Positions 1 to 64,000 of a stretch of 64,000 bases of DNA are shown piece by piece. Both the position numbers and the translations under genes were made by a program. How positions within the stretch are numbered: position 1 is the stretch's first letter; the number at the start of each line of letters is the position of its first letter. The notes below the pieces were generated by a model. That model saw only the letters and a list, made by a program, of their open reading frames with translations, did not search any database and was not told the origin of the DNA. Source of the DNA: Lunularia cruciata (taxonomy: Eukaryota > Streptophyta > Marchantiopsida > Lunulariales > Lunulariaceae); contig OX419758.1 of the NCBI GenBank assembly GCA_948567375.1, positions 4,035,001-4,099,000 on the forward strand, in the 5' to 3' direction.

Positions 1-816
1 TTACTTCGGGTTTGGAAGCTGAGGAAGAAGTAGACATCGGATCGGAGTAGTAACAGTTTTGAGATTTGAAGAGGTGCATTGTCATTTTGTTCTGCAGGTT
101 AGAAGAGTTGCTGTGATCAGTATAGTTGTTAGTAATTTATGCTTGCTTCACTATTTAAAGGAGTCATTTGCAAGAAATTGTTGTTTAGTGCTCATAATTT
201 TTGAGAATAGATAAAGCAAAGTGCGATGAAGTAGTGCTCTTCATTTGAGCTTAATTCCAAGTATCAATTCTGTGTTTGTATTTGTGAGTGTTGGGAGAAT
301 TTTGAAGTGCAAATCAATGTGCTTGTTGGATGTTGGATTTTGTAGCCTTGATCATCATTTTGTGTGTTTGATCCTGAGTGAAGTGCAATCAAAGTAATGC
401 CTTGACAGATCTGAGAGGAATTATAGTGTTGGTAGTATTTTGCATTTTTGAGTGCAGCGTTGAGTTGATGTGAAGCAATTTTGATTAAGGAAGTTGTGCC
501 TTTAGTGGAGGGATGGAACACAATTTTGAGGTGAAGTTGTTTTGCAATGAAGTGTTGTTTTCAAGAAAGACTGAATTATCACAATCAAGATTCTTTGGAA
601 AGATTTAATGGATTTGTGATTAAGGAGTGTTAATTTGTGATGAGAATGCGAGTCAGTGCTTGTTACTCTCCTCTAGGTGTGATTAAAGACACAACCAAGA
701 AGAACTGAAGTGGTTACTGTTTGACTTTGTATTTGACTAATTTTGAATTGTATCTCTGCGGGAACAAACTTTACTTTCCTGGTTACCACAAAATTGATAT
801 TTGCCAAGTTGTCACA
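1..816 (+). repeat. 3' part of a family A LTR, cut by the window edge
   Basis: This is the last 0.8 kb of a long family A LTR. Bases 1-50 encode the C-terminus of the U3 ORF, ending in residues EEEVDIGSE and a TAG. A TATA-like ctatttaaag lies at 151-160. The LTR ends ttgtcaca at 816, the same end as at 29,772. Integrase sequence of another element resumes at 817, so this LTR is nested in A4. Its first 3 kb lies left of the window. It could be a solo LTR or one end of a complete element. Confidence 0.85.
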
Positions 817-1907
817 ACTATACCTTGAAGAATTTTGTAAACAAGATACTTTCATTAGGGTATTGGTGGCCTATGATGTATAGAGACACTCATGCTCATA
901 TCCAAAGTTGTGATGCCTATCAATGAATAGAAAACCGACGCTTACCTCCTAATGGCCTCTAAGACTAATTTTACCATTGGCCTCATTTTGAGAAATTGGG
1001 AATTGATTTTGTGTGAGCAATACAATCGATAACTCGAGTCACAAGGAAAAGATACATTGTGGTTTGCACAGACTATGCCACCAAAATGGTCGAAGCCAAA
1101 GCTACTCGGATAGATGATGCAAAAACAATTATAGAATTTTTCTTTCAAAATACCATCTCCAAATATGGATGTCTTTTGGAATTGGTTAGTGACAAAGGGA
1201 CACATCTTTTGAACTCCATGATGGATGCATTAACCAAGTACTTCTAGATTAAACATAGGAAGAAGACTCCTTATAATCCCAAAGCAAATGGCCTAACGGA
1301 GAAAGCAAATGGGTTGTTGTGTAAAATTCTGAACAAGGTGACTATCAATTATGCATATAATTTGGACATAAAATTACCAGCCGCATTGTGGGCATCTTGA
1401 ACAACAAAAAAGATTACAACCAAGCAAACTCACTACTTCTTGACATATGGCTTGCATTCCATACTACTAGTTGAATTTGAGGTATTGACATATTGGATTT
1501 TGTGCAAGGAATAGTTGTTAGAAGAAGAAAGTTAGGATCTTCAGATCCATCAACTGATGTGGTTAGAAGAGAAAAGGGATGATGCAATGCAAACCATGAA
1601 AGAAGTACAAGAACAGAGGAAATTCAAGCACAATAAGCAAATCAAGCATGTCACTATTTGGGAGGGAGATTTGCTGTTGTTATATGACAATTGCCAAATA
1701 ATTTTTCCAAGAAAATTGCATTTATGATGGATGGGGCCATATTGCACAATTTATATCTATGAGAATGGATCCATTCAACTTGCAGACTTGGAAGGCCAAC
1801 CATTTGCCATTCAAGTAAATGGGTAGAGAGTTCAAAAATACTGGACTGTAGACTGAGAGGTTTATAAGGAACCTAATGTCTATGTTTGCAAGGATGCTCA
1901 CATTTGA
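817..1907 (+). pseudogene. Integrase remnant of element A4
   Basis: Decayed C-terminal pol of an Athila/Tat-like element. Recognisable pieces in several frames are the YWWP-like zinc-binding region (about 860-930), TDYATKMVEAKAT near 1,070, the second catalytic Asp in LVSDKGTH near 1,185, and the Glu region NPKANGLTEKANG near 1,280. The C-terminal tail ends DAHI-stop at 1,905-1,907. It aligns throughout with the better copy at 24,749-25,982. Many stops and frameshifts make it non-functional. The 5' side is interrupted at 816/817 by the LTR described above. Confidence 0.85.
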
Positions 1908-1914
1908 GGGAGTA
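1906..1914 (+). other. Polypurine tract of A4 (degraded)
   Basis: gagggagta directly precedes the LTR start, and corresponds to the better tract gagggagggggta at 25,981-25,993 in A2. It would prime plus-strand DNA synthesis. Confidence 0.6.
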
Positions 1915-2356
1915 TTTGGTACCCACATCTTTTGTTTTATTGTTTTTTTGATGTTTCCAACGAAGAAAGGTACAATAGAAGAAGACCTGGGTGTGAATGA
2001 GGAGAGAAAGATGAAGAGACATGGTTTTATTATCAACCTGAAGAATGGGACCTCGGGTTAGATACCGTCAGAAGATTGTTAGACCTTGGGTTAGAGTTGT
2101 CATGTTTCAACCCAAAGAAAGGAGACTTTGTCTTAGGGATGATCATCCCAAGGCAAAGAAATTGTAACAACTTTCCTTTGGGATCAACATTCAAGAAAGT
2201 ACCACATAGAATATGGCTCACATGTGAGCGGGAGAAGTTGACAATGATAGGAGAGTTGCATGCCAAAGGTGTGAGTTCTTAGTAGAAATGCAAGTGATGA
2301 GTGATGGAGAAATGTGGCACTATAAAATTTATGATTTTAGGCAAAGGAGAAGAAGA

Positions 2357-4920
2357 ATGAAAACTAGCTTTCCGCTGCCATTACATAGTCATCTTGAGAG
2401 AGATCAAGGAAGAGGCATGTTAGTGAGTGAAGTCTTAATACATCCAGACAGGGCTAGAATCACGTGACCAAGAGACAGTAGAATTATTTTCCAAAGACCC
2501 AAAGTGGGAGGAAGTGAGATAGGGAGTGGAAAGAAGAGTGGAAAATTTCTAGTGAGAAATCATGCAATTAGAAGGTTAGATGTGATCATAAGAATCAAAG
2601 TCTTGTGTAGACTTTGGATCACATTTTTGGCATGGAATTGGAAGATCAGTTTTTGAGGATTCATGACCAAGATAATTGAGAGCAAATGCTTAAAGGGTCC
2701 AAAACAGAGGGAAAGAGAGAAATCCGGCTCAAGGGACAGAGTCGGATTGAAGATTAGTATTTGGGAGAGACGCCGGGGAAGAAATGGGAGCCACTTTCCT
2801 CAAGAAGGGGGAAGTTGCAAAAGAAACTAGTGAAGTGATAGCATTGTTCACTAGTCCTCACACAAAGAATGGGTTCAAAGTAGAGAGTTATCGAGACCCT
2901 ATGAGGAAGGGAGTTGTGGGAGCAATGATGGTGATCTTTAAGCTGGAGCAGACTACTTATGTAATGAAACACTAGGCGGTGTCCTTCCATAAGCTGTTTG
3001 TAGGGGAACCCATCAATTGGGCCAAATGCTTTTATCATCGAACATGGCAGATGGTCTAGAACTTGTGTGATAAGTCACCACCACATTACATCATCTAGTT
3101 TGTAGCTCATTTCTATTTGGGCTTGAATTTGTTGAATGCAACGAAGAGGCAGAGAATGGTATTGCACTTCCATCCCGATTTGAGGAAGGAAGCTAATACA
3201 GATGAGCAATAGTATATTAGAAAAATCCAAAATGGTGATGATCATTATGTTCAGACAGGGCAAAATGTAAGATTTGTGGTGACTGCTCTGAAGACAAAGA
3301 AGAGGAGTTGATTCAATGAAGAACTGGAGGTGGAGAGAACTTGGAAGACAAGGAAAGTAAACCTGGGCAAGATATTGTAGTGATTGCATGGTCGGGAGAG
3401 GAATCAAAAGGCAAAGCTGAGTACAAGTTAGAGGACTTGAAACGGGACGAAGAACCTGAGTTCACATTATAGAGTGGAGAATTGAGTAGTGAGAGTGAAG
3501 AAGGTGTAGAAGTTCAGCAGGCAGGAAGAGAAGAAGCAAATGATTAGATGCCAGGAGATGAGCTGATGGAGAAGGCACAAGACAAAGTCCTAGAGGGGCT
3601 TGAGACCAAGTTGGTAATCCAAAGGAGGATTCATTCAAAGAGAAGTGTGATGTATGAGGCGGGGCCAAGTAGAAGAAGAGGACAGTTCAGATAATGAACT
3701 ATTGTAGGTAAGAAGATCCAGACATCAAAGTAGAACTTTGGGAAGAGAAGACTAAGAAAGCTGATGCATTGCAAGACAAGGAGGAGGACCAAGGTGAAGG
3801 TATAAAGTATTTTTAGGATAATGTGTGTCTGTTATTGTGGCAGTTGGAGAAGAAGAAGAAAGAGATGAGTTGTGAGGATTTGGATGTGAAGAATGTCTTG
3901 CAAATCTAGGAAAATTTAGAATCAAAGAATTTAGAATTGCAAGAGAAATTAAGAAGGGTAGGAGAAGAGAGTGAAGTATGGCAAATGAATGCAGTATTGC
4001 AAAATAAGATGAAGGAAAAACTATAAAAAGATGTAGGAGAGAAAGGTAGATTGCTGAAGTAGAATTCTATAGAAATGGAGAAGCAAGTAGTTGATTATGA
4101 AATCTTGAAGCAATAGTTTGCTGATTCTTGATTAGAAATTATACATGCCACTATGAAGACAATTAAGATGAAGCAAGAACTTAATAGTATGCAGAAAAGT
4201 GGAGAGGAGAAGAGGCAATGCTGGCAAAGAGTGTTGACGGGAAGACATAAGGAAGAAGAAAGATTGAGGAAGTTAATTTATAATTTGGAGGAGAAAGTAG
4301 TGCAAAATGAGAAGGAGAAGGGAAGTGTGAAAGTTGAGTTTGAAGCCAAGCTGGCAATGTATAAAGAAGATTGGCAATTAGATTGTGAGAGGGAGAGGCA
4401 AGAACAATTTGGGGCAGTTTGAGTTGTGGTGGTACAATTAAAAGCAATGTTGAGCATTGAGTCCAATGTACAAATAGAGGAAACCAGATTACATGAGTTG
4501 ATGTTGATGGTGCAAGAGATGAGGAGGAAGAACAAAAAGGACAAAGATCTTAACTCATTGCTGATAGATCTCAAAACTCGTATAGATAGGAAGATATTAG
4601 AAGTAGAAGATAATGTCACTATTAGATTAGATCTGGTTAAATTGGGAATAGATAAATTTTGGAATGAGGTAAGAGTAAAACCAGAAGTAAGTGAAGTAGA
4701 AGTACAAGTGACTTCAGATTGGTTATCATAGACATTAGAGAGAAGTGGGTTACAAGATGAAGGTTTAGAAAGCTTACCTATGTCTTTAAGTGCAAATCAG
4801 ACTGAAGAAACGTTAGAATCGGTAGAAGGAATAGAAGTTGTAGAACCCAAAGTGCATGAGGTGAAGGGAAATTCTTTGGGTTTGGAAGCCAAAGTAGAAG
4901 TAGACGTAGAATCGGAGTAG
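2357..4920 (+). pseudogene. U3-encoded coiled-coil ORF of A4 (decayed)
   Basis: The start MKTSFPLPLHSH matches the MSSNFPLPLRSR start of the copies at 41,169 (-) and 31,259 (-). The ORF has an N-terminal globular part with the RLDVI and LCRLWITFLAWN region near 2,570-2,640, a middle part with NGFKVESYRDP near 2,870, an acidic stretch, and then a long Lys/Glu-rich coiled coil. Open blocks remain at 4,153-4,422 and 4,426-4,731. It ends VDVESE-stop at 4,918-4,920. Several in-frame stops disable it. The family is unrecognised; it occupies the place where Athila-type elements have an extra or env-like ORF, but lies inside the LTR. Confidence 0.75.
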
Positions 4921-5688
4921 GAATAGTTTTTGAGATTTGGAAGGGCAGATATGAAGAGGTGCATTGTCATTTTGGATTTGTAGGTTAGTAAAGTTGTTAG
5001 GAAATGGTTTAGAAGTTAGATAACTGCTGAAGAGTTTCCCTATTTAAAGGAGAACTTCATAGTAAAATGTTGTTCAATATTCATTATTCTTGAGAATAGA
5101 TAAAACAAAGTGCTAATTATAGTGCTCATCATTTGAGCTTAATTTTGAGTATTAATTTGGTGTTTGTAGTTGTGAGTGTTTGGAAAATTTTGAACTGCAA
5201 GTTAGTGTGTTTGTTGGATGTTGGATTCCATAGCCATGATCTTCATTCTGTGTGTTTGATCCTAAATGAAGTGCAATTGGAGCAATGTCGTGATAGATTT
5301 GAGAGGAATTGTAGTGTTGGTAGTATTTTGCAATTGTGAGTGCAATACGAGATTGATGTGAAGCAATTTCTATCAAGGAAGTTGTGCCTTTAGTAGAGGA
5401 GTGGAACACAATTCTAAGGCAAAGTCATTTTGTAGTGAAGTAGCCATTTTTGGGAGAAACTGAATAATCACAATCACGTTTGTTTGGATAGAATTGAAGG
5501 ATTTGTGATTATGAGTGAAAAATTGTTATGAAAAGGCTGAAATTCAGTGCTTGTTACTCTCTTATACGTGTAGTTTCTACCTAAGAGACTAAGAAGAACT
5601 CAAGAAGAACTGAAGGTGTGAGTTTTTGATGTTTGACTTTGTATTTGGACATTCTGACTGATATCTCTGTAAGAATGAACTTTACTTA

Positions 5689-5693
5689 CCCTA
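5689..5693. other. Target-site duplication of C1 (left)
   Basis: ccctA at 5,689-5,693 matches ccctG at 42,058-42,062 on the other side of the C1 nest, with one mismatch. It marks insertion of C1 about 45 bp before the end of the A4 LTR. Confidence 0.7.
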
Positions 5694-6433
5694 TGTAAAA
5701 CTCCGAGGACAAGAGAAGAGAGAAAACACAGATTACACACTCAACATTTGGTGCCCCAAAGGAGCACCTTCTCTTTATTATATAGACAAAGAGGATCTAC
5801 TCTAAGGAAGCTCCACCATAGGATTAGGCACACAGATAGGTGACATGTCATCAAGCTCCACCCTTGGATTACTCACTTGGATGGGTGACATGTCGGTCTA
5901 GGTCCTATCTGGTTGGTCAAACAAGCTTTGATCGGAGGGAATCTTTTAGGGAATCTTCTTGTAGGAGTCTCAGAATCACATGAGTAAGGTACCATTGGAA
6001 AGCTATCAACAAGACAAACTCATGGGGATGGAAGGCCAGCCTTTACTCTGTTTGGGGGGGGGGGAATTGACACATTTTTGATGCCTAATTCATTTGTTTA
6101 GGCCTCCAAAATTGCCTTCAAAGATTTCAGGCATATTTCAGTTCCTACTATATTAGTAGAAGTACCCTTTTGGTGATACCTCTTTCTGATCTGTTTAGTC
6201 CATCATGTATAACATCCTTCGAAATGTTACCAAACCAATTCTCACCTTTAAATCATATGTCTAGCTATTGGTTCTAAGGTTCTCAAGTCTATTTTGGTTT
6301 TTGCTCTATTAGTAGAAGTACTCTTTTGGTGATGCTTCTATCTGATCTGTTTTGACCATCATGTATAACATCATTCTAGATGTTACCAACCAAATTTCAC
6401 ATCTAGATCATATGGCTAGCTTGTGGTATTACA
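5694..6433 (-). repeat. 3' LTR of C1
   Basis: On the minus strand the LTR runs TGTAATACCACAAG to GGAGTTTTACA (740 bp, TG..CA ends). It sits directly downstream of the polypurine tract at 6,434-6,448. A minus-strand TATATAATAAAG lies at about 5,772-5,785. A run of 11 G occurs at 6,054-6,064. Its first 480 bp is repeated at 41,579-42,057. Confidence 0.85.
6135..6425. repeat. Tandem duplication of ~156 bp inside the C1 LTR
   Basis: tattagtagaagta recurs at 6,151 and 6,307, each followed by a similar gatctgttt, catcatgtataacatc and atgttacca series. The same two-unit structure is in the 5' LTR remnant near 41,770-42,050. It lies in the U3 part and may be a duplicated promoter-upstream module; that role is inference. 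Confidence 0.7.
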
Positions 6434-6450
6434 GACCTCCCTCCATTTAA
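6434..6450 (-). other. Polypurine tract of C1
   Basis: Minus strand AAATGGAGGGAGGTC lies between the pol stop and the LTR start, the standard place for the plus-strand primer. Confidence 0.8.
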
Positions 6451-6905
6451 GACGCAATGTCCTCGTTGTGCAATTGTTGCTCAAATGCTTGCACCAACAC
6501 CAGTGCATGTGTCAAATTGGCAGCGGATTCCTATGTTGCTTCATAGAGGAGGTAACCTTTCCACTGTACAAGATAGTCCACCCGTGGATGGCGAGTACCA
6601 CGCATGCATTTTTGGAGAATACTCTCTACTTCATATTCTTCAGTGCCATCAATGAGTGTCAGACAAGGTCGAATGTCTTGTGTGGAATGACCCTGGCCTG
6701 ATCGGGGAGCATAACTGCATAGTAGGGAAACATGGAATGCTGGATGGATCTTCATGTGTGGTGGTAGCTCAAGGTGATAGGCTACCGTACCGACGTGATG
6801 AAGAATTGAGAAAGGCCCAATAAAACAAGGTCTGAGCTTACGAGGTCCAACTAAAAAGAGGTTGGTTGTCAAGAGCCACACTTGATCCCCAACATTGAAC
6901 TCCAT
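6451..6905 (-). pseudogene. Integrase C-terminus with chromodomain, C1
   Basis: The ORF opens with the GPY/F-type module (NVGDQVWLLT, then KLRPCFIGPFSIL and HPAFHVSLL) and continues into a chromodomain. The latter shows YEVESIL, VDYLVQWKGY and LYEAT, followed by an in-frame TAG where the conserved Trp of the aromatic cage/fold belongs, then NLTHALVLVQAFEQQ up to the natural stop. Chromodomains of this type bind methylated histone H3 tails and direct integration in chromoviruses. The Trp-to-stop change is a TGG to TAG mutation. Confidence 0.85.
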
Positions 6906-7665
6906 GTGCCTATGGTATGCATGAGCATATTGCTTCTATCAATTTTGTGCAATCTATAGTCTGTGCTTGGCGCTCTCCACACCGTGTTGGATTCTAGAAA
7001 CAAATGTGTTGACGACATTGACCTTGGTAGTCATTGGACGGATCTTCATCAAGCAAGAAGGTGTGAAGTGATGCTCACCATACATGAGGAAGAACGGAGT
7101 GACCTGGGTGGATGCATTCACTGACTTGTTGTAAGCAAATTCCACCAATGGGAGTAGGGTGTCCCACCTCTCTTGCTCTTCTAAGGTGAAGCCGCATAAC
7201 ATGTCTTCAATTGTGCAATTAGCCTGCTCTATTTGGCCATCTGTTTGTGGGTGGTAAGCTGTGAACATGGCCAACCTGGTTTTGAAGAAACCAAAGAGTG
7301 TTTGCCAAAACAAATTGGTGAATTGAGTGCCTCTATTAGTGATAAGTACTCTAGATAGGCCATGGTGAGAGAAGAATACTTCTAAGTATAATTGAGCTAG
7401 TTGTGGAGCGGTCACATCCTTGGTGGTAGGGCGTACATGAATCATTTTGCTGAGCCGGTCCACAAAGACCACAATGGAGTCAAACCTTGAGGTGGTCTTG
7501 GGTAATTCACAGACGAGATCCATACTCACTTGTTCCCAACGTTGGGTAGGCCTAGGGAGAGGTTGAAGGAGCCATGCATGAGCTTGATTAGAGGCTTTGT
7601 TATGTTGACAAAGTAGGCAGCTGCGCATGTAGTCCATCACATCGTTGCTCATCTTGGGCCAATAA
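6906..7665 (-). pseudogene. Integrase core, C1
   Basis: It shows the tail of the HHCC zinc region (SCLLCQHNK), the first Asp in MDLVCELP, the second catalytic Asp position changed to Asn (LITNRGTQF), and the Glu in HPQTDGQIEQ. The block 6,954-7,652 is open for 232 codons. The Asp-to-Asn change would abolish strand transfer. It lies between the RNase H and chromodomain regions as expected. Confidence 0.85.
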
Positions 7666-8410
7666 TAATAGCACTAGACTGCATCCAAGGTCTTGTCCAC
7701 TCCGACATGAGCTGCAATGGCCGAAAGATGACATTCCGCTAGAATGGTGGTGTGTAATTCTGGGACGTTTGGGATCCATAATCTGCCATCACAAAAGGTG
7801 AGTCCTTGGGTGCTGGTGACACCTTTGGATGATTGTGCTTCTACAATCTATGGATCAATTTTTGTAGCAACTAGAATCTCTGGCCAGAATTTAGGGTTAA
7901 TCTTAACCTTTGCCACCAAGTTGTTTGCCATTGGCATGCGGGTAAATGCATGTGCAAGTTGCTTCTTACCTTCCATGTAGGTGATTGACATGTTGAATCA
8001 TTGTCACCACTTTGCCCACTAAATCAAGAGACTAGATAGATGCTTCTGCGTCTCGAGGTAGACTAGAGGTTTGTGGTATGTCTTTACTACAAATGCCTTC
8101 TTGCCCAGATAGTGCTTCCAATGCTTGGTTGCTAGAACAATGGCCAGCTCTTTTTGTTTGGTGGTGTGGTAATTGCGCTCTGCTGGTAACAACTTTCAAG
8201 AGAAATATGCAATTAGATGCCATCCATCATGCCACTCTTGTTGTAGGATTGCTTCTATTGCTACACTTGATGCATCTATAGCCAACTTGATTGGTCATTT
8301 TGGGTCATACCACTTCAAGATTGGTGCATGTAGCAAGGCGGCTTTCAATTCTTGAAAGGCCAACTCTTGTGCGGTTCCCTATGTCCACTTCTTCCCTTTG
8401 CCAAGTAGTG
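7666..8410 (-). pseudogene. RNase H region, C1
   Basis: Minus-strand translation around 8,040-8,290 gives IDASSVAIEAILQQEWHDG, AERNYHTTKQKELAI and LATKHWKHYLGKKAF, typical of Ty3 RNase H. The third acidic residue is replaced (KTYHKPL instead of KTDHKPL). 7,666-8,030 is the connection between RNase H and integrase and is decayed. Confidence 0.75.
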
Positions 8411-9460
8411 CCGTTAAAGGCTATGCAACCTTAGAGAAGTCCTTGACAAATCTACAATAGAATCCCGTCAACCCTAAGAAGCTCTTGAGTTGAGTTTGAT
8501 CTTCTGGGGCACGCCCTTTTTGAATGACCTCTATTTTATCTATCAATACTTGAATGCTCTCTACACTTACTCTATGCCCCAAGTAGTCTACTTTAGACTT
8601 GCCAAACTTGCACTTTGAGATTTTGGCATACAATCGATTCTATCTTAGAATCTAGAGGAGGACTTCTCGTAGATGTTGTTGTGTTTTGTCATCGTGCTAC
8701 TGTATACTAAGATATCATCCAAGGAGACAATGACAGACTTATCCAAGTATGGACAAAATATGTCATTCATTAGACTCATGAAAGTGGCACGTGCATTGGT
8801 GAGGCCAAAAGGCATCACAAGATACTCAAAGTGGCCATACTTGGTTCAAAAGGCAGTTTTGTACACATCCTCCTCCGCAATTTGGATTTGATTATAACCG
8901 CTCAGGAAGTCCAATTTGGTGAAGTATCTTGTTCCATGGAGTTGATCAAATAGGTCATCCATGCAAGGTAAGAAGTATTTGTTCTTCACTGTTTGCTGAT
9001 TGAGACCTTGATAGTCAATGCACATGCGCATTGTACCATCCTTCTTTTTCACAAACAAGACAAGAGCCCTACATGGTGATATGTTAGGTTGGATGAACCG
9101 CTTCTGTAGCATCTCCTCAACTTGAGTCTTACACTCCTCCAACTCATGAGGTGATAGGCGATATGGGGCCTTACAAGGAGGTGTCTTCCTTGGGAGTGTC
9201 TCAATTTTATGATCTACTCTTTTTTTTGGTGGTAATCCTAAGGGTAGATCATAGTGAAAGACATCTTGAAATTCATCCACCACACCCTTCAATTTCTCAA
9301 GAACTTGTCCATCGAGTTGTGCACTCTGGACTTCTCTTATTAGACCCATGAAACATCTATTGGTCTTACAGACTGTTGCCGTCCCTATGACATATAGAGG
9401 CAGATCCTGCTTGGGTGATTTTTCTTTAACCCCAATGATTGACCATTGGTGGGTTCTCAC
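8411..9460 (-). pseudogene. Reverse transcriptase, C1
   Basis: The N-terminal half, open at 8,846-9,460, shows [42 protein letters not shown] and [16 protein letters not shown]. The active-site region near 8,690 reads SLDDILVYS, with the two Asp kept. The thumb region (8,421-8,633) shows KCKFGKSKVDYLGH and FLGLTGFYCRFVKDF. Frameshifts separate the blocks. Confidence 0.85.
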
Positions 9461-9930
9461 TATTTTCTTTCTTCAATCTACCATAGGGTTGTAATGCTCC
9501 ATCCATGGCATGCCTAAGATTGCATTATAACGAGCTAATTGTATCACTCACCACTCAATTGCTTCTTGATATTCTCTTACAGAGAGTGTTACCCGTCTAG
9601 GTAATGATTCAATCCTCTCTATTTGCCGTTAAGCAACTCTACTTCTTCATTCCTATCGCTCTCTAGATCCATTCCTAATCTTATTGCAACAAAGTGAGAT
9701 AAGAAATTCTCTATTGCTCCTAGATTGATTAATACTCTCACTTGATTGCCTTCTAGGACTCCATTCATGACAATCAATTGTGAGATTGCCTTTCGGGATC
9801 TTTGTGCATTAGTGTCTTCCTTCCCTTGCTTCTCTTCCTCCTTATTGAGCCAGTAAGGCCATGTGGTACATTTATTGGCAATCTTTGTTTTCCGAAGTGA
9901 TTTCCACCTCCTCCTCTTCAATGCGCCTCT
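9461..9930 (-). pseudogene. Protease, C1
   Basis: The retroviral-type aspartic protease motif is present but altered: VLINLGAIENF, where VLIDSGATHNF is usual. Both the catalytic Asp and the following Ser are changed, so it is inactive. It lies between gag and RT. A Lys/Glu-rich linker precedes it. Confidence 0.7.
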
Positions 9931-10779
9931 CCATGTTGTTTAAAGATCACCTGTATGAAGGCCGAGGGCCTCTAGGGAAACGAGTGCGATAGTTGGTAGA
10001 TATGTGCCCAATACGGCCACAATTGTAACAATGGCATTGTTCTCCTCAAGTTCCTTCTCCTCGTGGGACTCTATCTCTTTGTTCTTCTACCCGTCCATGC
10101 TCCTCTTGAAGCGGTAATGCTCCTTGATCTCAAAATCAAAGGTTGCCTAATTCCATTGGTATTGGTCCACCCATGTGTAGCATTTCTGCCCGATAATGTT
10201 GAGGTGGAACTACTCCTTCACTTCCACCCAATGCTCTAGCTATTCTTTGTGCACAAGCAATGGATTCAAATAATGTGTGAGGATTTTGCACCATGACTTC
10301 TTGGCAAATCCGCTCCTTTAACCCTTGTTTGAAATTGTGGAGAGCCTTTGTTGGACTCATGTCGGTTATTGCAACTTGTAGATCCATAAATGCCTCCACA
10401 TACTATTGTACACTATTCTTTTGTCTCAATCCTCAATGTTGTGTTCGAGCCATCTGCACAAAATCCACCGATTAGAAATTCTTCAGCAATCCTTCTTGCA
10501 TTGATGTCCACGTGACCTCCCTTCTCTCTCCCAACATGGATTGTTGCCAAGCATCATACCATGTGAGGGCTTTATCAGTCAAGTACCCACATGCAAACAT
10601 GCCTGCAGCATGCTCCGTGATCTCTATTGAGAACAATCGGAAATATCGATTCATTCTCAAGATCCAATTTTCCACTACTCCCATCATACGCTGCCCCTTG
10701 TAAGGCTCAATGTTGCAGGTCTTCTTCATCTGGAGTAGCATTGTGGCTTCATTATTGATAGGGTTTGTAGGCACAAGTG
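9931..10779 (-). pseudogene. Gag, C1, truncated at its N-terminus
   Basis: A capsid-like part at 10,472-10,779 (GVVENWILRMNRYF, LTDKALTWYDAW) is followed after stops by 10,136-10,399 (DMSPTKALHNFKQGL). A zinc knuckle CYNCGRIGHISTNY lies near 10,000-10,040, with the last Cys replaced by Tyr. The N-terminal start is missing: sequence changes to an A3 LTR at 10,780. Confidence 0.75.
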
Positions 10780-10915
10780 TGTGACAACCTGGCAAATATC
10801 ACTTTTGCGGTAATCAGGTAAGTAAAGTTTGTTCCCGCAGAGATACAATTCAGAATTGGTCAAATACAAAGTCAAAGTAACACTTGCAGTTCTTCTTGGT
10901 TGCGTCTTTAATCTT
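10780..10915 (-). repeat. 3' LTR of A3, terminal segment
   Basis: The last ~136 bp of the A3 3' LTR, ending (minus strand) in GGTTGTCACA. It continues at 12,839 after the solo LTR. atctt (10,911-10,915) and atctc (12,839-12,843) are the target duplication of that solo LTR. Confidence 0.8.
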
Positions 10916-12838
10916 TGTGACAACCCGGCAAATATCACTTTTGCGGTAATCAGGTAAGTAAAGTTCGTTCCCGTAGAGATACGAGTCAGAATTGGTCAAA
11001 TACGAAGCAAAGTAACAATTTCAGTTCTTCTTGGTTGCGTCTTTAATCTCTCAGGTAGAAACCACACCCAGAAGAGAGTAACAAGCACTGACTCGCAGTC
11101 TTGTCACAAATTCACACTCCTTAATCACAACTCCATCAAATCTTTCCAAACAATCTTGACTGTGATGATTCAGGCTCTCCCAAAAATGGCACTTCACTGC
11201 AAAACGACTTCGCCTCAGAATTGTGTTCCACCCTTCCACTGAAGGCACAACTTCCTCGATCGAAATTGCTTCACATCAACTTCGCACTGCACTCACAAAT
11301 GCAGAATACTACCAACACTACAATTCCTCTCAGATCTGTCAAGGCATTGCTTTGATTGCACTTCACTCAGGATCAAACACACAGAATGAAGATCAAGGCT
11401 GTGGAATCCAACATCCAACAAGCACTCTGACTTGCACTTCAAATTTCTCCAAACACTCACAAACACAATTGCAAAATTGATACTCGGAATCAAGCTCAAG
11501 CAACGAGCACTGCTTCACAACACTTCGTTTTATCTATTCTCAGAAATAATGAGCACTGAACAACAATTTCCTGCGAATGCCACTCTTAAATAGTGAAGCA
11601 ATTGACAGTTCTAACAACTATACCGTTCTACCACAACTGTTCTAACCTGCAGATCCGAAATGACAATGCACCTCTTCATATCTGCCCCTTCAAATCTCAA
11701 ATTGGTTACTAATCCGATCCGATGTCTACTTCTTCCTCGGCTTTCAAACCCAAACCCGAAGTAATCTTACTTCCTACTATTCTGTCCTCGGGTTTCACAA
11801 CTCCTAATTCCTCCACTAATTCTAACATTTCTCCTTCCTAATATGAAATTCCTATCATAGTTAAGCCTTCTAAATCTTTATCTCCCGACCCACTCTTCTC
11901 TAAAGTGTCAAATGTCAAATCCGAAGACACCTGCATTCCTATCTCTCTTACCTCGGGTTTAACTGCTATCAATTCTTTTACTAATTCTATTGCGTCATCA
12001 TCAAGAATTGTAATTGAAACCATGAATATACTATCTACACCTTCAATTTGTAATCCACTTTCTCCTAATCACTCATGTTACTAACCCGAAGACACTTACA
12101 GTCTGATCCTGCACTTCGGGTTTATTCACTACTGCTACTTCTCCTTCAATTCAAGTTCCATCTTCAATTAGAACTGAAATTGAAGTCATGTGTATCCTAA
12201 CTATCTTCTTTCTCTACTCTAACTTCCTCTGATCCCTCTGGCAAAACTCCCAAAAACATCTTCATTGCACTCCGAGGTCCGGCTACCTCTGATTTAGTCA
12301 TTTTCATCTTGAGGCGAAGTCTTATGACCCGAAGTCATGTAAACCCGAAGTACGAAGTACGAAATCCGAAGTCACATTGACCCGAAGACACTTTGACCCG
12401 AAGACACTTTGACCCGAAGTACACTTACTCCAGAAAATTCAAATGCTTTGAACTTCTTCTACAGACCTCTAAACTTTGTAATTTTGGTGGCAATGGAAAG
12501 CCCTGAACGAGACGCTTCCAACGAGATATAGCACGCTTGATTTAGACTTGTGTGCATTGAGATATGGCCCCGCAAAAATCTTGACTTGTAACTTCTATTT
12601 CTCCTTCGGGTTTGCCCTCCTTACCGTCTGATCCGAGGTTTTCCCTCCTCTGACAGGAAGTAAGCTTCTTTGGGTCTGATCCAGTCCGAGTCCTTCTTCC
12701 TCTTACATGAAATTGACTTCCGCATGTCTGATCAAAACACAAGTTTCCACTCATTTCTTCTCCATTTGGTTTCAATTTGGTTTCAGCAAGCCATTTCTTC
12801 TTCAAAACTCGTCCAAAATGAAAAATGTGGGTACCACA
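10916..12838 (-). repeat. Solo LTR of an A-related subfamily
   Basis: A 1,923-bp unit runs (minus strand) from TGTGGTACCCACATTTTT to GGGTTGTCACA, flanked by atctc/atctt, with no internal region. Its 3' half (10,916-11,760) is close to A LTRs, including a TATA-like box near 11,582-11,595. The 5' half differs: only remnants of the U3 ORF C-terminus are visible (11,838-12,023, VGM/IGMQVSSDL type) and the ORF N-terminus is absent. Solo LTRs arise by recombination between the two LTRs of one element. Confidence 0.8.
12340..12430. repeat. Short acccgaag-type repeats in the solo LTR
   Basis: The units acccgaagt and acccgaagacactttg recur several times, two of the longer units in direct tandem. The motif CCGAAGT also recurs throughout A LTRs and gag. 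I see no coding role. Confidence 0.6.
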
Positions 12839-13644
12839 ATCTCTCACGTAGAAACCACACCCAGAAGAGAGTAACAAACATTGATTCTCAGTCTTGTCAC
12901 AAATTAACACTCCTTAATCACAATTCCATCAAATCTTTCCAAACAATCTTGACTGTGATGATTCAAGCTCTCCTAAAAATGGCACTTCATTGCAAAACGA
13001 CTTCGCCTCAAAATTGTGTTCCACCCCTCCATTGAAGGCACAAGTTCCTTGATTGAAATTGCTTCACATCAACCTTACACTGCACCCACAAATGCAGAAT
13101 ACTACCAACACTACAATTCCTCTCAGATCTGTCAAGGCATTGCTTCGGTTGCACTTCACTTAGGATCAAACACATAGAATGAAGATCAAGGCTGTGGAAT
13201 CCAACATCCAACAAGCACACTGACTTGCACTTCAAATTTCTCCAAACACTCACAAACACAATCTCAAAGTTGATACTCGGAATCAAGCTCAAGCGACGAG
13301 CACTACTTCACAGCACTTTGCTTTATCTATTCTCAGAATTATGAGCATTGAACAACATTTCTCTGCGAATGTCACTCTTAAGTAGTGAACAAATCAACAT
13401 TTCTAACAACTATTCCGTTCTACAACAACTTTTCTAACCTATAGATACAAAATGACAATGCACCTCTTCATATCTGCCTCTTCAAATCTCAAAACTGTTA
13501 CTACTCCAATCCGATGTCTACTTCGTCATCGGCTTTCAAACCCGATCCCAAAGTAACTTTACTTTCTACTACTCTGTCTTTGGGTTTCACAACTTCTAAT
13601 TCTTCTAGCAAATCTAGCAATTCTCTTTCCTGATTTGAAACTAC
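12839..13644 (-). repeat. 3' LTR of A3, middle segment
   Basis: Continuation of the A3 3' LTR between the solo LTR and A2. It includes the R/U5-like part and, at 13,501-13,639, the C-terminus of the U3 ORF (ends VDIGLE-stop). Bases 13,640-13,644 (actac) are the left target duplication of A2. Confidence 0.85.
13640..13644. other. Target-site duplication of A2 (left)
   Basis: actac here equals actac at 29,773-29,777 on the far side of A2. Joined flanks restore a continuous A3 LTR ORF. Confidence 0.9.
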
Positions 13645-16583
13645 TGTGGTACCCACATTTTTTGTTTTTTTCAAAATAAAGGAGAAGAAGTGTATAGAGA
13701 AGTCGGATTGCGCCTGTATGGCCAAAGAAGGCAAAGAAAAGAGTCTTCAGGATGAAACCCAAAGTAAAGTGACTTCGGGTCATAAGGCGAAGTACTCGGA
13801 AATGCCCTGTCAGCATACAACCCGAAGTAAATTGTCTTTGGATTGAGGGGAGCTCAACCCGAGGTGAAGACCGTCTAACAACCTTTCGTCGGGGCGAGAA
13901 ATTCAAGAAGAGGCCGTTTCAAAATTGGCGGCTCATATGCGCGAAGGTTGATTGATAATGACAAGTGCATGCCGGAGGTGTGATTTCTCGGTAGAAACTC
14001 AAAGTGACGGAAGACGAAGAAGCGCAACTCTATAAAAATCAAAACTGCAACGACGAAATGTCGAGCAATTTTCCTTCGTCATTGAGGAGTCGTCTTGCAG
14101 GTGATCGGGGAAAGGGAAATAGAGTTGGACTCATGGTAGTGCATAAGGAAGAAGTTGCAAGAGTGAAATTGAGAGAAAGTGAGAAAGCAGAAGAGATGGG
14201 AGGAGGGAAGAAGAACTCCGAATTTGCGGTGAGAAATCATGCAATTCGGAGATTAGATGTAATAGCAAGGATCAAAATCTTGAGCCGACTTTGGATCACC
14301 TTTCTAGCATGGAACTGGAACGTAAGTTTTCCAGGATTCATGACAGAAATGATCGAGAGTAAGTGTCTCGATGGACCCGAGGAAGAAGAGAAGAGAGGAA
14401 ATCCGGCTCACTGGATAGAGTCGGATTGGAGACTCATACTCGGGAAGGAGGCGGGCTTGGAGCAGGGAGCCACGTTCTTGGGGAAAGGAGAGATAGCCCA
14501 AGAAACTCAGGAGGTGAGAGATGCCTTCTCATTGAAGAGAACGAAGAATGGGTACAAGGTTGAGAGTTACAAGGATCGAGTGAAGAGAGGGATCGTGAGT
14601 GCTCTCATGGCAATTTTGAAGCCGGAGAGAACGATTTATGTGATGAAACACCAAGCGGTGGTCTTCCATAAGTTATTTGCAGGAGAGCCTATAAATTGGG
14701 CGAGGTGTTTTCACAAGAGAACAAGGCAGATGGTGTGGAATCTACGGGATAAGTTGCCTCCACATTACATTGTGCCGTTTTTGCAGCATACTTCTACCTC
14801 GGGCTCAATTTGCTGAACTCGGCAGAGCGGAATTGGATGGTGTTGCACTTCCATCCTGATGTGCGGAAGGAGGTCAATGTCGAGGAGCAGCAATATATTC
14901 TCCCAACCGGAGCACGGAGGACTACTACACAAAGACAAGGAAAAACATGGAGGTCGTAGTGAGTACCTCGACGAAGAAGAGGACTCGGCGAGCAGAAGCC
15001 AAAGAAAACAAGAAACCTCGGAAGATGCAGAGAAGTAACCCGAGGCAAGGAATGGTGGTAATTGAGTTAGAAGATGAAGACTCAGAAGGCGAGGCCGAGC
15101 TCAAAACAGAGGACTTGGAACATGAGGAGGAACCTGAGCTGACATTGTAGAGCGGAGATACAAGCAGTGATAGTGAAGACGGTGGAGAGATGACCTTGGT
15201 GCCAGCGGCTGAAGAATACAAAGAAGAAGTGCAAGCCGAGGTAGAAGCCGAAGACAATACAGCGCTGGAAGACAAAGTACCAATGCTAGAGGACAAGAAG
15301 ATTGCAGTACAGCGAGGAGTTCGCTTGCAATGTAAGGCAAAGTGTGAGGCGGGGCCGAGTCGAGTGAAGGCAGAGGTAGAAGAAAACTCAGGCAGTGAGG
15401 CATCAATCCCGATACGAAGACTCCAGAGAAGAAGGGGAGTATCAGGAGAACACGATGAGAAAAGAGAGACCACTCCGCGGGAGGAAGAAGTTGCCAGTGA
15501 TGGAGTGGAGTACCTGCAAGAGGTAGTGTGCCCGTTGTTGGTAAAGTTGGAGCAGAAGAAGAAGGAGATGCAATTGACTTGTCCCGAGGTAAAGACTGTA
15601 TTGAAGGTGGTAACAAGATTAGAAGAAGAGAACTTGGAGTTGAAGAGGAGTGTAACCCGAGGTGAGGAGGAGAAAGAAGTACTGCAAGCGGAGGCAGTAG
15701 AGAGAAGTCAAGTAATTGAAGACCTGAAGAGAGAAGTGAGCTATCGAGAGGATCTTGCGAGGAAGAGTGACATCGCACAAGAGAGACAGCTAGCTGAATA
15801 CGAATTCTTGAAGTAGCAGTTTGCTGATTCAAGAGTAGAGCTTATTCATGCTATGGCAAGGGTAGCAGCGAAGGATCGAGAGCTCAATAGAGTGATGGAG
15901 AGTATGGAGGAGAAGAAGCAACTTTGGCAACGAGAGTTGGCTGTGCGATATAGAGAAGAAGAGAGATTACGAGAAGTGCTGTGAAGCAGTGCTCGTCGCT
16001 TGAGCTTGATTCTGAGTATCAACTTTGTGATTGTGTTTGTGAGTGTGTGGAGAAATTTGAAGTGCAAGTCAGTGTGCTTGTTGGATGTTGGATTCCACAG
16101 CCGTGATCTTCATTCTGTGTGTTTGATCCTGAGTGAAGTGCAATTGAAGCAATGCCTTGACAGATCTGAGAGGAATTGTAGTGTTGGTAGTATTCTGCAT
16201 TTGTGAGTGCAGTGCGAAGTTGATGTGAAGCAATTTGGATCGAGGAAGTTGTGCCTTCAGTGGAGGGGTGGAACACAATTCTGAGGCAAAGTCGTTTTGC
16301 AGTGAAGTGCCGTTTTTGGGAGAGCCTGAATCATCACAATCAAGATTGTTTGGAAAGATTTGATGGATTTGTGATTAAGGAGTGTGAATTTGTGACAAGA
16401 CTACAAGTTGGTGCTTGTTACTCTCTTTTGGGTGTGGTTTCTACCTGAGAGATTAAAGACACAACCAAGAAGAACTGAAATTGTTACTTTGCTTCGTATT
16501 TGGACATTTCTGACTCATATCTTTGCGGGAATGAACTTTACTTACCTGATTACCGCAAAAGTGATATTTGCCGGGTTGTTACA
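13645..16583 (+). repeat. 5' LTR of A2, with internal deletion
   Basis: It starts TGTGGTACCCACATTTTTTG and ends GGTTGTTACA. Compared with the 3' LTR it lacks about 0.84 kb: at about 15,973 the sequence jumps from the U3 ORF coiled coil (equivalent to 28,325) to gaagtgctgtgaagc (equivalent to about 29,165). The lost part includes the ORF C-terminus and the TATA-like box at 29,097. Confidence 0.9.
14004..15975 (+). pseudogene. U3-encoded acidic and coiled-coil ORF, 5' LTR copy of A2
   Basis: Open for 270 codons from 14,004 (MTEDEEAQLYKN; the family-common start MSSNFP is at 14,058). The N-terminal globular region has GGGKKNSEFAVRNHAIRRL, LSRLWITFLAWNWNVSF and NGYKVESYKD. A frameshift near 14,780 (extra T) breaks it before the YLGLNLLNSAE region. 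An acidic region follows (15,060-15,300), then a coiled coil (15,560-15,975). A TAG lies at 15,148. The C-terminus is deleted. No known family is recognised. It shares strand with pol and would be the last ORF on the genomic RNA when in the 3' LTR. Confidence 0.8.
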
Positions 16584-16590
16584 TAATTTT

Positions 16591-16610
16591 TGGTGCCGCT
16601 GCCAGGGATA
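16591..16610 (+). other. Primer-binding site, tRNA-Asp type
   Basis: tggtgccgctgccagggata, 7 bp after the LTR end. The A3 copy (37,816-37,834, minus) is closer to the ancestral form and is complementary to the 3' end of plant tRNA-Asp (TGGCGCCGTTGCCGGGGAT) with one mismatch. tRNA-Asp priming is known from Athila-type elements. Confidence 0.8.
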
Positions 16611-16671
16611 CAAATCTTGGAAGTGGAAGAATACAAAGCCAAATTGGAAACTGGGTATCAACGCAATATGA

Positions 16672-18654
16672 ATGTCTGCATCAAGAGAACAACGAGAAGA
16701 GAGAGCTCAAAGACGAGCACTTCAGCATGAATAAGACGAACGTCTGAATGTGCCATCCATCGTTGATGAAACTGAATGAGAGGCGTTGGAGTTTCAACTC
16801 CTTCACAAAGTGCAAGAAGCCCTGCGAGAACTTGACCACAAGAAACACGAAGGCGGTTGGCAAGGCTACTTCGCATCTCCCTCTTCTTCCAAGAAGAAGA
16901 AAGAATCAAGTGGGCAAACATATGCATTGCGGCCTAGTACACCAACTTCCCCTAGAGCTGTAAAGGAAGTTGTTTCCTTGAAGACTTTTGTTCGAGAAAA
17001 GATAGCAAGAATACTTACTGAAGACGAGTGTCAACATCTTCTACGAACGATTCCTCGGTTGTCCCAAAGGAATTTTGAAGAACCAATCGAAGGTGTTGAT
17101 CTTGAATCTTCCACTCGGGTTGAAGTCGACACCCTCATAGCAGAAATTGTCAAAGAAGACCTCACCTTGAACTTGACAAATTGGAATCCCTGGGCTAACA
17201 ACATGGCGTCAATTCCAGCCAATCCTTCAGTTCCGTCAAGTTCCACATTACCTCAGCCGATCCTAGTGCATCAAACAATGACTTCGCTGCCTGTCACCCA
17301 ACATGCTTATCAGAAGTACAAGGGGACAGAACAAGACAAAGACCCCGATGAATTCATTGAAGAATTTGAAGTCATCTCCTTTGCTAACAAGGAGCATGAC
17401 TCGGCGGATTGACTGAGAATTTTCCCAAGTTTGCTCCGCAAGAAAGCTCAGAGCTGGTACACCCATGTGACCCAGAAGGGGTTTGTACCAACGGACTGGG
17501 CAGACTTGAGGAACAACTTCCTGGAACGATTCCGGGAAGTTGACTACGACACGAGTGTCTTTGCGGCATTCAACGATTTGGACCGCGGTAAGAAGGAGAA
17601 GTTGAGAGACTACTCTGAGCGGTTCATGGCACTACTGAACCAAGTTCCCAAGCAATTGGGGGTGGTGGGTTACTCCAATGCCCAAGCCATTACCTGGTTC
17701 CTCGGGGGACTTTCACCAGAGATACGCATCTTTGCCAGGGAGAGGAATGTAACTTCCTTGGACAAAGTACTCAAACATGTTGCTCATTATGAAGCGGCCC
17801 ACTCTTACTTTGCCGGAAACCGGGAGAAAAAAGGCAAGAAGCCCAGAAGAAGAGCTTCGCGCAGTACCTCCCCTTCTTTGGACGAATCCTCCACAACTTT
17901 GAGCTCTTCTTAGGAATCCAAAGAAGAATCCAAGCCAAGACGAGTCCAAAGACGTGGAGGCAAGAAACCTGTGACTCCTCCAGCCAAGAGTGTACATAAG
18001 GCGGATACCAAGCTGGATGCCCTCATCAAGGAGTTTTTGGATTTCAAGATCCAGATGATTGGGGCCAAGGACCGAAGGAAGGCCCCAGCATTTGGACAAT
18101 CTAATGTGTGGTGCACCGCATGTGGCAAATCCGGCCACGCCAATACAAAATGCAATACTCGTAATGCATTCCCGGTGCAGCAAATTGATTGGGTTCCGAG
18201 ATGGAACCAAGACGAGGACGAGGAGGCTGTGTACCAAACTCAGGAGGTACAGCCTCAAGCGAGCACATCGTATCAAGGTCCGAGGTTTGGACCCAAGGAG
18301 TATAACCCCAATGCTCCTCCATGAAGACCACCGATGAGCAATCAAAACCAGCCTCAGAATGTTGCGCCCGGGGCCTGTTATAATTGTGGCTCGATGGGAC
18401 ATTGGTCCCCAAACTGTCCCGAGCCAAGAAGGCAAATTAGGTACGTTCCCCTGTGCAGAAATTGTAAAGGATCAGGCATACGGGCAACCAATGCCCTCAC
18501 CCACCGAACTCGAAGCCGCCTGTAAAGTATGTACAGACCCCCGCTGAGCGTGCAGCCCTTCAACCAAAGGGGGATATGAATGTAAATTGTATTACTCTTG
18601 AGGAAGAAAGACCTCAAGAAGGGAGTCCGGCCTCAGAAGGAGAATGGCCGGACC
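16672..18654 (+). pseudogene. Gag of A2, N-terminal and nucleocapsid part
   Basis: Starts MSASREQREERAQRR at 16,672, as in A3. An early stop falls at about 16,729. A capsid-like region (YKGTEQDKDPDEFIEEF, then LRKKAQSWYTHVTQKGF and FLERFREVDYDTSVF) spans 17,300-17,800, with a frameshift near 17,410. Zinc knuckles CTACGKSGHANTKC (about 18,116) and CYNCGSMGHWSPNC (about 18,376) follow, and a decayed third knuckle is at about 18,460. Gag is cut at 18,654 by E and resumes at 21,919. Confidence 0.85.
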
Positions 18655-19333
18655 TATAACACCCATTTGTGCATGTGTGTGGTATTGTGATATTTAGCTT
18701 GGTATTACAAGTACTTAAGAGATATTATTTATATAGAGATAAAGGATGGTTCTATATTAGTCATGGTTAGCTAAAGTTAGTCATAGCTAAGATAGATGGG
18801 ACCTTACTTTAGAGGAAGTAGAAAAGATGAGCACCACTATTTTGGATTTTAGTGTGTTGACTTGGTATTATTCCTAGGTGTTTGGCTTTGGGGAAAGAGT
18901 TGAGAACTCTTGGGCCCGCAAGCCTTTTTGTTTTGGATTCTTCTTTAGTCCAAGGATAGCCCATGTGAAGGAATCCTTGCTTTAGTGGTTGGGTCAAGAT
19001 AAGGGGAATATGCCCATGTGAATGGATATTCCTTTCTACTTTTTGACTTTACTTGACTTTTAGTCTAGTAACTTGAGTTACTACGGTAATTAGTAACTTT
19101 GGTATGTAACTATTTCACAAGTATATAAACAAGGAGTGAGGAGGTACTCATCATCCTTTCATTTGCAACTATCTCTCTCTCATTGAGTTCTCTAGTGAGC
19201 AATGTCTTGAGTCTTGGAGTGTTAGCCTTGGAGGAGTATGATGGAGTTGGGGTTCCTTGCCTTCTTAGTCCATGGTGCGCTACCATAATAGCCATCAGAG
19301 GTTCATCCTGAGTGAGAGACAGGCCGGCTCACA
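18655..19333 (+). repeat. Left arm of E (LTR-like, plus orientation)
   Basis: Starts tataacaccc (tgtaacaccc in the other arm) and ends ggctcaca. A TATA-like tatataaac lies near 19,121. It is the inverted copy of 21,231-21,918. The ends TG..CA, the length and the TATA box all fit an LTR rather than a DNA-transposon terminal repeat. Confidence 0.8.
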
Positions 19334-19654
19334 GTTCATCCAACAATCGAGTAAGATGCTCAATTTGTTGTTGCATTGCAAGGATAACATCTGGTATTGC
19401 CGCCATCACTACTACTCTATTCCACTACACTCAATTTATCTAGTTGATTAACACATAGATACAACATGTCCACCGTTCTCCATAAGTTACAATTGGAAGT
19501 ATCAAAGGTTCCTCTAACACGGTGATCATATGTAGAAAATCCTGCCCAAAGCACGAGGTGATGAATTGTGTGAAACGATGCTTTGGTAATATCTAGACAT
19601 GAAAGTCCCAATGGTTTGGTTGAAGTGGATTTGGTGGTCCATAAATTCCATCCA
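19334..19654 (-). pseudogene. Gag N-terminal fragment inside E
   Basis: Minus-strand translation near 19,330-19,410 reads VVVMAAIPDVILAMQQQIEHL then TRLLDEL, the style of a chromovirus gag start. Upstream on the same strand lies a primer site (19,657-19,676) and LTR F. The gag is cut at 19,334 by the arm. Confidence 0.5.
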
Positions 19655-19656
19655 TC

Positions 19657-19676
19657 CCATTCCTGCTTTGATACCA
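19657..19676 (-). other. Primer-binding site, initiator tRNA-Met type, inside E
   Basis: Minus-strand TGGTATCAAAGCAGG, one mismatch in the first 12 bases to the common plant site TGGTATCAGAGC, placed one base after the LTR end TTTTACA. Confidence 0.75.
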
Positions 19677-19677
19677 A

Positions 19678-20080
19678 TGTAAAAGATTGAAACCGAGGAG
19701 AGAAATAGGAGAATGGAAATTCACATTGGGACACTTGAATGAGGGAAAACTCCGAATGCCTAGCATGAGCTTTGGCCTTGGTATTTATAGGTAGCATACA
19801 AGACTCTTGAAGCTTCTCAAGAAGTTTCCTTGAGCCGCTTTCTTGGAGTGCAAGCTAAGTTAACTAGGAAGCTTCTCAAGAAGCTTCCTTCTAGAAGCTG
19901 CCTACTTGGCATGCAAGCTAAGCTAGTTAGAAGCTTCTAGAAGCTTCCTTTTAGAAGCTTCTAGAAGCTTCTTTCTAGAAGCTATTTGCTTAGAGTGCAA
20001 GTTAACTAGTTGGGAAGCTTCCCCAGAAGCTTCTTAGATGCTTCTAGAATATTCTAGACTATTTTGTCTTATTCTCTACT
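19678..20080 (-). repeat. Short LTR F (minus) inside E
   Basis: The minus-strand end is TCAATCTTTTACA, just before the primer site. The opposite end is not sharply defined, because plus-strand protease sequence begins near 20,085. About 400 bp. The U3 portion is packed with aagcttctagaagcttc units. Confidence 0.65.
19807..20045. promoter_or_regulatory. Cluster of heat-shock-element-like arrays in LTR F
   Basis: GAAnnTTCnnGAAnnTTC, four alternating pentamers with perfect 2-bp spacing, occurs at 19,930-19,947 and again at 19,954-19,971. Further GAAGCTTC palindromes lie at about 19,809, 19,868, 19,880, 20,015 and 20,026. This is the binding consensus of trimeric heat-shock factors. Known precedent: the copia element ONSEN has such sites in its LTR and is heat-activated. 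Function here is inferred from sequence only. Confidence 0.65.
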
Positions 20081-20084
20081 TCGT

Positions 20085-20334
20085 AAGCCCGACTAACTTT
20101 GTCGCTAAATTCCATATTGTTATAGTATTCCTATCAAGCTAGTGTTTGGAGGTAGTTTGATGATGGCGGATAGTAGAAAGGGTTCTACATTCCGCACCTC
20201 ACATCTTGTTACCTTCAAGATTGGGAAGGAGTATTTGGAGTGTATGAGGTTTGTAGTGGCACCTCTACACTATGATATCATTTTGGGTCTACCTTGGCTT
20301 GAACGTCATAAGGTTCAATTTGATTGGACCCGAT
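20085..20334 (+). pseudogene. Protease C-terminal fragment inside E
   Basis: SPTNFVAKFHIV in one frame, then MMADSRKGSTFRTSHL and the typical end APLHYDIILGLPWLERH. This is the Del/Tekay-like chromovirus protease C-terminal half. The catalytic DSG part is missing at the junction with LTR F. Confidence 0.75.
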
Positions 20335-20414
20335 GACAAATTCAAGTACAACACCAAGGTAGAAATTTCTGATTAGGTTGTCTGGCACCTCTGAGTAAGA
20401 CGCCTAAGAATAAT

Positions 20415-20594
20415 CAGTCCCAAGATAGGAAGTTTATCGACAAGGTAGCCATAGAGCAAATCTGGAAGGGAGATGAGTCCCAAGATGGGAAGTTTGCCAA
20501 GAAGGCAACCATGGAGCAAGCTTGGAAGAGAGATGGGTCCCTGGAAGGGAAGTTTGTTAATGAAGCGGCCATAGAGCAAGCTTTGGAGGAAGAT
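20415..20594 (+). repeat. Three tandem 60-bp units in the PR-RT linker
   Basis: Each unit encodes 20 residues of the type SQDGKFAKKATMEQAWKRDG, starting near 20,415, 20,475 and 20,535, diverged from one another. They lie in frame in the linker between protease and RT. Confidence 0.7.
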
Positions 20595-20669
20595 AAGTTT
20601 GTATTCATGGTGTGGATCAAGCAGATTGCACATGAACAATCTGAGGAGGACCAAGAGCCTCATTAAGCA

Positions 20670-21230
20670 ATGGTTGATCGGATAGTTCAGGAGTTTGCAG
20701 ATGTGTTTCCGAACAATCTGCCAAAGGGATTACCCTCCGATCAAGGTATCCCCTTCAAGATCGAGTTATTGCCAGGGAGTACTCCAGTGAGTAGACCAAT
20801 CTATTGGCTCTCACCAAAGGAGTTGGAGGAGTTGCAAACAACACTTACAGAGTTGTTGGAGAAGGATTTCATATGACATAATACCTCTCCTTGGGGAGCA
20901 TCGGTACTATTGGTTCCAAAGAAGGATGGAGGACTTTGTTTCTATATTGATTACCGTGGACTCAATAAGCAAACCTTGAAGAATGCATATCCCTTGCCTC
21001 GGATTGATGACCTGCTTGATCGACTAAGTGGAGCACACTTCTTTTCCAAGCTGGATCTTTGTAGCGGCTATTGGCAAATTCCTATTGAAGGAGAGGATGT
21101 GCAAAAGACTGCCTTTCGCACAAGGTTTGGACATTTCGAGTGGAAAGTTCTACCTTTTGGACTCACTAATGCTTTAGCAGTCTTCATGGATCAGATGCAT
21201 TGAGTGTTGGAGGGACTATTGGATCGGACC
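20670..21230 (+). pseudogene. Reverse transcriptase N-terminal fragment inside E
   Basis: EFADVFPNNLPKGLP, then YWLSPKELEELQ, a TGA at about 20,876, [34 protein letters not shown] and [16 protein letters not shown]. It is truncated just before the YxDD active site by the right arm at 21,231. Confidence 0.85.
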
Positions 21231-21918
21231 TGTGAGCCGGCCTGTCTCTCACTCAGGATGAACCTCTGATGGCTATTATGGTAGCGCACCATGGACTAAG
21301 AAGGCAAGGAACCCGAACTCCATCATACTCCTCCAAGGCTAACACTCCAAGACTCAAGACATTGCTCACTAGAGAACTCAATGAGAGAGATAGTTGCAAA
21401 TGAAAGGATGATGAGTACCTCCTCACCCCTTGTTTATATACTTGTGAAATAGTTACTTACCAAAGTTACTAATTACCGTAGTAACTCAAGTTACTAGACT
21501 AAAAGTCAAGTAAAGTCAACAAGTAGAAAGGAATATCCATTCACATGGGCATATTCCCCTAAGCATGTGGTCTTATCTTGACCCAACCACTAAGTCAAGG
21601 ATTCCTTCACATGGGCTATCCTTGGAATAAAGAAGAATCCAAAAGAAAAAGGTTTGCGGGCCCAAGAGTTCTCAACTCTTTCCTCAAAGCCAAACACCTA
21701 GGAATAATGCCAAGTCAACACACTAAAATCCAAAATAGTGGTGCTCATCTTTTCTACTTCCTCTAAAGTAAGGTCCACTCTATCTTAGCTATGACTAACT
21801 TTAGCTAACCATGACTAATATAGAACCATCCTTTATCTCTATAAATAATATCTCTTAAGTACTTGTAATACCAAGCTAAATATCACAATACCACACACAT
21901 GCACAAATGGGTGTTACA
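21231..21918 (-). repeat. Right arm of E (LTR-like, minus orientation)
   Basis: On the minus strand it runs TGTAACACCC to GGCTCACA and is the inverted partner of 18,655-19,333. gacc precedes it internally (21,227-21,230) as well as following it (21,919), so this arm alone could also be read as a separate solo-LTR insertion. Confidence 0.8.
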
Positions 21919-22464
21919 GACCTTGAAATTTTGAAGGTTGAGACACGCTCCAGCAAGAAGAAGCGTGATCCCAAAGAACTGAGTATGACCTCGTCGTCTT
22001 CCCAAAAGGTGAAGAGACTATGCCCAAAAGCCATTCTTTCGGCCAAGGAGGAAAAGATCCTTGCAAAAGCCAAAGCTAAAGCCTTGCAGAAAGAATTAAA
22101 GGAGGCATTACTCAGGACTCGGGAATTGAGTTTGGAAGAGGAGAAAAAGATGAAGTCTCCAATTTTTCTTGCGGACATCCAATCCGAAGTAAAGGGTCTG
22201 ATCCAAGCCGAGGTAGGCCAACCCGAGGAACCTCGGGTCAAGACCATCAGCAAGCCCGTCACCATTTTGAAGCGTCCCGAAGTCAAGAGGGAACATGGAG
22301 AGATTGCGGACCCAAAGCCAAAGGCAAAGACGGAAAAATTGATAGGAGTTCCCCAATATGATATTGTAGCAGATCTGGCCACCACCAATGCCAACGTTAC
22401 ATTCAAGCAATTGTAGGAAGATAACAAGCTATACAAGAGACAGCTTAATTCGGCCCTCAAGAAG
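21919..22464 (+). pseudogene. Gag C-terminus and linker of A2
   Basis: Resumes in the same reading sense as before E (DLEILKVETRSSKKKRD). Lys/Glu-rich, predicted helical (KEEKILAKAKAKALQKELKE), with Pro-rich spacers. A TAG lies at 22,414. It leads directly into the protease. Confidence 0.8.
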
Positions 22465-23100
22465 GTGAGGTCAATGTCAAAGAAGGACTTGTCTGCTATT
22501 TATTGTATTGAACAAGAAGATTTGGGATCTCCCGAGGTAGACGTGGAGATTTCAGGGTGCATGATCACATCGATACCCATTGACTCTGGGTCCGGTGTGA
22601 ATGTCATGACCAAAGATACTCCAAATCAACTCGAGTATCATACATTTAAACCCACACCTCGAGTTTTGAAGTTTGCAGACCAAACCAGGAGACGGCCATT
22701 GAGCATGCTGTCAAACATTACCACGATCATTGGAGGGGTACCCTTCAAGTTGAATTACATTGTGTTGCGACCAGTGACAAAAATTGGTTACCCTTTGTTG
22801 ATCGGCAGACCCTGGTTGTACAGTGCCCAAGTTGTAGTGGATTGGCATCAGCAGAAGTTAAGATTCAAGGACATTTCGTCCAAAGATCAGAAGCTGGTGA
22901 CTGTGAGTTGGACAAAGGTTCCACATCTCGGGGAAACAAGTTTTTCGGAAGAGGAGGACAAATCCAAAGACTCATCGTCTTCGTCCTCAGACAAATCCGA
23001 AGACAAAGTCCAAGTTAATTACTTGGAATGCTACGAGGTAGATGTTGAAGATGAAGATCCATATGACCTCGCCTCGGGTGAACCCGACTTGAAGGAAGGA
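22465..23100 (+). pseudogene. Aspartic protease, A2
   Basis: Part of an open block 22,465-23,865. Residues PIDSGSGVNVM hold the catalytic DSG motif, and GYPLLIGRPWLYSA is the conserved C-terminal protease signature. It would cut the polyprotein. A Ser/Glu-rich acidic linker (SSSSSSDKSEDK) follows before RT. Confidence 0.88.
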
Positions 23101-24180
23101 GGTTTGATGGCCGCTCGCCTCGGATTAAGCCGAGTAAGCCATGTTGAAGGAGTCATCAACCCCGATGATTGTCAAGATGTGTTATTAACTGAAGGAAAAA
23201 TTTTAAAAATCTCAAAGACAGTCACTTCGGAGGAGTTGGCAGGATACATTGCCCTATTTATAGAGTTCCAGGATGTATTCGCCTGGTCGATTGATCAAAT
23301 GCCGGGTATTCCACAAGAATTCAGAGAACACCGGATTGATTTGGTTGAAGGTGCAGTTCCGGTTCGGCAGCGACAATACCGCCTGAACCCGAAGTACTCG
23401 CTTTTGGTGAAAGATGAAATCGACAAGTACTTAGGGGCCGGAATCATCTTCCCTGTCTTAAGCAATGAATGGGTCTCCCCCATTGTCATTGTCCCGAAGA
23501 AGAAAATAGGGAAGATCCGAGTGTGCCAAGACTTCCAAAAGTTGAACGCAATTACAAGGAAAGATCATCATCCCTTGCCTTTTATCGATACAATTTTAGA
23601 TCAGGTAGCTGGGCATCCTTGTTACAGTTTTCTCGATGGATTTTCAGGGTACAATCAAGTATCCATTCGAGAAGAAGACAAGGATAAAACTACATTCACA
23701 ACCAATTGGGGCACTTTCGCTTACAATCAAATGCCCTTTGGGTTGTGTAATGCTCCCGCTACTTTCCAGCAGATGATGAATTCAATCTTCAAAGATTTCC
23801 TGTGCAATTTGTGGAAGTTTTCATTGATGACTTTTGTGTGTTTGGGCAACGAGATGTACATTTAGATTACCTTTGCCAAATGTTTGAAAGGTGTCGTTTT
23901 GCCGGCTTGTCATTACACCCGGAGAAATGCTTCTTTGCAATGAAGGAGGGAATTCTTTTGGGGCATTGGGTGTCAAGCTGAGGTATTGAAGTTGATGTTG
24001 AGAAGGTTAAGATAATTGCAGCTTTGGAATCCCCGAAGAACATCCGGGAGCTGAGAGCCTTCTTGGGACATGTCGGATATTATAGACGCTTCGTGTCAAA
24101 CTATGCAGTGCTTGCTGCACCACTTACAAAGCTTCTGAAGAAATCCGAAGACTATCTATGGGAAGCAAATCAAGAAGAAG
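23101..24180 (+). pseudogene. Reverse transcriptase, A2
   Basis: EFQDVFAWSIDQMPGI, KKKIGKIRVCQDFQKLN, KDHHPLPFIDTILDQ, SFLDGFSGYNQV and MPFGLCNAPATFQ place it in the Athila/Tat group. A frameshift near 23,805 moves the active site FIDDFCVFG into another frame. The thumb region LRAFLGHVGYYRRFVSNY is open from 24,024. Confidence 0.9.
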
Positions 24181-24724
24181 CTTTCCAGGTATTGAAGAAG
24201 AAATTGGTTGAAGCACTAGTCATGAGGGCCCCAAAGTGGGACGTCCCTTTTCATGTGTATGTGGACACTTTGTCCATGGCCATCGGGGTTGTCTTAAGTC
24301 AGAAGGACAAGAAGAAGAAGGACTACCCGGTGTATTATGCCAGCCAACAACTTTCAGTTTCTGAAAAGAATTATTTGACGACTGAAAGAGAAGCACTCGG
24401 AATGGTGTATGCCTACAAGAAATTTCGTCATTATTTGTTGGGGTATGAGTTTGTCTTCTATGTTGACCATTATGCATTGCAACATTTGGTCAAGAAGGCA
24501 GATTTATCGGGACAAATTGCAAGATGGATCTTGTTATTACAAGAGTTCACGCATACTGTACAAGTAAGGAAGGGAGCTTCGCATCCAAATGTGGACTTCC
24601 TGTCCAGGTTAGAAACTCAAGACCAGGAGTGGAAAATTGACGATCGGTTCCCTGACAAAGAGTTGTATCACTTATCAGCAATGCAAAGTACAAGGTATGC
24701 AGCTGAATATAATATAATTATCTG
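24181..24724 (+). pseudogene. RNase H, A2
   Basis: VYVDTLSMAIGVVLSQ (first Asp), TTEREALGMVYA (Glu), FYVDHYALQHL (Asp) and HPNVDFLSRL are all present. Continuous with the RT thumb in the block 24,024-24,725. No in-frame stop before the end. Confidence 0.88.
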
Positions 24725-24748
24725 AATACACTTCATTGTCCTGAGGGG

Positions 24749-25982
24749 ATGGACCCGGAACAGCGGGCAGTCTTTCTCAGGAAAATGGGGCCGTACCAGC
24801 TTAAACACAACATTTTATTTAAGATGGGCGAAGACGAAGTACTTCGGCGATGCTTGGAGTCATACGAAGTAGGAGGAGTAATTGAATCTTTACACTCCGA
24901 GGCATCGGGAGGACACTATGCTCTGAAGAATACTGTAAAGAAAACTCTTTTGGCAGGGTATTGGTGGCCAACAATGTACAAAGATGTACATGCTCATATC
25001 CGAAGCTGTGATGCTTGTCAGAGAACGGGGAAGCCGACGGCTACTTCTCAATGGCCTTTGAGACCAATTTTGCCTTTGGCCCCATTTGAGAAATGGGGGA
25101 TTGATTTTGTGGGTCCCATTCAACTAGTGACCCGAGTCACAAGAAAGCGCTACATTTTAGTTTGCATTGACTATGCTACCAAGATGGTCGAAGCGGAAGC
25201 AACTTGCGGAATTTTTCTTTCGAAACATCATCTCCCGATATGGGTGCCCCCTGGAATTGGTCAGTGACCGAGGCACACATTTTTTGAACTCAGTAATGGA
25301 GTCGTTAACCAAGTACTTTCAGATTAAACATCGGAAGACGACTCCTTACAACCCAAAAGCAAATGGCTTAACGGAAAAAGCGAATGGGTTACTTTGTAAA
25401 ATTTTGAATAAGGTGACTGTCAATTATGCCTATGATTGGGATACAAAATTACCAGCCGTGTTGTGGGCATATCGAACGACAGAGAAGATTGCAACCAAAA
25501 AAACTCCATACTTCTTGACATATGGCTTGCATCCCATATTGCCAGTTGAATTTGAAGTTCCGACATATCGGGTTCTGTGCAAAGAACAAATGTCAGAAGA
25601 AGAAAGTCAGGATCTTTGGATTCATCAACTGATGTGGTTTGAAGAGAAAAGAGACGATGCAATGCAAACCACAAAAGAAGTACAAGCACAGAGGAAAGTC
25701 AGGCACGATAAGAGAATCAAGCCTATGACTGTACGAGAAGGGGATGTGGTTTTGTTATATGACAATTGCCGAATATTTTTTCCAGGCAAGTTGCATGTGA
25801 GATGGATGGGTCCCTATTGAGTTCTTCATCTTTACAAAAATGAATCCATGCAGCTTGTCGACTTGGAAGGTAATCCTTTTGCCACTCGAGTAAACAGGTG
25901 GAGAGTTCGGAGATATTGGACCATAGACTCAGAAGTTTCTAAGACACCCGAGATCTATGTTTGCAGGGACGCTCACATTTGA
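24749..25982 (+). pseudogene. Integrase, A2
   Basis: Zinc region with LHSEASGGHYALKN and CDACQRTGK, first Asp in GIDFVGPI, second in LVSDRGTHF, Glu in NPKANGLTEKANG. Near 25,200 a deletion of roughly 28 bp shifts the frame between the first and second Asp (compare 32,480-32,500 in A3). The C-terminal GPY-like part (FFPGKLHVRWMGPY) has a TGA after it. Pol ends DAHI-stop at 25,980-25,982. No chromodomain. Confidence 0.9.
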
Positions 25983-25993
25983 GGGAGGGGGTA
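25981..25993 (+). other. Polypurine tract of A2
   Basis: gagggagggggta overlaps the pol stop and abuts the LTR start TGTGGTGCCC, fixing the LTR boundary and showing that the downstream ORF lies within the LTR. Confidence 0.9.
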
Positions 25994-26407
25994 TGTGGTG
26001 CCCACATTTTTTTGTTTTTTTCAAAATAAAGGAGAAGAAGTGTATAGAGAAGTCGGATTGTGCCTGTATGGCCGAAGAAGGTGAAGAAAAGAGTCTTTGG
26101 GATGAAACCCGAAGTAAAGTGACTTCGGGTCATAAGGCAAAGTACTCGGAAATGCCCTGTCAGCATACAACCCGAAGTAAATTGTCTTTGGATCGGGGGG
26201 AGCTCAACCCGAGGTGAAGACCGTCTAAAAACCTTTCGTCGGGGCGAGAAATTCAAGAAGGGGCCGTTTCAAAACTGGTGGCTCATACGCGCAAAGGTTG
26301 ATTGACAGTGACAGATGCATGCCGGAGGTGTGATTTCTTGGTAGAAACTTGAAGTGACAAAAGACAAAGAAGCACAACTCTTTAAAAATTGAAACTGCAA
26401 TGACGAA

Positions 26408-28981
26408 ATGTTGAGCAATTTTCCTTTGCCGTTGACAAGTTGTCTTGCAGATGATCGGGGAAAGAGAAATAGAGTTGGACTCGTGGTAGTGCGTAAGGAA
26501 GAAGTCGCGAGAGTGAAATTGAGAGAAAGTGAGAAAGCAGAAGAGATGGGAGGAGGGAAGAAGAATTCCAAATTCGCGGTGAGAAATCATGCGATTCGGA
26601 GATTAGATGTAATAGCAAGGATCGAAGCCTTGAGCCGACTTTGGATAACCTTTCTAGCATGGAACTAGAACGTAAGTTTTCCAGGATTCATGACAGAAAT
26701 CATCGAGAGTAAGTGTCTCGATGGACCCGAGGAAGAAGGGAAGAGAGGAAATCCGGCTCGGTGGACAGAGTCAGATTGGAGACTTGTAGTCGGGAAGGAG
26801 GCGGGCTCGGAGCAGGGAGCCACGTTCTTGGGGAAAGGAGAGATAGCCCAAGAAACTCAGGAGGTGAGAGATGCCTTCTTGTCGAAGAGAACAAAGAATG
26901 GGTACAAGGTTGAGAGTTACAAGGATCCAGTGAAGAGAGTGAACGTGAGTGCTCTCATGGCAATTTTGAAGCCGGAGAGAACGACTTACATGATGAAACA
27001 CCAAGCGGTGTTCTTCCATAAGTTGTTTGCAAGAGAGCCTATAAATTGGGCGAGGTGTTTTCACAAGAGAACGAGGCAGATGGTGTGGAATCCGCGGGAT
27101 AAGTCGCCTCTACATTACATTGTGCCGTTTGCAGCACACTTCTACCTTGGGCTCAATTTGCTGAACTCGGCGGAGCGGAATTGGATGGTGTCGAACTTTC
27201 ATCCTGATGTGCGGAAGGAGGTCGATGTCGAGGAGCAGCAATATATTCTCCAAACCCAGAGCACGGACGACTACTACGTGAAGACAAGGAAAAACATAGA
27301 GGTCATAGTGAGTACCCTGACAAAGAAGAGGACTTGGCGAGCAGAAGCCGAAGAAAACAAGAAACCTTGGAAGATGCAGAGAAGTAACCCGAGGCAAGGA
27401 ATGGTGGTAATTGAGTCAGAAGATGAAGACTCAGAAGGCGAGGCCGAGCTCAAAATGGAGGACTCGGAACATGAGGAGGAACCTGAGCTGACACTGCAGA
27501 GCAGAGATACGAGCAGTGATAGTGAAGACGGTGGAGAGATGACCTCGGCGCCAGCGGCTGAAGAATACAAAGAAGAAGTGCAAGCCGAGGTAGAAGCCAA
27601 AGACAATACAGCACTTGAAGACAAAGTACCGATGCCAGAGGACAAGAAGATTGCAGTACAGCAAGGAGTTCACTCGTGACGTAAGGCAAAGTGTGAGGCG
27701 GGGCGGAGTCGAGTGAAGGCAGAGGTTGAAGAAAGCTCGGGCAGTGAGGCATCAATCCCAATACGAAGACTCCACAGAAGAAGGGGAGTATCAGGAGAAC
27801 ACAAGGAGAAAAGAGAGACCACTCCGCAGGGGGAAGAAGTTGCCAATGATGGAGTGGAGTACCTGCGAGAGGTAGTGTGCACGTTGTTGGTAAAGTTGGA
27901 GTAGAAGAAGAAGGAGATGCAGTCGACTTGTCCCAAGGTAAAGACTACATTGCAGGTGGTAGCAAGATTAGAAGAAGAGAACTCGGAGTTGAAGAGGAGT
28001 GTAACCCGAGGTGAGGAGGAGAAAGAAGTACTGCGAACGGAGGCAGTAGAGAGAAGTCAGGTAATTGAAGACCTGAAGAGAGAAGTGAGCTATCGAGAGG
28101 ATCTTGCGAGGAAGAGTGACATCACACGAGAGAGACAGGTAGCTGAATACAAAATCTTGAAGCAGCAGTTTGCTGATTCAAGAGTAGAGCTTATTCATGC
28201 TATGGCAAGGGTAGCAGCGAAGGATCAAGAGCTAGATAGAGTGATGGAGAGTATGGAGGAGAAAAAACAACTTTGGCAACAAGAGTTGGCTGTGCGGTAT
28301 AGAGAAGAAGAGAGATTACGAGAGTTACTTCGTAATCAGGAAGAGAAGATTGAACAGAAGGAGAAAGAGAAGGAAGCAGTGAAAGTTGAATTCGAGACAG
28401 AGTTGGCAATGTACCGAGAGGAATGGCTTGCAGATCGGGAACGAGAAAGGAAGACAAGATTGGAGCCATTACAAGAGATAGTCCTCAGGGTAAACGTGAT
28501 GTTAAGTACGGAGGCCAGCGTTTGAATTGAAGAAGCGCGTCTGCACGAGTTGAAGTTGTTGGTGCAGGAGACGAGGCAAAGACAAGCGAAGGACACTGAG
28601 ATGAATGCCTTGTTAATCAAATTAAGAACTCGTGTAGACAGAAAGGTTTTGGAGGTAGAGGATAACATTTCAATTAGATTAGACTTAGTGAAAGTAGAGC
28701 TAGAAAAACTTTGGAAAGATGTTAAAGCAAAACCCGAAGTAGATAACGTAAGAGTCCAAATGTCTTCGGAGTTACCATTAGAGACATTAGAGAAGAGTGT
28801 GTTGGGGGATAAGGAGTTAGATAGATTACCTGATAGTGCAATTTCAGATCAAGAAAGAGAATTACTGGATCTGGTAGAAAATGTAGGAGTTGTGAAACCC
28901 GAGGAAAATGTAGTAGGAAGTAAGATTACTTTGGGATCGGGTTTGAAAGCCAAGGAAGAAATAGACATTGGATTGGATTAG
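26408..28981 (+). pseudogene. U3-encoded acidic and coiled-coil ORF, 3' LTR copy of A2
   Basis: About 857 codons with four in-frame stops (about 26,666, 27,677, 27,901, 28,523). Order: N-terminal basic region; globular part (RLWITFLAWN, NGYKVESYKDPVKR, HQAVFFHKLFAREPINWARCF, AHFYLGLNLLNS); acidic region (ESEDEDSEGEAELKMEDSE) from about 27,410; coiled coil from about 27,960 (ERSQVIEDLKREVSYREDLA); a second helical block 28,550-28,900; end KAKEEIDIGLD. The length and layout are shared by all long A LTRs here. Function unknown; an env-like, movement or structural role cannot be chosen from sequence alone. Confidence 0.8.
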
Positions 28982-29096
28982 TAATAGATTTGAGATTTGA
29001 AGAGGCAGATATGAAGAGGTGCATTGTCATTTCGGATCTGCAGGTTAGAAGAGTTGTTGTTGAACGGTATAGTTGTTAGAACTATCGATTGCTTCA

Positions 29097-29106
29097 CTAT
29101 TTAAGA
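29097..29106 (+). promoter_or_regulatory. TATA-like box of family A LTRs
   Basis: ctatttaaga, with equivalents at 151-160, 5,039-5,050, about 11,585 (-) and about 38,515 (-). Its conservation at one fixed place, about 0.67 kb before the LTR end, supports a promoter role. It places the ORF in U3. Confidence 0.6.
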
Positions 29107-29772
29107 GTGGCATTCGCAGGAAATTGTTGTTCAGTGCTCATTATTTCTGAGAATAGATAAAGCAAAGTGCTGTGAAGCAATGCTTGTCGCTTGAGCTTGA
29201 TTCCAAGTATCAACTTTGTGATTGTGTTTGTGAGTGTGTGGAGAAATTCAAAGTGCAAGTCAGTGTGCTTGTTGGATGTTGGATCCATAGCCGTGATCTT
29301 CATTCTGTGTGTTTGATCTTGAGTGAAGTGCAATCGAAGCAATGCTTTGACAGATCTGAGAGGAATTGTAGTGTTGGTAGTATTCTGCATTTGTAAGTGC
29401 ATTGCAAAGTTGATGTGAAGCAATTTTGATCGAGGAAGTTGTGCCTTCAATGGAGGGGTGGAACACAATTCTGAGGTGAAGTCATTTTGCAGTGAAGTGC
29501 CATTTTCGGGAGAGCTTGAATCATCACAATCAAGATTGTTTGGAAAGATTTGATGGATTTGTGATTAAGGAGTGTGAATTTGTGACAAGACTACAAGTCG
29601 GTGCTTGTTACTCTCTTTTGGGTGTGGTTTCTACCTGAGAGATTGAAGACACAACCAAGAAGAACTGAAATTGTTACTTTGCTTTGTATTTGGACATTTC
29701 TGACTCGTATCTCTGCGGGAACGAACTTTACTTACCTGATTACCACAAAATGATATTTGCCGGGTTGTCACA

Positions 29773-31672
29773 ACTACACTAGTGGGTAACCCTTCTACAT
29801 CTTCATCTCTTGACCCACTCTTCTCCAATGTCTCCAATGGTAACTCCAAAGACATCTGCACTCCTATGTTATCTACTTCGGGTTTGGCTGTAACATCCTT
29901 CCGAAGTTTATCTATCCCCAACTTCACTAAGTCTAGTCTAATTGCAATATTGTCTTCTACCTCTAATATCTTTCTATCTACACAAGTCCTGAGACTTATC
30001 AACAGCACATTCAAATTGGTATCTTTTGCCTTGTCTCTTGCACCAACAATTTCAACTCGTGTAGCCTTGTCTCTTTAATTTGAACATTGGCCTATGTACT
30101 CAACATCGTGTTCATCCTGAGGAAAATCTCCTTCAACGGCTCTAATTGCATTTTTCTTTCTTGCTCTCGATCTACAAGCCAATCCTCCTTGTACATTGCC
30201 AACTCTGCTTCAAACTCGGCTTTCACCTTCCGAGTCTTCATCTTCTGACTCGATCACCACCATGCCTTGCCTCGGGTTTCCTCTCCTGGTCTTTCGAGGT
30301 TTCGTCTTGTCTTCGGCTTCACCTTGCCAACTTTGCTTCTTCAATTTTGGAGTACTCACTTCTATCTCCACATTCTTCCCCGTCTTCTTGTAGTACTCGT
30401 CTGTGCTTCTGCTTTGTAAGATGTACTACTGCTTCTCTTCATTGACCTCCCTTCTTAAATTGGGATGGAAATGCAACACCATCCGAGTTTGCTCCGCCAA
30501 GTTTAGCAAATTCAATCTGAAGTAGAAATGGGCTGCAAATGGCACAATGTAATGTAGAGGCGATTTATCCCTCAGATTCCACACCATTTGTTGAGTTCTG
30601 CCATAGAAACACCTCACCTAATTAATTGGTTCTCCTGCAAACAATTTGTGAAAGAATACCGCTTGGTGTTTCATCACATAGGTTGTTCTCTCCGGCTTCA
30701 AGATTGCCATTAGAGCACTCACAATTCCTTTCTTGACAAGATCTTTATAGCTCTCGACTTTGTATCCATTCTTCGTCCGCTTTGACGACAATGCATCTCT
30801 CACTTCTTGGGTTTCTTTGGCTATCTCTCCCTTCCCCAAGAACGTGGCACCCTACTCCGGGCCTGCTTCCTTCCTGAGTACTAGTCTCCAATCCGACTCT
30901 GTCCAGCGAGCCGGATTTCCTCTCTTCCCTTCTTCCTCAAGCCCATCAAGACACTTGCTCTTGATGATCTCAGTGATGAAACCTGGAAAACTAATATTCC
31001 AGTTCCATGCCAAGAATGTAATCTGAAGTCGGCTCAAGACTTCTATTCTTGCGATTATGTCTAACCTCCAAATTGCATGATTCCTCACTGCAAATTTGGA
31101 GTTCTTCTTTCCTCCTCCTATCTCTCCTACTTTCTCACTATCTCTCGGTTTCACTCTCTGGACTTCTCCCTTACACACTAGCACGTCTCCAACTCTATTT
31201 CGCTTCCCACGATCACCTGTAGGTTGACTTCTCAACGGCAAAGGAAAATTGCTATACATTACTTCGTCGCGAGCTCAATTTTTATAGAGTTGCACTTTCT
31301 TTGTCTTTCTTCACTTTGAGTTTCTACCGAGAAATCACACCTCTTGCATGCACCTGTCATTGTCAATCAAACTTCGCGCGTATGGGCCGGCAGTTTTGAA
31401 CGGTCCCTTCTTGAATTTCTTGCCCCGACAAAAGTTTGTTAGACTGACTTGGCCTTGAGTTGAGCTCCCCTCGATACGAAGACTCCTTACTTTGGGTTGT
31501 ATGCTGACAGGGCATTTCCAAGTACTTTGCCTCATGACCCAAAGTCACTTTACTTTGGGTTTCATCCTGAAGACTCTTTTCTTTGCCTTCTTCAGCCATA
31601 CAGGCGCAATCCGACTCCTTTATACACTTATTCTTCTTTATTTTGAAAAAAACAAAAAATGTGGGCACCACA
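29773..31672 (-). repeat. 3' LTR of A3, first segment
   Basis: On the minus strand this starts TGTGGTGCCCACATTTTTTG at 31,672, right after the polypurine tract (31,673-31,690), and is cut by A2. Near 30,225 it has an internal deletion joining the acidic region of the U3 ORF to a later coiled-coil part. Confidence 0.88.
29778..31259 (-). pseudogene. U3-encoded ORF in the A3 3' LTR, split by A2
   Basis: Starts MYSNFPLPLRSQP at 31,259 and keeps GGGKKNSKFAVRNHAI, SRLQITFLAWNWNISF and NGYKVESYKDLVKKG. A deletion near 30,225 removes most of the coiled coil. The tail (FKAELAMYKED-like, RTCVDRKILEVEDNIAIRLDL) runs to the A2 insertion at 29,777 and ends at 13,501 beyond A2. Open blocks: 30,852-31,259, 30,618-30,839, 29,631-30,014 (the last partly A2 sequence). 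Confidence 0.75.
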
Positions 31673-31683
31673 TACCCCCTCCC

Positions 31684-32960
31684 TCAAATGTGAGCATCCT
31701 CGCAAACATAGACCTCGGGTGTCTTTGAGACTTCCAAGTCTATGGTCCAATATCACCAAACTCTCCACATGTTTACTCGAGTGGCAAAAGGATTACCTTC
31801 CAAGTCTACAAGCTACATGGACCCATTTTCATAAAGATGAAGAACTCGATAGGGACCCATCCATCTCAAATGCAACTTGCCTGGAAAAAATATTCGGCGA
31901 TTGTCATATAACAAGACCAAATCCCCTTCATGTATAGCTACAGGCTTGATTCTGTTATTGTGCCTGACTTTCCTCTGTGCTTGTACTTCTTTCGTGGTTT
32001 GCATTGCATCATCTTTTTTCTCTTCTAACCACATCAGTTGATGAATCCAAAGATCCTGACTTTCTTCTTCCGACATTCGTTCTTCACAAAGAATCCAATA
32101 TGTTGGCACTTCAAATTCAATTGGCAGTATAGGATGCAAACCATATGTCAAGAAGTATGGATTTTGTTTGGTTGTAATCTTTTATGTTGTTTGATAGGCC
32201 CACAACGCAGCTGGTAATTTTGTATCCCAGTCATAGGCATAATTGACAGTCACCTTATTCAAAATTTTGCAAAGTAACCCATTCGCCTTTTCCGTTAAGC
32301 CATTTGCTTTTGGGTTATAAGGAGTCGTCTTTTGATGTTTAATCTGAAAGTACTTGGTTAATGCCTCCATTACAGAGTTCAAAAAATGTGTTCCGCGGTC
32401 ATTGACCAATTCCAGAGGACACCCATATCGGAAGATGATGTTTCAAAAGAAAAATTCTGCCATAGTTTCAGCATCATCTCTACGAGTTGCTTCAGCTTTG
32501 ACCATCTTGGTAGCATAGTCAGTGCAAACCAAAATGTATCACTTTCTTGTGACTTGGATCACTAGTTGAATGGGACCCACAAAATCAATCCCCCATTTCT
32601 CAAATGGGGCCAAAGGCAAAATTGGTCTCAAATACCATTGAGAAGTAGCCGTCGGCTTCCCCGTTCTCTGACAAGCATCACAGCTTCGGATATGAGCATG
32701 CACGTCTTTGTACATTGTAGGCGACCAATACCCTGCTGAAAGAATTTTCTTTACAGTATTTCTTCAGAGCATAGTGTCCTCCCGATGCTTCAGAGTGTAA
32801 AGATTCAATCACTTCTCCTACTTCGTATGACTCCAAGCATTGCCAAAGTACTTTGTCTTTGCCCATCTTAAATAAAATGTTGTGCTTGAGCTGGTACGGC
32901 CCCATTTTCTTGAGAAAGACTGCCCTCTGCTCCGGGTCCATCCCTTTAGGACAATAGAGA
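31684..32960 (-). pseudogene. Integrase, A3
   Basis: The tail of the zinc region is frameshifted near 32,740. Second Asp in LVNDRGTHF (about 32,400), Glu in NPKANGLTEKANG (about 32,300), C-terminus FFPGKLHLRWMGPYRVLHL (about 31,850), pol stop at 31,684-31,686. First Asp region near 32,590. Stops at about 32,180 and 32,440 break it. No chromodomain. Confidence 0.87.
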
Positions 32961-33530
32961 GTATGTAGATAGTGATATTCAGCTGCATACCCCGTACTTC
33001 GCATTGCTGATAATTGATACAACTCTTTGTCAGGGAACCAATCCTCAATTTCCCACTCCTGGTCCTGAGTTTCTAACCTGGACAGGAAGTCCGCATTCGA
33101 ATGCGAAGCTCCCTTCCTTACCTGTACAGTATATGTGAATTCTTGTAACAACAAGATCCATCTTGCAATTCGCCCGGATAAATCTGCCTTCTTGACCAAA
33201 TGTTGCAATGCGTAATGGTCAACATAGAAGACAAACTCGTACCCCAACAGATAATGGCAAAATTTCTTGCAAGCATACACCATTCCGAGTGCTTCTCTTT
33301 CAGTCGTCAAATAGTTCTTTTCAGAAACTAAAAGTTGTCGGCTGGCATAATACACCGAGTAGTCCTTCTTCTTTTTGTCCTTCTGACTTAAGACAACTCT
33401 GATGGCCATGGACAAAGTGTCCACATATACATGAAAAGGGATATCCCAATTTGGGGCCCTCAGAACTGGTGCTTCAACCAGCTTCTTCTTCAACACTTGG
33501 AAAGCTTCTTCTTGATTTGCTTCCCACAGA
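32961..33530 (-). pseudogene. RNase H, A3
   Basis: Open block 32,678-33,496: VYVDTLSMAIRVVLSQ, TTEREALGMVYACKKF, FYVDHYALQHL, NADFLSRLETQD. The acidic triad is present. It runs into the start of the integrase zinc region in the same frame. Confidence 0.87.
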
Positions 33531-34790
33531 TTAATCTTTGGATTTCTTCAGAAGCTTGGTAAGTGGTGCAGCAAGCACTACGTAATTTGACACAAAGTGT
33601 TTGTAGTATCCGACATGTCCCAAGAAGGCTCTCAGATCCCAAAGGTTCTTTGGTGATTCCAAAGCTATGATGATCTTAACCTTCTCGACATTGACTTCAA
33701 TACCTCGGCTTGACAACCGATGCCCCAGAAGAATTCACTCCTTCATTGCAAAGAAGCATTTCTCTGGGTGTAATGACAAGCCGGCAAAATGACACCTTTC
33801 AAAAATTTGGCAAAGGTAATCTAAATGTACATCTCTTCGCCCAAACACACAAAAGTCATCAATGAAAACTTCTACAAATTTTCACAGGAAATCTTTGAAG
33901 ATTGAATTCATCATCCGCTGGAAAGTAGCGGGAGCATTACACAACCAAAAGGGCATTTGATTGTAAGCGAAAGTGCCCCAATCGGTCGTGAATGTAGTTT
34001 TATCCTTGTCCTCTTCTCGAATGGATACTTGATTGTACCCTAAAAATCCATCAAGAAAACTATAACAAGGATGACCAACTAACTGATCTAAAATTGTATC
34101 GGTAAAAGGCAAGGGATGATGATCTTTCCTTGTGACTGCGTTCAACTTCTGGAAGTCTTGGCACACTCGGATCTTCCCTGTTTTCTTCTTCAGGACAATG
34201 ACAATGGGGGAAACCCATTCACTGCTTAAGATAGGGAAGATGATTCCAGCCCCTAAGTACTTATCAATTTCATCTTTCACCAAAAGCGAGTACTTCAAGT
34301 TCAGGCGGTATTGTCACTGCCGAACCGGAACTGCACCTTCAACCACATCAATCCGGTGTTCTCCAAATTCTCATGGAATACCCGGCATGTGATCAATAGA
34401 CCAGGCAAATACATCTTGGAATTCTATGAACAGGGCAGTGTATCCTGCCAACTCCTCCAAAGTGACTGTCTTCGAGATTTTCAAAATTTTTCCTTCAATC
34501 AATAAAACATCTTGACAGTCATCGAGGTCGATGACTCCTTCAACGTGGCTTACTGGGCTTAACCCGAGGTGAGCTGCCATCAAACCCCCTTCCTCCAAGT
34601 CAGGTTCACCTAAGGCGAGGTCATATGGATCTTTGTCTTCAACATTCACCTCGTAGCATTCCAGATAGTTAACTTGGACTTTGTCTTCGGATTTGTCTGA
34701 GGACAAAGACGATGAGTCTTTGGATTCATCCTCCTCTTCCGACAAACTTGTTTCCCCAAGGTGGGGAACCTTCGTCCAACTCATAGTCAC
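33531..34790 (-). pseudogene. Reverse transcriptase, A3
   Basis: N-terminal EFQDVFAWSIDHMPGI (34,371-34,790 block), core KYSLLVKDEIDKYLGAGIIF to MPFWLCNAPATFQRMM (33,882-34,298; Gly to Trp in the MPFG motif), and active site FIDDFCVFG near 33,855. The thumb at 33,531-33,716 shows LRAFLGHVGYYKHFVSNY. Blocks are separated by single stops rather than large losses. Confidence 0.88.
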
Positions 34791-35174
34791 CAGCTTCTGA
34801 TCTTTGGATGAAATGTCCTTAAATCTTAACTTCTGCTGATGCCAATCACCACAACTTGGGCACTGTACAACCAGGGTCTTCCGATCAACAAAGGGTAACC
34901 AATCTTTGTCACTGGTCGTAACACGATGTAGTTCAATTTGAAGGGAACCCCTCCAATGATTGTGGTTATATTTGATAGCATGCCCAAAGGCCGTCTCCTG
35001 GTTTGGTTTGCAAACTTCAACACTCGGGGTGTTGGTTCAAACGTGTGATACCCGAGTCAATTTGTAGTATCTTTGGTCATGACATTCACACCAGACCCCA
35101 AATCGATGGGTATCAATGTGATCATGCACCCTACAATCTCCGCATCTACCTCGGGAGATCCCAAATCTTCTTGT
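34791..35174 (-). pseudogene. Aspartic protease, A3
   Basis: The C-terminal signature GYPLLIGRPWLYSAQVVV is clear at about 34,860-34,920. The DSG region lies near 35,090 (minus-strand PIDLGSGVNVM type, Ser replaced), with frameshifts on both sides. It aligns with 22,465-23,100. Confidence 0.75.
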
Positions 35175-37753
35175 TCAATACGATAAATAGATAAGCAGGT
35201 CCTTCTTTGACATCGATCTCACCTTCTTGAGTGCCGAATTCAGCTGCCTCTTGTACAGCTTGTTATCTTCCCACAATTGCTTGAATGTGACATTGGCATT
35301 TGTGGCTGCCAGATCTGCTACAATATTGTATTGGGGAACTCCTCCCAATTTGACCGTCTTTGCCTCTGGCTTCGGGTCCAAAGTCTCTCCATGTTCCATC
35401 TTGACTTCGGGACGCTTCAAAATGGCAACGGGCTTGCTAATGGCCTTAACCCGAGGTTCCTCGGATTGGCCCACCTTGGCTTGGATCAGACCCTTTACTT
35501 CCGATCGGATGTCCGCCGGAAAAACTAGAGACTTTGTCTTCGTCTCCTCTTCTAAACTCAATTCCCGAGTCCTGAGTAGTGCCTCCTTTAGTTCTTTCTG
35601 CAAGGCTTTAGCTTTGGCTTTTGTGAGGATCTTTTCCTCCTTGGCAAAAAGAATTGCCTTTGGGTGCAGTCTCTTTGCCTTTCTAGAAGATGACGAGGTC
35701 ATACTCAGTTCTTCAAGATCACGCTTCTTCTTGCTGGAGCGTGTCTCAACTTTCAAAATTTCAAGGTCCGGCCATTCTCTTTCTGAGGCCGGACTCCCTT
35801 CTTGAGGTCTTTCTTCCTCAAGAGTGATACAATTTACATTAGTATCTCCCTTTGGCTGAATTACTGCACGCTCAATGGGGGTCTGTACATACTTTACAAG
35901 CGGCTTTGGGTTTGGTGGGTGAGGACATTGGTTGCCCGTATGCCCTGATCCTTTAAAATTTCCGCACAAAGGAGCATACCCAATTTGCCTTCTTGGCTCT
36001 GGATAGTTTGGAGACCAATGTCCCATCAAGCCACAATTATAACAGGCTCCGGGTGCAACATTCTGAGGGCGATTCTGGTTGCTCATCGATGGTCTTCGTG
36101 AAGGAGCATTGGGGTTATACTCCCTTGGTCCAAACCTCGGACCTTGGTACAATGTGCTAGCTTGAGGCTGTACTTCTTGCATTTGGTACACAGCCTCTTT
36201 GTCCTTGTCTTGGCTCCATCCCGGAACCCAATCGATTTGCTGCACCGAGAATGCATTACGAGTATTGCAGTCTGTGTTTGCATGGCCTGATTTGCCACAT
36301 GCGGTGCATCATACATTCGATCTCCCAAATGCTGGGGCCTTCCTTCTGTCCTTGGCCCCAATCATCTGGATCTTGAAATCCAAAACCTCCTTGATGAGGG
36401 CATCTAGCTTGGTATCCGCCTTATGTACACTCTTTGCTGGAGGAGTCACTGGTTTCTTACCCCCACGTCTTTGGACTCATCTTGGCTTTGATTCTTCTTT
36501 GGATTCTGAAGAAGAGCTCAAAGACGTGGAGGATTCTTCCAAAGAAGGGGAGGTGTTGCGTGAAGCTCTCCTTCTAGGCTTTTTGCCTTTCTTCTCCCAA
36601 TTTCTTTGGTTGCCGGCAGAGTGAGAGTGGGCCACCTCATAACAAGCGACATGTTTGAGTACTTTGTCCAAGGAAGTTACATTCCTCTCCCTTGCAAAGA
36701 TTCGGATCTCTCGTGAAAGTCCCCCAAGGAACCAGGTAATGGCTTGGGCATCGGAGTAACCCACCACCCCCGATTGCTTGGGAACTCGGTTCAAGAGTAC
36801 CATGAACCACTCAGAGTAGTCTCTCAACTTCTCCTTCTTGCCTCGGTCTAAATCATTGAGTGCTGCAAAGACACTTGTATCGTAATCAACTTCCCAAAAT
36901 TGTTCTAGGAAGTTGTTTCTCAAGTCCGCCCAATCCAATGGTACAAACCCCTTCTGGGTCACATAGGTGTACTAGCTCCGAGATTTCTTTTGGAGCAGAC
37001 TTGGGAAAATTCTCAAGCGATCCGCCGAGTCATGCTCCTTGTTAGCAAAGGAGATGACTTCGAATTCTTTGATGAATTCATCGGGGTTTTTGTCTTGTTC
37101 TATCCCCTTGTACTTCTGATAGGCATGTCGACAGCCAACAAAGTCATCATTTGATGCAGTGGAATCGGCTGAGGTAGTGTTGAACTTGACGGAACTGAAG
37201 GATTGGCTGGTATCAACGCCATGTTGTCAGCCCAGGGGTTCCAATTCGTCAAATTCAAGGTGGGGTCTTCTTCGACAATTTCTGCTATGAGGGTGTCGAC
37301 TTCAACCCGAGTGGAAGATTCAAGATCAACACCTTTGATTGGTTCTTCAAAATTCCTTCGGGACAACCAAGGAATTGTTCGTAGAAGATGTTGACACTCG
37401 TCTTCTGTAAGTGATCGTGATGTCTTTTCTCGAACAAAGTTCTTCAAGGACGTGACTTCCTTGACAGCTCTAGGGGAAGTCAGTGTACTGGGCCGCAATG
37501 CATATGTTTGGCCACTCGATTCTTTCTTCTTCTTGGACAAAGAAGGAGATGTGAAATACCCTTGCCAACCGCCTTCGCGTTTCTTGTGGTCAAGTTCTTG
37601 CAGGGCTTCTTGCAGTTCATGAAGGAGTTGAAAGTCCAACACCTCTCGTTCAATTTCATCAGCAGTGGACGAGACGTTCAGACGTTTTTCTTCTTCACAC
37701 TGTAGTGCTCGTCTTTGAGCTCTCTCCTCTTGTTGTTCTCTCGATGCGGACAT
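35175..37753 (-). pseudogene. Gag of A3
   Basis: Starts MSASREQQEERAQRR at 37,753 and is open for 217 codons. The capsid-like region 36,477-36,962 has FLEQFWEVDYDTSVF and RVPKQSGVVGYSDAQAITW. Block 35,175-36,245 holds knuckle 2 (CYNCGLMGHWSPNYPE, last Cys to Tyr) and knuckle 3 (CGNFKGSGHTGNQC, second Cys to Phe). Knuckle 1 lies near 36,290. It then has the helical KAKAKALQKELKEALL linker. It shows the uninterrupted empty site (WPDLEILKVE) where E entered A2. Confidence 0.88.
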
Positions 37754-37815
37754 TCATATTGCGTTGATACCTAGTTTCGAATTTGGCTTCATATTCTTCC
37801 ACTTCCGAGATTTGT

Positions 37816-37834
37816 ATCCCCGGCAGCGGCGCCA
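37816..37834 (-). other. Primer-binding site of A3, tRNA-Asp type
   Basis: Minus strand TGGCGCCGCTGCCGGGGAT, 7 bases from the LTR end. One mismatch to the complement of the plant tRNA-Asp 3' end. Confidence 0.85.
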
Positions 37835-37841
37835 AAAATCA

Positions 37842-40800
37842 TGTGACAACCCGGCAAATACCACTTTTGTGGTAATCAGGTAAGTAAAGTTTGTTCCCAC
37901 AGAGATACGAGTTAAAAATTTCCAAATACGAAGTCAAACAGTAACAATGTAGTTCTTCTTGATTGCGTCTTTAATCTCTTAGGTAGAAACCACACCCCAA
38001 AGAGAGTAACAAGCACTGAGTCGTAGTCTTGTCACAAATTAACACTCCTTAATCACAACTCCATCAAATCTTTCCAAACAATCTTGATTGTGATGATTCA
38101 GGCTCTCCCAAAAACGGCACGTCACTACAAAATGACTTTGCCTCAGAATTGTGTTCCACCCCTCCATTGAAGGCACAACTTCCTTGATCAAAATTGCTTC
38201 ACATCAACCTCGCACTACACTCACAAATGCAGAATACTACCAACACTACAATTCCGCTTAGATCTGTCAAGGCATTGCTTCGGTTGCACTTCACTTAAGA
38301 TCAAACACACAGAATGAAGATCAAGGCTGTGGAATTTAACATCCAACAAACACACTGACTTGCACTTCAAATTTCTCCACACACTCACAAACACAATCAC
38401 AAAGTTGATACTCGGAATCAAGCTCAAGTGACAAGCACTGCTTCACAACACTTCACTTTATCTATTCTCAGAATTACGAGCACTGAACAACATGATACTA
38501 CAAATGCCACTCTTAAGTAGTGAATCAATCGACAGTTCTAACAACTATACCGTTTAACAACAACTTTTCTAACCTGTAGATCCAAAATGACAATGCACCT
38601 CTTCATATTTGCCTCTTCAAATCTCAAAACTGTTACTACTCCGATCTGATGTCTACTTCTTCCTTGGCTTTCAAACCCAAACCCGGAGTAATTTTACTTC
38701 CTACTACTCTATCCTCGGGTTTCATAACTCCTATTTCCTCTACCAATTCCAGCAATTCTCTTTCCTGATCTGAAATTGCATTAGTGGGTAATCTATCTAA
38801 CTCTTCATCTCTTGACCCACTCTTCTCTAATGTCTCCACTGGTAATTCCGAAGACATTTGCACTCCTATGTTATCTACTTTGGATTTTGCTCTAACATCT
38901 TTCTGAATTTTTTCTATCTCTATTTTCACTAAGTCTAATCTAATTGAAATATTGTCTTCTACCTCTAAGATCTTCTTGTCTACACGAGTTCTGAGACTAA
39001 TTAACAAGGCATTCAAATTAGTGTCTTTTGCCTGTCTTTGCCTCGTCTCCTGCACCAACAACTTCAACTCGTGCAGCCTTGTCTCTTCAATCCGAACGCT
39101 GGCCTGTGTACTCAACATTGCATTCATCCGGAGGACTATCTCCTTCAAAGGCTCCAATCTCATCTTCCTCTCTTGTTCTCGATCCGCAAGCAAGTCCTCC
39201 TTGTACATTGCCAACTCCGCTTTGAACTCGGCTTTCACCATCTCCTTCTCCTTCTCCTTCTGTGCAACCTTCTCCTCCTGATTACGAAGTTACTCTCTCT
39301 TCTTCCCTATACCGTGCGGCCAACTCTCTTTGCCAGAGTTGCTTCTTCTCCTCTACACTCTCCATCACCCTATCAAGCTCTTGTTCCCTCTTTGCTACTC
39401 TTGCTATAGCATGGATAACTTCTACTCTTGAATCAGCAAACTGCTGCTTCAAAATCTCGTACTCAGCTACTTGTCTCTCCCTTGCTATGTCACTCTTCTT
39501 AGCAAGATCCTCTCGATAACTCACTTCTCTCTTTAGGTCTTCAATTACTTGAGTTCTCACTACTGCCTCCGCTCGTAGTACTTCCCTTCCTCCTCACCTC
39601 GGGTTATACTCTTCTTCAACTCCAAGTTTTCTTCTTCTAATCTCAACAACACTTGCAAGACAGTCTTTACCTCTGGACAAGTCAACTGCATCTCTTTCTT
39701 CTTGTGCTCTAACTTCATCAGCAACGGACATACCACCTCCTACAAATACTTGACTCCATTGCTTGGGATTACTTCTTCTTGCATAGCCACTTCTCTTCGT
39801 ACTTTGGGTTCATCCAATACTCGCCTTCTTCTTTGCAGTCTTCATATCGAAACAGACGCCTTGCTTCCTGAGCTTTCATTTGCTTCTTGCTTCACATTAC
39901 TCGGACTTGCATCACACTTCACCTTACACCTTGAGCGGACTCTTCTTTGAACTGCAATCTTCTTCTCTTCGGGCTTGGTACCTCATCTTCCAACTATGTG
40001 TTGTCCTCGGCTTTGGTCTCTGCCTGCACTTCTTCTTCTTGTTCTGCAGCAGTTGGTGCCAATGTCATTTCTCCCCCCTCATCGCTGTCGCTACTCATAT
40101 CTCCACTCTATAGTGTTAGCTCAGGCTCCTCCTCGTGTTCCGAGTCTTTGTCTTCCGACCCGATCACCACCATACCTCACCTCGGGTTTCCTCTTCTTGT
40201 CTTCCAAGGTTTCTTCGTGTCTTTGGCTTTGCCTTGCCGACTTCTCTTCTTTGAGTTTAGAGTACTCACTTCAATCTCAACATTCTTCCCTGTCTTCTTG
40301 TAGTACTCGTCGGTGCTTCTGATTTGCAAAATGTACTGCTGCTCCTCTACATCGACCTCCTTTCTCAAATCGGGATGGAAATGCGACACCATTCGAGTTC
40401 ACTCCACCGAGTTCAACAAATTCAACCCAAGGTAGAAATGAGCTACAAACGGCATGATGTAGTGTGGGGGTGATTTATCCTGCAAATTCCACACCATTTG
40501 TTGCGTTCTCCCATGGAAACACCTCGCCCAATTAGTTGGTTCTCTTGCAAACAGTTTGTGAAAGAACACCGCTTGGTGTTTCATCACATATGTTGTTCTC
40601 TCCAGCTTTAGGATTACCATCAAAGCACTCACAATTCCTCTCTTGACAGGGTCTTTGTAACTCTCTACCTTGTAACCATTCTTCGTCCGCTTTGACAAGA
40701 ATGCATCTTTCACCTCTTGGGTTTTGTGGGCTATCTCTCCCTTCTCCAAGAATGTGGCCCCTTGCTCCGAGCCTGCTTCCTTCCCCAAGACTAATCTCCA

Positions 40801-41578
40801 ATCCGACTCTATCCAACAAGCCGGATTTCCTCCCTTCCCTTCTTCCTCGGGTCCATCGAGACACTTGCTCTTGATGATCTCTGTCATGAAAACTAGAAAA
40901 CCCACGTTCCGTTTCCACGCCAAGAAAGTGATCCAAAGTCGGCTCAAGACTCCGATCCTAGCGATCACATGTAACCTCCAAATTGCATGATTTCTCGTTG
41001 CGAATTTGGAGTTCTTCTTTCCTCCTCCCATCTCTCTTGCCTTCTCACTGTCTCTTGATTCCACTCTTGGAACTTCTCCCTTATACACTACCGCATTTCC
41101 AACTCTATTTCCCTTCCCACAATCACCAGCAGGACGACTTCTCAACGGCAAAGGAAAATTGTTTGACATTACTCTGTCGCGAGCTCAATTTTTATAGAGT
41201 TAAGCTTTCTTCGTCTTTCTTCACTTCAAGTTTCTACCGACAAATCACACCTCCTGCATGCACTTGTCACTATCAATCAAACTTTGCGCATATGGGCTGC
41301 CAGTTTTGAACGGTCCTTTCTTGAACTTCTTGCCCAGACAAAAGGTTGTTAGACTGACTTGGCCTCGAGTTGAGCTCCCCCCAATACAAAGACTCCTTAC
41401 TTTGGGTTGTATGCTGACAAGGCATTTCCAAGTACTTCGCCTTATGACCCAAAGTCACTTTACTTTGGGTTTCAACCCGAAGACTCTTTTCTTCGCCTTC
41501 TTTGGCCATATAGGCGCAATCCGACTCCTCTATACACTTCTTCTTTATTTTGAAAAAAATAAAAATGTGGGCACCACA
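37842..41578 (-). repeat. 5' LTR of A3 (3.74 kb)
   Basis: Minus strand TGTGGTGCCCACATTTTTAT to GCCGGGTTGTCACA. It contains the full-length U3 ORF and a TATA-like box near 38,515. Outside it at 41,579 is C1 LTR sequence. No matching target duplication with 10,775-10,779. Confidence 0.9.
38636..41169 (-). pseudogene. U3-encoded ORF, 5' LTR copy of A3
   Basis: Starts MSNNFPLPLRSRPAGD at 41,169 and is open for 256 codons to about 40,399. It then continues with stops through an acidic block (about 40,100), the coiled coil 39,282-39,560 (VIEDLKREVSYREDLAKKSD) and the C-terminal helical block 38,636-39,241 (RTRVDKKILEVEDNISIRLD), ending KAKEEVDIRSE-stop at 38,636. With the A2 copies it shows that the whole ORF belongs to the LTR, not the internal region. 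Confidence 0.82.
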
Positions 41579-42057
41579 ATCTTTTTGTAGGAGTCTCAGA
41601 ATCATGTGAGTAAGGTACCATTGGAAAGCTCCCAATGAGAAAAAATTGGGGGGAGGGAAGGCCAAACTTTCCTCTGTTGGAGGGGGGAGTTTGCACATTT
41701 TTAAGGCCTAATTCATCCGTTTAGGCCTCCAAAATTGCCTTCAAAGATTTTAGGGATATTTTGGTTCTTACTCTATTAGTAGAAGTTCCCTTTTGGTGAT
41801 ACCTCTTTCTGATCTGTTTAGTCCATCATGTGTAACATCCTTCTAGATGTTACCAAACCAATTCTCACCTTTAAATCATATGTCTAGCTATTGGTTCTAA
41901 GGTTCTCAAGTCTATTTCGGTTTCTTTTCTATTTGTAAAAGTACTCTTTTGATGATACTTCTATCTGATCTATTTTGACCATCATGTATAACATCATTCT
42001 AGATGTTACCAAACCAAATTTCACATCTAGATCATATGGCTAGCTTGTGGTATTACA
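41579..42057 (-). repeat. 5' LTR remnant of C1
   Basis: The first 479 bp (minus strand TGTAATACCACAAG..) of the LTR seen in full at 5,694-6,433. The remaining ~259 bp, containing its TATA box, and the primer site are missing at the junction with A3. ccctg at 42,058-42,062 is the right target duplication. Confidence 0.85.
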
Positions 42058-42097
42058 CCCTGATTACCGCAAAAGTGATATTTGTTGGGTTTTCACA
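42058..42097 (+). repeat. Last 40 bp of the A4 3' LTR
   Basis: ccctgattaccgcaaaagtg continues the LTR interrupted at 5,693, ending gttttcaca. Flanking sequence (ttaca) belongs to the next, older A-like ORF. Confidence 0.85.
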
Positions 42098-43867
42098 TTA
42101 CAAAATAGTAGGCTATCTTCTTTCACTAGATTTTTGCATGAGAAGTAATAAATTGGGCAAAGTGTTTTCACCAAAGAGTGGGACAAATGATTACAAATTG
42201 GAGAATAGACCTACCTTTGCGTTACTTTGTATTCTTTATTGCCCATTTCTACTTGGGATTGAACCTACTCAACTCCAAGGAGAAAGGAAGGATGGTGTCA
42301 CATGTTCATCCCAATCTATATCGAGTTGCAAATGAGGATGAACAATGTTATATAAAGCAAATTCATGAAGAAGATGAGTATTTCAAGAAGACAAGGAAGG
42401 CAAAGATAGTAGCTCTAAGTGTTCCAAGACCAAAGGAACAAAGTAGACAAGAAGAAGGAGCATCACCAATTTGGCCACAAAAGATGAGGAAGCTAAATCC
42501 AACACAAGTGGTGGCGATGGTAAATGTATCATCAAGTGGAGAATCATAAGGAGAATCTGAGCCCAGGAGTGAAGACTTGAGCAAAGAAAAAGAGTTCACA
42601 CTACAAACTAAGGAGTCTACCAATGATAGTGAAGGCAAGGTGGAAGTCCAACAAGTGAGGAATGAAGAGATTGAAGAAGAAGAGCAGGAGTTTCATGCCA
42701 AGATTGATTGGATGGAGGGAAGTGATGATTGAGTCTAGAGTTGCCAAAGGAAGACATTCCAAAAGAGAAAGAAGATGAGTTAGCTTGGGTGTTTTTGGAA
42801 GGAGTGAGGACTCATGAGAAATCTTTGGATTTTGATGGCAAACCTTGGTCAAACTATGGATGAGAGAGAAAGCTCAAAGGATGTTACATTGCAGGTGAGA
42901 AGGTTGAGACTTCAAGGTAAAGCACCAGCCCAAGAAGTGACTACCAAATCCGAGTACAAAGACCGTGATGATATAGAAGGGTTTGGTGGGGTGGGATATT
43001 TTTCCAAGATCATCTCTCCGTTGTTGATAGAGTTGCAATAGACAAGGATGGAGCTGAAGAAAGACCATCCTTAAGTAAAGGATGAGTTACGTAGTGACAT
43101 ATCTGAAGGAAGAAATTTGGCATTGAAGAGAATGTTTAACTCAAGGAGAGGAGGGAGCCAAAGAACTTTGGGTTGATGCAATACTTTGGCAAAAGACCTT
43201 TGATAATCTGCAAGCAAATTTTGAGAAGCGTGGTGATGAAATTGAATGAAGAATTGAAAAATGGATGGAGTAGAAGGCAACAATCAAGAAGATGAAGGGT
43301 GAAATTGCTAATGCAAGGTTAGAGGTAATACATTCAAAAGCAATGGTAGTTGTGCTGGAGCAAGAGGTGGAGAGCTTAAGGAAGGTAGTAGTGGAGAAAG
43401 ATGAAGCCTGGCAGTGTGAGTTGACCGATAGACACCAAGAAGAGGAGAGACTGTGAGGACTGATCAGAAGTGTAGAGATTCAACTAGCCCAATATGTAGG
43501 GAGAAGGAAGCACTGAATGTAGAGTTTGAGGATGAGCTACAAATGTATCAAAATGAGTTGGAAGTAGAGAGGAGTTGGGAGAAGGTAATTCCATGCATTA
43601 TATTGGACTAAGTAGGAGAAGTCATTGTAAGAGTGAAGGTGATGTTGAATACTGAAGCCAAAGTGAAGATGGAGGTGGTGAGATTGCACAAGTTTAAGTT
43701 GCTTGTGCAAGAAATGAGAAGGAAGAAGGCAAATGACAAAGACTTAAATGCCTTGTTAATTAGTCTTAGAGAGAAAGAGTAGATAGGAAGATGTTAGAGG
43801 TAGGAGACAACATGAGTCTAAGATAAGATTTAGTGAGATCCAAATTAGATAAACTTTGGATTAATGT
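42098..43867 (+). pseudogene. Diverged U3-type coiled-coil ORF (A5), 5' part outside the window
   Basis: It begins mid-ORF, matching the HQAVFFHKLF and INWARCFHKR region of A2, then FFIAHFYLGLNLLNSKEKGRM and YIKQIHEEDEYFKKTRKAK (open 42,178-42,549). An acidic and coiled-coil region follows in several frames, ending near KLDKLWINV at 43,866. Protein-level similarity to A2 is clear while DNA similarity is low, so it is an older or separate lineage. The A4 insertion splits it. The DNMT element follows at 43,868. Confidence 0.7.
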
Positions 43868-44235
43868 GTATGTAGGATTCCAATCCATGTTTAGGGTATT
43901 GACTTCACGGTAGGGCCCACCGTCACTTTGCACTGTTTGCACCATCAAGTGTACCGTCAGTGGGACCATTAGGGTTCCAAACCTAGGTCAAGTCCAGGGA
44001 GTATACTTTTGAAGTGTAGCTCCAGAGAGCTCACTTCTTTGATGTTGAGCCTTCGAGTTCCTGGCTATGGTGGATAGAGGCCGGCAAGCGTCACATGGAT
44101 GCTCTATGCTAGAGTGGGTGTGGCTTGACTGTAATCAATGTCCAATTGTTGGCAGTTTATAGAGTGACACATCAAGTACTGATCTGAGTTGAGTTGAGTT
44201 GAGTTGAGAGTGGTAAACAATCTGAATACATCAGA
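43868..44235 (+). repeat. 5' LTR remnant of D1
   Basis: atgtttagggtattgacttc onward aligns with 53,172-53,500 of the 3' LTR, including the gttga pentanucleotide run (44,188-44,212). The first ~220 bp is missing. Homology to the 3' LTR ends at aacaatctga (about 44,225); the true LTR end is uncertain. Confidence 0.75.
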
Positions 44236-45446
44236 GAAGTGAAGTCAGGAGGTAATCGGGTGCAAGAACTTTGAGTGTTGGTGATATCTCAAAGCTCGGT
44301 GGATTGTTGGTAGCTCAATTCAAGTTCAGTTTTTCCCTAGTGTGCAGAAGCTTGTTCAATTGATGTAGATTTGGTAGTAAGGCAGATGGTGTGCGGAAGC
44401 ATTGGCCAATTTTTGAGCAAATAAGGAGCAAATTTCAAGCAGTGGTTGTGATTTTGAGCTTAGGAGGTGAAGGCAGGACCAATTTGTTGTGAGTTGGGCT
44501 CAGAAAGTAAAATTGAAGGTGGAGTTGGGAAGCTATTCTCGTGAATTTGTGATTTGGAGAAACCCATGTTTTCAATTTGGCTTGAGTGAAGAGTTAGTGG
44601 AGGATTTGGCAGTCAGCCAAATTTAGGGTTTACGTCCGATTTTACGTCAGATTTTGGCTGGATTTTATGTTAGATTTTGGCCAGATTTGGAGGACTTTCG
44701 CCAAGTTGGAGGACTTTTGCAAGTTTGGAGGAGTTTTGCCAAATTTTTGAGAAGGTTCAAAGTGGCAAGAAGAAAGGCCTTATTTGGCTGAATTTTGGGA
44801 TTTAGAGGCTTTGAGAGGCTATGAAGGCCTAGAAGGGCCAGCAAGCCATCTTGCTGGCTTGAGGCTAGCTAGTTTAGAGTAGATCTTGGTCATTGGTTGG
44901 CAAAATCTTCCATCTTGCTAGATTGTGCGCAACAAGGTTTGACCCCTAGATCTCTTGTTCCTAGATTGGTGCCCTAGCCAACTGGTCCACCCTCACTTGT
45001 TGTCCAAGTACTTGAGCCACTATTATCTATACACTTGTAGCTTTGGCTAGGAGAGGCAATTTGATCCCATTCTTGGTAGCTTAGAACTTAGATACAAACT
45101 TCTCTTATGTCAAATGTCAAATGGTGGCAGAGTCAATCCCGTGTTGTTTTATAAGATGGAGTGTTTTTGTTTAGATTTCTTGTGATTGGACCCACTCCAG
45201 TCTCGGCTTCTTGTTTATGCACCATGTTTGTGTGAGGTGCCCTGACTTTTGAGCGTTGGTGCTCTGGTGTGCTCTCGGTAGTGAGCTGGAGTGATGACCA
45301 ATCAGACTACCTTTGTTTCTCTTTGGTAAGGCAGGGAGTGATGACCTGCAGACCATGAGAGTGTGAGTTTTGATGGCAGGTTACAGGTTGTCCTTTCCCC
45401 TAGTTTAGTTATCTCGGTTAGAGTTACATTAGTGGATGGTGCTTAG
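44236..45446 (+). other. D1 leader region, no gene seen
   Basis: About 1.2 kb without a supportable ORF, similar to the minus-strand D2 leader (63,220-63,718). It has imperfect repeats of a gattttacgtcagattttgg type at 44,630-44,690. At 45,125 tggtggcagagtc, shared with D2 (TGGTGGTAGAGTC), is a weak primer-site candidate resembling initiator tRNA-Met (three mismatches in 13). If correct, the LTR would be much longer than the 3' copy suggests. Confidence 0.5.
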
Positions 45447-46780
45447 TTGGTGTTGGCACTTGGTGGTGTTTGGTGGGGAACTTGCGGTTGTAGTTGTGGT
45501 TACTTTGTCACGACGGAGTTCATTGGGGATTCCAGAGGACTTAACCCTGTAGTACGCAATGGGTTTACTCGGAGTGGTGCTCGATATCAGCATGTATCTC
45601 AGGTCCTAGTGAGAGAGGAGATTGACTCTAAGTTGGAGTTTGACATAGGAGCTAATTCAATTGAGAGTGCACTTGGTGTGTCCGCACCGTTGTTGTGGGA
45701 CATGGACAAGATTTAAAGGGCCTCCAAAGGCCTTAGGCGTTACTTTGGTATAGTGGTTACCATTGAGTTGGATGACTTCATCCAAGAGTTTGATAGTTGG
45801 TGTGATTTGCAATAGATGCGGAACCCAACTTTGTTCACACCCTTCATGGTATGGAAGGGGTTGTTTCAACACTTAGAGGGTCCACCGATGGATGACTACC
45901 ATGAGTTTAGGAGAGCTCATTTGGAGGAGATTGAGTTATGGAGACAATATTGGTCTCCAAACTATGTCTCTTTCACTTCAGGCTCAATAGCCAAGAGTAG
46001 ATTGGTTGTACCTACGAGTTCTAGCTTGAGTAGTGTTGGTGGAGCTAGTGGAGGTGCTCTAGTTGGAGATAGTGCTATGGTAGGTAGTAGAGGAGCTCAA
46101 GTTCATGGAAGACAAGGTGGTAGAGGTGGTGGTAGAGGATCTACACGTAGTAGGGGTGCAATACTTGCCCTTACTTCTAATATAGCTATGGCTACTCGGA
46201 TTGAGCAATTGGAGCAGAGATAAGCTAGTATAGCTATTGCTCAAAGGAGAGCAGATTTGGGTGTTGAGACTTCCACCTCATATGCTGGTGATAGAGATGC
46301 TTTGGATTTCATGTGCAAAGCAACACAGGTGGATGCATCCACAGTAGTGAATAGGAGTGCAATACGTGCTCTAGAGCCAAGAGGAGCATCAGTGGAGTTA
46401 GACCCATAGAGAAGAGAGGTTGGGAAACACGTCAGACTTCCCCCGTCTTTCATGCTATCTGAGGCATTGTAGACAACATCCATGGTTCCTAGACGTCCTA
46501 GTGCAGGTGTGGTAGGTGGTGATGGAGTGCATGATGGACTACCTGCTAGTCAACCACCTACTACAACACAGACCAATCTAGCATGATGTTGGGGGCGGCT
46601 CAGCTGATTATGGGGCATCCTTTGTTTTTGGCCAATGACATGTTTACATTGGGAGTTGACCCAGCCCAAGTGTTCTAGTTGGCTGCCATGCTTTGTGAGA
46701 GTAGGGATGATGCGGTTCCTACTACTAGAGCAGAGGTGGTTGGTAGTGAAACTGAGTTGGTTGAGGAGCATGGATCGGTT
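45447..46780 (+). pseudogene. Gag of D1
   Basis: Starts MVLALGGVWWG at 45,447, with stops at about 45,714 and 45,813. A capsid-like region at 45,816-46,223 has FMVWKGLFQHLEGPP, HEFRRAHLEEIELWRQYW and then a Gly/Arg-rich stretch. The two CCHC knuckles present in D2 are missing, apparently by an internal deletion near 46,000-46,080. Downstream parts (AGDRDALDFMCKATQVDAS; GHPLFLANDMFTLGVDPAQ) are in broken frames. Confidence 0.75.
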
Positions 46781-47400
46781 TAGCGACCAATGGTTTATGG
46801 TAGGCTATAGCGGCTAGACTGGAGGAGTTGCCAACTAGACCGGCCTTTGAGAGAGCACAGTTCACACTTGGTGTTGTCCTATTAGATAACCAGAGGGGGA
46901 TTTTCTGTTTGGTGGGACCTTCAGGGAAGGTCTATACACCACAAAGAGTCTTGTTAGACTCTGGTGCACGACCCCTTATGTTGGGGAAGGCTGTAGTGGT
47001 TGGTTTGGAGTTATGGAAGATCAATGTGGAGAGGTGTCCATTTCAGATCTAGACATCTCTAGGTGGTGGTTTGACATAGTACATCACACATGGAGAGCTT
47101 GTTGTCCAGGTTCAGCCTGGTCATCCAACTGATAGCTCAGTGGTGAGAGCTCAGGCTATTGCGACATTAGTTGAGTCATATGATGTGCTAGTTGGGGGAG
47201 CAGTGTTATACCCCATGGGTTTCAACATTGACTATTGGGAGGAGATAGCCTCCTATAGACCTGGTTGGCAGTCTGGTGAGGGACGGGTATGTCGCCTACC
47301 AGTATGCTTTAGTAGTGGTAGTCTTGGCTCACTACAGTCCGGAACCATGGCACCATCAGTTTTAGCTTTTAGTGGTGCAGTTTACTTGGCCTGGTGATTT
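46781..47400 (+). pseudogene. Aspartic protease of D1
   Basis: RVLLDSGARPLMLGKAVV carries the catalytic DSG (Asp codon 46,957-46,959). After a stop and a frameshift, SYDVLVGGAVLYPMGFNIDYW and the RPGWQSG region (47,140-47,397) form the C-terminal part. It separates gag from the methyltransferase and presumably released it from the polyprotein. Confidence 0.82.
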
Positions 47401-48640
47401 GTTGGAGGAGAACGCCCATGTAGAGGATACTTCGGTACCAAAGGAGATCACTTGGATTTGGAGTATGAGTGGGATTGTCCCATCCACCTTGGATGTTCCA
47501 TTGTGGAGTTCAAAGGAGGTATTGCAGCAACATGCAGATTGGTTGGTGTAGTAGGCTTGGAGTGGAGCCTTCGTACCATCAGGAGATGAGTGTGAGGATA
47601 AGCCTCCAAAGTCAATTGCTTTGACACCTCTGGATACCACACTCATTGCTTGGCAGTATGCAATAGAGGGGATATGTCTATTGGAGTTGTTCGGTGGGAT
47701 TAGCATCGGACTAGCTACGGTATTATATGCAGGTATACGAGTACAAAGGTACTTGTATGTAGAGAGATGAGACTGCTAGGCGAGTCTCTTGACATCATGT
47801 GCCACACTTGGCCTATTGGTATTTGGAGTTATTACTAATATCAGCAGTCAGAGGTTACCAGAAGGCCCTACCAGCAGACATTTCCTTAATGGGGTCGCAT
47901 GACCTAGAGAGATATGGGCCTATTCACTTGGTGATTTTTGGATGGCCATGTCAAGGACATACACATGTGGGCCATGCTTTGGGTCTTCAAGATCCTTGTT
48001 TTGGTCTGTTTTGGGAGATCTTACGGATACTACAACATCTCCAGGTTCATCAGTCCATTTCTCCAATTTACCTTTTGGAGAATGTTCCTTTGATGAGTGA
48101 TTCTCGCACCTGAGTGGTGGCAAGTACACATCAGGTCCATTCTTGGATGGGACCTGCTGTATTGTTAGATGCAGCTAGAGTGGGATCACGGGCTCATCAT
48201 CTTTGTCTTTGGTGGACAAACCTCTTATCCAAAGAGGTTTTATAGTGTGCTTATGATGGGATTTAGCGACTTGACCACATCCTTGTTGATGACATCTTGG
48301 ATGTTGGGCGTCAATCTCAAACGGTGGTAGTGGCTGATAGGTCACCTATGGCGGTGGTGAACCTAGAGGGACAGCCTAGAGCCGCATTTCCCACACTCAT
48401 GAGTTTCCCAAGCTCTCATGCTTTCCAAGAGGCAGGACCTAGACTTGTTTGGGACTCATAGTTACAATAGTTGGTGGAGCCCAATGCTGATGAGAGAGAG
48501 TAGGTGATGGGTTTTTGCACCGGTATTACCATTGTTCTAGCAGTGTCAAAGGCATCCAGGTGTTAGGTGTTAGGTCAAGCTATGGACCTGAACTGTTTGA
48601 CCTGGATTATGAGCCTTGGCTTGGCAGAGCAGCATAGGAT
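47401..48640 (+). pseudogene. DNMT3-like cytosine-5 DNA methyltransferase domain of D1
   Basis: Motifs are in canonical order. Motif I: LLELFGGISIGLATVLYAGI (47,675-47,734), the AdoMet-binding loop, followed by QRYLYVERD. Before motif IV, YGPIHLVIFGWPCQG has the catalytic Cys codon at 47,949-47,951. Then LFWEILRILQHL and motif VI LLENVPLM (48,075-48,098). Motif VIII: LLDAARVGSRAH then LWWTNL (48,160-48,220), like the SAAHRARYFWGNL of DNMT3. Motif X: VLGQAMDLNCLTWIMSLGL (48,568-48,625), preceded by a VMGF segment. Motif order is DNMT3-like, not permuted like plant DRM. PCQ replaces the PCN of animal DNMT3. In-frame stops at about 47,768, 47,777 and 48,109 and frame changes make it a pseudogene. 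Upstream 47,401-47,640 is an unrecognised ~80-residue segment. Confidence 0.87.
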
Positions 48641-48978
48641 GCACATGATAGGCATCACCACTCGGACACTTGTGAGCCTTGTGCCGATCGAGATGATTCA
48701 GGCACATGCCGGGAGCAATGGACCGAGTGGACATGGTATTCTTGGAACACAGCTAGTAGCTACTAGGGAGAGTGGTCTACTTGGAGTCCAGCCAGGTCAG
48801 CGTGGGCTACTTTGATTACACCCTTGGTCCACTTGAGATGTAGCTAGAAGACATGTGGAGCTTGCAGCCAGAGTGGAGGGAGTTTTCACACAAAGGTTGG
48901 GACCTTTAGTGGTCAGGAGCATGACACTATTGCTCCCAAGGGCTCAATGTAGCAGCTAGTCAGTACGTCTTCCACTCC
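48641..48978 (+). pseudogene. Glycine-rich linker between methyltransferase and RT, D1
   Basis: GPSGHGILGTQLVATRESGL and repeats of the kind LLGVQPGQRGLL, then RRHVELAARVEGVF. The same segment lies in D2 (59,383-59,690), so it is an ancestral part of the polyprotein. No domain recognised; it may be a flexible spacer. Confidence 0.65.
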
Positions 48979-50020
48979 TATGACAATTACAGAGGATACT
49001 TGGGAGCTAGATCTTGGACCCAAGCTTACTGGAGAGGAAAGACAGAGGGTTTGGAGGTTCTTGAGGAGTCACAAGAGTTGTTTTGCCTTCAGTATGAAGG
49101 ATTTTGGTGCTCTAAAGGGACTTGGTACACGGATTGAGCTGACAAGCGATACACCAATTTTCTGATTTCCTTATCGATATAGTGATATGGAGAGGACATT
49201 GATTTAGAGCCGGAGTAGTGACCTTTTTGAGGCTAGTTTGGTGGAGATTTCACATGGAGAGTATGCATCAATGACAATGATGCCAACCAAGAAGAATATG
49301 CATGGCAATTACACAAATAGGCGGATGTGTGGAGATTACCGTCCTATCAACCAACAGACCAGGGCTGATTGGTATGCCATGCCTACATCGAAGGAGATTT
49401 TTGATGCAATTGGGCATGCAAAGGTCTTTAGTACTTTGGATCTTCAAACGGGATATCATCAATTGCCAATCAGGGAGGAGCATAAATCCAAGATAACATT
49501 TTGGGCTATTGATCCTCACGGAAAGGATGTGTTATATCAGTGGAGGTTCTTACCGTTTGGGTTGAAGAATGCTCTTGTTGAGTTCTAGAGGGTCATGGAT
49601 AGGATCCTAGCTAGATTGGATTTTGCTTGGTGCTATATTGATGATATTTTAGTCTATAGCACTATTGTGGAGGAGTATGAGAGACTGTTGTTGGAGGTGT
49701 TTGAGAGGTTGAGATCTAATGGACTCAAATTACATCTCGGGAAGTGTAGGTTCTTCCATGAGCAGGTTGAGTATGTGGGTCACACTATCTTCCCTAGAGG
49801 ACTTGGTGTTTAGTAGACCAAGGTGGAGGCTATCGCACATATTCCTCGGCCTACAGATGTGAGCAGAGTACAAGCATTCCTTGGGTTGGCAAACTTCTAT
49901 CACCGTTATGTTAGAGGATTTAGTGCCATTGCCAAGGCCTTGACGAAGCTGACCAAGCTTACACAAGAGTGGTGTTGGGGAGATGAGCAGGAGAGAGCTT
50001 TTGTGAAGCTCAAGAAGAGG
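48979..50020 (+). pseudogene. Reverse transcriptase of D1
   Basis: FLRSHKSCFAFSMKDFGALK, RMCGDYRPINQQT, FSTLDLQTGYHQLPI, WRFLPFGLKNALVEF and the intact active site YIDDILVYS (49,634-49,660). The thumb shows FLGLANFYHRYVRGFS. Stops at about 49,163, 49,587 and 49,811. It clearly belongs to Ty3/gypsy but differs from the A and C families of this window. Confidence 0.9.
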
Positions 50021-50460
50021 TTGACATCTGCTCTTATTTTGAGGAGACCAATCAGAGGGCGGCCATTTCAGGTTCATACTGATTGGAGTATGTTGGGGCT
50101 TGGAGCGGTGCTCACCCAGCATGATGATGAGGGGAAGGAGTTTGTGGTGGCCTATGCTAGTCACTCCAACAATTCAGCAGAGGCAAAGTATAGTTCATAT
50201 GAGGGAGAGTGCTTGGCAACAGTTTGGGCAGTAGCACATTTCCAATGTTACCTATTTGGTAACCCCTTCACTCTCATCACTGATCATCAGCCGTTGAAGT
50301 GGTTGATGGAGTCCGACAAGCTTTCAAGGAAGCTTGCACAATGGGCTCTGATTTTATAGGAGTATGATTTTGTGATTCACAGACTTGGAGTGGTGAACTA
50401 TGATGCAGAGGGGTTGAGTAGAAACCCATGTCCCAGCCAGCAAGATCAGACCCGAGCACG
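50021..50460 (+). pseudogene. RNase H of D1
   Basis: FQVHTDWSMLGLGAVLTQHD, SSYEGECLATVWAVAHF and LITDHQPLKWL carry all three acidic residues. VNYDAEGLSRNPC marks the end. One TAG at 50,357. Continuous with the RT thumb from 49,823. Confidence 0.88.
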
Positions 50461-52480
50461 TTGGCATGGTGAGACAAATGAGGAGATGATGCCAAGTTGG
50501 CATGCATTGGCCTTTTTGTGTATATTTTTTGAGGCTTTGGTGGTATCTCTCTTAGCGCATCAAGGAGGAGTTATCGAGGTCACAAATCCAGAGAGTGAAG
50601 ATATTGGTATAGTTCAGCGACACATTCATGATGATGTCTTAGTGATGGACTATCTTTGCACAAGTGTTGTGGGTGGCACAATAGGGGCCAGGGAGAGAGA
50701 CCATGTTCCTCAGCAAGCTAGACGGTTCAGATTGGAGGGCAGACATCTTTTGTGTGTATGGGAGGATGGTAGAGTGCGACTAGTATCACTTCCATCTCAG
50801 AGACCACAGTTGGTTCATCATGCTCATGAGGAGCTAGGACATTTTGGAGTAAAGCATACATATAGCTTACTCCAGAGTCATTATTGGTGGCGTGGTATAC
50901 AGACCAAGGTACAACAGTTTGTTGCTAGATGTGTGGTTTGGGACCGAGTAAGAGCATCATTCAATGCTCCTACACCACAGTTACACCCATTACCTATCAT
51001 GGGATTGGGTTACCATTGAAGTTTGGACTTTATTGGACCTTTGACATTGATTGTGAGACATTATCGGTATGTTTTAGTGATGGTGGAGCACTTCTCCAAG
51101 TGGATTGAGTTGGTGGCACTTCCTGACAAGTCTAGTGAAGGGATAACTTACTCGATCCTGGATCAAGTTCTTAGTTATTTTGGTGCACCAACTGATGTTT
51201 TGACTGATGAGGGTATAGAGTTCTTGGGGGAATTTTGGGTCTTATGTGACAAGGCTTTGATTGATCATTGTACTACATGTCGAGATCACCCTGAGGTAGA
51301 TGGCTTAGCAGAGAGAGTGGTTCAAACGGTGAAGAGAGGATTGCAAAAGTATGGTTTGTAGATGGACTATCTTTGCACTAGTGTTGTGGGTGGCACAGTA
51401 GGGGCCAAGGAGAGAGACCATGTTCCTCAGCAAGCTGGACGGTTCAGATTGGAGGGCAGACATCTTTTGTGTGTATGGGAGGATGGTAGAGTGCGACTAG
51501 TACCACTTCCATCTCAGAGACCACAGTTGGTTCATCATGCTCATGAGGAGCTAGGACATTTTGGAGTAAAGCATACATATAGCTTACTCCAGAGTCATTA
51601 TTGGTGGCGCGGTATGCAGACCAAGGTACAACAGTTTGTTGCTAGATGTGTGGCTTGTGACCGAGTTAGAGCATCATTCAATGCTCCTACACCATAGTTA
51701 CACCCATTACCTATCATGGGATTGGGTTACCATTGAAGTTTGGACTTCGTTGGACCTTTGTTATTGACTGTGATACATTATCGGTATGTTTTAGTGATGG
51801 TGGAGCACTTCTCCAAGTGAATTGAGTTGGTGGCACTTCTTGACAAGTCTAGTGAAGGGATAACTTACTCGATCCTGGATCAAGTTCTTAGTTCTTTTGG
51901 TGCACCAACTGATGTTTTGACTGATGAGGGTATAGAGTTCTTGGGGGAATTTTGGGTCTTATGTGACAAGGCTTTGATTGACCATTGTACTACATCTCGA
52001 GATCACCCTGAGGTAGATGGCTTAGCAGAGAGAGTGGTTCAAACGGTGAAGAGAGGATTGCGAAAGTATGGTTTGCAGAGAGGTCACTTTGGAGATTGGG
52101 ATCTCCAATTACCTTGGTTGGCCATGGGCTATCAATTCAGCTGGCAAGCTTCCTTAGCATCCTTCTCTCCTTACTTCCTACTCTATGGACAAGATCCAAA
52201 TTTACCCACAGCCATTCATCGAGATGTTGCTATAGTTTTGGGCTTGGATGACCCAGATGTATGGATGAACGCATGTTCTCATCGGGTAGAGATCCATTGG
52301 AGAGTGATGCCGATGGCCTTTTAGAACTTGGCAATTGCTCAACATAGAGATACTTTACGCTATGCTACCATTTGAGGAGGAGGTTATAGACCCTTGATCC
52401 ATCGATTTCATCTAGGAGACTATGTATATCTACAATAGATAGCACCAACGACACTTGATGTTTCGACAAGCCGCACTTTC
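50461..52480 (+). pseudogene. Integrase of D1 with an internal tandem duplication
   Basis: Zinc region HHAHEELGHFGVKHT and C-x2-C (CVVW in the first unit, CVAC in the second). First Asp LDFIGPL or LDFVGPL, second Asp LTDEGIEF, Glu HPEVDGLAERVVQT. Bases 50,645-51,361 are repeated at 51,362-52,078. The first unit ends in a TAG (from CAG). The second continues into the full C-terminal core with YFLLYGQDPNLPTA. 52,320-52,480 is the decayed connection to the PHD region. Confidence 0.88.
50645..52078 (+). repeat. Tandem duplication, two 717-bp units, in D1 integrase
   Basis: Units 50,645-51,361 and 51,362-52,078 are nearly identical, with a few scattered substitutions. 717 is a multiple of three, so the frame is kept. 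Both carry the zinc region and the D, D and E residues. Not present in D2, so it arose in D1 after the copies separated. Confidence 0.9.
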
Positions 52481-52780
52481 TTGACAGTGCGTGAGGTTTT
52501 GCCATCTGGAGTCCTTGTGTTAGAAGGACGTGATGGTGTTGTTTGGAAGGATCATGTGTGCAATTGTGCACCATATGACCTCCCAAACATTGATGGTACT
52601 ATGGACCCAAGCTTGGCACTTGTACGTGTAGGCTTGAGGTGTATGTTATATGGCTCTTCTGGTGGAGCTACTACTATGTTAGTGTGTAGTAGTTGTTCAA
52701 GAGGATGGTATATGGCATGTATGACTCCTTGTCTCACGGTGGTTCCTCAAGGACATTGGTTATGTCCTAGATGTACTTGA
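52481..52780 (+). pseudogene. Polyprotein C-terminus with PHD finger, D1
   Basis: 99 codons. TVREVLPSGVLVLEGRDGV is a GPY/F-like integrase tail. From 52,640 a PHD finger follows with the C4HC3 spacing: CMLY (second Cys to Tyr), LVCSSC, GWYMAC (His to Tyr), HWLCPRC, with the characteristic Trp two residues before the sixth Cys. The D2 copy keeps the residues lost here. PHD fingers read histone H3 tails or methyl-lysine. TGA at 52,778-52,780. Confidence 0.85.
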
Positions 52781-52936
52781 CCTATAGCTAGTTCATTCTT
52801 TATATGGTATAGATTGCAGACAAGCGACTAACGATGGGGCTCCATGGCACTCAGCCTCTTGATCTTTGCCCATCATAGGGTATACCATATACTTAGCATA
52901 GATGGCTATCTGGAGTTAGAGGGACCTAACCGCCAG

Positions 52937-52948
52937 CTAGGGGGCGAT
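52937..52948 (+). other. Polypurine tract of D1 (degraded)
   Basis: ctagggggcgat immediately before the LTR start TGTGGCACTTT. D2 has the cleaner AGGGGAGAGAT at the same place (56,022-56,032, minus). Confidence 0.65.
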
Positions 52949-53507
52949 TGTGGCACTTTAGAGTCTATGTATGACTTATATGTGAGTTGTGCTTCTATAG
53001 TGTATGATGTTGACAATGATGTATGTTGTGTAGCGATGTATATATGCATGACAACTGTCATGCCATTTGTAGTGTTGCATCTAGATTGCTCGGACACTTG
53101 AGTTCTAGTGATAGTAGTTAGAGTTATCTCATCAATTGCTTAGAGACTACTTTCCAACGGTCAGATTTCATGTTTAGGGTACTGACTTCACGGTGGAGCC
53201 CACCGTCACTTTGTATCGTTTGCACCGTCAAGTGTGCCGTCAGTGGGACCATTAGGGTTTCAGACCTAGGTTGAGTCCAAGGGGTATACTTTTGAAGTGC
53301 AGCTCCAGAGAGCTCACTTCTCTAATGTTGAGCCTTTGAGTTCATGGCTATGGTAGACAGAGGCCGGTGAACGTCACCTGGATTCTCTTTGCTGGAGTGG
53401 GTGTGGCTTGACTGTAATTAGTGCCCAATTGTTAGCAATTTATAGAGTGATCGATCAAGTACTGATCTGAGTTGAGTTGAGTTGAGAGTGGTAAACAATC
53501 TGATTAT
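52949..53507 (+). repeat. 3' LTR of D1
   Basis: Starts TGTGGCACTTTAGAG and runs about 560 bp to aacaatctgattat. TATA-like gtatatatgc near 53,037. Shares 53,172-53,500 with the 5' remnant, including gagttgagttgagttgag at 53,470. The preceding 52,781-52,936 is 3' untranslated sequence without a gene. Confidence 0.82.
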
Positions 53508-53614
53508 TGTGGCACTTTAGAGTCTATGTATGACTTATGTGTGAGTTGTGCTTCTATAGTGTATGATGTTGATAGTGATGTATGTTGTGTAGTGATGTAT
53601 ATATGCATGACACA
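53508..53614 (+). repeat. Second LTR-start copy after the D1 3' LTR
   Basis: TGTGGCACTTTAGAG..GCATGACACA repeats the first ~107 bp of the LTR directly after its end. D2 has the same extra copy, ending at the same GCATGACACA. Confidence 0.8.
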
Positions 53615-54411
53615 TTGTAGAAGAAGGATTTTGTTATTGTATTAACATCATCCTTTTTGGTAGCTTTCACTTCCACCATTTTTGTGGCAAACCAAATTTA
53701 TCTCTTCCATATGGTTTTAGTGGCAGACTATATGGGCCTATAAAATCAATTCCCCATTTCTAGGAGTAGAATGGATCAAACGGGCCATTGGGGTGAAGGT
53801 GTTGGTTGTCTTGTATGTTGACATGCATCACATTGTTTGATGAATCATGGACATTCTTGTATGTGATTGCCACCAATATCTTGTTGTCAAAATTCTGCTT
53901 ACCTTAATTTTTAGGATGAAGTGCCAAGTGTGGGACATGTATCACTCCTACTTCATAAGACTCTAAATAGCAATGAAGAACTTCATTGGCCTCTAATTTG
54001 AATAGGATATACCCCTTGAATTGGTACATACCTATTTTGTGTGATAAACCCCTAAACCCTTTGCTCCAAATTCAAACCTTTGGAACACTACCACATGTGG
54101 AGGTATTGTATCACAAAAGAGTAATGCATCCTTGATTGTCAAAATTTGGAAGATTTCTTCATTTATAATCATGTCAATAAAATCTTTGGCTTGATCATTA
54201 GTTTTTAGCCTAGATAAGAAATCAACATTCTTGTGTTGTATGACAACCTAATGTTGATGTACTAACAACATAAATGGCAAGAATAGGCTGTTCCTATGAG
54301 GAAATGGATTGGCAATGACTAGAAATGAAGATAAAATATCACAATGTCACTAGTTGTCCATTCTTGCATGTTTAACGTCTTGGGTAGAAACCACTCTAAC
54401 AAGAAGGTAGG
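53615..54411 (-). pseudogene. RNase H-integrase remnant of an A-like element
   Basis: Minus-strand pieces: KMVEVKATKKDDVNTITKSF near 53,640, then GELIL and IDFIGPY-type sequence near 53,740, CHLESYEVG-like sequence near 53,950 and VDFLSRLKTNDQAKDF near 54,210. Matches 24,560-25,220 of A2 at protein level with many breaks. 54,360-54,411 resembles the end part of an A LTR (gggtagaaaccact). Confidence 0.7.
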
Positions 54412-55363
54412 TGTGGTAGCCCACCTTGTGTCTCCTAATGCAAAATTTTATTTTTTAATGTTCTTTGAAACTATGTTACATGTTTCTAGCTTAGAATATT
54501 AATAATAGATAAGATTTCTAGTTGGTATCCCGTCTATCACCATGCACCTACCAGATTATGCACAAGAAATGGATGGATTCATGGAGACTATTGACCATCA
54601 GAGTGGGACTACCCCAAGATCACAATCAATATCATGTGTTGCCATGTTAGCATCAATCAATCAGTTGTCAATACAAATCACTTGGAGTTCTTACTATGGA
54701 TATGAGATTTCTCTAATCTCTCGATAAGCTTGGAAATCACAAAGAAGACAAACCCACATTTTAGCAACATGTGTGGCAATATGTTTGCCTAAATTGAGGA
54801 ACATTGGCAAAAGGTTCTTGGGTCCACCTCCATGCCTTGAGCAATGTACCTTGATCAAGAATAGCCTCAAGCAACGGAAGAAATAGTGACAAAATTTGAG
54901 GCCTTGTTTCAATTGAAGAAAACCAAAATGGTTGGAAGGTGAATGGGTATAACAATCCCATCTAACTCACCACAATGACCTTACTCATGAAGATTTTCAA
55001 GTCAATCCAAACCACTTATGTCAACAATGGGAAGGCCACCTTCTTCCAACTACTAAACAAAGGGAAACCCATAGATTGGGCAAAGATGTTTTACCATCAA
55101 ACCCATGAATTGACATATCAGCTATAGAGAAATGGTGGAAACACTTTATCTTCTTGCCATTTGTCTTAAATTTCTATATCAAGATGTGATTGTTGTGGAA
55201 GGAAGAGAAGAAGCTCTTCTCTGCACATTACTATCCATTAGGGTATCATCAAGCTCAACTTGAGTATGCGATAGAGACTAAGAAGTACAAGGATTTCAAG
55301 CTTGATAAGACTACTCTGGTAAACACAAGCAAATAGAAATAAGTCCCAAGATGTATGCAGATC
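54412..55363 (+). pseudogene. Start of an A-like LTR and its diverged U3 ORF
   Basis: TGTGGTAGCCCACC at 54,412 resembles A LTR starts. Downstream pieces: SIQTTYVNNGKATFFQLLNK and GKPIDWAKMFYHQTHEL (about 55,010-55,120), equivalent to the TTYVMKHQAVFFHKL and INWARCFHKRT region of A2, then AIETKKYKDFKLDK near 55,270. Truncated at 55,363 by D2. Strongly decayed. Confidence 0.6.
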
Positions 55364-55469
55364 TGTGTCATGCATATATACATTACTACACAACAAACAT
55401 CATTGTCAACATCATACACTATAGAAACACAACTCACACATAAGACATACATGAACTCTAAAGTGCCAT
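55364..55469 (-). repeat. Second LTR-start copy after the D2 3' LTR
   Basis: Minus strand TATGGCACTTTAGAG..GCATGACACA, mirror image of 53,508-53,614. Confidence 0.8.
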
Positions 55470-56021
55470 AATCAGATTGTCTACAACTCGAATCAACTCA
55501 ACTCAAATCACTACTTGATCTGATCCTCAACAACTTGCCAACAATTAGGCACTGATTACAATCAAGCCACACCCACCCTAGCTAAGAGACTCCAAGTGAC
55601 TCTTGCCGGCTTTTTGTCCATTCTAGCCAAGAACTCGAAGGCTCAACATAAGAGAAGTGAGCTCTCTGGAGCTACACTTCCAAGGTATACTCCTGATTTT
55701 GACCTATGTCTCATCCCAATGGTCCTACTGATAGCACACACGATGGTGCGGATGGTGCAAGTGATTGTGGGCCCCACCATGAAGTCACTACCCAAAACAC
55801 AAAATTTGACCGTCAAAAAGTAGTCTATGAGTAATTGCCAAAATACCTCTAACTACTATCACTAGAACTCTATTATCCAAGCAATCTAGATATGACACTA
55901 CATATGGCATGAGAGCTGTCATGCATATATACATCGTTACACAACATACATTGCTATCAACATCGTACACTATAGAAGCAAAACTCACACATAAGTCATA
56001 CATGAACTCTAAAGTGCCACA
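55470..56021 (-). repeat. 3' LTR of D2
   Basis: Minus strand TGTGGCACTTTAGAG to GACAATCTGATTA, about 552 bp, collinear with 52,949-53,507. Polypurine tract AGGGGAGAGAT at 56,022-56,032. Bases 56,033-56,187 are untranslated. Confidence 0.82.
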
Positions 56022-56187
56022 ATCTCTCCCCTAGCTGGTGGTTAGGTCCCTCTAACTCTAGATAGCCATCTACTCCAAGTATATGGTACCTATGATGGGC
56101 AAAGATTAGGAGGCCGGGTGCTATGTAGCTCCATCGTTAGTCGCATGTCTGCAATCTATACCATATAAAGGATGAACTAGCCATAGG

Positions 56188-56487
56188 TCAAGTACATCTA
56201 AGATATAACCATTGTCCTTGAAGAACCACCGTGAGGGGAGGAGTCATACATACCATATGCCATCCTCTTGAATAGCTATCACACACTAACATACTAGTAG
56301 CTCTGCTAGAAGAACCACATAACATACACCTCAAGCCTGCACGTACAAGTGCCAAGCTTGGGTCCATAGTACCATTAATGTGTGGGAGGTGGCATGGCAC
56401 ACAATTATGCACATGATCCTTCCAAAAAACTCCATCATGTCCTTCTAGCACAAGGACTCCAGATGGCAAAACCTCACACACTCTCAA
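56188..56487 (-). pseudogene. Polyprotein C-terminus with PHD finger, D2
   Basis: 99 codons, collinear with 52,481-52,780. PHD spacing: CMLC, LVCDSY (fourth Cys to Tyr), GWHMVC (His kept), QWLYLRC (sixth Cys to Tyr). Between D1 and D2 every one of the eight zinc ligands is present in at least one copy. The integrase tail EVLPSGVLVLEGHDGV is clear. Confidence 0.83.
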
Positions 56488-57640
56488 GATAGTGCAGCCT
56501 ACAAAACATCAAGTGTTGTCGGTGTTGTTTGCTATAGATATACATAATCACCTGGATGAAATTGACCAATCAAGGTTCTATAACCTCATCGTCCAATAGT
56601 AGCATAATGTAAGGTATCTCTATGCTAAGCAATCGCCAAGTTCTTAAAGGCCATAGGCATCACTCTCCAAAAGATCTCTGCATGCTAAGAACATGTGCTC
56701 ATCCATACATTTGGATCATCTAAGTTCAAAACAACATTAGCATCTCAACAAATGACTATAGGTTAATCTAGATCTTGTCCATAGAGTAGAAAGTAAGGAG
56801 AGAAGGATGCTAAGGAGGCTTGCTGGTTGAATCAATAGCCCATGGCAAACCAAGGTACTAGAGATCCCAATCTCTCAAGTGGCCTCTTTGGAAACCATAC
56901 TTTTGCAATCCTCTCTTCACCATTTGAACCACTCTCTTTGCTAAGCCATCTGCCTCAAGGTGATCTCAGGAGATAGTACAATGATCAATTCAAAGCCTTG
57001 TCACACAAGATCTAAAACTCCCCCAAGAACTCTATACCTTGATCAATCAAAACCTAAACTGGTGCACCAAAAGGACTAAGAACCCGATCCATGAATGAGT
57101 AAGCCGTCTCTTCATTGGAATTGTCAAGAAGTGCCACCAACTCAATCCACTTGGAGAAGTGCTCCACCATCACCAAGACATAGTGAGGATTTCTCATAGT
57201 CAACGGTAAAGGTCTAGCAAAGTCCAAGCTCCAATGGTAACCCAATCCCATGATAGGTAATGGGTGTAACTATCTATATAGATCTAACTTGATCTATACA
57301 TCTATCTATCTACTAGATAGGAACATTGAATGATGCTCTAACTCGATCACAAACCACACATCTGGCAACAAAATAATGTATCTTGGTCTGCATACCGCAC
57401 CACCAATAATAACTCTAGAGTAGGCTATTTGTATGTTTCACTCCAAAATGCTCTAGCTCCTCATGAGCATGACGGACCAACTGTGCTCTCTAAGATGGAA
57501 GTGGTACCACTCGTCCTCTACTATCATCCCGTACACAAAGAAGGTGTTTGCCCTCCAATTTGAACCATTTGGCTTGTTGAAGAACACGGTTCCTCTCTTT
57601 GGCTCCAACTATGCCACCCACAACACCAGTGCAAAGATAG
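56488..57640 (-). pseudogene. Integrase of D2
   Basis: GLGYHWSLDFARPLPL and MVEHFSKWIELVALLDNS (57,054-57,251) with the first Asp. QGIEFLGEF near 57,010 (second Asp preserved as DQGIEF). SFSPYFLLYGQDLD near 56,780 and PNVWMSTCS near 56,690. The zinc region is near 57,370-57,480. A single copy, without the tandem duplication of D1. Numerous stops. Confidence 0.8.
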
Positions 57641-58300
57641 TCCATCACTAAAACATCATCATGAATGTCTTGCTAAAATATACCAATATCTTCACCCTCT
57701 GAATCTGTGACCTCAATAACTCCTCTTGTATGCACCAAGAGAGATACCACCAAAGCCTTAGAAAATATACATAGAAAGGCCAATGCATGTCAACCTGGCA
57801 CCATCTCCTCATCGATCTCACCATGCCAACATGCTCCAATTTGATCCTATTGGGTGGGACATAGGTTTCTCCTCAACTCATCTACATCACGGTTCACCAC
57901 TCCAAGTCTATGTATAATCGTGAAATCATACTCTTGTAAAATCAAAGCCCATTGTGTAAGCTTTCTTGAAAGCTTGTGAAACTCCATCAACCACTTTAGT
58001 GGCTGATGATCAGTGATGGGAGTGAAGGGGTTACCAAATATGTACCATAAAAAATGTGCTATTGCCCAAATTTTTGCTAAGCACTCTCCTTCATATGAAC
58101 TATACTTTGCCTCCACTGAATTCTTGGAGCAACTAGCATAGGCCACCACAAACTCCTTCCCCTCATCATCATGCTAGATGAGCACTGCTCCAAGCCCCAA
58201 CATACTCCAATCAATGTGAACTTGAAATGGTGGTCCTCTAATTGGTCTCCTCAAAATAGGAGTAGATGTCAACCTCTCCTTCAATTCTACAAAAGCTCTC
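57641..58300 (-). pseudogene. RNase H of D2
   Basis: Block 57,847-58,149: MVAYASCSKNSVEAKYSSYE, EGECLAKIWAIAHFLWY, PITDHQPLKWL, VVNRDVDELRRNLC. First Asp region near 58,200. 57,641-57,846 is the linker to integrase. Confidence 0.82.
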
Positions 58301-59330
58301 TCCTGCTCATCTCCTTAACACCACTCCTATGTAAGCCTGGTCAGCTTTGTCAAGGCCTTGGAAATGGCATTAAATCCTCTAATATAATAGCAATAGAAGT
58401 TCACCAACCCAAGGAATGCTCACACTCTACTCACATCCATAGGTTAAGGAATACGTGCAATAGTCTCCACCTTGGTCTGTTGAACACCAAGTCCTCTAGG
58501 GTAGATAGTGTGACCCAAATATTGAACCTACTCATGGAAGAACCTACACGTCCTAGGATGTAATTTGAGTCCATGATATCTCAACCTCTCAAACACCTCC
58601 AACAATTGTCTCTCATGCTCCTCCATAGTAGTGCTATAGACCAAAATGTCATCAATATAGCACCAAGCAAAATCCAATCCAGCTAAGATCCTATCCATGA
58701 TCCTCTAGAACTCCACAGGAATGTTCTTTAACCCAAATGGTAAGAACCTCCATTGATATAACACATCCTTACCGTGAGGATCAATAGCCCAAAATGTTGT
58801 CTTGGACTTATCCTCATCCCTGATCGGCAATTGATGATATCTTACTCCAAGATCCAAAGTACTAAAAACCTTTGCATGCCCAATCGCATCAAAGATCTCC
58901 TCAAGTGTAGGCATGGCATACCAATCAGCCCTAGTCTATAGGTTGATAAGATGATAATCTCCACACATCTACCTATTTTTGTAGTTGCCATGCATATCCT
59001 TCTTGGTTGGCATCAATGTAGCTTATGCATACTCTCCATGTGAAATCTCTACCAAACTAGCCTCAAAAAGGTCTCTACTCCGGCTTTGAATCAATGTCCT
59101 CTCCATATCACTACATCGATAAGGATGCAGAAAACTGGTGTATCGTTAGTCAGCTCAATCTGAATACCAAGTCCTTTTAGAGCACCCAAATCCTTCATAC
59201 TAAAGGCAAAACAACTTATGTAGCTCCTCAAGAACCTCCAAACTCTTTGTCTTTCCTCTCCAATAAGCTTGGGTCCAAGATCTGGCTCCCAAGTATCCTC
59301 TATAATTGTCATAGGAGTGGAAGACATATT
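58301..59330 (-). pseudogene. Reverse transcriptase of D2
   Basis: Thumb near 58,380; CYIDDILVYS near 58,650 with the active site intact; FSTLDLGVRYHQLPI and WRFLPFGLKN (58,705-58,914); N-terminus FLRSYISCFAFSMKDLGALK (59,091-59,327). Stops and one frameshift near 59,130. Confidence 0.85.
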
Positions 59331-59690
59331 GATTGGCTACTACATTGGGCCCTTGGGAGCAGTAGTGTCATGCTCCCGACCTCTAGACCACGTCTATGTG
59401 AAAAACTCCCTCCACTCTGGCTGCAAGCTCCACAAGTCCTCTAGCTGCATCCCAAGTGGACCAAGGGTGTAATCCAAGTAGCCCATGCTCACCTAGATGG
59501 ACTCCAAGTAGACCACTCTCCCTAGTAGCTACTAGTTGTGTCCCAAGAATACCATGTCCACTTGGTCCATTGTCTCCAACATGTGCCAGAATCATCTCCA
59601 TAGGCATAGAGCTCACAAGTGTCCGAGTGGTGATGCCTATCGAGCACATCCTTTGCTGCTCTGCCATGCCAAGGCTCACAATCCAGGTCA
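59331..59690 (-). pseudogene. Glycine-rich linker of D2
   Basis: GPSGHGILGTQLVATRESGL and LLGVHLGEHGLLGLHPWSTW, better preserved than in D1 (open 59,383-59,721), then RGLVELAARVEGVF. Shared by both copies, hence ancestral. Confidence 0.68.
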
Positions 59691-60530
59691 AATAGTTTAG
59701 GTCCATAGCTTGACCTAGCACCTAATGCTTGGATGCATCTAACACTACTAGAACAACGGTAATACTAGTGCAAAAACCCATCACCCGCTCTCTCTCATTG
59801 GCATTGGGCTCCACCAATTGCTATAATTGTGAGTCCAAACAAGTCCTCTCTCTTGAAAAGCATGAGAGCTTGGAAACTCTTAAGTGTGGGAAAAGCAGCT
59901 CTAGGCTGTCCAACTAGGTTCACCATTGCCATAGGTGACCTATGAGCCACTACCACCATTTGAGACTAATGGCCAAATGGTCAAGTCGCTGAATCCTATC
60001 ATAAGCTCGCTGTAGAACCTCCCTAGGTAAGAGGTTTGTCCACCAAAGATGAAGACGATGCGCTCGTGATCCACTTTGGCTGCATCTAATAATACTATAA
60101 GTCCCATCCAAGAATGAACCTGATGTGTACTTGCCACCACTTTGGTGTTAGAATCACTCATCAAAGGAACATTCTCCAAAAGGTAAGCTAGAGAAATGGA
60201 TTGATGGACTTGGAGATATTGTAATATGTGTAACATCTCCCAAAACACTCCAGATGGACATCCTAAAGACCAAAACCTCAGCTAGCATGTGTATGTCCCT
60301 AACATGGCCATCCAACAATCACCAAGTGAATAGGACCAGTCCTACATCCCTAGCAAGGAAATGTTTGTTGGTAGGGTCTTTTGGTAACCCCTGATTGTTG
60401 ACATTGGTAATAACTCAGGATACCGATGAGCCAAGTGTGCCACATGATGTAGAGAGACTCGCTTGGCAGTCTCATCTCTCTCTACATACAAGTATCTCTA
60501 TACTCATATACTCATATGCTAACATGGTCC
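59691..60530 (-). pseudogene. DNMT3-like methyltransferase domain of D2 (motif I deleted)
   Basis: Motif IV: GPIHLVIVGWPC then a TAG where D1 has Gln (Cys codon complement at 60,302-60,304). Motif VI: AYLLENVPLMSDS (about 60,160-60,190). Motif VIII: LLDAAKV, then after a one-base loss SRAHRLHLWWTN (about 60,040-60,080). Motif X: MLGQAMDLNYLTWIVSLGM (59,665-59,721). Post-motif-I text YVERDETAKRVSLHHVAHL (about 60,440-60,490) is present, but motif I itself is deleted at about 60,530, where protease-side sequence joins directly. Independent support for the domain in this family. Confidence 0.82.
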
Positions 60531-61404
60531 CGGATTGTAGTGAGCCAAGACTGCCACTACTGAAGCATATTGGTAGGCAACATATTCATCTTTCACCAAA
60601 CTACCAATCTGGTCTATAGGAGGTTGTCTCCTTCCAATAGTCAATGTTGAAACCCATGGAGTATAACATTGCTCCTCCAACTAACACATCATATGACTTA
60701 GCTATTGTCACAATAGCCTGAGCTCTCACCACCTAGCTATCATTTGGATGACCAAGCTAAATCTAAACAACTAGCTCTCCACATATGATGTATTGTGTCA
60801 AACCACGACCTAGAGATGTCTAGATCTAGAATGTACACCTCTCCACATTGGTCTTTCATAACTCCAAACCAACTACTACAGCCTTTCCCAACATAAGGAG
60901 CTACGCACCAAAGTCCAATAAGACTCTCTATGGTATATAGACCTTCCTTGAAGGTCCCACCAAATGGAAAATCCCCCTCTAGTTATCCAATAGGACAACA
61001 CCAGGTGTGAACCACGCTCTCTCAAAGGCTAGTCTAGTTGGCAACTCCTCCAATCTAGTTGTTATTGCCTGCCATAAACCATTGGTCGCTAAATAGATCC
61101 CATGCTCCTCAACCAAGTTAGCTCCACTATCAACCACCTCTACTCTAGTAGTGGGGACCACATCATCCCTACGCTCACAAAGCATGGCAACCAACCAGAA
61201 CACTAGGGCTAGGTCAACTCCCAATGTAAACATGTCATTGGCTAAAAACAAAGGACAATGCATAATCAGCTGAGCCGCTCCCAATATCGTGCTAGACTCA
61301 ATTTGTGTAGTAGCAGGTGGTTGACTAGTAGGTAGTCTATCATACACTCCATCACCACCTACCACACTTGCACTAGGATGTTTAGGAGCCGTGGATTTTT
61401 GCAA
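60531..61404 (-). pseudogene. Protease of D2
   Basis: Block 60,979-61,404 ends FERAWFTPGVVLLDN. Then RVLLDFGA (Ser to Phe after the catalytic Asp) near 60,920 and SYDVLVGGAMLYSMGFNIDYW near 60,650-60,700. Collinear with 46,781-47,345 of D1. Confidence 0.78.
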
Positions 61405-63210
61405 TGCCTTAGAGAGTATGAAAGACTAGGGAAGTCAGACTTGTCTCTCAACCTCTCCTCTTTGTGGGTCCAACTCCACTGATGCTCCTCTAAGCTCAGG
61501 AGCATGTACTGCACTCCTAGTTACTATTGTAGATGCATCCACCTGTGCTACTCCGCACATGAAGTCCAATGCATCCCTATCACCAGCATATGAGGTGGAA
61601 GCCTCAGCACCCAAATCTGATCTCCTCTGAGTAATAACCATACTAGCCAATCTTTGCTTCAACTACTCAATCTGAGTAGCCATAGTTGTATCAAAAGTAA
61701 GGGTAGGTACTGCACCCCGACTAGATGTAGGTCCTCTACCACCACCTCTACCAACTTGTCCTCCATGACCTGGAGCTCCTCTACCACCTGCCATAGCAGC
61801 CTTATCACTCTGTAACTCCGGGTGTAGGTCAAAGCATCGGTCACTAGAGTGACCATATCTATGACAATGCTCACATTGTCTCTGTGCTAGTTGTGATGCA
61901 CCAAAGGTATCAAGTCCATTGCCTTGAGTACACTCTCTCTTATGGTGAGGTCCACCACAAGTCCAACACGCAACACCACTACTCACAAGCTGTTGCTGAC
62001 CCAAAAATGAAGGTAAGGGTCTAGCTCCACTAGGCCTTCCACTCGCTCCATAGGATTTGGGCTATCCACCCTATCCTCAAAAACCAACTGGGCGTGGTGC
62101 ACTTTGCTGCACTCTGGAAGAAGTCATAGTTGTGGATGAGGTCTCCCTACCAAATTCAGATGTCATCACTCTCTCCTCTACCATGTTGAGCTCAATACGC
62201 TCAGCCAAACCAAAGACCATTGCCAAAGTAGGCAAAGTAGCATGTAACAACATAGCATCATAAACGCTTTGTTGCAACTCCATGTCCAATATCCCATACC
62301 AAAACTAGACTGCTTGGGCCTCAATAACTTCCTAAGTGAAATTGATCAGTCACCTCATGCATTTGTATGCTTCACGTAGACTCTCTCTAGCCTTCCACTA
62401 GAACTCTTGCAAGCTCCTCAGCTTGTTAGTACGCACTCCTTGGTAGTTCTACCTCAAATACTAGAAGAACTCTACCATGGGGTTAAACCCCGGTACTACA
62501 CCACCTCCTATAGCGGTACCTCCACTCATAAGAGCACCATCTCGAGCTAGTGCACCTCCCGCTAGCTCTACCAACACTACTTGAGCTAGAACTTGTGGTT
62601 ATAGCCAATCTACTCATGGCAACCAAGCCTAAAGTGATGGAGACATAGCTTGGAGACCAATATTGTCTCCATAACTCAATATCCTCCAAATGAGCTCTCT
62701 TGAACTCATGGTAGTTGTCCATCGGTGGACCCTCCAAATGCTAAAACAACCCCTTCTATGCCATGAAGGATGTGAATAGAGTCGGGTTCTACATTTGCTA
62801 TAGATCACACCAACTATTGAACTCTTGGATGAAGTCATCCAACTCAATGGTACCCATTGTACCAGAGTAACACCTAGGGCTTTTGGAGGCCCCATAAACC
62901 TCATCCATGTCTTACAACAACGGTGCGGACACGCCAAGTGCACTCTCAACTGAATCAGCTCTTGTGTCAAACTCCAACTCAAAGTCAATCTCCTCTCTCA
63001 TTGGGACTTGAGATATAGGTTGATATCAAGCACCACTCTAAGTAAACGGATTGCGTACTATAGGGTTATCTCCTCTAGAATCCCCAAAGAACTCTGTCGT
63101 GGCAAAGTAACTACAAACTGCCGACTACAAACCAGATCCCCAAACTGCAACCGCAAGTTCTCTACCAAGTGCCAACACCAACCAAATACCACCAAGTGCC
63201 AAAACTAACG
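61405..63210 (-). pseudogene. Gag of D2 with two zinc knuckles
   Basis: Capsid-like part near 62,640-62,990 (EGPPMDNYHEFKRAHLEDIE, RQYWSPSYVS). ERIELNMVEERVMTSEFGRE at 62,077-62,289. Knuckles CWTCGGPHHKREC (CX2CX3HX4C) and CEHCHRYGHSSDRC (CX2CX4HX4C) in block 61,663-62,004, followed by a Gly/Arg-rich tail. Then SYAGDRDALDFMCGVAQVDAS (61,435-61,662). The start codon corresponding to 45,447 is lost. Better preserved than D1 in the nucleocapsid. Confidence 0.78.
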
Positions 63211-63718
63211 GAATAGTACCCACTAATGTAACTCTAATTGAGACAACTACACTAAGGGAAAGGTGACTTGTAACCTGCCATCACAACACACACTCTCACG
63301 ATCTACATGTCATCCCTTATTGCCTCACTGGAGAGAAACAAAGGTAGTCTGACTGGTCATCACTCTAGCCTCACTATCCAAAGCACACCAAAGCACCAAT
63401 GCTCAAAATTTAGGGCACCTCACACAAACACGGTGCACAAACAGAAAGCGTAGAATGGAGGGGATCCAATCACAAGAATGCTAAATGAAAACTGTCTATC
63501 TCATAAATCAACATGGGACTGACTCTACCACCATTTGGCATTTGACATAATTGGAGTACCTATCTACTTCCTATGCTACAAGGATCAACCAAGATTGAAT
63601 CAAAGTTCTTCTCGCCAAAATCTGATGGAAACCCTTCACAAAATCTGACATAAAATTTGACATAAATCTAACATAAATCTCTAAAAATGGCTGATCGCCA
63701 AATCCTCCACTAACTCTT
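63211..63718 (-). other. D2 leader region, no gene seen
   Basis: Collinear with 44,600-45,440 of D1, including the TGGTGGTAGAGTC primer-site candidate (about 63,513-63,525) and the tcttgtgattggatcc stretch. Ends at 63,718 where an A-type LTR begins, so the D2 5' LTR is missing or beyond the window. Confidence 0.6.
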
Positions 63719-64000
63719 TGTGGTACCCACATTTTTTGTTTTTCTATGGTTAGTAGGGTTCAAGAAACTAAGTAAGCACAAAAAAGTTGAATTGCGGACA
63801 AAGAATGGGCAAAAGTAACTTCGGAGGAAAGCCGAAGAAGCTGACATCAGATCCGATGATGGAGGTACTCGAAAGAGGAGTACGCCGGAGAAAGTCAGAA
63901 GATCATTGTCTTCAGGCTGGAAGATGCAGGGACGACAAAGACCGTTTAACAACCTCTATACGTGGCAAGAAAGTTCATTTCAAGAAACGGTGGGGGCAGA
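63719..64000 (+). repeat. Start of another A-type LTR, cut by the window edge
   Basis: TGTGGTACCCACATTTTTTG as in A2, then diverged sequence, with gaccgtttaacaacct near 63,940 matching the A2 pre-ORF segment (gaccgtctaacaacct at 13,869). It interrupts the D2 leader. The U3 ORF would start beyond the window. Confidence 0.75.

Follow-up and report, generated by a model that had tools for sequence, protein, structure and literature searches.

The window considered here is a 64,000-nucleotide stretch of the genome of the liverwort Lunularia cruciata, and all positions given below refer to it. At 43,886-53,613 it contains an old, inactivated Ty3/Gypsy-type element, termed D1, that includes gag, aspartic protease, a DNMT3-like cytosine methyltransferase (MTase), reverse transcriptase (RT), RNase H, DDE-type integrase (IN) and a PHD finger; a second copy, D2, lies on the opposite strand (Table 1). 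The location of the MTase between protease and RT, proposed in the initial annotation of this DNA, was borne out in D1, but the seed-plant host it implies was not supported. Neither the PHD finger nor the split repeats nor D2 figured in that annotation of the MTase. Segment 49,001-50,752 is 58.6% identical (tblastn) to the Marchantia protein P0007, and the segment from integrase to PHD finger (51,956-52,777) shows 72% identity to Marchantia Mp_7g09570 (P0036), in which the PHD finger is also present. The protease region and the integrase core piece 51,821-52,321 gave no Pfam match on their own, and the DDE residues are a by-eye reading of the translation. No tyrosine recombinase was matched in the ten D1 pieces scanned with Pfam, the integrase being of DDE type, and the Pfam scan found no chromodomain after the integrase, where the PHD finger (PF00628) stands instead. 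Within the D1 integrase there is also a 719-bp tandem duplication (50,644-51,362 and 51,361-52,079, 96.7% identical), both halves of which match one place in D2, where the segment is single-copy.

Table 1. Positions of D1, its methyltransferase motifs and its second copy D2 in the window, with the observation on which each assignment is based.
Feature	Position	Strand	Observation
D1 terminal repeat A1, 5′ end	43,886-44,228	+	87.8% identical to 53,169-53,506
D1 gag remnant	45,702-46,502	+	tblastn, Marchantia P0003, 58% and 48%, two pieces
D1 aspartic protease region, DSG at 46,957-46,965	46,798-47,394	+	tblastn, Marchantia P0003/P0007, 51% and 49%
D1 linker and MTase	47,384-48,719	+	mapped with Marchantia relatives
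D1 DNMT3-like cytosine methyltransferase domain, decayed	about 47,609-48,641	+	frame 2 to 47,767, frame 0 after
Motif I, LLELFGGISIG	47,678-47,710	+	frame 2, translation
Catalytic motif IV, GWPCQG	47,940-47,957	+	frame 0, translation
Motif VI, ENV, within LLENVP	48,078-48,086	+	frame 0, translation
Motif VIII, SRAHHLCLWWTNL	48,186-48,224	+	frame 0, translation
Motif X, VLGQAMDL	48,567-48,590	+	frame 0, translation
D1 reverse transcriptase and RNase H	49,001-50,359	+	PF00078, E=7.6e-8 for 49,208-49,585
D1 integrase, H2C2 and DDE core	50,360-52,324	+	PF17921, E=3e-15 for 50,360-51,016
PHD finger, integrase C-terminus	52,649-52,777	+	PF00628, E=1.6e-5
D1 repeat B1, directly 3′ of purine-rich tract	52,948-53,053, bounds ~2 bases	+	K2P 0.04 against B2
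D1 repeat A2	53,169-53,506	+	copy of A1; K2P 0.12, A1 against A2
D1 repeat B2, 3′ end of D1	53,507-53,613	+	D1/D2 homology stops within ~2 bases
Second copy D2	about 55,365-63,579	-	blastn, 80-86% to D1, long pieces
D2 repeat B1	56,023-55,917	-	repeat comparison
D2 repeat A2	55,799-55,469	-	repeat comparison
D2 repeat B2	55,473-55,366	-	repeat comparison
D2 methyltransferase remnant, motif I region deleted	59,644-60,497	-	HMM pieces up to 63.8 bits

The repeats of D1 are arranged in the order A-coding-B-A-B, which is complete in this copy, and its ends differ from ordinary LTRs in that repeat B flanks A2 on both sides. A2 abuts B2 without a spacer, in the manner of an LTR-LTR junction. Such ends occur here beside a DDE-type integrase. 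D1 may be truncated at its 5′ end, because another repeat family adjoins it upstream (43,630-43,860; similar to 4447-4663, 28487-28715 and 38926-39126), so that D1 adjoins or sits inside another element. Inspection by eye revealed no convincing target-site duplication and no convincing primer site for tRNA. Another family, Gypsy-like by eye, is present elsewhere in the window as inverted copies (21919-27448 and 35768-30215, 87.8% over 5.5 kb), the first of which retains an open 482-aa frame (22,417-23,865) with protease- and RT-like motifs.

The five motifs that had been named for the MTase were all found, in canonical order and on one strand, and six-frame translation gives a linear, unrearranged succession of I, IV, VI, VIII and X. 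Both the catalytic PC and the ENV are present, and the residue that follows PC is Q, not N; in the aligned animal DNMT3 chains motif IV reads PCN, as against PCQG in D1. The extent originally given, 47,640-48,640, was nearly right, the domain starting slightly earlier; a frame change after motif I and stops make it a relic and no open domain. The methyltransferase assignment itself was confirmed by a Pfam match (PF00145, E=6.3e-8) on the stop-free 106-aa piece 47,793-48,110, the four other pieces of the D1 MTase scanned giving no family match on their own, and by a family profile that was built from eleven relatives and run over the six frames of the window. This profile matched only the D1 MTase and the minus-strand D2, with collinear profile positions; the D1 pieces cover positions 5-57, 67-171, 174-216, 227-288 and 325-349 with 55.7, 125.2, 54.6, 78.1 and 33.7 bits, whereas 20 two-base-block shuffles of the window reached 10.4 bits at best. 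In addition, frame 47,763-48,719 is 60.5% identical (tblastn) to Marchantia P0003 (Mp_4g09160).

In a profile comparison the D1 MTase matched DNMT3A with E=6e-26, DRM with 2e-14 and DNMT1 with 0.55, and DNMT3 was the best match ahead of DNMT1/CMT, DNMT2, DRM and bacterial enzymes. This supports the DNMT3-like call of the initial annotation, and with the predicted fold also being DNMT3-like, the enzyme is best classified as DNMT3-like and not DNMT2-like. The motif order of DRM enzymes is rearranged, and DRM matches only part of the MTase profile, its chains covering positions 23-151 only; a DRM origin is ruled out by the linear I-to-X order and by the profile. The 50-row list of fold matches contains no DRM chain, a fact that carries no weight against DRM.

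The second copy shows the repeats B-A-B, and its A1 would fall beyond the end of the window at 64,000. Its MTase remnant covers the family profile from 51-100 to 325-350, and in the self-comparison of the window no D2 sequence matches D1 47,349-47,733. Both copies are dead relics. Protein-guided frames of D1 contain 33 in-frame stops (24 TAG, 7 TGA and 2 TAA) and several frame changes, and the claim that the element could methylate DNA now is not supported for either copy. Differences between D1 and D2 at the three codon positions amount to 55/294, 39/294 and 51/293 in the MTase (0.187/0.133/0.174) and to 51/453, 47/453 and 65/452 in RT-RNase H, next to 40/273, 33/274 and 51/274 (0.147/0.12/0.186) in the non-coding end; since the codon positions are about equally divergent, D1 and D2 have drifted without visible constraint since their split, and this selection test within the window gave no signal, both copies being dead. 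The observed/expected ratio of CpG is 0.29 in D1 (45,702-52,777), 0.21 in D2 (56,191-62,908) and 0.50 in window positions 1-43,000. Past methylation followed by deamination would account for the low values, which are confounded by age; host silencing and age fit equally. The preponderance of TAG among the D1 stops is what deamination of CAG (CHG) would produce.

Relatives of the element were found in several green lineages. The D1 MTase frame retrieved 36 proteins (E<=0.01 among 3870 candidates): 16 from Marchantia polymorpha, one from Calypogeia fissa, two from Sphagnum and 17 without a species name. The Marchantia entries stem from overlapping assemblies, six of them belonging to one numbering (Mp_2g, 4g, 6g, 7g and two 8g). 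With the MTase profile, for which the 8000 candidates with most words in common were scored, at least 217 proteins were obtained at E<=1e-5. When the integrase-PHD frame of D1 was the query, 246 of 5436 candidates matched at E<=1e-10, including proteins of Haematococcus lacustris, Pleodorina starrii and Tetrabaena socialis, and composition was read from 120 of them. The MTase profile is present in 56 of these 120 matches listed: 33 have the order RT-MTase-IN-PHD, 21 have MTase-IN-PHD without RT in the frame and two have MTase-RT-IN-PHD. The other 64 comprise 34 frames without RT and 30 with RT-IN-PHD, although in 28 of the 30 fewer than 380 residues precede the RT, and an MTase lying upstream in another frame would escape notice.

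Among 206 aligned sequences, near-duplicates included, 137 of the 144 relatives covering the site retain the catalytic Cys and 169 of 175 the Glu of ENV. D1 belongs to a large clade, represented in liverworts, mosses and chlorophytes, whose members commonly carry an MTase with conserved catalytic residues. The enzyme is nevertheless dispensable, because three proteins (P0233, P0243 and P0246, placed in the tree half with the named chlorophytes) show no MTase between their RT and IN, and P0184 (Pleodorina) reads as lacking both catalytic motifs. As the comparison of D1 with D2 is flat, we infer selection on the MTase from deep conservation only. Marchantia gene models such as P0036, P0007 and P0014 are incomplete and may themselves be annotation artefacts. 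One relative, P0154, is labelled with the name of a transcript assembly, the single hint of expression in this clade. One family member, P0041, was deposited as a protein of a Candidatus Obscuribacterales MAG on a 2.4-kb contig, which is probably a mis-binned eukaryotic contig. No Klebsormidium-named protein occurs among the matches listed in the MTase and integrase-PHD searches, most of which carry no species label. A scan of viral contigs yielded distant MTases at 28 loci, their best segments showing 22-41% identity; six of these loci were taken as outgroup.

The MTase occupies the same place in D2 and in Marchantia, Calypogeia and Sphagnum proteins, and in many relatives a protease motif lies upstream of it in the same frame. 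These observations agree with the earlier view that the MTase is part of the element and no one-off insertion, liverwort and moss relatives as well as D2 carrying it, and they make it extremely improbable that a host DNMT3 gene or pseudogene merely lies beside the element or was swallowed once, for which no supporting point was found. A unique insertion of a host gene is ruled out for the family by D2 and the relatives, unless every match were an artefact of annotation.

The description of the MTase as encoded inside pol applies to a part of the family. MTase followed by RT in one frame is found in twelve proteins, namely six Marchantia or Sphagnum gene models and six unnamed ones (P0026, P0030, P0031, P0034, P0163 and P0165), whereas in others the gag-protease-MTase frame ends ahead of a separate frame with RT, RNase H, IN and PHD finger. 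Among 23 streptophyte-type frames without RT, 21 have a putative end 53-140 residues past the MTase match and the remaining two at 23 and 1 residues; 18 of 19 RT-first frames start with Met, with the RT beginning at residue 42-176. The RT-first protein P0167 starts inside motif X, so that here MTase and RT share a frame. In D1 the MTase is in frame 0 and the RT in frame 2, its decay being too advanced for use as frame evidence. Should the split frames prove genuine, the MTase would be produced at a level similar to that of Gag.

Two positions of the MTase can be distinguished, protease-MTase-RT (streptophyte type) versus RT-MTase-integrase (chlorophyte type). The latter order is found in P0189, P0194, P0198, P0234 and 29 further relatives, RNase H presumably preceding the MTase. 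Frames without RT were typed as chlorophyte when the MTase-IN spacing was below 350 residues (it is 104-334 residues in the 33 full RT-MTase-IN-PHD frames), a rule by which the Marchantia gene model P0014, absent from both trees described here, would be mistyped. The IN-PHD tree was calculated by a quick method with midpoint root; it holds the 87 of 121 rows that remained when sequences were thinned at a 75% identity cut-off, and three of the 120 proteins had been left out as too short. In this tree the window copies group with Marchantia, and the wider clade, which includes Haematococcus, Pleodorina and Tetrabaena, is united by a PHD finger following the integrase. A single change of MTase position is needed on the IN-PHD tree (43 chlorophyte-type and four streptophyte-type rows, the window copies making up two of the four; only rows with a known state were counted) and likewise a single one on the MTase tree (36 chlorophyte-type and seven streptophyte-type of 56 rows), both counts depending on the few streptophyte-type rows. 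The MTase tree was made by a careful method, its bootstrap being not fully settled. The window row, its branch lengthened by decay, stands there outside Sphagnum and two liverworts, with 99/95 for the four rows and 89/78 for the three, and the placement of the lone DNMT3A row (branch 2.43) is meaningless. Distances of MTase and IN-PHD are correlated (Mantel r 0.535; best of 5000 permutations 0.243) in 44 of the 56 proteins, those with an MTase match of more than 250 residues, nearly all of chlorophyte type.

The PHD finger at the end of the integrase (43 aa) matched 104 PDB sequences at E<=1, among them the PHD fingers of CHD4, DPF2 (ubi-d4), KMT2D, ATXR5, PHF21A, BAZ2 and UHRF1. Several PHD fingers of this set read the unmodified H3 tail, and the matches suggest a targeting role for the integrase. 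In chromoviruses the integrase likewise ends in a domain that reads chromatin, a chromodomain in place of the PHD finger of D1, and chromoviruses are not known to carry an MTase.

The closest known relative of D1 is KnitGypsy-Dnmt3 of the charophyte Klebsormidium nitens (de Mendoza et al., 2018; PMC5890265), the kinship being judged by described features only. Gypsy-type domains, a DNMT3 without rearrangement and A-coding-B-A-B repeats are described in that paper, this repeat order being printed for SymbioDIRS and the legend of Figure 4 giving K. nitens the same structure; D1 shares with the KnitGypsy-Dnmt3 group an RT of Gypsy type, an RNase H and a DDE integrase. The paper also reports that the KnitGypsy-Dnmt3 copies are methylated, that Ka/Ks of the K. 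nitens Gypsy DNMT3 is under 0.2 and that retroelement DNMTs perform CG methylation. There are also differences: for KnitGypsy-Dnmt3 a 'Pol polyprotein ORF' is given, while the MTase of some D1 relatives closes the gag-protease frame, and KnitGypsy-Dnmt3 is presented as an acquisition of the K. nitens lineage, whereas the D1 clade spans liverworts, mosses and chlorophytes. The word 'PHD' is absent from the main text of the paper, figures apart. SymbioDIRS-Dnmt3 of dinoflagellates, as described in the same source, resembles D1 in having a DNMT3-type domain in a retroelement and split repeats, but contains a tyrosine recombinase in place of a DDE-type integrase; Gypsy and DIRS are called distantly related there, and the retroelement DNMT3 of one charophyte and of dinoflagellates are given as separate captures (PMC5890265). 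Plant host DNMT3 (Yaari et al., 2019; PMC6453930) has a DNMT3-type catalytic domain of canonical order as D1 does, the MTase of D1 differing from plant host DNMT3 and DRM in being element-borne. For Marchantia five methyltransferases are listed by Schmid et al. (2018; PMC5784723), one MET, two CMT and two DRM. One paper holds that land plants lack such elements, and a report of 2025 (PMC12344493) refers to retrotransposon-borne DNMT3 in streptophytes and dinoflagellates as something already described. No description of bryophyte or chlorophyte members, of the PHD finger or of the two MTase positions was found in the open-licence literature searched. The finding is real and well supported, and the kind of element is already known; its spread, its PHD finger and the two MTase positions are what these searches did not find in print.

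What might such an element have done with its enzyme? We tentatively prefer, at a little short of an even chance, the reading that D1 is the inactivated remnant of a Gypsy-type element whose particle-packaged MTase methylated its own cDNA or the landing site and whose PHD finger steered insertion. In the active element the MTase would have been produced together with Gag and protease, or beside them, and taken up into the particle, where it could methylate de novo the new cDNA or, at the target, the DNA of the landing site, so that a new copy would arrive marked like host heterochromatin. The PHD finger of the integrase would direct insertion via the histone H3 tail, as the chromodomain does in chromoviruses. 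The net gain would be entry without damage or foreign-DNA responses and less harm to the host, at the cost of early silencing.

The enzyme could instead have served self-restraint with no stealth involved, silencing new copies of the element or its relatives, keeping copy number tolerable and letting the lineage persist, which we consider unlikely but deserving of serious attention. The CpG poverty of D1 and D2 and the share of TAG among the D1 stops would be expected from CG and CHG methylation and subsequent deamination, and the catalytic residues are kept in most relatives; host methyltransferases, however, also methylate retrotransposons, so the marks need not be the element's own. Quite improbable, in our estimate, is that the target was another one, be it element RNA or a competing DNA virus or element in defence of the host, or that the protein was mainly a structural part of the particle. 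An anti-viral use of retroelement methylases is proposed in PMC6338049, and a LINE-type enzyme is reported to give no detectable DNA methylation in yeast, RNA being suggested as substrate, by de Mendoza et al. (2018; PMC5890265), in whose work the DIRS-borne DNMT3, on the other hand, methylated CG. The domain of D1 is moreover DNMT3-like, not DNMT2-like, and most relatives keep its catalytic motifs.

It is possible, if on the doubtful side, that an ancient green-lineage Gypsy clade, probably older than land plants, combines a DNMT3 writer, placed with Gag and protease or beside the integrase and moved once, with an H3-reading PHD finger, and that it writes its own 5mC and reads chromatin for insertion. 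If so, the clade with MTase and integrase-PHD would offer a retroelement counterpart to the pairing of histone reader and MTase in animal DNMT3.

With MTase-bearing Gypsy elements in liverworts, mosses and chlorophytes, the capture would shift from lineage-specific to possibly green-lineage-wide, and the element-borne DNMT3 looks older and more widespread than one charophyte alga. Surveys of plant DNMT3 genes should set element-borne copies apart. One may ask what a retroelement gains from DNA methylation, and for this question Marchantia, with annotated members on several chromosomes, is a tractable host.
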